The translations under genes were made by a program, and so were the position numbers. Shown piece after piece: positions 1-30,295 of a stretch of 30,295 bases of DNA (position 1 is the first letter of the stretch; the number at the start of each line of letters is the position of its first letter). This DNA comes from Roseovarius mucosus (GTDB lineage: Bacteria; Pseudomonadota; Alphaproteobacteria; Rhodobacterales; Rhodobacteraceae). Location: positions 1-30,295 of the forward strand of contig NZ_CP020476.1 of the NCBI RefSeq assembly GCF_002080415.1, written 5' to 3'. The notes below the pieces were generated by a model that did not search any database, had not been told where the DNA came from, and saw only the letters and a list, made by a program, of their open reading frames with translations.

Positions 1-540
1 GTCACCGAGCGCGGGGCCGTGGTCCATGCCGCCCGCCAGGCCCGCGCCGCCTTCCGCGAAATGCGTGAGCGGCTGGATATCGCGCGGGAGACCTACGGCA
101 TTGAGCGCGAGGCGGGGCAGGGCCGTGTTTCCGCCGGTCTGACGGCACTCCGGGCCGCGACGTCGAAAGAACGCGACGGGCGCACGTCGGACGATATCCG
201 TGAGCGGTTGTCGCAGGTCGTGGGCCGGTCACGGGACCAAGACGACACGCCAAAGCCGGAAGGTCGCAATTACGCGCGGGAGCGTCTGAAGGAAATCATG
301 GAGAAGGACGCCGGGCGCGACGGCCAGGCGGCGGTTCACAAGCTGGATGGTCACAGCGAGTATGATCTGGGTGAAGACACAGGACGCGATGGGCGGAAGC
401 CGTCGGTCAACGAGCGGCTGAAGGATATGCTGAATAAGCCGCGCGAGCGGCTGGAGATCGAGGACGAGCGCGACCAGGAGAAGGATCAGGAGGTCGAGAA
501 GGATAGGGACATCGACCGTGATCCAGGTCTCAGTCACTGA
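1..540 (+). CDS. mobA: MobQ-type relaxase, C-terminal part (rest at 29549-30295)
   Basis: This is the C-terminal 179 residues of a MobA/MobL relaxase, the nickase that cuts oriT and leads the strand into the recipient. No start is needed: the frame is open from base 1 (VTERGAVVHAARQARAAF) and continues directly from the last codon of the window (AERQGREYIP), which reads as one natural MobA sequence. The tail is highly charged and rich in repeated E/R/D/K stretches (around residues 100-175 of this part), as is common in relaxase tails that contact partner proteins. It ends with TGA at 538-540. The catalytic part lies at the far end of the window. Its last 11 bases overlap the convergent gene at 530-868. 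The join assumes a circular molecule, an inference from the frame. Confidence 0.85.
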   Translation, partial: VTERGAVVHAARQARAAFREMRERLDIARETYGIEREAGQGRVSAGLTALRAATSKERDGRTSDDIRERLSQVVGRSRDQDDTPKPEGRNYARERLKEIMEKDAGRDGQAAVHKLDGHSEYDLGEDTGRDGRKPSVNERLKDMLNKPRERLEIEDERDQEKDQEVEKDRDIDRDPGLSH

Positions 541-868
541 CGAGGCGATGAGAGGTCGTTTCCCCATTCTTCATGGGAATGCTTGCCTGAGAGAACCCGA
601 CACCAACAAGGAATGAAATCACACCGGTTGCCGTCTTGAATTCGCGCACCCTGATCGCATTCTGCGTCACGCGCGTTCTGGCAGTGACAAGGATTTTCTC
701 CTGCCCATCACTCCCAACCGTCCGCATGATCCACAGGCCGTACCAGCTTGGTCCCTTGCGTTCAGGATCGGTTTTGCACAGCACTTCGACCGTGTGTCCC
801 TCCTCAGCAAGTCCCCGAAGGCCTTGTTCGGTGGTGACGTTTAGTTCGAGGTCAATCGTCTGGTTCAT
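530..868 (-). CDS. Hypothetical protein, 112 aa
   Basis: I do not recognise a named family. The protein from the ATG at 868 (MNQTIDLELNVTTEQGLRGL) is compact with alternating beta-like stretches (HTVEVLCKTD, YGLWIMRTV, KILVTARTR) and a hydrophobic GVISFLVGVGFS segment near residue 85. A longer reading from 928 would add a 20-residue basic and leucine-rich leader. I prefer 868 because the sequence becomes protein-like only from there, but no strong ribosome site is visible at either start. The stop at 530-532 lies inside the end of the relaxase gene, so the two genes converge with an 11-base overlap. Position next to mob suggests a plasmid maintenance or transfer accessory; that is inference only. 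Confidence 0.55.
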   Translation of the reverse strand: MNQTIDLELNVTTEQGLRGLAEEGHTVEVLCKTDPERKGPSWYGLWIMRTVGSDGQEKILVTARTRVTQNAIRVREFKTATGVISFLVGVGFSQASIPMKNGETTSHRLVSD

Positions 869-1344
869 CGCGCATACCAACAGAAACAATAATGGTCGTC
901 TTGTGCCTGAATCTAACGAAGGCATCAATCGTATATTATCGAGTTAGATATGGCTCGATAGAGTTCAGTGATCCCGGCAGTGCGCCGGTATCGCTTTGAG
1001 CGATAGACAGGCAAGGGGATCGACGGGCTGACGCCCGCTCACCCCAACCCTGACAGTTTCCAAATTCTGTTGATCCGCCTGCCATCCTGGCAGGTCCGAG
1101 AAAACCGGCAAGCGCCGCCTGTGGCGTCGGTTCCGGCCCTGAATTCCGGTTCCTCCCACGCGCAGGCGCGCGGTTCCCTCCCAAATTCAGGCCCTCCACC
1201 CGGTTGTCACGGCCCCGCCAGGCCGCAGGACGGGCTTTGCCCTTACCTGCTCTGCCCTTCGGAATGCATGGGCATTCCAAAGATCAGAACAGGAAGGCCC
1301 GCCCATCGGCGGAAAGGGGGAAGAGACCCGGACCGCGTCACTCG
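869..1344. other. GC-rich, structured intergenic region upstream of ardC
   Basis: About 480 bases with no convincing gene. Short open frames on both strands have R/P/G-rich compositions typical of non-coding GC-rich DNA. Small perfect hairpins are present: ATCGCT-TTG-AGCGAT at 988-1002 and CCTGCCA-TCC-TGGCAGG at 1078-1094. Other partial repeats of GAATTCCGG/AAATTCAGG type follow at 1140-1195. The region may hold the ardC promoter or a leading-region single-strand element, but no -35/-10 pair could be assigned with confidence. Confidence 0.4.
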
Positions 1345-1358
1345 AAGGAGGGTCACAA

Positions 1359-2243
1359 ATGACCGCAGAGAAGTTTGACGTTTATTCCCATGTCACCAGC
1401 CAGATCATCGCCCAGATCGAGGCGGGAACACCGCCCTGGCGCAAGCCGTGGACTGGCGGCGGGGCATCGGTCAGCTTGCCGGAACGGTTCAACGGGGAGG
1501 CCTATCGGGGCATCAACATCCTGATGCTTTGGGCCACGGCGATGGCCAAGGATTACAGCTCAGCTCGCTGGATGACGTTCAATCAAGCCAAGCAGCTTGG
1601 GGGCCATGTCCGCAAGGGTGAGAAATCCGCAACCGTCGTGAAATACGGCACCGTTGAGCGCGAGGACGAGAACGGCGAAGAGCGCCAGATTCCCTATGCC
1701 AGAGCCTACCGCGTGTTCAACACTGATCAGATCGAGGGCTTGTCTGCTGAATTCTACATCCTGCCCGATCCGCCCCGTGATCTTGGCACCGAGGCCGACC
1801 CCAAGCTGGAGGCGTTCTTTGCCGCGACCGGCGCGCAGATCGACAGCACCGAGGAGCCGCGCGCCTATTACAACATCAAGACCGACCGCATCCACTTGCC
1901 GCCGATCGCGACCTTTCACAGGGCCGCAGGATATTACGGCACCTTGGCGCATGAGCTGACCCACTGGACAGGGGCGACAAAGCGGCTTGACCGCTTGGGC
2001 CGGTTTAATGACCGCAAGGCTTACGCGTTCGAGGAGCTGGTCGCGGAGATTGGCAACTGCATGCTTTGCGCGCAGATCGGGGTAGAGCCTGAATTCGACC
2101 AGAGCGCGGCCTATGTCGAAGGATGGCTTGAGGCGATGAAGGAAGATAGCCGTGCGATTTTCCGCGCCGCGTCCGAGGCGCAGAAGGCCGTGGATTACAT
2201 CATGGACCGAACCGCGCACACCGACCAGATGGCCGCAGAGTAG
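1359..2243 (+). CDS. ardC: ArdC-like antirestriction protein (zincin metallopeptidase)
   Basis: A 294-residue ArdC-family protein. Residues about 5-125 match the N-terminal ssDNA-binding domain of the family (YSHVTSQIIAQIEAGTPPWRKPW, then FNGEAYRGINILMLW and a lysine-rich GGHVRKGEKSATVVKYG). The C-terminal half is a zincin-like domain with the metal motif HELTH at 198-202 and a downstream glutamate-rich helix (AFEELVAEIG). ArdC proteins enter or act in the recipient and protect incoming single-stranded plasmid DNA against restriction; the enzymatic role of the zincin domain is not firmly known. The start is set by a strong AAGGAGGG site at 1345-1352. It stands alone between a structured leader and a rho-independent terminator. 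The gene reads in the same direction as the relaxase and close behind it, which fits a leading-region gene expressed early in transfer. Confidence 0.9.
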   Translation: MTAEKFDVYSHVTSQIIAQIEAGTPPWRKPWTGGGASVSLPERFNGEAYRGINILMLWATAMAKDYSSARWMTFNQAKQLGGHVRKGEKSATVVKYGTVEREDENGEERQIPYARAYRVFNTDQIEGLSAEFYILPDPPRDLGTEADPKLEAFFAATGAQIDSTEEPRAYYNIKTDRIHLPPIATFHRAAGYYGTLAHELTHWTGATKRLDRLGRFNDRKAYAFEELVAEIGNCMLCAQIGVEPEFDQSAAYVEGWLEAMKEDSRAIFRAASEAQKAVDYIMDRTAHTDQMAAE

Positions 2244-2267
2244 CAGCCCACCCCACTGAAATGATCG

Positions 2268-2298
2268 AGGCCCCCGTCAGCAGGCGGGGGCCTTTTTG
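2268..2298 (+). terminator. Rho-independent terminator of ardC
   Basis: A perfect 9-bp stem (AGGCCCCCG at 2268-2276, CGGGGGCCT at 2285-2293) with an 8-base loop is followed by a run of T (2293-2297). It lies 25 bases after the ardC stop. Confidence 0.9.
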
Positions 2299-2558
2299 TG
2301 TTTTGACGTGATCGTGGGTGTCGGCGGTTTTAGGGTGACCTGTCGGCGGGCAACCTGAAGGCCACCCGCCGACAGGCCCGGCGCTTCGCGCGGACAGGCA
2401 TAAAACGCCCGCAGGTAGTGACTTTCGCCTACAGCCGGGCCAGTAACCGCAGTGCGGACTTGGACGACCTATACGAGTTCAGTCCTAACAGTCGCTTTTC
2501 CAAGAAATGCTCATGCCAACAAATCTGAAGCGATGATCGAAGATTGGTTTGTTGGAGA
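2299..2558. other. Intergenic region between ardC and the mer module, with an inverted repeat
   Basis: No gene seen. There is a perfect 11-bp inverted repeat at 2340-2350 and 2365-2375 (CTGTCGGCGGG / CCCGCCGACAG) with a 14-base loop, and an extra direct copy of TGTCGGCGG just before it (near 2318). No T-run follows on either strand, so it is a weak terminator candidate for the leftward mer operon, or a relic of the module boundary. Confidence 0.5.
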
Positions 2559-3911
2559 TCAGAGCAGCGACCCCAAATCCGATCCAACACTTGGATAGGC
2601 CGCCGTCATCGACCGAAGCTGCTTTGCCGTAAGGCCCAGCTTGATTGCCAACCCGAAAAAGTTGATCAGCTCGCCGTATTCCGGGCCGAACAGGTGCGCG
2701 CCGAGGATTTTGCCGTTCGACTTGTCTACGAGGACCTTCGCTGCGGCGGACGTCTCGCCGATCCGGTAGTTTGAATACCAACCGCCAGTGTCGGTGAACC
2801 GGACATCCACGTCATGCCCGGCGTCCTTTGCCTCACTTTCCAACATGCCGACACGCGCCACTTCTGGGACCGTGAAGACGGCTGTAGGAATACCGGCATA
2901 ATCCGGTACGGCCTGCGCGTCCTTGAGCATGTTGCTGGCCGCGACCTTCCCTTCGATCACGGCGACTGGCGTCAGCGGCATGCCATCGGTGTCGGCGGAA
3001 TCTCCGGCGGCATAGACCGCGCTGCTTGTCGTGCTTTGCAGATGGGGGGCTACAACGATGCCCTTGTCGCTGTAGTCAACACCGGCGGCCTCCAGATTCA
3101 GGTCGGCAAGGGCAGCTACGCGGCCCGCGCCATGCACGACCAGATCGGTTTCGACTGTCCAGGTCTGATCGCCTGACTTCACCTCGACAGTGAATGCTCC
3201 ATTGGTTTCCGCGACGGAGACGATTTCGGTCTCGCGCATCAGGTCCACGCCGATACCGGTGCCGCGCTCGATCAGCATTTCGACCAGATCGGGATCGAAG
3301 CCGCGTAAGGGCCGGGCGCCACGATCCACGATGATCGGGTTGGCTCCGGCCCGTGCGGCGATATGCGCAAACTCGAAGGACACGAAGCCGCCACCGATAA
3401 ATAGAACCCGTTTGGGAAGGGCCTCCAAGTTGAGGAAATCCGTGCTGTCGATCGCGAGATCGGCTCCTGTGAAGCTCAGCGGCCTGGGCATGGCACCGGC
3501 GGCCACGAGGAACCGTTCCGACCGATATGCCGTTCCATCGACCTCCAGCGTGTTGCTTCCCGTGAACCGCGCGGCTCCGTGCAGGGTTTCGACGCCGTTG
3601 CCCAACAGGCCTTTTTCCATCTTGTCCGGCACCGGGTCGGTGAAGCCACGCTTGTGTGCCATCAGATCGGCCCAGTTGATCGACAGATCACCGGGATCGA
3701 TCCCCTTGCCTTGCATAAGTCGTGCGGAGTCGATGATTTCCGCACCGCGCCGCAGGATTTTCTTTGGATCGCAGCCGCGCAATGCGCAGGTGCCGCCATA
3801 GGGCAGCGCATCGACAATGGCTACACGCCATCCTGCTGCGCCACACTTGTTGGCGGCGGCCACGCCTGCCATTCCAGCCCCGATGACGATCAGGTCGTAG
3901 TTTTCGCTCAT
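2559..3911 (-). CDS. FAD/NAD(P)-dependent disulfide oxidoreductase of the mer operon (glutathione reductase/MerA-like)
   Basis: A 450-residue member of the pyridine nucleotide-disulfide oxidoreductase family. Visible parts: FAD-binding GAGMAG at 11-16, a redox disulfide motif GTCALRGCDPKK (Cys42 and Cys47), a second nucleotide-binding loop FIGGGFVSFE, the FAD-contact AAGDS motif, and a C-terminal dimerisation domain. The redox motif departs from the usual CVNVGCVPSK, and the C-terminus has TAAYPSVGSD (Tyr439-Pro440) where glutathione reductases have the catalytic His-Pro. It also lacks the terminal Cys pair of MerA, so it is not a mercuric reductase by motif. It follows merA by 10 bases in the same direction and is the last gene of the operon. 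A role in reducing a low-molecular thiol during mercury stress is plausible but inferred. Confidence 0.85.
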   Translation of the reverse strand: MSENYDLIVIGAGMAGVAAANKCGAAGWRVAIVDALPYGGTCALRGCDPKKILRRGAEIIDSARLMQGKGIDPGDLSINWADLMAHKRGFTDPVPDKMEKGLLGNGVETLHGAARFTGSNTLEVDGTAYRSERFLVAAGAMPRPLSFTGADLAIDSTDFLNLEALPKRVLFIGGGFVSFEFAHIAARAGANPIIVDRGARPLRGFDPDLVEMLIERGTGIGVDLMRETEIVSVAETNGAFTVEVKSGDQTWTVETDLVVHGAGRVAALADLNLEAAGVDYSDKGIVVAPHLQSTTSSAVYAAGDSADTDGMPLTPVAVIEGKVAASNMLKDAQAVPDYAGIPTAVFTVPEVARVGMLESEAKDAGHDVDVRFTDTGGWYSNYRIGETSAAAKVLVDKSNGKILGAHLFGPEYGELINFFGLAIKLGLTAKQLRSMTAAYPSVGSDLGSLL

Positions 3912-3921
3912 TTTCTGGTCC

Positions 3922-5355
3922 TTATCCGGCGCAGCAGCTCAGTTTCGCCACGTCCATGTCGAAGGTTTGCGCCGCCAGCTTCAGCCCTTCCACCGTTGTC
4001 AGATACGGGAAGATCGTCTCCCCGAGCGCCTTTGTAGTCATGCCGAACTTCAGCGCCATGACGAGGGTCTGGATCGTATCAGACCCCTCGGGCGCGATGA
4101 CCTGGCCACCAAGCAATCGGTCGGTCTTTCTGTCCGCCACCAGCTTGATCAATCCGCGCGTGTCGCGTGCGGCCAACGCGCGAGGCACCTGATCGAGCGG
4201 CACGATGGACGTCTTGACGTCGAAGCCCGCGTCCCGCGCCTGGGCTTCACTGAAACCGACGCCCGCGACCTGCGGGTCGGAAAACACCACCCACGGCATC
4301 GCGGCGTTGTCGTAACGATTGTCCTCACCAAGCACTGCGTTTTTGACGGCGAGCTTTGCGCCGTAGGCCGCCATATAGACGAACTGGTCGCGGTCGGTCA
4401 CATCGCCCGCAGCGTAGATGCCGGGCACCGATGTTTGCATATCCTCACCGACGACGATGGACCCACGTGCGTCTGTTTCCACGCCGATTGCGTCCAGGCC
4501 CATATCTTCGGTATTTGCCCGCCTGCCAGCGGTCGCAACAAGATGATCCGCCGTCACTTCGACAGGCTTTCCGTTCTGGATCACGCGCAACGTCACGCCC
4601 GCAGCAACGTCGCGGCGCACGGTGTCGTAGCTCAATCCGGTCAGAAGGGTGATCCCTTCGGCCTCGAACGCCTCCGCCAGCGCCTCCGAGACTTCCGGCT
4701 CCGCGCCGGGCAGCAGGTGCGACCGGGCGACGAGCGTGACCTTCACGCCCATGCGGCTCATCATCTGGGCCAGCTCCGCGCCGATGTAGCCCGCGCCGAT
4801 GAAGATCAGGCTTTTCGGCAGCGCTTCGAGTTCCAGAAGGCTGGTGCTGTCGAGCGCGCCGATTTCCTCGATGCCGTCGATGGTCGGCAGGATGGGACGC
4901 CCGCCCGTGGCGATGATGGTCTTCGGTGCTTTCAGGATTCTATCACCGACTGCCACGCCACCTTCGATCAGCCGCGCGGGACCTGCGTCGATGTAATCGA
5001 CACTCTCATATTCCGGCAAAAGGTCCGCGTATTTCTTCTGGCGCAGGGTCTCTACCAGATCGTCTTTGGACTGAACGAGCGTCTGCCAATCATCGACTTG
5101 CGCATGGCCTGATAGACCGGGGAACCGTTTGGCAGCTCCCGCACCGTGCACGGCCTCTGCCGCGCGGATCATTGCCTTGGACGGCACGCATCCCACGTTG
5201 ACGCAGGTTCCGCCTATGGTGCCATGTCCCACGAGAGCGACGCGCTTTCCGGCATCCGCGCCAGTAATTGCGGCGGAGAACCCCGCCGACCCCGCCCCGA
5301 GGACGATCAGGTCATAGCCGCCTTGGCCGTAGCCGCCTTTAATTAGGTCTTTCAT
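3922..5355 (-). CDS. merA: Mercury(II) reductase MerA
   Basis: Cytosolic flavoenzyme that reduces Hg(II) to volatile Hg(0) with NADPH. From the ATG at 5355 the protein has 477 residues: FAD site GAGSAG near 20-25, redox-active disulfide GGTCVNVGCVPSK (Cys51, Cys56), NADPH site GAGYIGAELA, AAGDVTD, and the C-terminal LSCCAG whose vicinal cysteines (474-475) hand Hg(II) to the active site. The N-terminal MerP-like metal-binding domain found in many MerA proteins is absent. A GTG at 5370 would add five residues but overlaps the likely ribosome site GTGAGG; I chose 5355, which starts one base after the stop of the upstream 45-residue gene (TGAGATG), implying translational coupling. Part of the leftward mer operon. 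Confidence 0.96.
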   Translation of the reverse strand: MKDLIKGGYGQGGYDLIVLGAGSAGFSAAITGADAGKRVALVGHGTIGGTCVNVGCVPSKAMIRAAEAVHGAGAAKRFPGLSGHAQVDDWQTLVQSKDDLVETLRQKKYADLLPEYESVDYIDAGPARLIEGGVAVGDRILKAPKTIIATGGRPILPTIDGIEEIGALDSTSLLELEALPKSLIFIGAGYIGAELAQMMSRMGVKVTLVARSHLLPGAEPEVSEALAEAFEAEGITLLTGLSYDTVRRDVAAGVTLRVIQNGKPVEVTADHLVATAGRRANTEDMGLDAIGVETDARGSIVVGEDMQTSVPGIYAAGDVTDRDQFVYMAAYGAKLAVKNAVLGEDNRYDNAAMPWVVFSDPQVAGVGFSEAQARDAGFDVKTSIVPLDQVPRALAARDTRGLIKLVADRKTDRLLGGQVIAPEGSDTIQTLVMALKFGMTTKALGETIFPYLTTVEGLKLAAQTFDMDVAKLSCCAG

Positions 5356-5356
5356 C

Positions 5357-5494
5357 TCAGCGTACCTCACTTGATTCGTGATTTCTCGATTTAGCCGCGA
5401 GCAGATAGATGACTGCGCCGATTGCGATCAGCGGTGTCAACATGCCGAGAAGACCGAAGAACATACCGGTGGCGGTGCAACATCCCATCATCAT
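5357..5494 (-). CDS. Small one-helix membrane peptide with a Cys pair, mer operon (45 aa)
   Basis: A 45-residue frame beginning MMMGCCTATGMFF, with one long hydrophobic stretch (residues about 8-34) and a charged tail (KSRNHESSEVR). It is too short for routine gene callers but well supported: AAGGAA lies about 7 bases before the ATG at 5494, the start overlaps the stop of the MerF-like gene (ATGA), and its own stop sits one base before the merA ATG. The vicinal Cys5-Cys6 at the membrane edge resembles the CC pairs that mercury carriers use to pass Hg(II). I do not recognise a named family; a mercury-relay peptide is inference. Confidence 0.65.
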   Translation of the reverse strand: MMMGCCTATGMFFGLLGMLTPLIAIGAVIYLLAAKSRNHESSEVR

Positions 5495-5877
5495 GAGAGC
5501 GTTCCTTTCTTTTGCGCACGGTTCACGAGAACCGCGTAGAGTGCTGTGGCGGCGAAAACGCCGATTGTGATCCGTATTGCGAACCTGAATTCGAGGAGAA
5601 TGATCAGGATCGACAGAACTGCCGCGAGGCCGGTGGCCCAGAGTTTCGGGGCCGGTCCCGGCTTGCCAGCGCGCAGCCAAAGGGCCTGTGCCACCACGGC
5701 GAGACTGAAAAACAGCAGCGGGAACAGGGCGTAATCGAGCCAACCCGTGAGGGCCGACAACCCGACGCCAGCAATGATGACGACCAGAAGCGGTGTAAAG
5801 CAGCAGAGCGCGGCGAAGAGCGCACCGCCAAGCCCCCATTTCAGCAGGCGGTCGGGATTTTCAGGTGTGTCAGTCAA
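5491..5877 (-). CDS. merF: MerF-like mercury transport protein, C-terminally extended
   Basis: A 128-residue inner-membrane protein. Residues about 12-70 follow the MerF pattern: a first helix carrying the vicinal cysteines in GALFAALCCFTPLLVV (Cys25-Cys26), then AGVGLSALTGWLDYALFPLLFF. MerF moves Hg(II) from MerP across the inner membrane to MerA. Classical MerF has about 80 residues; this one has roughly 50 more with two further hydrophobic segments (WATGLAAVLSILIILL and IRITIGVFAATALYAVLV), so it probably has four helices. The start is a TTG at 5877 that overlaps the stop of the preceding gene (TTGA); no other good start is near. Its stop overlaps the next start (ATGA). Confidence 0.8.
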   Translation of the reverse strand: MTDTPENPDRLLKWGLGGALFAALCCFTPLLVVIIAGVGLSALTGWLDYALFPLLFFSLAVVAQALWLRAGKPGPAPKLWATGLAAVLSILIILLEFRFAIRITIGVFAATALYAVLVNRAQKKGTLS

Positions 5878-6125
5878 GGGGCCGTCTTTCGTTGTGATGG
5901 GTCTGAGCTGGAGGCGCGTCTCATGTGCGAACGACGCAGTGCGCGGACGATCAAGTAGGTCAGACCCGTCAAAACCAGCACGGCAATACCGTTTACCCCG
6001 GAGAGCCAGGCACCAATGCCGCCGAACAACGCTGCGAGCACGGCAGTTCCCCCGCCGCAGCAGACGACCACGACCGGAGCTGCTATTCCGAAGGCCAACA
6101 GCCCACCCATCAGATTGTCACGCAT
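5874..6125 (-). CDS. Small two-helix membrane protein with a CC pair, mer operon (83 aa)
   Basis: From the ATG at 6125 the protein reads MRDNLMGGLLAFGIAAPVV and carries Cys22-Cys23 followed by GGG, inside the first of two hydrophobic helices (about 8-38 and 43-60), then a basic, serine-rich cytosolic tail. The layout (two helices, vicinal cysteines in helix one) is like small mercury carriers such as MerE, but I cannot match it to MerE, MerF or MerC motif for motif. An upstream ATG at 6176 lies inside merP and gives an unlikely N-terminus. The start follows the merP stop by 10 bases, and its own stop overlaps the MerF-like start. Probable role: an additional Hg(II) carrier (inference). Confidence 0.7.
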   Translation of the reverse strand: MRDNLMGGLLAFGIAAPVVVVCCGGGTAVLAALFGGIGAWLSGVNGIAVLVLTGLTYLIVRALRRSHMRRASSSDPSQRKTAP

Positions 6126-6135
6126 TGCAGACGGC

Positions 6136-6438
6136 TCAGGAGGCTGCGTCAGGCAGCACTTGCGCCGGATAGCCATTGGCCGTCACCGCGCCGATGATGC
6201 TTTCGATGGAAGTCTCGGCGTCATCGTAGGTCACGCTGTAAACACCCTGTCCGTATTCGGGGCCGTCCTGGAACGCAGCAATCTCGACCGAAGGAACACC
6301 GCGCATCGAACTGGCAACAATGAACGAACAGGACGGGCATGTCAGTTCGCTGACGGCGATCTCGACCTGGCGCTCTTCAGCGAGGGCCGGGGTCGAGAGT
6401 GCGGCGATGGTCAGGGCGTATAAAAGGAGATGCTTCAT
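6136..6438 (-). CDS. merP: Periplasmic mercury-binding protein MerP
   Basis: A 100-residue periplasmic protein with a clear signal peptide (MKHLLLYALTIAALSTPALA, cleavage after residue 20) and one heavy-metal-associated domain. The metal motif is LTCPSC (Cys34, Cys37), and the beta-alpha-beta pattern ends with the typical SIIGAVTANGYPAQV. It binds Hg(II) in the periplasm and passes it to the membrane carriers. An ATG at 6444 also exists, but GAGG lies only three bases before it; from 6438 the spacing is nine, so 6438 is preferred. It follows merT by 15 bases in the leftward operon. Confidence 0.93.
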   Translation of the reverse strand: MKHLLLYALTIAALSTPALAEERQVEIAVSELTCPSCSFIVASSMRGVPSVEIAAFQDGPEYGQGVYSVTYDDAETSIESIIGAVTANGYPAQVLPDAAS

Positions 6439-6453
6439 GGTCATGGTCCTCGT

Positions 6454-6861
6454 TCAGAATTTCAGGATGATGGGGGTGATGTAGGGAAAGATCATAGCAA
6501 CAGCGACAATCGCGGACGCGGCCCAGAGGGTTGCGCGCATGATGCGGCGGTCGATGGGGCGGGCGCAGGTGCCATCGGCACAGGACTCGGCATTTACAGG
6601 CTTGTAAGCCTTGTAGAAGCCGTATCCCAAGAACGCGGCGCTCAGCGCGAAGGTGTACCACTTGTAGGCATAGAGCGCCCCGAGCTGCGCGATGAACACG
6701 CCTGTTACGCCAAAGCTGACCAGCACCAATGGAAGGATGCAGCACGAGGTCATCGCCAGCGCACCGAGGACGCCGAGGCCGGTCACGCCCCATCCCTTGG
6801 TGGTTTCGTCGCCAATTTTCTGCGACCGAGATTGCGGAAGTTCCGCCAAATTTTGTTCCAT
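6454..6861 (-). CDS. merT: Mercuric transport protein MerT
   Basis: A 135-residue inner-membrane protein with three hydrophobic segments. The first carries the vicinal pair Cys40-Cys41 (MTSCCILPLVLVSFG), and the cytosolic loop before the third carries Cys94 and Cys99 (SCADGTC), the cysteine layout of MerT proteins. It takes Hg(II) from MerP and delivers it inside. The open frame extends upstream to 7011, but that part overlaps merR and the operator. The start at 6861 has AAGGAAG five bases ahead. First gene of the leftward operon, transcribed from the promoter at 6891-6921. Confidence 0.94.
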   Translation of the reverse strand: MEQNLAELPQSRSQKIGDETTKGWGVTGLGVLGALAMTSCCILPLVLVSFGVTGVFIAQLGALYAYKWYTFALSAAFLGYGFYKAYKPVNAESCADGTCARPIDRRIMRATLWAASAIVAVAMIFPYITPIILKF

Positions 6862-6890
6862 CGAATCTTCCTTGAACAGATATTTCCACC

Positions 6891-6921
6891 GTTCTAGGGT
6901 CTGTAGTTGATACAGGATCAA
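6891..6921 (-). promoter_or_regulatory. mer operator/promoter (MerR-type, 19-bp spacer)
   Basis: On the minus strand a -35 TTGATC (6916-6921) and a -10 TAGAAC (6891-6896) are separated by 19 bp, the over-long spacing that defines MerR-controlled promoters. Within the spacer is the perfect dyad CTGTA-N5-TACAG (6901-6915), the expected MerR site. It lies between divergent merT and merR and should serve both. Confidence 0.88.
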
Positions 6922-6937
6922 GGGATTTTTTGGCACA

Positions 6938-7351
6938 ATGAGTAACACAAGCGTGAGATCTATTCGGCGGAGCGATTTGGCCCGCGCAACGGGCTGCAAC
7001 CTGGAAACCATTCGCTACTACGAGAAAATCGGGATCATGCCGGACCCGCCGCGCAGTGTGAAAGGCTATCGCAGCTACGATGATACCCACGTCAAGCGGC
7101 TGAAATTCGTCATGCGGTCCCGCGATCTAGGCTTTTCTCTTGAAGAGGTTCGCGGGCTGCTTGGGCTGGTCGATGACCGATGCCGGACATGCGCCGAGGT
7201 GCAGATGATCGCCGAAGATCATCTGACAGACGTTCGAGCCAAGATCGCCGACCTGAAGCGGATCGAGCGCGTTTTGTCGGACACCGTTGCACGATGCACT
7301 GGTGATGCCGCGCCGGAATGCGCGGTGATCGACGCGCTACTCGATGCTTAA
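6938..7351 (+). CDS. merR: Hg(II)-responsive transcriptional regulator MerR
   Basis: A 137-residue MerR protein: winged-helix domain at 8-75 (ATGCNLETIRYYEKIGIM, GYRSYDDTHVKRLKFVMRSR), a dimerisation helix, and cysteines at 82, 85, 120 and 128. Cys82 and the C-terminal pair correspond to the three Hg(II) ligands of known MerR proteins (82, 117, 126 in Tn501). It represses and, when bound to Hg(II), activates the leftward mer operon by twisting the over-spaced promoter. It reads divergently from merT. An AAGGGA precedes the ATG at a rather long distance, so the ribosome site is weak. No other gene follows in its direction. Confidence 0.95.
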   Translation: MSNTSVRSIRRSDLARATGCNLETIRYYEKIGIMPDPPRSVKGYRSYDDTHVKRLKFVMRSRDLGFSLEEVRGLLGLVDDRCRTCAEVQMIAEDHLTDVRAKIADLKRIERVLSDTVARCTGDAAPECAVIDALLDA

Positions 7352-7646
7352 GAAATCTGAGCGGTTGTGTTCGCGTTCGAAGGGCAAAAACGGTGGATTT
7401 AGCCAGTGACATAAACGTCTGAGTTCGGTCCAGATGTGGCGAAAAGCAGACCTTAGTCTCCATCTGACCATCCGGCAGCTTTGCGGACATTCCGGACATT
7501 CAGCCAGTGAACGCGATGAAGAGATTGCGCTGCGGATCGAACAGCGCAACATTTCCGCTGTGATCAAATGAGTTCATCGGGCTCGCCGCCTCAAGGTATT
7601 CCCAAAGGCTATGAGAGCCGGTCACCTTGCGGATCTTGAACCATAT
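7352..7646. other. Non-coding decay region after merR
   Basis: No gene is supported. The part at 7500-7646 continues the minus-strand frame of the IS3 remnant but has no recognisable domain (LWEYLEAASPMNSFDHSGNV), so it looks like unrelated DNA joined at a recombination point. A short tandem GACATTC repeat lies near 7485-7500. Confidence 0.4.
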
Positions 7647-7815
7647 CGTCGTTCTATGCGGCTTGCCACGGATGATGCCTTGAATTCCCATGTCTTTCAT
7701 CAGCCTTGCCACAGTGCAACGCGCGACATCGAAGTCCTCCCGGACGAGCTGCCGCCAGACCTTGCGGATGCCATAGACCCGCCAGTTCTCCTCGAACACA
7801 CGTCGGACCTCGGGC
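7647..7815 (-). pseudogene. IS3-family transposase (OrfB) fragment
   Basis: On the minus strand this segment reads VRRVFEENWRVYGIRKVWRQ and then DVARCTVARLMKDMGIQG up to GKPHRTT, which is the HTH-to-linker part of IS3-family OrfB. The DDE catalytic core that should follow is missing: after HRTT the frame runs into unrelated sequence. The N-terminal OrfA part is also absent. It is therefore a dead fragment of about 55 codons, marking the junction between the mer module and the metabolic island. No terminal inverted repeats could be identified. Confidence 0.8.
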
Positions 7816-7932
7816 CCCAGGGAGAGGGGCAGCTCAACCTCAGCGCCGCCATTGAGCCTGAACAAGAAATTAAAACGCACCCGCAGCTAAGGGTAGCGCA
7901 GGTGCGTTTATTAGAAAATTATAGTCTCAGCC

Positions 7933-9096
7933 TCAGTAGGCCTTCCCGCGCGCGGAAACCGGCCACAGGGTCTCTACCTTGCCGTTGCGGACGCCGACAT
8001 ACCAGTCGTGGACGTTGCAGGTCGGATCGCAATGGCCCGGCACCAGACGCAGCTTGTCGTTGACCTCGAGAACGGCGTTGTCGTCCTGGACCACTCCGTG
8101 CTCGTCGCTGCACTTGATGTATTTTACATCGTCGCGGCCATAGACGAGTGGCAGCCCGCTATCGACCGACTGCGCCTTCAAGCCCGCGTCCACTACCGCA
8201 AGATGCGGCTTGGCGTGGGACATGACGGAGGTCAGGATGAACAGCGCGTTTTCCCATTCGCCCTGGTCGATGCGCTTGCCGTCCTTGTCGTGGATGCGGC
8301 CATAATCCGCGTCCATGAAGGCGTAGGAGCCGCACTGGAGTTCGTTGTAAACGCCCGAGTTGCTTTCGAAGTAATAGCTGCCGGTGCCGCCGCCCGAGAC
8401 CAGTTCCGGTTCCAGCCCCTCGGCCTTCAGCGCCTCGACGGCATCGGTCACTTGGGCAATGGCGGCGTCTAGCTTGGCCTTTCGGTCCTGGTAGCTGTCC
8501 ATGTGCTGCATGGCGCCTTGATAGGCCTGGATGCCGGTGAACTTTAGCCCTGGCGCCGCGTCGATGGCCTTGGCGATCTCCAAGACCGCATCAGAGGTCT
8601 TCACGCCGCAGCGGCCCGCGCCACAATCGATCTCCACGAAGCATTCCAGCGTGGTGCCGTGCTTCTGCGCGGCAGCCGACAGGTCGGCCACGTTCGCCAC
8701 GTCGTCCACGCAGACGATGATCCTGCTGCCCAGCTTCGGCAGGCGGGCCAGGCGGTCGATCTTCTGCGGGTCGCGCACCTGGTTGGAGACGAGCACATCC
8801 TTGATCCCGCCGCGCACGAAGACCTCGGCCTCGGACACCTTCTGGCAGCAGACTCCGATCGCGCCGCCCAGTTCTTCCTGCAGCTTCAGCACATCGACCG
8901 ACTTGTGCATCTTGCCATGGGCGCGATGGCGCATCCCGTGCGCCTTGGCATAGTTGCCCATCTTCTTGATGTTGCGCTCCAGCGCATCCAGGTCGAGGAT
9001 CAGGCAGGGCGTCTGGATATCCTTCTCGTCCATGCCCGGCAGCGCGGGCACGTCGAAGCCGACTTCTAGGTTGTCGAAGTTCACGGGTGCGTTCAT
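7933..9096 (-). CDS. bhcC: beta-hydroxyaspartate aldolase (3-hydroxy-D-aspartate aldolase, BhcC-like)
   Basis: A 387-residue PLP enzyme of the D-threonine aldolase / alanine racemase fold (fold type III). The lysine expected to hold PLP is in RHRAHGKMHKS (Lys62); the glycine-rich phosphate loop is VSGGGTGSYYF; the C-terminal PGHCDPTCNVHDWYV holds the metal-binding residues of the family. In Paracoccus the close homologue joins glycine and glyoxylate to (2R,3S)-beta-hydroxyaspartate; the related D-3-hydroxyaspartate aldolase cleaves D-3-hydroxyaspartate. GAGGAGAG precedes the ATG. It is the last gene of a leftward group and starts 11 bases after the bhcB stop. In known beta-hydroxyaspartate-cycle clusters it sits with bhcA, bhcB, bhcD and bhcR; only bhcB is here. 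Confidence 0.9.
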   Translation of the reverse strand: MNAPVNFDNLEVGFDVPALPGMDEKDIQTPCLILDLDALERNIKKMGNYAKAHGMRHRAHGKMHKSVDVLKLQEELGGAIGVCCQKVSEAEVFVRGGIKDVLVSNQVRDPQKIDRLARLPKLGSRIIVCVDDVANVADLSAAAQKHGTTLECFVEIDCGAGRCGVKTSDAVLEIAKAIDAAPGLKFTGIQAYQGAMQHMDSYQDRKAKLDAAIAQVTDAVEALKAEGLEPELVSGGGTGSYYFESNSGVYNELQCGSYAFMDADYGRIHDKDGKRIDQGEWENALFILTSVMSHAKPHLAVVDAGLKAQSVDSGLPLVYGRDDVKYIKCSDEHGVVQDDNAVLEVNDKLRLVPGHCDPTCNVHDWYVGVRNGKVETLWPVSARGKAY

Positions 9097-9107
9097 AGTG
9101 TCTCTCC

Positions 9108-10055
9108 TCAGAGCCAGGGCAGCTTGTCGAGATCGACATTGCCGCCGGTGATGATGATGCCGACGCGCTTGCCGGCGAATGCGTCCTTGTTCTTCAGGAT
9201 GGTCGCCAGCGGCACGGCGCTGCTGGGCTCCATCACGACGCGCAGGTGCTTCCAGATCAGCTTCATCGCGTCGACGATCTCGGCGTCCGAAGTCGTGTAG
9301 ATCTCGGACACATGGTTGCTGACGAAGTGCCAGGTCAGGTCCTTCAGCGGCACCAGCAAACCGTCCGCGATGGTCTTGGGCGCATCATCCGCGATGATGT
9401 GGCCCGCCTTGAAGCTGCGATACGCGTCGTCGGCCTGCTCGGGCTCGGCGGCGATCACCTTGGTTTCCGGCGCCAGCGTCGAAAGCGTCAGGCAGGTGCC
9501 CGAGATCATCCCGCCGCCGCCGATCGGCGCGACCACCATGTCCAGCCCGCCGGTCTGCTCCATGAACTCCTTGGAACATGTGCCCTGCCCGGCGATCACG
9601 CGCGGATCGTTGTAGGGGTGGACGAAATCGCCGCCCGTTTGCGCCTGCACCTTGGCGAAGGTTTCCTCGCGCGAAGACGTGGACGGCTCGCATTCGGTGA
9701 TAACGCCTCCATAGCGGCGCACGGTGTCCTTCTTGGCCTGCGGTGCGGTGCGCGGCATGACCACGTTGCAGGGGATGCCTCGGCGCATCGCGGCATAGGA
9801 AAGGCAAGAGGCGTGGTTGCCCGATGAATGGGTCGCCACGCCTCTGGCCGCCTGCGCGTCGTCCAGGCCGAAGACCGCATTGGCGGCGCCGCGGACCTTG
9901 AAAGCCCCCGGCTCCTGGAAGTTCTCGCACTTGAAGAACAGCTGCGCGCCGGTCAGCTCGTTCAGATACTCCGAGACTCGCACCGGCGTGCGTCGGATAT
10001 AAGGCTGGATGCGCTTATGCGCGGCCAGCATGTCCCTATATTCTGGAATCAGCAT
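9108..10055 (-). CDS. bhcB: beta-hydroxyaspartate dehydratase (BhcB-like, fold type II PLP enzyme)
   Basis: A 315-residue serine/threonine dehydratase-family protein. Lys53 in PGAFKVRGAANA should form the PLP Schiff base; the SSGNHA loop binds the substrate carboxylate and the GGGGMISG loop binds the PLP phosphate. The length and lack of an ACT domain fit hydroxyaspartate dehydratase/serine racemase relatives. BhcB converts (2R,3S)-beta-hydroxyaspartate to iminosuccinate, which in the full cycle BhcD reduces to aspartate; spontaneous or catalysed hydrolysis would give oxaloacetate and ammonia. The start at 10055 has GGAG nine bases ahead and lies 6 bases after the ridA stop, so the genes are one operon. 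A general threonine dehydratase is an alternative, but pairing with bhcC favours this call. Confidence 0.85.
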   Translation of the reverse strand: MLIPEYRDMLAAHKRIQPYIRRTPVRVSEYLNELTGAQLFFKCENFQEPGAFKVRGAANAVFGLDDAQAARGVATHSSGNHASCLSYAAMRRGIPCNVVMPRTAPQAKKDTVRRYGGVITECEPSTSSREETFAKVQAQTGGDFVHPYNDPRVIAGQGTCSKEFMEQTGGLDMVVAPIGGGGMISGTCLTLSTLAPETKVIAAEPEQADDAYRSFKAGHIIADDAPKTIADGLLVPLKDLTWHFVSNHVSEIYTTSDAEIVDAMKLIWKHLRVVMEPSSAVPLATILKNKDAFAGKRVGIIITGGNVDLDKLPWL

Positions 10056-10061
10056 CTATAC

Positions 10062-10493
10062 TTACTCCGTTCGCTCAGGTTTTTCCTTGCTTCCGGATGG
10101 CGCGTGGGGATCGAGCGCGACAGCGTCCAGTTCGATCAGAAATCCATGGTGAAGTTCCGGCACGGGAACAACTGAGCGCGCCGGGCGCACGTCACCAAAG
10201 GCTTCAGCAAAAGCAGCGTTGAATATACCCCACTGCCCTACCCCGACGATGTAGGCTGTAACCTTCACCACGTCGCGGGAACCAGCGCCTGCTGCATCCA
10301 GAATAGACAGCAGATTACGCAAGACCAGGTGCGCCTGCTCTTCGAAGGGCAGGCTTGAAGCAATATTTTGATCGCCCGCCTTGATCGGAAGCTGGCCCGA
10401 AACGTGGATCAGGCCATCAGCTCTTACAGCATGGCTGTAATGTCCTAGAGGTTCAGGCGCGTTCTGCGTGAAAATGGACTCTATTTTGGTCAT
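10062..10493 (-). CDS. RidA family imine/enamine deaminase (copy 1)
   Basis: A 143-residue RidA (YjgF/YER057c/UK114) protein: PLGHYSHAVRADGLIHVSGQ at the N-terminus, LRNLLSILDAAGAGSRDVVKVTAYIV in the middle, and the PARSVVPVPEL block that carries the conserved arginine contacting the substrate carboxylate. RidA enzymes are trimers that hydrolyse reactive 2-imino acids released by PLP and flavin enzymes to 2-oxo acids. The ATG at 10493 has TGAGGACAATC ahead of it. It sits between the FAD oxidase and bhcB. The products of these two neighbours (an imino acid and iminosuccinate) are exactly the kind of substrate RidA acts on. The C-terminus has an unusual polar extension (HAPSGSKEKPERTE). Confidence 0.9.
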   Translation of the reverse strand: MTKIESIFTQNAPEPLGHYSHAVRADGLIHVSGQLPIKAGDQNIASSLPFEEQAHLVLRNLLSILDAAGAGSRDVVKVTAYIVGVGQWGIFNAAFAEAFGDVRPARSVVPVPELHHGFLIELDAVALDPHAPSGSKEKPERTE

Positions 10494-10540
10494 GATTGTC
10501 CTCAGGTGTTTCTGGTAGGGATCGTGGGCGAACTAGCCGC

Positions 10541-11866
10541 TCACACCGAGTTTTTGCTCGCGGGAGACTTCAGGAACTTGCTTCCCGAGCTCTTCTTCCC
10601 GGCCTTTGAAAAACGCGAAGGAGAGAATGGGGAGAGATCGATGGATGGTTTCATCCCGGAGATAAGCTCAGAGACGAGCATCGCCGTCATTGGCGCTCCG
10701 GTCATTCCCAAATGCCCGTGGCCAAATGCATAGACGACATTTGGCGTGCGACGCGCGTAACCGATGACTGGGAGTGAGTCCGGCACGCTCGGGCGATAAC
10801 CCATCCATTTCGTGTAGCGGTCCTCCGGCCTCACCGAGGCGATTGCGGGAAGAAGAGCACGGGCGTGATCGTAGAGAACATCAGCTCGCTTCCAGTTCGG
10901 TGCCGCGTCCAAGCCGGCGAACTCAACAGTCCCACCGATCCGGAGGCCCGTTTCCATCGGGGTCGCTATGAATTTTCCGACTGCGTCCGTGGTCGGAATG
11001 CGTGGCTGAACCTCTGGGTCGCGGATCACGATGTGATACCCCCGCTCGGTATCAAGCGGCACATTGTCTCCCAGCAAGGCGGCGAGTGGCTTTGAATGAG
11101 CGCCGGCCGCAATTACCGCTGCGTCAAGGTTTACTTTTCCGTTTTCCGTTTCGACGGCGCTCAGGATCTGTCCGTTGACTTCAAAGCCGGTCACACGGCT
11201 GGACACCAAAATGCCGCCATTGGCGATCACTTTCTTGAAGAGCAATGTGACCAGTTCGTGCGGGTTGGTGGTATGCCCGTTCTCTTTGATCAAGATGCCC
11301 TTGGTGAAAGCGCGGGACAGGTTGGGGTCAAAGTCCCGGAGTTCGTCTGCGTTGAGAATGTTTGAAGTCACACCATTGCTGCGACGCAGTTCCCAACCAC
11401 CCTGATCCTTCGCAAACTGCGCCTCTGTACGATACACATAGAGGTGGCCTTCGTGCCGAAGCAGATGCTCTGCACCAGCCTCTTTCGCCAAGGACGTAAT
11501 CAGAGGAACGGTGTTTCCGATCAAGCTGCGCAGAGCTCGCGCCTGCTCCTCGACCTTGGCCGGTTGCCCTGCAAGCAAGAACTGGACCAGCCAGGGTGTG
11601 ATTTTGTGAAAGTAGCCAAGGCGAATAGACAGCGGACCCATCGGGTCAAGGAGCCACTTCGGCACACTGGTAATCATTCCCGGCATAGACATGGGCACAA
11701 CGGAAGATCCGTTGAAACACCCGGCATTACCGAACGAGGCGCCTTCGCCTGCAGGGTTAGGGTCGATAATGGTAACCTTGAACCCTTGACGTTGAAGCGT
11801 CAGCGCGGTGCAAACGCCAACGATACCGGCACCAATGACCCCTACTGTCTTATCGTTTGAATTCAT
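10541..11866 (-). CDS. FAD-dependent amine/D-amino acid oxidoreductase (DadA-like)
   Basis: A 441-residue DAO-family flavoprotein. The N-terminal dinucleotide site is VGVIGAGIVGVCTAL; DPNPAGEGASFGNAG and a C-terminal YRPSVPDSLPVIGYA / YAFGHGHLGMT block are typical of the DadA (D-amino acid dehydrogenase) group. Such enzymes oxidise D-amino acids, glycine derivatives or N-substituted amino acids to imino or oxo acids and pass electrons to the respiratory chain. The start at 11866 has GGGGAGAG ahead; the longer frame to 11905 is rejected. It lies between two ridA genes, which should hydrolyse its imine product. The exact substrate cannot be read from the sequence; glycine, sarcosine, D-aspartate-like compounds or D-hydroxyaspartate are all possible. 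The tail is serine/lysine-rich. Confidence 0.85.
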   Translation of the reverse strand: MNSNDKTVGVIGAGIVGVCTALTLQRQGFKVTIIDPNPAGEGASFGNAGCFNGSSVVPMSMPGMITSVPKWLLDPMGPLSIRLGYFHKITPWLVQFLLAGQPAKVEEQARALRSLIGNTVPLITSLAKEAGAEHLLRHEGHLYVYRTEAQFAKDQGGWELRRSNGVTSNILNADELRDFDPNLSRAFTKGILIKENGHTTNPHELVTLLFKKVIANGGILVSSRVTGFEVNGQILSAVETENGKVNLDAAVIAAGAHSKPLAALLGDNVPLDTERGYHIVIRDPEVQPRIPTTDAVGKFIATPMETGLRIGGTVEFAGLDAAPNWKRADVLYDHARALLPAIASVRPEDRYTKWMGYRPSVPDSLPVIGYARRTPNVVYAFGHGHLGMTGAPMTAMLVSELISGMKPSIDLSPFSPSRFSKAGKKSSGSKFLKSPASKNSV

Positions 11867-11939
11867 AATACTCTCCCCATGGCGGGCGCGCACCGCGCCG
11901 CTCAACTGCCGTCTCAGTACTTTCGGGAATGTGCGGAGC

Positions 11940-12287
11940 CTATGCGGCCGCAGTCACCACGATTTCAATCAGGACATTCTGTCCCAGGTCGGACACGCCG
12001 ATTGTCGCGCGGCAGGGTAGATCTTCAGCCGGCAGCCAGGAGGTCCATACATCGTTCAATTCCGCCTTCTGGCTCATGTCCGTGATAAACACAGTCGCGG
12101 AAAGAAGCTTGCTTTTGTCACTTCCAGCGTCAGACAGTAGCTTCTCAATCTTTCCGCAGACCTCAGTTACCTGGGCCCGCATCGATGTGCCATTGACCTC
12201 GTCGGCAATCACGCCGCCCAGATAAACAACGCCACTGTGTTCAACGACCCGGTGCATGATCTTGGTCTTCTCGATGCGTTTAATCAT
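11940..12287 (-). CDS. RidA family protein (copy 2)
   Basis: A 115-residue RidA-fold protein beginning MIKRIEKTKIMHRVVEHSG, with VYLGGVIADE, the middle helix EKLLSDAGSDKSKLLSATVFI and the conserved CRATIGVSDL (substrate-contact arginine). It belongs to the RidA subgroup often found next to amine oxidases rather than the archetypal RidA. The start at 12287 is set by GAAAGGACAAACA upstream. The reading frame stays open upstream into the decayed oxidase remnant, so the frame runs to 12521, but the RidA domain starts cleanly at this ATG. Together with copy 1 it brackets the DadA-like gene. Confidence 0.88.
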   Translation of the reverse strand: MIKRIEKTKIMHRVVEHSGVVYLGGVIADEVNGTSMRAQVTEVCGKIEKLLSDAGSDKSKLLSATVFITDMSQKAELNDVWTSWLPAEDLPCRATIGVSDLGQNVLIEIVVTAAA

Positions 12288-12861
12288 TGTTTGTCCTTTC
12301 TTGGCTTGGGTACGAGAGCGTGCCTCGCGAGAAATCATTTGAGAGGGGGCTGCTTGGGATCCGGCGGCATCGTCCACAAGCCCGGCCAACTCACCCAAGG
12401 TCACCGGCTTGAAAGGAGGCCGGAAGCGGTAGTATCCGGTGACCTCTGGCTCCGACGAGTTGGCCGCGGACAGGAGGTCATTGACCGTCAAGCCGCAATA
12501 CCTGCCCTGACAAGGACCCATTCCGGCGCGGCCGAAAGCCTTCGTCTGGTTCGGCCCGAGGCATCCGAGACGTGCAAATCCAGGGATCGTGCCGGCGGTG
12601 ACCTATTCGCAGCAGCAGACTATGGTGTCGTCTGCGGGAGTCAGTTTTGCCTCCGCGGGCGAATAGGCGACGTCGAGAAAGGGTCGCGCTCGCAACTCGG
12701 CAGCCCTTGCCCTGCCCCCATACGAGGCCGAAGTTGCCGCGCGAATCCCGGAAATCAAGGGCACCTGCGTCAAGGACAATTACCCGATGCCGGTGGTGCG
12801 CGAGGCCCCAGGCAATCGACAAGCCGCCGCCGCCGCCGATGATTGTGAAATGGGCATCCAT
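12288..12861 (-). pseudogene. Fused remnants of a two-subunit FAD oxidase (OoxB-like start, OoxA-like end)
   Basis: Reading leftward, an ATG at 12861 starts MDAHFTIIGGGGGLSIAWGL and continues to about GNFGLVWGQGKG, the FAD-binding start of an opine/hydroxyproline oxidase beta-type subunit. After about 50 codons the sequence switches, in another frame, to the end of the alpha-type subunit: DVAYSPAEAKLTPADDTIVC, then CCE followed by a TAG where a conserved Glu codon is expected, then LGCLGPNQTKAFGRAGMGPC and GRYCG, the BFD-like [2Fe-2S] cysteine motif. The internal deletion, frame change and nonsense codon make it dead. An intact operon once included this oxidase between the TRAP genes and ridA. 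Confidence 0.8.
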
Positions 12862-12927
12862 GATCCTGGTCCAGTCAAACAGGGAGAAGAAGAGGGGGCG
12901 GTCGGGCACCGCCCCCGCTATTGGCCG

Positions 12928-13920
12928 CTACTTTGCGAGCTGATCGAGGATCGGCTGCGCGAAGTCTGCACCTATGTCGTTGACGACCTCGGGCCAGACC
13001 TTCTCACGGACCGAGGTGGCGAGAGCGGAAAGCTCCTCCGACGTCAACTCGTTGATAGTGGCGCCGGCCTGGGCAAGCCGCTGCTCGAAAGTTTTCTGCT
13101 CGGTCGGCGCTACTTCCCAGCGCTTCGCCACGAACTCTGCAGCCGCCGTCTCTAGGTTGGCACGGGCGGTGTCCTCGAGCCCTTCCAGCACACCGGTATT
13201 GATGAGCAGGTACCAGACCTCGAAATGCGTGTTGGCTGGGATATAGCTCTGAGTCACATCGCGGAAGGAGGCGTAGTACCCCTCCGCCCCTGCACCGAGC
13301 ACGCCGTCAACTACTCCGGTCTGGATGGCTGTGAAGGCCTCGGAAAACGGAATCGGCGTCGAGATGTATCCAATGGCCTCACCGAGCAGTTGGTAGCTTC
13401 TGATCGGCGGAACCCGGAGCTTGATGCCCTTCTTGGCGTCGGGATTCCCAGGCTCGATCGCATCGCGATTCAGGGCGATGCCCCCGAAATATACTGGGTA
13501 GGCGCCGAGAACGGTAATATCCTGCTCGGCGTAGAGCTTGGTCATCTCGGTGCTGATCGGGCCGCCGGGCCCGAAGGCCTTTTTGGCTGCCTCCCAATCT
13601 TCCACCAGGTACGGCATCACAGAGAGCTGCATTCTCCGATCCAAGCCCGTAGCAGGGGGCTGAAGCGCCATTTCGATGGCGCCAATCGAGACGCGTTCCT
13701 GAACCACCGTATAGTCGCCGAGGGCGCTGGCCGGATAAAGCTGGATCGTGGTTTCGCCTCCTGTCGTCTGCGCCACGGCCTCGGCAAACTCAGTAAGCTC
13801 CTGGTGAACGCTTGACGCCTGGGGGCGAATGTGACCTAGCTTGAGCTCTTCGGCCTTCGTCGCAGGTGCGAGAGTAAGTAGCGCAGCCAATGCAGCCGAG
13901 CCGAGAAGATAGTTTCTCAT
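12928..13920 (-). CDS. dctP: TRAP transporter substrate-binding protein (DctP family)
   Basis: A 330-residue periplasmic binding protein with a signal peptide (MRNYLLGSAALAALLTLAPA, cleavage near ATKA). The DctP fold is visible in LKLGHIRPQASSVHQELTEF, LYPASALGDYTVVQERVSIG, the helix-strand block with LRVPPIRSYQLLGEAIGYIS (the Arg that pairs with a substrate carboxylate) and the PFSEAFTAIQTGVVDGV motif. It captures an organic acid for the DctQM permease. AAGGAGG lies before the ATG at 13920. The ligand cannot be read off; the context suggests an amino-dicarboxylate or opine-like compound (inference). Confidence 0.92.
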   Translation of the reverse strand: MRNYLLGSAALAALLTLAPATKAEELKLGHIRPQASSVHQELTEFAEAVAQTTGGETTIQLYPASALGDYTVVQERVSIGAIEMALQPPATGLDRRMQLSVMPYLVEDWEAAKKAFGPGGPISTEMTKLYAEQDITVLGAYPVYFGGIALNRDAIEPGNPDAKKGIKLRVPPIRSYQLLGEAIGYISTPIPFSEAFTAIQTGVVDGVLGAGAEGYYASFRDVTQSYIPANTHFEVWYLLINTGVLEGLEDTARANLETAAAEFVAKRWEVAPTEQKTFEQRLAQAGATINELTSEELSALATSVREKVWPEVVNDIGADFAQPILDQLAK

Positions 13921-13951
13921 AGGGATTCCTCCTTGTTGCGGTTTTTCATGG

Positions 13952-15250
13952 TTAGTAGCCAAAGAAGCGGGGCAGAGAGAGGGAGAGGTCTGGCCAGAAG
14001 GCGGTCAGGAACACGACCGGCACGTATCCAAGTGCGAGGAAAAGCATGGCCGGCGGGATCACTTTCGTGACCTTAACGTTGCCAACGCGGGCGCCGAGAT
14101 AGAGGATCGACGCGTAGGGTGGGGTCACACCACCCATGGCAGTATTCACACCCATGATTGCCGCAAATTGAACCGGGCTTACCTCAATGGCGGACATCAG
14201 TGGCAGGAGCAGTGGCGCGAGCAGGATGATCGCGGTGATGTCATTCACAATCATGCCCACGAGGAAAAGTAGCAAGTTCACGAGGATCAGCAGCAGCAGC
14301 TTGTTCTCGGTGATTTCGAATATCCCTTCGACGAGGGCCTGCGGGACGCCTTCTACTACGAATATCTGGCTGAGGATCATTGAAAAGAGGATCATCACCA
14401 TGATCGTTCCGACCGAGGTTGCAGCTTCCCGGCCCGCCTCGAGGAAGTTGCTCCAGGTCAATCCGCGATAGATCAGGAAGCCGACCGGCACGGCGTAGAT
14501 CACGGCGACCGCAGCCGCTTCGGTCGGTGTCATGATCCCGCCGTAGATGCCGCCGAGGATGATCACTGGCATGAGCAAGGCGGGAAAGGCGTGGATGCCG
14601 CGGCGCGTAGCTTCTCCAGAAAACGCGGCCAGCGAGGGCTTTTCATCCAACACCAGCGGGAATTTGCGTGCCATCCACAGGTTGATCACACTGAAATTCA
14701 GGGTGATGAACAATCCAGGGCCGAGCGTAGCGAGAAAGCAGGCAAGTATCGACGTGTCGGTAACCCAGCCATAAACAATCATCGTGACGCTCGGCGGGAT
14801 CAGGAGCCCAAGGACCGAACTATTGGTAATGAGGGCAGTTGCGTATTCCCGCGGGTAGCCGCGGCGCTCCATCTCTGGGATCAGAAGCGGTCCGATCGCG
14901 GCCACACCCGTGAACCCAGAGCCGGAGATCGCGCCAATGACCGCGCAGCTCATGGTGGCTACTACACCTAGCCCGCCGCGGATGTGGCCGATAAAGACGT
15001 TTACGAAGCGCAGGAGGCTTGCCGCGATTCCGCTCGCGCTCATGATTGTGCCGGCGAGCACGAACAAGGGAATCGCGAGCAGAATTGGATTGCTCAATTG
15101 CTGCATACCCCAAAGGATGTTTCCCTTCATGGTAACGCCGCCAACTAGGCTCATCACCATGAGGGCAGCACCGAAGCACCAGGGCAGGGGAACGCCGAAG
15201 GTCAGCAAGACGACGAGCACTGCGATAGCAAGGAGTGCGATTTCAACCAT
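13952..15250 (-). CDS. dctM: TRAP transporter large permease (DctM family)
   Basis: A 432-residue, very hydrophobic protein with about 12 membrane segments, the large sodium-coupled subunit of a TRAP transporter. Family blocks are present: GVPLPWCFGAALMVMSL, IPLFVLAGTIMSASGIA, GAISGSGFTGVAAIGPLLIP, GLLIPPSVTMIVYGWVTD, and the second-half equivalents MIVNDITAIILLAPLLLP and NTAMGGVTPPYASILYLGAR. GGAGGAGAAG precedes the ATG at 15250. Its start overlaps the end of dctQ by 8 bases and its stop is 31 bases before dctP, so the three genes are co-transcribed. Confidence 0.94.
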   Translation of the reverse strand: MVEIALLAIAVLVVLLTFGVPLPWCFGAALMVMSLVGGVTMKGNILWGMQQLSNPILLAIPLFVLAGTIMSASGIAASLLRFVNVFIGHIRGGLGVVATMSCAVIGAISGSGFTGVAAIGPLLIPEMERRGYPREYATALITNSSVLGLLIPPSVTMIVYGWVTDTSILACFLATLGPGLFITLNFSVINLWMARKFPLVLDEKPSLAAFSGEATRRGIHAFPALLMPVIILGGIYGGIMTPTEAAAVAVIYAVPVGFLIYRGLTWSNFLEAGREAATSVGTIMVMILFSMILSQIFVVEGVPQALVEGIFEITENKLLLLILVNLLLFLVGMIVNDITAIILLAPLLLPLMSAIEVSPVQFAAIMGVNTAMGGVTPPYASILYLGARVGNVKVTKVIPPAMLFLALGYVPVVFLTAFWPDLSLSLPRFFGY

Positions 15251-15782
15251 GGAGCTTCTCCTCCGAGCTGTCGACCGCGATGGCTTGATAGTCGGCCTCG
15301 TGGGTGTCGAGCCCGCTGTAGTTCCCGGCTGCCAGCGCTCGGATGTTTCTGTAGAGGTGCCAGATCGTGTAGACAGCCATCAAGACGAGGGCGATCATCA
15401 GCGCGACGTCTGTATAAAATGTTGGAATGTAGAGGGTCGGGCTTTCCCGCCAGACCCGCAATGAGTAGCTGGTGTAATCCCAGGCCCACCAACTGAGCCA
15501 TGTGATCACCGTGAGGCTGAGCACTTCCCCGACGATTGCGAGTAGCGCGTGGCCCCGAGCGGTCTTGATGAAGATCTCGAGCACGTTCGCGCGGATCTGA
15601 GTATTCTCGCGCGAAGCGTTGACCGCTCCGAGCATGTAGAGCCAAATCGTCGGGTAGAGTATTGTTTCCTCGAGCCCCATCACCGGGACTTGGAGAATGT
15701 AGCGGGTGATGACCTGCACGAACTGGCCGAGGGCCACCAGGCCAATCAGGGTCGTGAGGCTTACTCGTATCAGTTGTTCCAT
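15243..15782 (-). CDS. dctQ: TRAP transporter small permease (DctQ family)
   Basis: A 179-residue membrane protein with four hydrophobic segments, the small subunit that bridges DctP and DctM. Typical features are TLIGLVALGQFVQVITRYIL in the first helix, the VMGLEETILYPTIWLYMLGA block and a conserved ENTQIRANVLE loop. An ATG at 15800 exists, but the GGAGG lies between the two ATGs and fits the one at 15782. First gene of the leftward operon; the 97 bases up to the divergent LysR gene must hold both promoters. Confidence 0.9.
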   Translation of the reverse strand: MEQLIRVSLTTLIGLVALGQFVQVITRYILQVPVMGLEETILYPTIWLYMLGAVNASRENTQIRANVLEIFIKTARGHALLAIVGEVLSLTVITWLSWWAWDYTSYSLRVWRESPTLYIPTFYTDVALMIALVLMAVYTIWHLYRNIRALAAGNYSGLDTHEADYQAIAVDSSEEKLHG

Positions 15783-15879
15783 CGGCTTCCTCCAGTACAT
15801 GCCCTCTTGTCAAAGCCAGTGCATAACGTCCAATTTGAAATATCTTGAAGTCCATAGATTCGCTTTATTGGAGGCGTTC
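15783..15879. promoter_or_regulatory. Divergent regulatory region between dctQ and the LysR gene
   Basis: A 97-base, relatively AT-rich spacer between divergent genes, the usual place for LysR-type operators. Two TTGAA direct repeats (around 15834 and 15844) flank an ATATC core. I could not assign a firm T-N11-A box or promoter elements. Confidence 0.5.
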
Positions 15880-16794
15880 GTGAACCTATCCTTCCGCCAG
15901 CTACAGACATTTCGCGAGGTGATGAGGGCAAACTCACTTTCTGAGGCTGCACGCTCCCTCGGCCGAACGCAGCCGGCAGTAAGCGCTATGATTGCGAGTC
16001 TCGAGTCTCAAATGGGTTTTCGGCTTTTCGAGCGGGATCGCGGTCGACTGGTCCCGCGACCCGAAGCTCATTATTTTTATGAGGAGGCCGATTATATTCT
16101 CGGTCGCCTTGCCCAGACGGCGCTGACCATGCGGCAGATCGGCAATTTCGAGGAAGGCCAGTTGCGTATCGTCTGCACGCCCGCGACCTCGATTTACTTC
16201 ATGCCCAAGGTCGTCGCGCAATTTGTTCGCGACCGGCCCCGCTTAAAAGTGTCGCTGATGACGCGCTCGTCGAAGGTTGTCGAGGAATCGGTGGCATCGC
16301 AGCAATACGACATCGGACTAGCCGAAGCGCCGATCACACCGCGCGGAACGCTCGACACCTGCGCCTTCGCCATGCCGTGTGCCTGCGCGCTGCCGGCAGG
16401 CAGCCCTCTAGCACAGAAAGAATTCATCAGCCCGCCGGATCTGGCGGGGCATCCGCTGGCCCTGCTCTTTTCCGAACATCGAACCTGCCGCGACATGCTG
16501 ACAGCTTTCGAGGAAGCCGGGGTGCTGCCGATACAACGTTTCGAGACGCTGACTTTCGCGGCGGGATTGCAATTGGTGGCGGAAGGTCTGTGCGTGTCGA
16601 TTTGTGATCCAGTGACCGCCGCGAGCTATCACGTGCTGAACGGTGCTAAAGTGGTATTCCGCCCGTTCCGACCCAAGATCGAGTTGCCTCTCGTGGTGCT
16701 GACACCTACCTACAGGCCACCTTCCCTTGTAGCCGAGGCATTCGGGAAAGAACTTAAAGGCGCGCTTTCTGACCTGATCAAGGACTGGCACTAA
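15880..16794 (+). CDS. LysR family transcriptional regulator
   Basis: A 304-residue LysR regulator. The winged helix-turn-helix is at 1-65 (LSFRQLQTFREVMRANSLSE, AARSLGRTQPAVSAMIASLE, GFRLFERDRGRLVPRPEA), followed by the linker helix and a periplasmic-binding-like effector domain (EGQLRIVCTPATSIYFMPKV, YDIGLAEAPI, VLTPTYRPPS). The GTG at 15880 is preceded by GGAGG with a 5-base gap and begins exactly where LysR proteins begin; the open frame upstream to 15706 overlaps dctQ and is not coding. It is divergent from the TRAP-oxidase-RidA-bhcBC genes and is the likely regulator of that whole block, with a pathway intermediate as effector (inference). Confidence 0.93.
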   Translation: MNLSFRQLQTFREVMRANSLSEAARSLGRTQPAVSAMIASLESQMGFRLFERDRGRLVPRPEAHYFYEEADYILGRLAQTALTMRQIGNFEEGQLRIVCTPATSIYFMPKVVAQFVRDRPRLKVSLMTRSSKVVEESVASQQYDIGLAEAPITPRGTLDTCAFAMPCACALPAGSPLAQKEFISPPDLAGHPLALLFSEHRTCRDMLTAFEEAGVLPIQRFETLTFAAGLQLVAEGLCVSICDPVTAASYHVLNGAKVVFRPFRPKIELPLVVLTPTYRPPSLVAEAFGKELKGALSDLIKDWH

Positions 16795-16819
16795 ACCGAC
16801 ATGGCTCAGACTAGGTGTT

Positions 16820-16930
16820 TTGAGCCCACGATTTGATGATGCGATCCATTCGCTTGAATGAAAGGGCGCACTATGGGACGAGTTCGGCACGGCAGCGCCA
16901 TTACCACGCACGCCGTCAGAGCAGCAGTGA
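16820..16930 (+). pseudogene. IS481-like transposase N-terminal fragment
   Basis: From the ATG at 16858 the frame reads MKGRTMGRVRHGSAITTHAV and then RAAV, the characteristic start of IS481-family transposases, and then breaks off into unrelated sequence. The preceding 40 bases may be the IS left end. The following bases read ENVDPVRYIQEIELANKPPH in another frame, ending at a TGA near 17012, which I cannot assign. The fragment forms the far border of the metabolic island. Confidence 0.6.
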
Positions 16931-17051
16931 GAACGTCGATCCGGTCCGCTACATTCAGGAGATCGAGCTTGCGAACAAACCGCCGCACGGAGGCAGCATC
17001 AGCTCAGTTTGACGTTCGTCCCTTCGCGACGGGCGTTTTGACCTTGGCTGT

Positions 17052-17975
17052 TTATGCGTTCCAGACCGGTCGTGTACGCCAATCAGTTGGGAAACCCATT
17101 TTTGCGCGGTCGGAATCTGATTGTGCTTCGATCAGACTCCGCAGCCGATCTCGCCAAGTGCTGTCCGTCGCCTGCTTGTCCATCATGTGAAGCAGAACGA
17201 CCAATATGTTGTAGAGCCGATTGTCGTTCTCTTCTTGCTCGCCCTCGGTCACCAGTACCAAGTCATTCTTGAAACGCTTGATCTTGGGCAGTCGTTTGAC
17301 CGTCCTACGGTTCCACAGCCGTCCGTGATGTGCGCAGATGTTTCTGGTCAACGCCAACACTTGTAGAGTGCCCTCTACGATCTCTTTGGTTGGCAAGCCC
17401 AGATCACGTCCCACCCGCGACTTGATTGAATTGTCCTTTGTTGCCTGGAACCACTTCGAGAGCTCGCCAAGCGTCATCAATTCGGTTGCTGACCAAAGGG
17501 GCGGGGAATAGGGGTCCGTGTACTTGCCTTTGTGGTGCAAAATGAAGGTTTCTTCGGATTTTTCCACGGCCCGAGCGAGACGGACGAGCTGTTCGGCATG
17601 GTTCAAAAAGCCAGAGAACAGGCGGTGATCCAGATGGGCATGGGCACCGTGAGCATGTGCCATATGGTAGGTCCAGCGCGATCTCACATGCACTTCAACA
17701 CGTTCGATTGCTTCCAGTACCAGGACGCGCAACCTTCGGTCGAAGACATACAGATCGGTTACTGCGCTGAGAGTTGCGCCGCTTTCGAAGACCTTGCTGC
17801 GCGCGTTTCCGTTTGCTGGAGGTTTTTCGAAGGGGAGCCAGTAGGCGCTCAGCCTGTAGTATCCGACGGTCTCAAGCCACTTCTTTGCAGTGTCATGATC
17901 GCCGACATCCATACCACGCTGGATGAGGAGCTGTAGTTGTTGCTCGATGCTTGAAGGCGTCTTCGTGAACTTCAA
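17052..17975 (-). CDS. Abi family (Abi_2, AbiD/AbiF-like) abortive infection protein
   Basis: A member of the Abi_2 family, HEPN-related proteins known from abortive phage infection. The family start TPSSIEQQLQLLIQRGMDV is followed by LETVGYYRLSAYWLPFE, VFDRRLRVLVLEAIERVEVH and, near residue 211, the HEPN RNase signature RNICAHHGRLWNRR (R-N-x3-H). Expected role: toxic RNA cleavage or translation arrest on phage infection. The frame is open to 18146, but no ATG gives a sensible start before the family domain. I place the start at a TTG (17975), giving 307 residues, because the upstream bases form a hairpin-like leader (CCCCCC near 18004 pairing with GGGGGG near 18045). An ATG at 18113 is the alternative. 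Single gene. Confidence 0.8.
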   Translation of the reverse strand: MKFTKTPSSIEQQLQLLIQRGMDVGDHDTAKKWLETVGYYRLSAYWLPFEKPPANGNARSKVFESGATLSAVTDLYVFDRRLRVLVLEAIERVEVHVRSRWTYHMAHAHGAHAHLDHRLFSGFLNHAEQLVRLARAVEKSEETFILHHKGKYTDPYSPPLWSATELMTLGELSKWFQATKDNSIKSRVGRDLGLPTKEIVEGTLQVLALTRNICAHHGRLWNRRTVKRLPKIKRFKNDLVLVTEGEQEENDNRLYNILVVLLHMMDKQATDSTWRDRLRSLIEAQSDSDRAKMGFPTDWRTRPVWNA

Positions 17976-18331
17976 AGTATTGAGCAGACCCCTAAAAATA
18001 AGTAACCCCCCGGTATTGAGCTCGGCCTCTCGACCGGTCGCCTGGGGGGTGTTGTTGAGAGAGAGATATGTGCTGTTCGGATGAATGTCAACGTATCTGT
18101 ACCCAACGGCCATTTGCGAACAGTAGTGCAAGGGCGCTCTCCGCATGGCCCATCCTGTCCGTTCGTGACCTCGTGCAGTAGCTCGAGGTCACGAACGGAC
18201 AGGACCGCGCCCTAGTCTCCGGCCGGCTGCACCGGCCTTCGACCCGAGCCTGTCCTCCTCGCCCTCCCTGCGGCCCGAGTGCGCCGTGTCCGGTCTCTCC
18301 GAGCCCGCCCGCGGCGCGGCCGCATGGTCGT
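17976..18331. other. Structured region upstream of the abi gene
   Basis: About 350 bases without a confident gene. It holds the leader-like C6/G6 inverted repeat (about 18004-18050), a very long perfect hairpin (18153-18204, listed separately) and a GC-rich stretch (18205-18330) with small repeats such as CCGGCCGGC...CCGGCC. Confidence 0.5.
18153..18204. repeat. Perfect 21-bp inverted repeat with 10-base loop
   Basis: Arms 18153-18173 and 18184-18204 are exact reverse complements (core GTTCGTGACCTCG / CGAGGTCACGAAC); the loop is TGCAGTAGCT. No T-run follows on either side, so it is not a typical intrinsic terminator, although it lies downstream of the leftward lipoprotein gene. It could also be a protein-binding, recombination or single-strand origin structure. 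Confidence 0.85.
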
Positions 18332-18658
18332 TCAAGAAGGCAAGTCTCGGCCCATACGGGTAACGGTCTTGTTATTCCAGCATTCGTCTGCACTGCCAAG
18401 CGCGCGTATCTCAATCGCCGTCTCATGAACGCGCTCAGTCAGAGGATTGATGCTCCAAGGCTCGAAGTTTTGTGCTAATTCAGGAGGTCCGGCGGCAGGG
18501 GGAGCGCGATAGATTTCCACCACGCATGTAAAGACCTGCGTTTCACTCGCGACAACAGTGAGGCTTTCTACGCTTCCATCAGCTACAAAATGATCAGCGA
18601 TGTTCTCATCCAAGCAGCCGGATAGCAGGAAGATTGCAGTTAGCGGCCAAAATTTCAT
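18332..18658 (-). CDS. Small lipoprotein (108 aa class)
   Basis: Begins MKFWPLTAIFLLSGCLDENI: a short basic start, a hydrophobic stretch and the lipobox LSGC, with Cys15 as the lipid-modified residue, so it should be a membrane-anchored lipoprotein. The mature part has two more cysteines (in VFTCVVEIYRAPP and SADECWNNKT) that may form a disulfide. I recognise no family. The ATG at 18658 overlaps the stop of the upstream membrane-protein gene (ATGA), so they form a coupled pair. The longer frame to 18769 overlaps that gene and is rejected. Plasmid lipoproteins often act in surface or entry exclusion; here that is only a guess. Confidence 0.7.
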   Translation of the reverse strand: MKFWPLTAIFLLSGCLDENIADHFVADGSVESLTVVASETQVFTCVVEIYRAPPAAGPPELAQNFEPWSINPLTERVHETAIEIRALGSADECWNNKTVTRMGRDLPS

Positions 18659-18885
18659 GTGGCTCCGGCCAGCATGAATATGGCCAATCCGATCAACATT
18701 ACTACCATGTTGCAGGCCGCGATTGCGAGGAGTCTGCCGTTTCTTCCTCGGAAGAGTCCGGACATCCACTCAGCATCATAACCTCGCGGCATCGAACCCA
18801 TCCCTTGTATGAGAGCCAACGCAATTATTACATGCAATGCGCACGATCCAAGAAAGACGATAAGGGCTATTTTCGAGAGCATCAT
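18655..18885 (-). CDS. Small membrane protein, 76 aa
   Basis: Two hydrophobic segments (MLSKIALIVFLGSCALHVII and LAIAACNMVVMLIGLAIFML) joined by a polar, positively charged loop (PRGYDAEWMSGLFRGRNGR). No family recognised. Two adjacent ATGs occur at 18885 and 18882; neither has a strong ribosome site. Its stop overlaps the start of the lipoprotein gene. It is probably the first gene of a two-gene operon for a cell-envelope function. Confidence 0.65.
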   Translation of the reverse strand: MMLSKIALIVFLGSCALHVIIALALIQGMGSMPRGYDAEWMSGLFRGRNGRLLAIAACNMVVMLIGLAIFMLAGAT

Positions 18886-19056
18886 TCCGGAACATTAGCC
18901 GTATCGCGAGTGTCCGCAAAGGGCTCGTTCCCGACTTTCGCCGCGCTCTCCACGAACGTCTGCTGTTGGACAAAAACCTATGGTCAAAACGGGCGGGACA
19001 AATACGGTCCTTTTTGCCGCCCTGCCCTGTCCCAAGTAGGATCAATCGCTTAGCCA

Positions 19057-19105
19057 TGACAAAAACCCCCGGCAAAACCTTTGCGGTTTTGGCAGGTTTT
19101 TGTCA
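19057..19105. promoter_or_regulatory. Nested palindrome upstream of the resolvase (candidate res/operator)
   Basis: Outer arms TGACAAAAACC (19057-19067) and GGTTTTTGTCA (19095-19105) are exact complements; inside them CAAAACC (19073-19079) and GGTTTTG (19085-19091) pair as well. The whole lies just before the resolvase ATG at 19115, where res sites or autoregulatory operators are found. Confidence 0.6.
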
Positions 19106-19114
19106 CAGTGAGGC

Positions 19115-19654
19115 ATGATCATTGGATATGCCCGCGTCAGCACTGACGACCAGAGCCTTGATTCACAGACTGACGCGCTTTCGGACGCTGGAGCCGGGAA
19201 GATTTTCGCGGACCGGATCAGCGGATCGAAGCGCGCTCGACCGGAGCTGGACAGGATGCTGGACCAACTCCGCAATGGCGACGTTGTGACCGTCACCAAA
19301 TACGACCGCCTGGCGCGCTCGATGAAAGACCTGCTGGAGATTGTCGAGACGATCCGCGCGCGCGGAGCCGGCTTCCGGTCCCTGGCTGAGGACATCGACA
19401 CGACGACGCCGGCTGGCCGTCTTGTGTTCCATGTTTTTGCTTCCATTGCCCAGTTCGAGCGGGAACGGATTTCAGAGCGGACCAGGGAAGGGTTGGCCTC
19501 GGCCCGCAAGCGGGGCCGGATCGGCGGCAGGCCCCCTGCCCTTACAGCCGCCCAGAAGGATGAGGTGCGACGTATGCGCGATGAAGAACAGCGAGCGATT
19601 TCGGAAATCGCGCGCTTGTTTGAGGTCAGCGAGAGGACAGTACGGCGCGCTTGA
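19115..19654 (+). CDS. Serine recombinase (resolvase/invertase family)
   Basis: A 179-residue small serine recombinase. The catalytic domain runs from MIIGYARVSTDDQSLDSQTD (nucleophile Ser9) through DRISGSKRARPELDRMLDQL, the YDRLARS motif and the long E-helix FASIAQFERERISERTREGL. A short C-terminal helix-turn-helix follows (AISEIARLFEVSERTVRRA). Such proteins resolve plasmid multimers or cointegrates at res sites. GAGG lies very close to the ATG, so translation may be weak, but the start matches the family exactly. With the palindrome just upstream and a ParA system elsewhere, a multimer-resolution role is likely; a remnant of a Tn3-type element is an alternative, as no transposase is present. 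Confidence 0.92.
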   Translation: MIIGYARVSTDDQSLDSQTDALSDAGAGKIFADRISGSKRARPELDRMLDQLRNGDVVTVTKYDRLARSMKDLLEIVETIRARGAGFRSLAEDIDTTTPAGRLVFHVFASIAQFERERISERTREGLASARKRGRIGGRPPALTAAQKDEVRRMRDEEQRAISEIARLFEVSERTVRRA

Positions 19655-19696
19655 GTTCTACCGAGGACATGTTGATGATTTTGAAAGCAGCAAGAG

Positions 19697-20374
19697 ATGT
19701 CAGAAATTGATGAGATTCCAGAACGTATCTTCAGGATGGCGTCAGATGCGCTAACCCAAGCCAACACTCACGCGATCTTCAATGGGCCTGGGGTGGAGCA
19801 CTGGGCCAACATGTCCATCCTTGACGCGGCACACGCAGGTGAGCTGTTTCTAAAAGCTGTCATAGCACAAGCACACCCTCTATTAATTTTCCGAGACCTT
19901 TTTTCGCTTGATAAGTCTGGGCAAGAGCTGCTGGACATCAGGCACATCATTGAGCATGGCCGAACCTATAATCTGGAGCACCTGCCAAAGCTGCTTTGGG
20001 TGGTTCATGGGGAGCGCCTTCCAGACTTGGATAGCTTTGAAAAGCTACGAAAAGCCAGAAATGCGATTCAACATTTTTGCGCACCAGATATCGGTTGTCC
20101 GGGCGATCTAGCACTTACTTTCCTCTACCGAAACATTGACCCACTGATTAAGCGCCACTTCTCTGTTGACGCTGTAAACTTCATCGAACCCGATGAAATC
20201 GGCTATCTCGTCGAACATTTGATTCGTTTGGAACTGTCATTTTCAAGTTCTGAGGTTATTGAAATTTCCGAGTTCGTGATTTCAGAAGCACTAGCAAACG
20301 TAAGTGGTGCTTATCGGAAAAATGTTGAGCAGCGGATCTGTCAGTATCAGCGCGAGGACCCCAACGCTAGCTAA
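19697..20374 (+). CDS. Putative HEPN-like RNase-type protein, 225 aa
   Basis: No named family recognised. The protein is mostly helical: a helix with HWANMSILDAAHAGELFLKA, typical of HEPN-type proteins, then the motif KLRKARNAIQHF, where Arg121-Asn122...His126 gives the R-N-x3-H signature of HEPN ribonucleases. The C-terminal half is a helical region with EHLIRLELSFSSSEVIEISE. HEPN proteins are common as toxins or effectors in phage defence and toxin-antitoxin systems. Base composition is clearly more AT-rich than the mer and tra genes, a sign of separate origin. It follows the resolvase by 42 bases in the same direction. The start at 19697 has only a weak AAGAG site. No small antitoxin partner is visible next to it. 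Confidence 0.65.
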   Translation: MSEIDEIPERIFRMASDALTQANTHAIFNGPGVEHWANMSILDAAHAGELFLKAVIAQAHPLLIFRDLFSLDKSGQELLDIRHIIEHGRTYNLEHLPKLLWVVHGERLPDLDSFEKLRKARNAIQHFCAPDIGCPGDLALTFLYRNIDPLIKRHFSVDAVNFIEPDEIGYLVEHLIRLELSFSSSEVIEISEFVISEALANVSGAYRKNVEQRICQYQREDPNAS

Positions 20375-20536
20375 GTGAGCGGCGGATGTTTGGTGTAACA
20401 GGGTTCAGCTACAGACAGAGGCAAACCCCACGTTTGCTCTCCGCATGTTCTGGGCAGAACCACTTTCCCTGTTTGACGAATGCTGTTCAATGCATGAATG
20501 TCTGGTTGAAGTAGGTAAGCACAACCTAGGAGCGTC
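20375..20536. other. Spacer before the unknown/PIN gene pair
   Basis: About 160 bases without a gene. Short imperfect repeats (GCAAACC...GTTTGC around 20420-20437; AATGCTG/AATGCATGAATG around 20480-20500) are present. It should hold the promoter of the next gene; AGGAG at 20527-20531 is its ribosome site. Confidence 0.4.
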
Positions 20537-21601
20537 ATGCCGGACTATACAGAAGACTGGCACCCTGGCAGTTTCACAAAGAATTTTGGCTGGGGAAAGG
20601 ACGGTCGCGGCTTGGCGGAGCTGCACCAGGCCATTCGGGTCGGTTTCGGGGACGCAAAAAACGACGTTCCACGCGACGGCTTCCGTGAGCGCTTGGAAGC
20701 GCAAGGCATCAATTTTTACATCCCAGCAAATTTTTTCCTTTTCAACTACTCGAATGATACCGGAGACTGGATCGCTTTTGATGAGCTGGTATTTCAGGCT
20801 GTTTCCTTCGAGCATTCGGCTCACTTTGACCGACTTGCGCTTTTTGCCTTCAACCTCTCGCTGGTTGGTTCATGGCAAGGCGCACGACATTTTCAAAGAC
20901 GGCCAGCTTTGTGGTCAAACCGATACATCGTTGAAAGATTGGCTCAGACACACAAATGGGATGTAACGAAAGTCAACGCCAACGACATCCAATCCTTCCT
21001 TGATGGAGACGAGCGGTACAAAGCGCAGACATCTCGGAAACTAAGCACTAATTTGAGTTTCTTGTATCAGATTGGCGGCTTGAGGTCGGTAGTCGCGGAC
21101 ACCATTGAAAGGTGGTGGATGAACGCTTCATTCCTAGCAGCGGATCGACTTTGTCACCTTCGATATGCTCGCCGGTTGACCATATCTTCAATTAGAGAAG
21201 CTCTAGATGAGTTCGATTTTACCCCGCTGGCAGGCGGTAAAAACGTCGAAAAATCATATGCACTTGGCCGTCTGTTAGAAATGTATGTGTCTGTAGGTGG
21301 CCCGGCCAGATTCACGCGCTCGATAGAGGCTATCAGCACTGGTAAGACAAACGATCCACGCCCCTACGGTTTAGTGGACAAAAAGCTTCCTAGAGCACCC
21401 AAATCCCTCCCAGCGGGTGTTGTGAACACAATGGAGTGGCTTGACGCTTCTTATGAACTTCTCGACCACGACGAATTAAGAGCTTTCGATGTTGATCTGT
21501 TCGTTAGAGAGGCGTCGGTGCGCGCGCTTTCGAATATTCGTGAGCGTGGTATCAAACCAACCATGAGTTCATCAGACCTCATGTCGCTAATGCGAGGCTG
21601 A
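20537..21601 (+). CDS. Unrecognised 354-aa protein coupled to a PIN-domain gene
   Basis: I do not recognise the family. The protein is soluble and of mixed composition: an aromatic N-terminus (DWHPGSFTKNFGWGKDGRGL), a middle with FNLSLVGSWQGARHFQRRPA and a region rich in basic residues (RYKAQTSRKLSTNLSFLYQI), then a helical C-terminal half ending FVREASVRALSNIRERGIKP. It has no obvious catalytic signature, and a DNA- or RNA-binding role is only a possibility. The start has AGGAG five bases ahead. Its stop is one base before the TTG start of the PIN gene, so the two are translationally coupled, as toxin-antitoxin or defence partners are. It is much larger than a VapB antitoxin. AT-richer than the plasmid backbone. 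Confidence 0.7.
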   Translation: MPDYTEDWHPGSFTKNFGWGKDGRGLAELHQAIRVGFGDAKNDVPRDGFRERLEAQGINFYIPANFFLFNYSNDTGDWIAFDELVFQAVSFEHSAHFDRLALFAFNLSLVGSWQGARHFQRRPALWSNRYIVERLAQTHKWDVTKVNANDIQSFLDGDERYKAQTSRKLSTNLSFLYQIGGLRSVVADTIERWWMNASFLAADRLCHLRYARRLTISSIREALDEFDFTPLAGGKNVEKSYALGRLLEMYVSVGGPARFTRSIEAISTGKTNDPRPYGLVDKKLPRAPKSLPAGVVNTMEWLDASYELLDHDELRAFDVDLFVREASVRALSNIRERGIKPTMSSSDLMSLMRG

Positions 21602-21602
21602 T

Positions 21603-22028
21603 TTGGAACCGACATCAGCCTGCCTGGATACATCCGCTCTTATAGCACTTCTTAATGACGGTGAGGACGCGCACACGGCGGTTTTGCGTGAATTCCAAAA
21701 GTACAAATCGAGCGGAATGGTATTTATCACCGAGGTCGTTTTCGCCGAAGCGTCAGCAGGAATGAGTTCTGCTGAAGAGCTCAGGTTGGCGCTAGACGAA
21801 CTTGGTATCTCAGATCTGCGCGCAACTGATGAATGCCTGTTTTCTGCAGGCCAAGTTTTCAAGGAGTATCGACGTAGCAAGGGGACAGGGAAGAAGGACG
21901 GTGTCTTGCCGGATTTTATGATCGGTGCTGTAGCTAAGGCTAGAGGCGTCGCGCTAATCACATTGAACGACCGCGATTTTGTGAATAAGTTTAGCGACTT
22001 GGCTGTTATCAACCCTGTTAAGACATGA
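21603..22028 (+). CDS. PIN-domain ribonuclease (VapC-like)
   Basis: A 141-residue PIN-domain protein. The acidic residues of the metal site are in place: Asp9 in ACLDTSALIALLNDG, Glu44/Glu49 in FITEVVFAEAS, Asp104 in KKDGVLPDFMIGAVA, and Asp123/Asp125 in ITLNDRDF. PIN proteins are Mg-dependent RNases, often toxins of VapBC pairs. It starts with TTG at 21603, one base after the stop of the 354-residue gene, with GAGG five bases ahead (21594-21597). There is no small VapB-like gene, so the preceding large protein is its natural partner candidate. A free-standing defence nuclease is an alternative. Confidence 0.85.
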   Translation: MEPTSACLDTSALIALLNDGEDAHTAVLREFQKYKSSGMVFITEVVFAEASAGMSSAEELRLALDELGISDLRATDECLFSAGQVFKEYRRSKGTGKKDGVLPDFMIGAVAKARGVALITLNDRDFVNKFSDLAVINPVKT

Positions 22029-22058
22029 CCCTATAAATGAGGTCGTTGGGAAATACGA

Positions 22059-22766
22059 ATGTTTGAAACAAGCACTTACGATGATCCAGATGTCATGCCC
22101 ATGGAAGCGCGTAATCACTGGTCATTCATGGAAACAAACTCAGCATCTGCGGTTATGAACGCTGTCTGTCCAGAAGAGTGGAAGGACATCATAAGTATCC
22201 TGTCAACGTATCGTCTGGAGCCGCAGTATTGGTTGCGCGCAGGCGGCAACAGGGGCGATATAGCAGAACAGATCGACACCGCATTTCACGAAAGAGGCTG
22301 GCAAGAAACTCGATTAGACCTATCCACAAAAGGGCTCTTGTTTTCTAAAGATTCTGAGAAAATTGGAGAGCTGCCCGAGGTGTATCAAGAAGGTTATCTA
22401 GTCGATAACTTTAAGAATAGGGTTGTTCTAGACGTTGAGTGGAACGCCAAAGATGGCAATTTAGATCGCGATTTGGCAGCATATCGCTCTTGGTACGAAG
22501 CGGGAGTGATATCAGCTGGCGTGATAATCACTAAAGACCGGCTACCACTTCTAAAACTGGCCCGCCAACTGTGGGCTGATTACCAAGAAACACTTCCAGA
22601 AGAACAACGCACCAAGAAGCTCCCGATCGACCTTACAACCTCAACCGTCACTGCCTTTGATAAAGCTCAGATGAGAGTGAGGCGCGGAGTTATGGGATCT
22701 TGTCCTGTATTGATTGTGGCTGCGAACGAGAACACATGGGATGGGACACCTTATCAGGCTACTTAA
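22059..22766 (+). CDS. Type II restriction endonuclease, BglII/BstYI-like
   Basis: A 235-residue protein with the core of the BglII/BstYI restriction family: GYLVDNFKNRVVLDVEWNAK gives a catalytic cluster with Asp116, Glu127 and Asn129 (the D...ExN/Q form seen in BglII), then DGNLDRDLAAYRSWYEAGVI and SAGVIITKDR, the strand and helix that follow in this family. It would cut unmodified double-stranded DNA. The target cannot be read from the sequence; relatives cut GATC-centred sites. It converges with the methyltransferase gene: its TAA ends at 22766 and the other stop starts at 22767. Low GC like the preceding genes. Start ATG at 22059 with a GGGAAA ahead. Confidence 0.82.
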   Translation: MFETSTYDDPDVMPMEARNHWSFMETNSASAVMNAVCPEEWKDIISILSTYRLEPQYWLRAGGNRGDIAEQIDTAFHERGWQETRLDLSTKGLLFSKDSEKIGELPEVYQEGYLVDNFKNRVVLDVEWNAKDGNLDRDLAAYRSWYEAGVISAGVIITKDRLPLLKLARQLWADYQETLPEEQRTKKLPIDLTTSTVTAFDKAQMRVRRGVMGSCPVLIVAANENTWDGTPYQAT

Positions 22767-23612
22767 CTACTCGGCCGCGGGCCGTCCGCGTTTCCTCATC
22801 GGTGTCTCCACCAATTCTAGCAACGATCTTACCCTTTGAATGGGATAACCCGTTTCTACGGCGAGATCCCTAATGCTTGCGCCAGCTTCATAACGAATGC
22901 CTATCTCCCGCCCGATTTCAGCCGCTACTGTCTCAGGAATTTGCTCATTGGTATGTAACGGAGGGAATATCTCGCCACCAGCGTACCCTTTATGAACTTG
23001 ACCGCGAGGTGCCACCTCCTCCGAAGCCTCATCTCCCCATAGCGTCCACCCCTTCTGCGGGTGGCGGGCAAACATCTCCAGATAAGGACCTGGCGAACAG
23101 GCTTCTATCAAGCCGTACTGTTCATCTGGTTTACGTGAGTGCTCACGCTTGCGGGTTTCAATCATATTTACCTGTGACCTCGCTGGAGCGAGGGTCCGCA
23201 TGGAGCCTTTGACCCCAAACAATAGGATCTCAGTTACGTTTCGAAAATAGAACCCCACTCCGCGACCATCTGGACCTCCATCTTTGCGGCGCTTTGCCCA
23301 TATGATGTTTGATATATAACGGAACCCCCAAGCCTCCATAACGGCGAGGCCGTCTGGCAACAGTGCGTTCGGAACCCACAGATAAAGGTGTGCGTTCTTT
23401 GCGCAAACTTCTGAAACAGGGAGGGCTTTAATCCCCTCGAGGTCCATTGTCGAATAGCGGTCGAGACGACGATGCTCCGGGGCTACTTTGCCGGTACGGT
23501 TAGTAAAACGCCAAGGAGGGTCGGCTAACACCGTTGAGAACCCACCAACTACTTTAGGCAGAGCTGGGGGCTGTGCTTCTGGGCGCAACGGATCTGCATT
23601 TTTCTTAGACAT
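22767..23612 (-). CDS. MT-A70 family DNA adenine methyltransferase
   Basis: A 281-residue protein of the MT-A70 family. The catalytic DPPW is at 31-34 (STVLADPPWRFTNRT), followed by HLYLWVPNALLPDGLAVMEA, RYISNIIWAKRRKDG, the SAM-region block SPGPYLEMFARHPQKGWTLW and a C-terminal helix-turn-helix-like tail (IRDLAVETGYPIQRVRSLLE). It transfers a methyl group to N6 of adenine. Beside a convergent BglII-like endonuclease it is most likely the protective methylase of a type II restriction-modification system. GGAG lies 7 bases before the ATG. The preceding 138-residue gene is 21 bases upstream in the same direction. Confidence 0.9.
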   Translation of the reverse strand: MSKKNADPLRPEAQPPALPKVVGGFSTVLADPPWRFTNRTGKVAPEHRRLDRYSTMDLEGIKALPVSEVCAKNAHLYLWVPNALLPDGLAVMEAWGFRYISNIIWAKRRKDGGPDGRGVGFYFRNVTEILLFGVKGSMRTLAPARSQVNMIETRKREHSRKPDEQYGLIEACSPGPYLEMFARHPQKGWTLWGDEASEEVAPRGQVHKGYAGGEIFPPLHTNEQIPETVAAEIGREIGIRYEAGASIRDLAVETGYPIQRVRSLLELVETPMRKRGRPAAE

Positions 23613-23633
23613 ATACCACTCCAGGATCTTTTA

Positions 23634-24050
23634 TCAGATCTTTATAGTGCCACGTCCAGAATGACTAGCCCGAAAAGGCAATTTTAGTCCCCAAAATACC
23701 GTGGATGGACCCTGGTTAAGCAATGCCTCTGTAAAATTTCCACATTTTTTCAACAAGTTGGCCTTGAATGGTTCCCAGCTTTTCGGCTTCGCCAGATATT
23801 GCATGAAAACTTTCGGATGCAGCTGATGTACGCGCGGGCTTGGTTTTCGGCCGGGCTTCTTGCGCGGAGTTCGATCAAGGGATTCCCTCGCCTCTCTTAC
23901 GCCGTCTAGTTGCCGGACTTCGTTGGCGGTCGTATCCTTCGACCAGGCTTTCATATAGCTATATCCCGCCCATAGCATTCGCGCTGCGCCTTGCCCTACA
24001 TTCTCCTCAAATGAGTTTTTGAGTAAATGAGTTGCATCCCTGTCACTCAC
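23634..24050 (-). CDS. Hypothetical protein, 138 aa, upstream of the methyltransferase
   Basis: No family recognised. Basic protein with helical stretches (GQGAARMLWAGYSYMKAWSK, VREARESLDRTPRKKPGRKP) and a lysine/proline-rich middle; it may bind DNA, but no helix-turn-helix is clear. It starts with GTG at 24050. The first codons (THLLKNSFEE) are written over a TTTGAGTAAATGAG box (24018-24031) that recurs around the parA genes, so its promoter or start may lie under partition control. It precedes the methylase by 21 bases and could be a controller or accessory of the restriction-modification system, or a partition-region gene. The GTG start has only a weak AAGAAA site, so I am moderately sure it is expressed. 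Confidence 0.5.
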   Translation of the reverse strand: MSDRDATHLLKNSFEENVGQGAARMLWAGYSYMKAWSKDTTANEVRQLDGVREARESLDRTPRKKPGRKPSPRVHQLHPKVFMQYLAKPKSWEPFKANLLKKCGNFTEALLNQGPSTVFWGLKLPFRASHSGRGTIKI

Positions 24051-24130
24051 TTTCTTGCGGATGGATGCCGGGCATCAGTTCACACCAAGCTTGCCGCACC
24101 TCAAATACTCAGTTACTCTTTTGAGTAAAT
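24018..24130. repeat. Left cluster of TTTGAGTAAAT boxes (candidate parS/operator)
   Basis: TTTGAGTAAATGAG occurs at 24018-24031 and TTTGAGTAAAT at 24120-24130. The second is part of a palindrome TTACTC-TTTT-GAGTAA (24113-24128) 20 bases before parA. Partial GAGT/ACTC copies surround both. The same box recurs at 24997-25010 after the partition genes. Confidence 0.7.
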
Positions 24131-24149
24131 ACACAAAAGAGGCAGAGCT

Positions 24150-24800
24150 ATGAGCATAATTTCCGTCCTGAATCCGAAAGGTGGTAGCGGCAAGACCACC
24201 ATCAGCACCAATCTCGCCAGATCGCTGCACGAGATGGGATACTCGGTTCTGATCGTGGACAGCGATCCACAAGGCAGCGCACGTGACTGGCACGCAGCCT
24301 GCGAAGACAATCCCATCGAGCTGGTCGCGCTGGACCGTCCCAACAACGTCAAGACGCTGACAAGTATGGCGGCAAACTACGACTACGTGGTAATCGACGG
24401 CGCGGCAAAACTAGAAGACATGATCGCCGCTTGCATCAAAGTCAGCGACTTCGTTTTAATCCCCGTTCAACCATCGCCATACGACATTTGGGCCGCGTCG
24501 GACCTGGTGGATTTCATCAAGGCTCGCCAAGAGGTCACGGACGGATCGCCGCGCGCCGGGTTTGTGGTCTCCCGTGTCGTGGAAGGAACCCGGCTGGGCA
24601 GTGACGTGCGAACCGCGCTGGACGACTACGCCTTGCCTGTCTGTGAGACGACCATAACACAACGCCAAGTCTACCCTCAGACGGCATCGGAAGGGCTGAC
24701 TGTATTCGACGCCGACAATGCGAAGGCAAGGGCGGAGACCACGGCGCTGAGCAACGAAATACTGGCAGTGCTTGCAACCGCGACACGGGAGGTCGCGTGA
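24150..24800 (+). CDS. parA: ParA family partition ATPase (small, type Ib)
   Basis: A 216-residue ParA-type ATPase with a deviant Walker A motif at the very start (LNPKGGSGKTTISTNLARSL, signature Lys10), the switch region VDSDPQGSARDW, the YVVIDGAA Walker B strand and the PVQPSPYDIWA block. No N-terminal helix-turn-helix domain is present, which places it in the type Ib group that pairs with a small ribbon-helix-helix partner. It binds ATP and the nucleoid and moves plasmid copies apart. GAGG precedes the ATG. Its TGA overlaps the start of the partner gene (TGATG). The palindromic box at 24113-24130 just upstream is a likely operator. Confidence 0.94.
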   Translation: MSIISVLNPKGGSGKTTISTNLARSLHEMGYSVLIVDSDPQGSARDWHAACEDNPIELVALDRPNNVKTLTSMAANYDYVVIDGAAKLEDMIAACIKVSDFVLIPVQPSPYDIWAASDLVDFIKARQEVTDGSPRAGFVVSRVVEGTRLGSDVRTALDDYALPVCETTITQRQVYPQTASEGLTVFDADNAKARAETTALSNEILAVLATATREVA

Positions 24801-25009
24801 TGGCCCTTTCCGCTAAACGTCCAAGCCGTGGCGACGAGGCCCGCAAACGCATCCTGCACGAAGTCACCGAGACGAGTGAGAAGAAGAAGCGCCTGAATGC
24901 CGAGATCGAGGAGACACTTTATCGCAAAATCAAGATCAAGGCGGTCGAGGAGGGCCGGTCAATCTCCGACATCACCCGTGACCTTTGGTCTGAGTATTTG
25001 AGTAAATGA
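24800..25009 (+). CDS. Ribbon-helix-helix partition partner (ParG-like)
   Basis: A 69-residue basic protein: a flexible, positively charged N-terminus (MALSAKRPSRGDEARKRI) and a C-terminal ribbon-helix-helix fold (KKRLNAEIEETLYRKIKIKA, EEGRSISDITRDLW). This is the layout of ParG-type centromere-binding proteins that partner type Ib ParA proteins: the tail stimulates ATP hydrolysis and the RHH dimer binds short repeats. GGGAGG lies 7 bases before the ATG at 24800, which overlaps the parA stop. The codons for its last residues (SEYLSK) run into a TTTGAGTAAATGAG box, so the gene end doubles as a binding site. Confidence 0.88.
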   Translation: MALSAKRPSRGDEARKRILHEVTETSEKKKRLNAEIEETLYRKIKIKAVEEGRSISDITRDLWSEYLSK

Positions 25010-25027
25010 GTGTTTGAGTCATTACTC
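24991..25027. repeat. Right cluster of TTTGAGTAAAT boxes (candidate parS)
   Basis: TTTGAGTAAATGAG at 24997-25010 is preceded by TGAGTA (24991-24996) and followed by TTTGAGT (25013-25019) and an inverted ATTACTC (25021-25027). It sits between the convergent ends of the RHH gene and repA and shares the box found before parA. Confidence 0.65.
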
Positions 25028-26112
25028 TACCAGCCGTTGCGACCGCGTTTCTTGAACCAGCTCTTGCAGAAACCGAGGAACGCGGCGTCCGGGTTCTTTG
25101 GTGGTTCTTTCTGTCTGGCGGAGTAGGTCCGCCACTCTCCTACCAGAACCTTGATGTCCCATGTCGGAGCCAGTTCCCGCGCCCGTTCCAGTGTATCAGG
25201 CGAGAGAGGCAGGACATATCCACCGGTCAGTCTATCCTGTTCTGGTTTGAGCGCATAGTTCTCCAGAAATTCAGGTTTGGGCGTTACCGTGAGGATGTCT
25301 GCTTCCATTCGGAAGGCATAGTCCGGCATGTGGTTGTGTTCCTCGTCAGCCTTACAGATTGCTCTAACGAGCCGCCGAAATTCCTTATCAGAAGATGTGG
25401 AGCCGGTTCGGTCCTTCAGCTTGTCCAGACCGCATTTCCATTCCGGTTGCGTCCCGCATTGCTTGCGTGCCAGCTCATACAGACGGCGTTCCAGAGGCTT
25501 ACGAAGCTGGAAGTAGCGACGATTGAGCGTAAGAACGTCATCCCCGGCAATGGCGTTGAAGACCCAATCGGAAAGTGTGACTTCTAGATCGAGCATCCGG
25601 CCGTCGCGGGTTTCGCGAACAATCCGGTAGCGGTCTATCAGGCTAAAGCCGTCAATCTGTTCCACGCCGCCCGTGGTGATGTTAGTCTCGATCTGCGTTC
25701 CTTGGAGACGTTCCAGCGCAGCTTTCAGGCCGCTGTAACCGGTTCCCGCAACTGGACGGTTTGTCGCGACAAGTAGGTCGTACGCCTTAAACCGAAGGGT
25801 TCTGTGAACCTGTTTTCCGTCATTCAGAGCCGCCATCACTTGAGAAATGCAATAGATCAGCACGTCACGGTCGTGGACAGTTGCGAGACCGATCATGTTC
25901 GGCCTGATTTCCACGTAGCTCTTTCCATCGGTAGCCACATAGCGTCGTTTTTTGGTGTCAGGCTTGGTCGAGAGGGTGAAGATCGGATGCGCCATCGACG
26001 CCATGTCGCCTTTGGGCGCAGCGTCGAAGATATCACAAACGAAAAAATCCCCCTGTGCATGTCGCAAGGGAAGAAGAGGCGTCCGATCCGGTTTCGTAAT
26101 TTCACCCACCAT
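25027..26112 (-). CDS. repA: RepA replication initiator (RPA family)
   Basis: A 361-residue plasmid replication initiator of the RPA type common in alphaproteobacterial plasmids. Recognisable blocks are PLLPLRHAQGDFFVCDIFDA, PKGDMASMAHPIFTLSTKPD, the winged-helix region with VLIYCISQVMAALNDGKQVH and YSGLKAALERLQGTQIETNI, and the second winged helix RPLERRLYELARKQ-like (actual: RKPLERRLYELARKQCG). The frame is open to 26142 (TTG), but the family match begins at the ATG at 26112 (MVGEITKPDRTPLL). The first codons after it encode VGEIT because they are one iteron read backwards, so initiator binding would cover its own translation start: a direct route to autoregulation. No classical ribosome site is visible. 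It converges with the partition genes. Confidence 0.93.
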   Translation of the reverse strand: MVGEITKPDRTPLLPLRHAQGDFFVCDIFDAAPKGDMASMAHPIFTLSTKPDTKKRRYVATDGKSYVEIRPNMIGLATVHDRDVLIYCISQVMAALNDGKQVHRTLRFKAYDLLVATNRPVAGTGYSGLKAALERLQGTQIETNITTGGVEQIDGFSLIDRYRIVRETRDGRMLDLEVTLSDWVFNAIAGDDVLTLNRRYFQLRKPLERRLYELARKQCGTQPEWKCGLDKLKDRTGSTSSDKEFRRLVRAICKADEEHNHMPDYAFRMEADILTVTPKPEFLENYALKPEQDRLTGGYVLPLSPDTLERARELAPTWDIKVLVGEWRTYSARQKEPPKNPDAAFLGFCKSWFKKRGRNGW

Positions 26113-26240
26113 GCCACTACTATTCGTAATTTCACACACCAAGGCAAGGGATTCGTAGTATCACCCACCACACAGGCTTTCGTAATTTCACACACCATCT
26201 TTCGTAAGATCACACACCCGTTATCGTAATATCACCCACC
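26093..26240. repeat. Six 18-bp iterons (origin of replication)
   Basis: Direct repeats of consensus TTCGTAATNTCACMCACC start at 26093, 26123, 26152, 26179, 26201 and 26223 (18 bp each). Spacing is 30, 29, 27, 22 and 22 bases, the last three about two helical turns apart. They lie upstream of repA, the first inside its start, as in iteron-controlled replicons. Confidence 0.93.
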
Positions 26241-26340
26241 GGAAGTTCAAAATATGCCGGATTAAAGCATATTTTTCAATATCTTAGGTAGGCATACGAT
26301 TCGCGTAACACAGAGTCTAACACATATATAACACCCAACC
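26241..26340. other. AT-rich stretch beside the iterons (oriV unwinding region candidate)
   Basis: An AT-rich block directly follows the iterons and includes a perfect 9-bp inverted repeat AAAATATGC (26249-26257) / GCATATTTT (26267-26275) and ACACATATATAACAC near 26318-26332. The position and composition fit the DNA unwinding element of an iteron origin; the repA promoter (leftward) may also lie here. Confidence 0.65.
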
Positions 26341-26377
26341 TGTCAAGCTGGGACGATCACCAACAGCGCTTCACCCA

Positions 26378-26926
26378 TTATCGTCGATAGAACACGCAGG
26401 CATCGACACCCGTGGTTGTCGTGGTCCATGATGCCCCGAGGACAGCGCATGTGGACGCGTTGCTGGCCAAGAAACGAGGAAGCGTCACCGACAGCACCAG
26501 GGCCAGAACCAATGCACCCAGACCAAACCAGGGCAGGCGGCTTTTGAGACGACCCGCTTTCTGTTCCCGTTCAAACACCTCTCGATAGGCTCTGGACCTG
26601 TCATCTTCCGATTTGGCCAAGGCCCCGATGGTCTTATCCGTCTGGACCCCGAGGCGTCTGACAATCTCGGTCAGCGCGTCTGCGGTTGCGCCCAGGTGGC
26701 TGTCGAGGGTCTGGCCCAGAAGATCCCCGTATTTTTTCGGATTGGTTTGGTCCCGTGCGGCGAAGGCCGCGATCCGCGCTTCCGTCGCGACCTTGATCTG
26801 CTTGTCCGCCACGGCGGTCAGATCGTCGATCCTGTCGGACATACTGGCGACAGCCGTTGCCATGAGATCGAGCGTTTCGCGCAGATCATCGTCGGAGAGG
26901 GCAGGGAGGTCGGGTTGGTCTGGCAT
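26378..26926 (-). CDS. Membrane-anchored mobilization-region protein (DUF6118-like, tentative)
   Basis: A 182-residue protein with an acidic helical N-terminal part (LSDDDLRETLDLMATAVASM), a predicted coiled-coil region (residues 25-125) with a TDKTIGALAKSEDDRSRAYR segment, one membrane helix (LPWFGLGALVLALVLSVTLP) and a short outer tail with two cysteines (STCAVLGASW, VDACVFYRR). Similar proteins are usually found directly behind the VirD4-like gene in Rhodobacteraceae mobilization modules; I recall them as DUF6118, which I cannot verify here. It follows the coupling-protein stop by 18 bases in the same direction, so it probably works with it at the membrane. Confidence 0.75.
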   Translation of the reverse strand: MPDQPDLPALSDDDLRETLDLMATAVASMSDRIDDLTAVADKQIKVATEARIAAFAARDQTNPKKYGDLLGQTLDSHLGATADALTEIVRRLGVQTDKTIGALAKSEDDRSRAYREVFEREQKAGRLKSRLPWFGLGALVLALVLSVTLPRFLASNASTCAVLGASWTTTTTGVDACVFYRR

Positions 26927-26944
26927 CGGGAGGCGTCCTTCGGA

Positions 26945-28618
26945 TTACTGGTCCTGCGGGACGAACAGCCCCCTGAACTCGGGATCGGTGTAGTAGCGCA
27001 GCTTCTGCGCCACGGCGGTGGCTTGCCCCTGCACGCGCAGGAGCTGGTTTTCCGGGCGGAGCTGCATGATTTCATCGGGGGTGAGCAGATCGCGGCCCGT
27101 GAGGTTGTTGCTGATGCTGGGGCCGTCACCGGGTTTGAAGCTGTCGGTCTGGAATCCGGCTGTTTCCTGGCCAATCATCTGGCTCAGCCACTTGGCCGTC
27201 TCGAAGTCATTCACCCCGAAGACCTGTTGCACCCCGGCATTGGCAATGAATGTGCCCGCGCGTTCGCCGTAGAGGTCCTTGAGCTGACTCATGTCCTGCA
27301 GGATCGGCCAGAGCTGCAGCCCATAGCCCGCCATCAGACCCATAGCGCGCTCCACGGCCTCCAGACGGCCCAGGGCGGCAAACTCATCCAGGAGGAACAG
27401 CGTGGGCGTCTGGAGGCGCTGTGTGCCCCCCTGAGCGCCTGCAGGGCCGCTCAGGGGCCTCACGGACGCCTCAGCGTCCCGTGCAATGTCCTGAAGGGCC
27501 TGAGACACCAGAAGGCGCAGCCAACGGCTGTAGGCGTCCATCCGGTTCGGTGGCAGCACCAGAAACACCGAGGCGATCCGGTGACGCAGATCGGAGAAGT
27601 GGAAATCCGACTGCGACAGGACTTTGGCGATACGCGGGCTGTCCAGAAAGTGCGTGTGGCGCTGTGCGTTCGACAGTACCGAGGCGGCTTCCCGATCCGC
27701 CTTGCCAAGGAAGCGATTAGCGGCGCGAGCGATCAGCCCGCCTGCCGCATCGCTGTCCTGCATCAGCTCCAGCAGCGCGCGCAGCTTTTCCGGGGGCAGG
27801 GTGAGATATTCCCGAACGGTGGCAAGTGTCCGGCGGTTGCGGTCCTCGTGGCAGACGCAGAACATGATCAGCCCGCCAAGGATGGCCTTGGCCTCCTCGT
27901 TCCAATGCGCTTCCGTGACCTGTCCCGGCGGGTCCATGACCAGCGCCTCTGTCAGGGAGGCCGCGTCTTCGCCCAGATCGAGGCTGTCTGGTGTCAGCCG
28001 GTCGAGCGGGTTGTAGGCGGCAGATGGCATCCCCGAGACATCAAATGGATCGAGGACATGGACTGTTCCGAACCGCCGCCGCGCTTCCCCGGCGATCCGG
28101 GCATTCTCACCCTTGGGGTCGATGACCAGGACCGAGCGTTCCGCCGCCAGCAGGTTCGGGATGACGGTGCCGACGCCTTTCCCGGCCCGTGTCGGGGCGA
28201 GGGTGATCAGATGGGCCGGACCGTCATAGCGCAGCAGCCGTCCGGTGTGCGGGTTGCGCCCGATCAGAAGGCCGTCTTCCCGCTGGAGTTTCTTCAGCTC
28301 CTTGCGGTTGGCGAAGCGGGCGGAGCCGTGGCTGTCGCCGGTCAGCCCGAAGAAGGCGTCCGCGCCAGAGGCCATGCGCCAATACTGGAATCCGAAGACG
28401 CCACCAACAAAAATGAACGGCCCGAAGACCAGCCACTGCCATGCGCTTTCTCCGGGCGGCTGGTCAAAGAAGGCGAAGACGAACGGCGTGGCGACAAGTG
28501 CCCCAATCATCGCGCCGAACAGGACAGCGCCGATCATCCAGCCCAACAGGATGGGCGTGAAGATCAATCGACCGAAGAACCGGAACAGCCCTCCGAAGAC
28601 GAGCATCACGCCCCGCAT
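26945..28618 (-). CDS. traG: VirD4/TraG-type coupling protein
   Basis: A 557-residue type IV coupling protein. The N-terminus has two or three membrane helices (IFTPILLGWMIGAVLFGAMI, WLVFGPFIFVGGVFGFQYW). Then come Walker A at 141-150 (APTRAGKGVG), the VLVIDPKGENA strand, the HWNEEAKAILGGLIMF block and Walker B FLLDEFAALG, ending in the QQVFGVNDFETAKWLSQMIG region. It links the relaxase-DNA complex to the mating pore and powers DNA export. No mating-pair genes (virB) are in the window, so the plasmid needs a helper secretion system. The ATG at 28618 overlaps the traD stop (TGATG). A 716-codon open frame lies antisense to it. Confidence 0.94.
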   Translation of the reverse strand: MRGVMLVFGGLFRFFGRLIFTPILLGWMIGAVLFGAMIGALVATPFVFAFFDQPPGESAWQWLVFGPFIFVGGVFGFQYWRMASGADAFFGLTGDSHGSARFANRKELKKLQREDGLLIGRNPHTGRLLRYDGPAHLITLAPTRAGKGVGTVIPNLLAAERSVLVIDPKGENARIAGEARRRFGTVHVLDPFDVSGMPSAAYNPLDRLTPDSLDLGEDAASLTEALVMDPPGQVTEAHWNEEAKAILGGLIMFCVCHEDRNRRTLATVREYLTLPPEKLRALLELMQDSDAAGGLIARAANRFLGKADREAASVLSNAQRHTHFLDSPRIAKVLSQSDFHFSDLRHRIASVFLVLPPNRMDAYSRWLRLLVSQALQDIARDAEASVRPLSGPAGAQGGTQRLQTPTLFLLDEFAALGRLEAVERAMGLMAGYGLQLWPILQDMSQLKDLYGERAGTFIANAGVQQVFGVNDFETAKWLSQMIGQETAGFQTDSFKPGDGPSISNNLTGRDLLTPDEIMQLRPENQLLRVQGQATAVAQKLRYYTDPEFRGLFVPQDQ

Positions 28619-28929
28619 CAGGACGGCGTTTCCGGATCAGAGCTGGACGGAGCAGGGGAGGGCGTCCCCCAGTCCGCGAAGGCCTTGCGGTCCTGTTCGC
28701 GGGGCAGGTTGCGGATAAGCCGGTCGAGCATGGCGGCAGCACCGGAATCCCGCTCCGCCAGGTCCATGAGCGCCCCGCCCAGGATCACCTTGCGCCGCGT
28801 GTCGAGTTTGCGCTGTCTGGTTGTTTCCCGGTTCTTCAGCGCCTGAAGACGGGCCTTGGCCTGAGCATATCGTTTCTCGGCGCGCTCAAGTTCTGTTTCT
28901 GCCAAATCTCTACCCTCGCCACCAAACAT
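28618..28929 (-). CDS. traD: TraD-like relaxosome accessory protein
   Basis: A 103-residue protein with an N-terminal coiled coil (LAETELERAEKRYAQAKARL) and the conserved TraD core TRQRKLDTRRKVILGGALMD, followed by a leucine-rich helix (AAAMLDRLIRNLPREQDRKA) and a Pro/Ser tail. Proteins of this type sit next to the oriT of Ti-like and Q-type mobilization systems and assist the relaxase and coupling protein. The ATG at 28929 has no strong ribosome site. Divergent from the relaxase across the oriT region and translationally coupled to traG. Confidence 0.88.
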   Translation of the reverse strand: MFGGEGRDLAETELERAEKRYAQAKARLQALKNRETTRQRKLDTRRKVILGGALMDLAERDSGAAAMLDRLIRNLPREQDRKAFADWGTPSPAPSSSDPETPS

Positions 28930-28989
28930 TCTTGTGGTTGAAGTTGTTCTTGCCAGATCAACCGATAACGCTTACCCGTAGGCCTGTAA

Positions 28990-29045
28990 AGGACAAGGGC
29001 GCACTTATGCAAACTCTCCACCTGCGGTTCCGAGCTTTGCGTGCG
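28990..29045 (-). other. oriT: Origin of transfer, nic site core
   Basis: The minus strand contains TAAGTGCGCCCT (plus coordinates 28996-29007), identical to the core of the RSF1010-type (MobQ) nic site. By analogy the nick would fall between G and C, i.e. between plus-strand 29000 and 28999. On the 5' side of the cut strand there is an imperfect inverted repeat (GCAAACTC at 29009-29016 versus GAGCTTTGC at 29032-29040 on the plus strand), as in RSF1010, where a hairpin borders nic. The plasmid's own relaxase is of the matching family. Confidence 0.78.
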
Positions 29046-29300
29046 ATCTCTCTGGGGCAAAGCCCCGGCCGATGGCCATCCCCTTCGCTGCATGCCGCCG
29101 CGACATGGAAGGGCGCGCTGCCCCTTCCAAACCATCCCAGCCCAACCTCAGCGGTTGGATCGCGTCCCGCAAGGTCGCGCCAGCGTCTCGCCCGATGCCC
29201 CACGGTGGGGGCCGGTCTGCCGCTAGCGTCTCCCTTGCGGGAGGTTCGTGTCGTCGGACCTGACGGTGCCGACACGAACCGGGTTTGCCCCCGGCAAACC

Positions 29301-29364
29301 GCCATTGATCTGTCCCCATATCCCGCCCCCCATGAGGCTGGGGATCTGGGGGCAGATCAATGGC
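29301..29364. repeat. Long cruciform in the oriT region
   Basis: Perfect outer arms GCCATTGATCTG (29301-29312) and CAGATCAATGGC (29353-29364) enclose a second, imperfect stem of CCCCATATCCC type against GGGGATCTGGGG. It lies 185 bases before the relaxase start. Confidence 0.75.
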
Positions 29365-29548
29365 AAGCCCGCGCGTCGGAGAGCCGTTGGCTCGCCTCAA
29401 GCAGGCTATCTTTTCCCCTCAGACCGCGCCGGTTCCGGGCGCACTCTTGCGGAGAAAAGACGGCTGATCCGATGGCCAATGTCAGGGCACCGGCACGGAT
29501 CAGCTCCGGCGCGTGGGCGCGTTTGCATCACAGGCGAGGGGAGGGCGC

Positions 29549-30295
29549 ATGGCCAGCTACCACCTCTCCGTGAAGACGATCAAACGCAGCGCCGGGCGCT
29601 CTGCCACGGCGGCGGCTGCCTACCGTGTCGGCGAGCGCATCGAGTGCCAGCGCGAAGGTCGCGTCCACGATTACACCCGCAAGCAGGGCATCGAGGAGAC
29701 CTTCATCCTGACCCCGAAGGACGCCCCGGACTGGGCCTCGGACCGGTCCCGCCTCTGGAACGAGGCTGAGGCCAGCGAGACCCGTCGCAACTCCGTCACC
29801 GCCCGCGAATGGGAGCTGGCCCTGCCGTCCGAGATCAGCGCCGAGGCCCGGTCCCAGATCACCCGCGACTTTGCCCAGGAGCTGGTCAGCCGCTACGGCG
29901 TGGCCGTCGATGTGGCGATCCATGCGCCCCACCGCGAAGGCGATCAGCGCAACCATCATGCCCATGTTCTGACCTCCACCCGCAAGCTGGAAGCCGGGGG
30001 CTTCACCACCAAAACCCGCGTGCTCGATTCCGCGAAGACCGGCGGCGTCGAGATCGAGCAGATGCGGGGCCTCTGGGCCGAGTTGCAGAACCGCGCGCTG
30101 GAGCGTGTCGGGGAAGTCGAGCGTGTCGATCACCGGTCGCTTGAGAAGCAGCGCGAGACGGCGCTGGATCGTGGCGACAAGCTGACGGCCGAGGAGCTGG
30201 ACCGCGACCCCGAGCTGAAGCTGGGGCCAGCGGCCAATTCCATGGAGCGGCGCGCGAAAACTGTGGCCGAGCGTCAGGGCCGGGAATACATCCCG
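29549..30295 (+). CDS. mobA: MobQ-type relaxase, N-terminal catalytic part (continues at 1-540)
   Basis: The first 249 residues of a MobA/MobL relaxase. The protein begins MASYHLSVKTIKRSAGRSAT and has the catalytic tyrosine at 25 (AAAAYRVGERIE), matching the RSF1010 MobA position, and the metal-binding histidines in HAPHREGDQRNHHAHVLTST (136, 137, 139). It nicks oriT, stays bound to the 5' end and pilots the strand into the recipient. GAGGGGAGG lies before the ATG. The frame is still open at the last base, which completes a codon, and continues at base 1 if the molecule is circular, for 428 residues in all. It is divergent from traD and reads away from oriT. Confidence 0.93.
   Translation, partial: MASYHLSVKTIKRSAGRSATAAAAYRVGERIECQREGRVHDYTRKQGIEETFILTPKDAPDWASDRSRLWNEAEASETRRNSVTAREWELALPSEISAEARSQITRDFAQELVSRYGVAVDVAIHAPHREGDQRNHHAHVLTSTRKLEAGGFTTKTRVLDSAKTGGVEIEQMRGLWAELQNRALERVGEVERVDHRSLEKQRETALDRGDKLTAEELDRDPELKLGPAANSMERRAKTVAERQGREYIP

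Follow-up and report, generated by a model that had tools for sequence, protein, structure and literature searches.

The gene cluster at positions 7933-16794 of the window (the whole stretch of DNA that was analyzed, a complete contig of 30,295 bp) may be a catabolic operon, carried on a plasmid, in which the carbon-joining half of the beta-hydroxyaspartate cycle (BHAC) runs as a linear route fed by an iminodiacetate-like substrate, a reading that we place just short of an even call. What was observed comprises the gene families and their order, their conservation, the genes present in the host genomes, and links drawn from phylogeny and genomic context. By its sizes, the plasmid was taken as pSMR3-2 of Roseovarius mucosus SMR3, reported to be circular; it is small and mobile, and its host is a diatom-associated marine bacterium. 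An 8.9-kb part of the window was identical on two other plasmids, which together span the whole window. The genes named in the original prediction (bhcC, bhcB, two RidA genes, an FAD enzyme, a TRAP transporter, and a divergent LysR gene) were all found in place:

7933..9096, minus strand: bhcC, 3-hydroxy-D-aspartate aldolase, 387 aa (NF045642, 780 bits; cut-off, 690)
9108..10055, minus strand: bhcB, beta-hydroxyaspartate dehydratase, 315 aa (NF045641, 583 bits; cut-off, 550)
10062..10493, minus strand: RidA1, Rid-family protein with a proposed iminosuccinate role (PF01042, 102 bits)
10541..11866, minus strand: dao, FAD-dependent amine dehydrogenase/oxidase of the glyphosate-oxidoreductase (Gox)/DadA type, 441 aa (PF01266, 222 bits)
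about 11940..12287, minus strand: RidA2, Rid-family protein adjoining dao (PF01042, 71 bits on the longer reading 11940-12521)
12290..12862, minus strand: decayed FAD amine dehydrogenase remains, comprising the start of a beta-type DAO subunit and the end of an alpha-type subunit with SO_alpha_A3
12891..12919, minus strand: terminator-like hairpin directly downstream of dctP (12-nt arms, 92% complementary; 5-nt loop)
12928..13920, minus strand: dctP, TRAP solute-binding protein (PF03480, 136 bits)
13952..15250, minus strand: dctM, TRAP large permease (PF06808, 293 bits; TIGR00786, 313 bits, above the cut-off)
15243..15782, minus strand: dctQ, TRAP small permease (PF04290, 65 bits on the reading 15243-15800)
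15880..16794, plus strand: divergent LysR-type regulator (PF03466, 114 bits; PF00126, 65 bits)

The starts of dao, dctP, dctQ, and the LysR gene were taken from the annotation of the identical plasmids, the last being a GTG at 15880 preceded by GGAGG. For RidA2, the ATG at 12287 with AGGA before it was chosen; the plasmid annotation starts further upstream.

The best solved relative of BhcC was 6qkb, a 'D-3-hydroxyaspartate aldolase' matched over its full length (759 bits), and the plasmid protein shares 83% identity with the chromosomal BhcC. BhcB is 92% identical to a Leisingera BhcB, 91% to a Paracoccus BHAC enzyme, and 75% to the chromosomal copy. The chromosome carries a full bhcR-bhcABCD set (C1:2316169-2321645), with BhcR, BhcA, BhcB, BhcC, and BhcD each above the NCBIfam cut-off, so that the plasmid genes are not the sole beta-hydroxyaspartate system of the cell. 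The predicted lack of bhcA, bhcD, and bhcR on the plasmid itself was borne out: the chromosomal BhcA, BhcD, and BhcR gave zero tblastn matches on the two plasmids that have identical copies of the cluster, none of the three genes is annotated there, and BhcD had no match on contig C3 (the plasmid), the absence of BhcA being read from the tblastn search and annotation of those two plasmids. The regulator of the plasmid cluster is of the LysR type, and the IclR-type BhcR is chromosomal. With the full cycle on the chromosome, BhcD and BhcA could be provided in trans.

The substrate and direction of the proposed route, the roles of the RidA proteins, and regulation by the LysR protein are inferred. 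The TRAP transporter (DctPQM) would take up a small amino compound of acidic character, for which iminodiacetate or a closely related N-(carboxymethyl) amino acid is the most likely candidate. The FAD enzyme would then oxidize one N-CH2 bond of this compound, and hydrolysis of the imine, aided by RidA2, would give equal amounts of glycine and glyoxylate (1:1). BhcC would join these into (2R,3S)-beta-hydroxyaspartate, BhcB would dehydrate the product to iminosuccinate, and RidA1 would convert the latter to oxaloacetate and ammonia, or chromosomal BhcD would carry it to aspartate. As this oxidation would provide the two BhcC substrates in equal amounts, the route could do without the aminotransferase BhcA, and all carbon would be retained (C4 in, C4 out). 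The conversion of iminodiacetate to glycine and glyoxylate by an oxidase is known chemistry (PMC7312458). The enzymes are of known kinds; as a stand-alone route, this combination appears to be undescribed.

Six loci have an FAD gene with 73-95% identity to dao, and all six keep the order ridA-dao-ridA-bhcB-bhcC; in the other 60 of the 66 loci of the same scan, where the FAD gene is 30-47% identical and the flanks vary in length, bhcB and bhcC were not found. Among the six, L021, L022, and L023 barely differ from one another and were therefore counted as one lineage; the conserved units include Phyllobacteriaceae and Paracoccaceae, and the order is not a matter of chance. None of the six contains bhcA, which supports the linear use of BhcC and BhcB foreseen in the original prediction, fed by an FAD enzyme making glyoxylate from glycine or a substituted glycine. 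A bhcD gene is added in four of the six loci (in L026, both bhcD and dao are frame-interrupted as assembled); with both RidA genes present alongside bhcD in these four, RidA does not simply stand in place of BhcD. In the host genomes G390, G391, G394, and G395, the sole BhcB above the cut-off was, by coordinates, the unit's own. The best BhcA-like proteins of G391 and G394 reached 263 and 42 bits (cut-off, 650), and no BhcD exceeded 122 bits in G390 (cut-off, 500). As two hosts thus lack a convincing BhcA and one lacks BhcD, the unit need not depend on the BHAC. The BhcB proteins of the window and L019 have an origin separate from those of the other units (AU p, 5e-93), and the same test was marginal for BhcC (AU p, 0.047), both tests having been run after the trees had been seen. 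Either bhcBC became linked to the FAD/RidA genes on two or more occasions or it was replaced in place; bhcB of the conserved units derives from two BHAC lineages.

The RidA1 gene lies between dao and bhcB, and the RidA2 gene upstream of dao, in 6/6 relatives. Both proteins belong to the RidA family by their PF01042 domain and an Arg conserved in 9/9 aligned rows, which we take to occupy its place in the Rid motif; RidA1 scored 99.8 bits on TIGR00004, slightly below the cut-off of 106.25, and has both the Arg of the PxR motif and the Glu of the IE motif. Rid4-7 proteins are without this Arg (PMC9714295). A literature search for RidA with iminoaspartate or iminosuccinate returned, judging by titles, no paper on that activity; that Rid proteins act on iminosuccinate or a secondary imine is a hypothesis.

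For dao, the evidence leans toward an acidic, iminodiacetate-like substrate. Its likeness to the Gox/DadA family was judged by motifs and not against a Gox reference sequence: M1-M7 were exact (7/8), M8 had an L-to-M change, and the proline-rich motif was unmatched, the M1-M8 set (PMC12452685) spanning 2220 diverse sequences and not being substrate-specific. The sister of dao (support, 99/94) lies with a RidA on Aminobacter pAA02, flanked by bhcABCD on one side and an ABC-transporter/flavin-reductase/GntR/monooxygenase stretch on the other; the monooxygenase scored 560 bits on TIGR03860 (NtaA/DmoA family), and this Aminobacter strain is reported to degrade nitrilotriacetate (NTA) and iminodiacetate (PMC5146447). 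Within the clade surrounding dao, an LLM-type monooxygenase occurred in 9/13 non-bhc loci, compared with 0/59 loci outside the clade. The LLM protein of Chelativorans is 53% identical to the Aminobacter monooxygenase, and the one LLM protein of the clade that was scanned (L087) matched other LLM models below the cut-off; most LLM proteins of the clade are only putatively of the NtaA type. Neither an LLM monooxygenase nor a matching flavin reductase was found in the seven bhc-linked dao loci tested (including two plasmids identical to the window and one short contig), and, among six host genomes, only Chelativorans contained a close relative of the Aminobacter enzyme; most hosts therefore seem not to make iminodiacetate from NTA in this way. 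The relation of dao to 6pxs, listed as 'FAD dependent oxidoreductase' and presumably the iminodiacetate oxidase IdaA, was remote and not close (E, 2.5e-6; 29.8 bits).

The best NCBIfam model for dao, PRK00711 (227 bits, below the cut-off of 383), is of the DadA type and would also suit a scheme that we consider unlikely, the uptake of D-acidic amino acids, which takes in the hydroxyaspartate alternative of the original prediction. In this scheme, BhcB turns D-3-hydroxyaspartate into iminosuccinate and BhcC splits it into glycine and glyoxylate, dao oxidizes D-aspartate, likewise to iminosuccinate, and RidA1 or BhcD removes the iminosuccinate. This scheme accounts for the co-occurrence of RidA and BhcD and agrees with the importers of four relatives, since the ABC systems of L019 (with the same bhcBC as the window) and L021-L023 have a binding protein similar to those of Glu/Asp importers, with scores below the cut-off. 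In the window, TRAP stands in for this ABC importer, which also counts toward the iminodiacetate reading. The D-acid scheme agrees, too, with the L020 carbamoylase-like hydrolase, whose best likeness is to N-carbamoylputrescine hydrolase and whose next is to N-carbamoyl-D-amino-acid hydrolases. However, hydroxyaspartate would need BhcB or BhcC alone, and both the link of the dao clade to LLM monooxygenases and the Aminobacter dao position beside bhcABCD and nta-like genes are left unexplained.

The imported amine of the original prediction was narrowed by most of this context toward an acidic, iminodiacetate-like compound, whereas L020 and L026, with a hydantoinase-like enzyme, a carbamoylase-like CN hydrolase, and no acidic-amino-acid importer, lean toward glycine or another amino acid. 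As these enzymes would yield glycine from plain hydantoin, dao could be a glycine oxidase/dehydrogenase, with RidA2 converting iminoacetate to glyoxylate and a second glycine entering via BhcC, so that one oxaloacetate or aspartate, along with ammonia, would be formed from two glycines. RidA suits a primary imine, dao matches ThiO (125 bits; cut-off, 251), and its best solved relatives are glycine oxidases (E, 3e-24). We nevertheless regard this route as quite unlikely: neither the Glu/Asp-like importer of the four relatives (three nearly identical) nor the TRAP system of the window is, to our knowledge, usual for glycine, and the sister of dao lies beside bhcABCD in an NTA/iminodiacetate degrader.

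The TRAP/LysR half of the cluster derives from another amine-dehydrogenase operon. The same LysR and dctQ-dctM-dctP order was found in 20/20 fetched Rhodobacterales loci of the LysR/TRAP/soxBA-like amine dehydrogenase/RidA type, whose DctM is 76-82% identical to that of the window, and DctP had matches at 53-60% identity in 34 other genomes (of 390 Rhodobacterales). In those loci the dehydrogenase genes follow dctP, whereas in the window only their remains do so, followed by ridA2-dao-ridA1-bhcBC; the alpha piece was matched downstream of dctP in 20/20 of these loci and the beta piece in 9/20, and SO_alpha_A3 in the long RidA2 reading was below the cut-off (E, 5e-4). The hairpin sits between dctP and ridA2 and is followed by a T/C-rich run. 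Although these remains, the hairpin, the full chromosomal BHAC in the same cell, and the identical copies on other plasmids (which may mean recent plasmid spread and not selection) would fit an auxiliary or opportunistic set, either extra bhcB/bhcC dosage for the chromosomal cycle, carried along with amine-oxidation genes that have no bearing on it, or a hitchhiker in partial decay that encodes no coherent pathway, this is very unlikely given the unit order kept in six other loci (three nearly identical) that include both families, the units in genomes without BhcA or BhcD, the two BHAC lineages behind unit bhcB, and the open reading frames of the module in the window.

Stated most fully, the iminodiacetate reading would describe a complete, mobile, carbon-conserving pathway from iminodiacetate (an aspartate isomer) to oxaloacetate, with a new Gox-family iminodiacetate dehydrogenase, two dedicated Rid proteins, and BhcC/BhcB as a linear, BHAC-independent 're-bonding' module that arose more than once, from distinct BHAC lineages; this we regard as possible, if somewhat doubtful. 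If true, the beta-hydroxyaspartate enzymes would be a portable C2+C2 joining unit outside the BHAC, with stoichiometry set by the input enzyme, and RidA would be a pathway enzyme and not only a repair enzyme. A substrate class would be assigned to part of the Gox/DadA family, some NTA degraders would gain a candidate gene for the iminodiacetate oxidation step, and a mobile plasmid would let marine roseobacters use chelator-type or opine-like nitrogen compounds.

Among known systems, NTA/EDTA degradation (ntaAB/emoAB, IdaA) touches the present one through the dao relatives near NtaA-like genes in Aminobacter and Chelativorans, but the bhc-linked loci lack an ntaA/emoA-like gene, and dao is of the Gox/DadA type, far from 6pxs. 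Compared with the BHAC (bhcRABCD) of Paracoccus denitrificans and marine Proteobacteria, the plasmid BhcB and BhcC exceed the equivalog cut-offs and are expected to catalyze the same reactions, whereas the cluster lacks BhcA, BhcD, and BhcR, adds RidA, the FAD enzyme, its own importer, and LysR, and would be linear and not cyclic. The older, linear scheme of Kornberg and Morris (1963/65), the first beta-hydroxyaspartate pathway, reportedly led from hydroxyaspartate to oxaloacetate and ammonia. Its end reaction is essentially that proposed here, iminosuccinate to oxaloacetate and ammonia, to which the plasmid route would add a Rid protein dedicated to this step, together with an FAD enzyme supplying both C2 units.

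The gene families of the cluster were verified by Pfam and NCBIfam profiles, which bore out those named in the original prediction: BhcC, BhcB, two RidA-family proteins, a DAO-family FAD enzyme (dao), a three-part TRAP transporter, and a LysR regulator, all at correctly placed coordinates. The plasmid BhcC and BhcB exceeded their NCBIfam equivalog cut-offs, and the Arg and Glu common to 9/9 aligned Rid rows were retained in both RidA1 and RidA2. The annotation of identical plasmids places the probable start of the FAD gene at 11866 and that of the LysR gene at 15880, while the second RidA gene (ridA2) likely begins at 12287, judging from the sequence. A terminator-like hairpin directly after dctP suggests that the genes downstream of it may be transcribed separately; a search for inverted repeats in the gap between dctQ and lysR returned none.

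A standard bhcR-bhcABCD locus with 5/5 proteins above their cut-offs was found on the chromosome (4,170,996 bp of a 4,381,426-bp genome that also includes contig C2 of 180,135 bp), and thus the plasmid set is a second use of BhcB and BhcC in a cell already having the beta-hydroxyaspartate cycle (BHAC). The plasmid and chromosomal copies share 83% identity in BhcC and 75% in BhcB. A recent origin of the plasmid genes as copies of this chromosomal pair was rejected, as the plasmid BhcB is far closer to that of Leisingera (92%) and the third-position GC content (GC3) is 0.86 in both plasmid genes versus 0.72 and 0.70 in the chromosomal pair. The cluster resides on contig C3 (30,295 bp), of which the window is the entirety, and its 8.9 kb are matched at 100.0% in a plasmid of Yoonia (Loktanella) vestfoldensis SMR4r and in pP75_g of Phaeobacter gallaeciensis P75. 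Most of the window is matched by pP75_g at 94-99%, and both plasmids were typed in PLSDB as conjugative with a MOBQ relaxase. Mercury-resistance genes adjoin the cluster (window 2559-7880; MerA at 508 bits, above cut-off, and a MerT relative under cut-off), with an IS3-transposase-like fragment at 7500-7880 directly downstream of bhcC. The region 17052-28930, judged by its match to pSMR4r-2, encodes an Abi protein, a PIN-domain protein, ParA/ParG, RepA, and a coupling protein, together with a BglII/BstYI-type restriction endonuclease and an MT-A70 methyltransferase; its restriction genes are unlike those of pP75_g.

Scanning the contigs of genomes with the FAD protein yielded 66 loci. The FAD gene was 73-95% identical in six of these, and all six kept the order ridA-dao-ridA-bhcB-bhcC (the unit); neither bhcB nor bhcC was found in the remaining 60. 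In each of the six loci bhcA was missing, whereas bhcD came next in four, so that the idea in the original prediction of RidA standing in for BhcD was rejected as a rule. Three of the loci (L021, L022, and L023) are almost identical to one another, so that the six represent four separate lineages in addition to that of the window. In the L026 assembly, the reading frames of dao and bhcD are both interrupted. The unit in L019, a contig deposited under Spirulina subsalsa FACHB-351, shows 94-96% identity, and this contig probably comes from an associated roseobacter. About 20 relatives of the FAD enzyme were listed at 65-76% identity, some of them loci already covered here. Within the genomes searched, the FAD gene proved rare: with up to four candidates scored per genome, a match at E <=1e-120 was present in 1/390 Rhodobacterales genomes (its own) and one at E <=1e-115 in 11/397 genomes of the order of Chelativorans, where only Chelativorans itself surpassed 70% identity.

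In the inventory of host genomes, which bears on INDEPENDENCE from the cycle, BhcB was above cut-off in 7/7 genomes and BhcD in 4/7, own genome counted. BhcA exceeded its cut-off of 650 bits in two of the six hosts (G392 and G393), the best scores elsewhere being 586 (G390, near enough to allow for a divergent BhcA), 367 (G395), 263 (G391), and 42 (G394). For BhcD, G394 held two pieces only, the best score in G390 was 122 bits, and the profile search found none in G395, a doubtful assembly filed under a cyanobacterium that looks mixed and whose missing BhcD was not counted as evidence. On these scores, the unit occurs in two genomes, as assembled, that lack a convincing BhcA (G391 and G394) and in one that lacks BhcD (G390).

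Our phylogenetic analysis pointed to a hybrid cluster. The BhcB proteins of the window and L019 sit within a clade of Rhodobacterales-type BHAC sequences, and those of the other units group with the BHAC sequences of Aminobacter and Chelativorans. Constraining all units together was rejected for BhcB (AU p 5e-93) and gave p 0.047 for BhcC, both tests having been run after the trees had been seen. The GC3 of ridA1, dao, and ridA2 is 0.56-0.66, below the 0.86 of bhcB and bhcC. The bhcBC pair was either joined to the FAD/RidA genes twice or replaced in place, and either course suggests that selection favoured the combination. The TRAP/LysR half of the cluster is from another source. A DctP match occurred in 35/390 Rhodobacterales genomes, own genome counted, and 20 of the 34 others were fetched (the best 19 by score and the weakest one). 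LysR and dctQ-dctM-dctP in the window's order, followed by a match to alpha-subunit remains, recurred in 20/20 of these loci; between dctP and the alpha remains, 14/20 had a match to beta-type remains or DAO, as in the window, and a RidA match came afterwards in 16/20. The dehydrogenase subunits in three scanned TRAP loci matched ThiO- and SoxA-type models, under cut-off. Matches in these orthologous loci show that the 640 bp separating dctP from ridA2 in the window retain the beginning of one of these subunits and the end of the second:

12290-12862, between dctP and ridA2: remnants of a soxBA-like, multi-subunit FAD amine dehydrogenase, with related genes located after dctP in 20/20 fetched Rhodobacterales loci

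The solved relatives of dao are distant glycine and sarcosine oxidases, and its identification as the iminodiacetate oxidase IdaA, which we take 6pxs to be, was rejected because the similarity to 6pxs is remote. Seven of the eight glyphosate-oxidoreductase family motifs given in PMC12452685 are exact in dao. In an 80-row FAD tree, which left out L026 (frame-interrupted, failing the 330-residue limit), L091-L114, and window duplicates, the window and bhc-linked rows formed a clade of 8 (100/99), sister (99/94) to the FAD enzyme of the Aminobacter aminovorans plasmid pAA02. In pAA02 this FAD gene and a RidA gene are flanked on one side by bhcDCBA and on the other by an ABC transporter and a flavin reductase. 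Beyond these come IS elements and then a GntR regulator, with an NtaA/DmoA-family monooxygenase some 12 kb away. The last two probably belong to the published nta cluster of the strain, which is reported to degrade nitrilotriacetate and iminodiacetate (PMC5146447). Among the non-bhc loci of the enclosing dao clade, an LLM-type monooxygenase was present in 9/13 and a flavin reductase as well in 8/13, compared with 0/59 and 4/59 outside the clade and neither in the 7 bhc-linked loci; these counts omit L026, as it had been dropped from the tree, and are not independent events because the loci vary in length and relatedness. The good NtaA relatives among the LLM proteins are those of Aminobacter and Chelativorans. 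Genomes of the order of Chelativorans carry recurrent clusters of a Gox-type FAD gene, an LLM monooxygenase, and a flavin reductase (L116, L120-L124, L086, and L087), some with ABC importer, D-arabinono-lactone-oxidase-like, and aldehyde dehydrogenase genes.

BhcA converts glyoxylate to glycine. Since iminodiacetate oxidation gives glycine and glyoxylate (PMC7312458), and so supplies BhcC with its substrates at a 1:1 ratio, an iminodiacetate-like substrate would leave BhcA no task; nitrilotriacetate in Aminobacter, where bhcA is present, would yield one extra glyoxylate. Glyoxylate can arise from EDTA and NTA breakdown, as PMC11323563 states. The importer binding proteins of L019, L021, L022, and L023 are closest to the Glu/Asp model PRK10797, below its cut-off of 375 bits (L019, 288; L022, 292; L021 and L023 by near-identity), and among solved structures the top match is 2ia4/2vha (256 bits), presumably a Glu/Asp-binding protein. 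The bhcBC genes of L019 are 95-96% identical to the window's, yet L019 has an ABC importer, indicating that TRAP replaces the ABC importer in the window.

Two findings stand against iminodiacetate: in L020 and L026 the importer position is taken by a hydantoinase-like enzyme and a carbamoylase-like hydrolase, and among the six host genomes only that of Chelativorans encodes a protein closely related to the Aminobacter monooxygenase. The alternative front end of L020 and L026 (L020:15102-20057; L026:16717-21144) comprises the hydantoinase-like enzyme, an SsuA-type ABC importer, and the carbamoylase-like CN hydrolase, next to a LysR gene of the same type. Iminodiacetate dehydrogenase as a named enzyme was not found in our literature search. 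The ancestral TRAP locus might also have passed on an opine- or hydroxyproline-like substrate; its dehydrogenase is of another, multi-subunit kind. Separately, half of the eight fetched plasmid BHAC clusters (L134, L136, L140, and L141) have purine/ureide neighbours (allantoicase, purine permease, and 8-oxoguanine deaminase), suggesting that purine-derived glyoxylate may feed the BHAC there.

With an iminodiacetate-like compound, the favoured substrate, the route would proceed by import, FAD-dependent oxidation, imine hydrolysis, aldol joining, and dehydration, after which iminosuccinate would be hydrolysed or reduced. The DadY/DadA pair is a precedent for a partnership of a Rid protein with an FAD dehydrogenase (PMC9714295), and the Rid proteins here may act on iminosuccinate or a secondary imine; our literature search turned up no title on RidA acting on iminosuccinate. 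No description of the gene set was found among the listed titles and abstract starts, a weak result given that subscription papers are mostly outside this coverage. The linear route first proposed was the right kind of idea; what refines it is that the chromosome has a BHAC, that relatives carry RidA together with BhcD, that the substrate is probably of the iminodiacetate type, and that the cluster is of hybrid origin. What is new is the combination of enzymes, not the enzyme folds. The proposed end reaction, giving oxaloacetate and ammonia, closely resembles the earlier scheme of Kornberg and Morris for hydroxyaspartate, which was reportedly linear and ended in the same two products.
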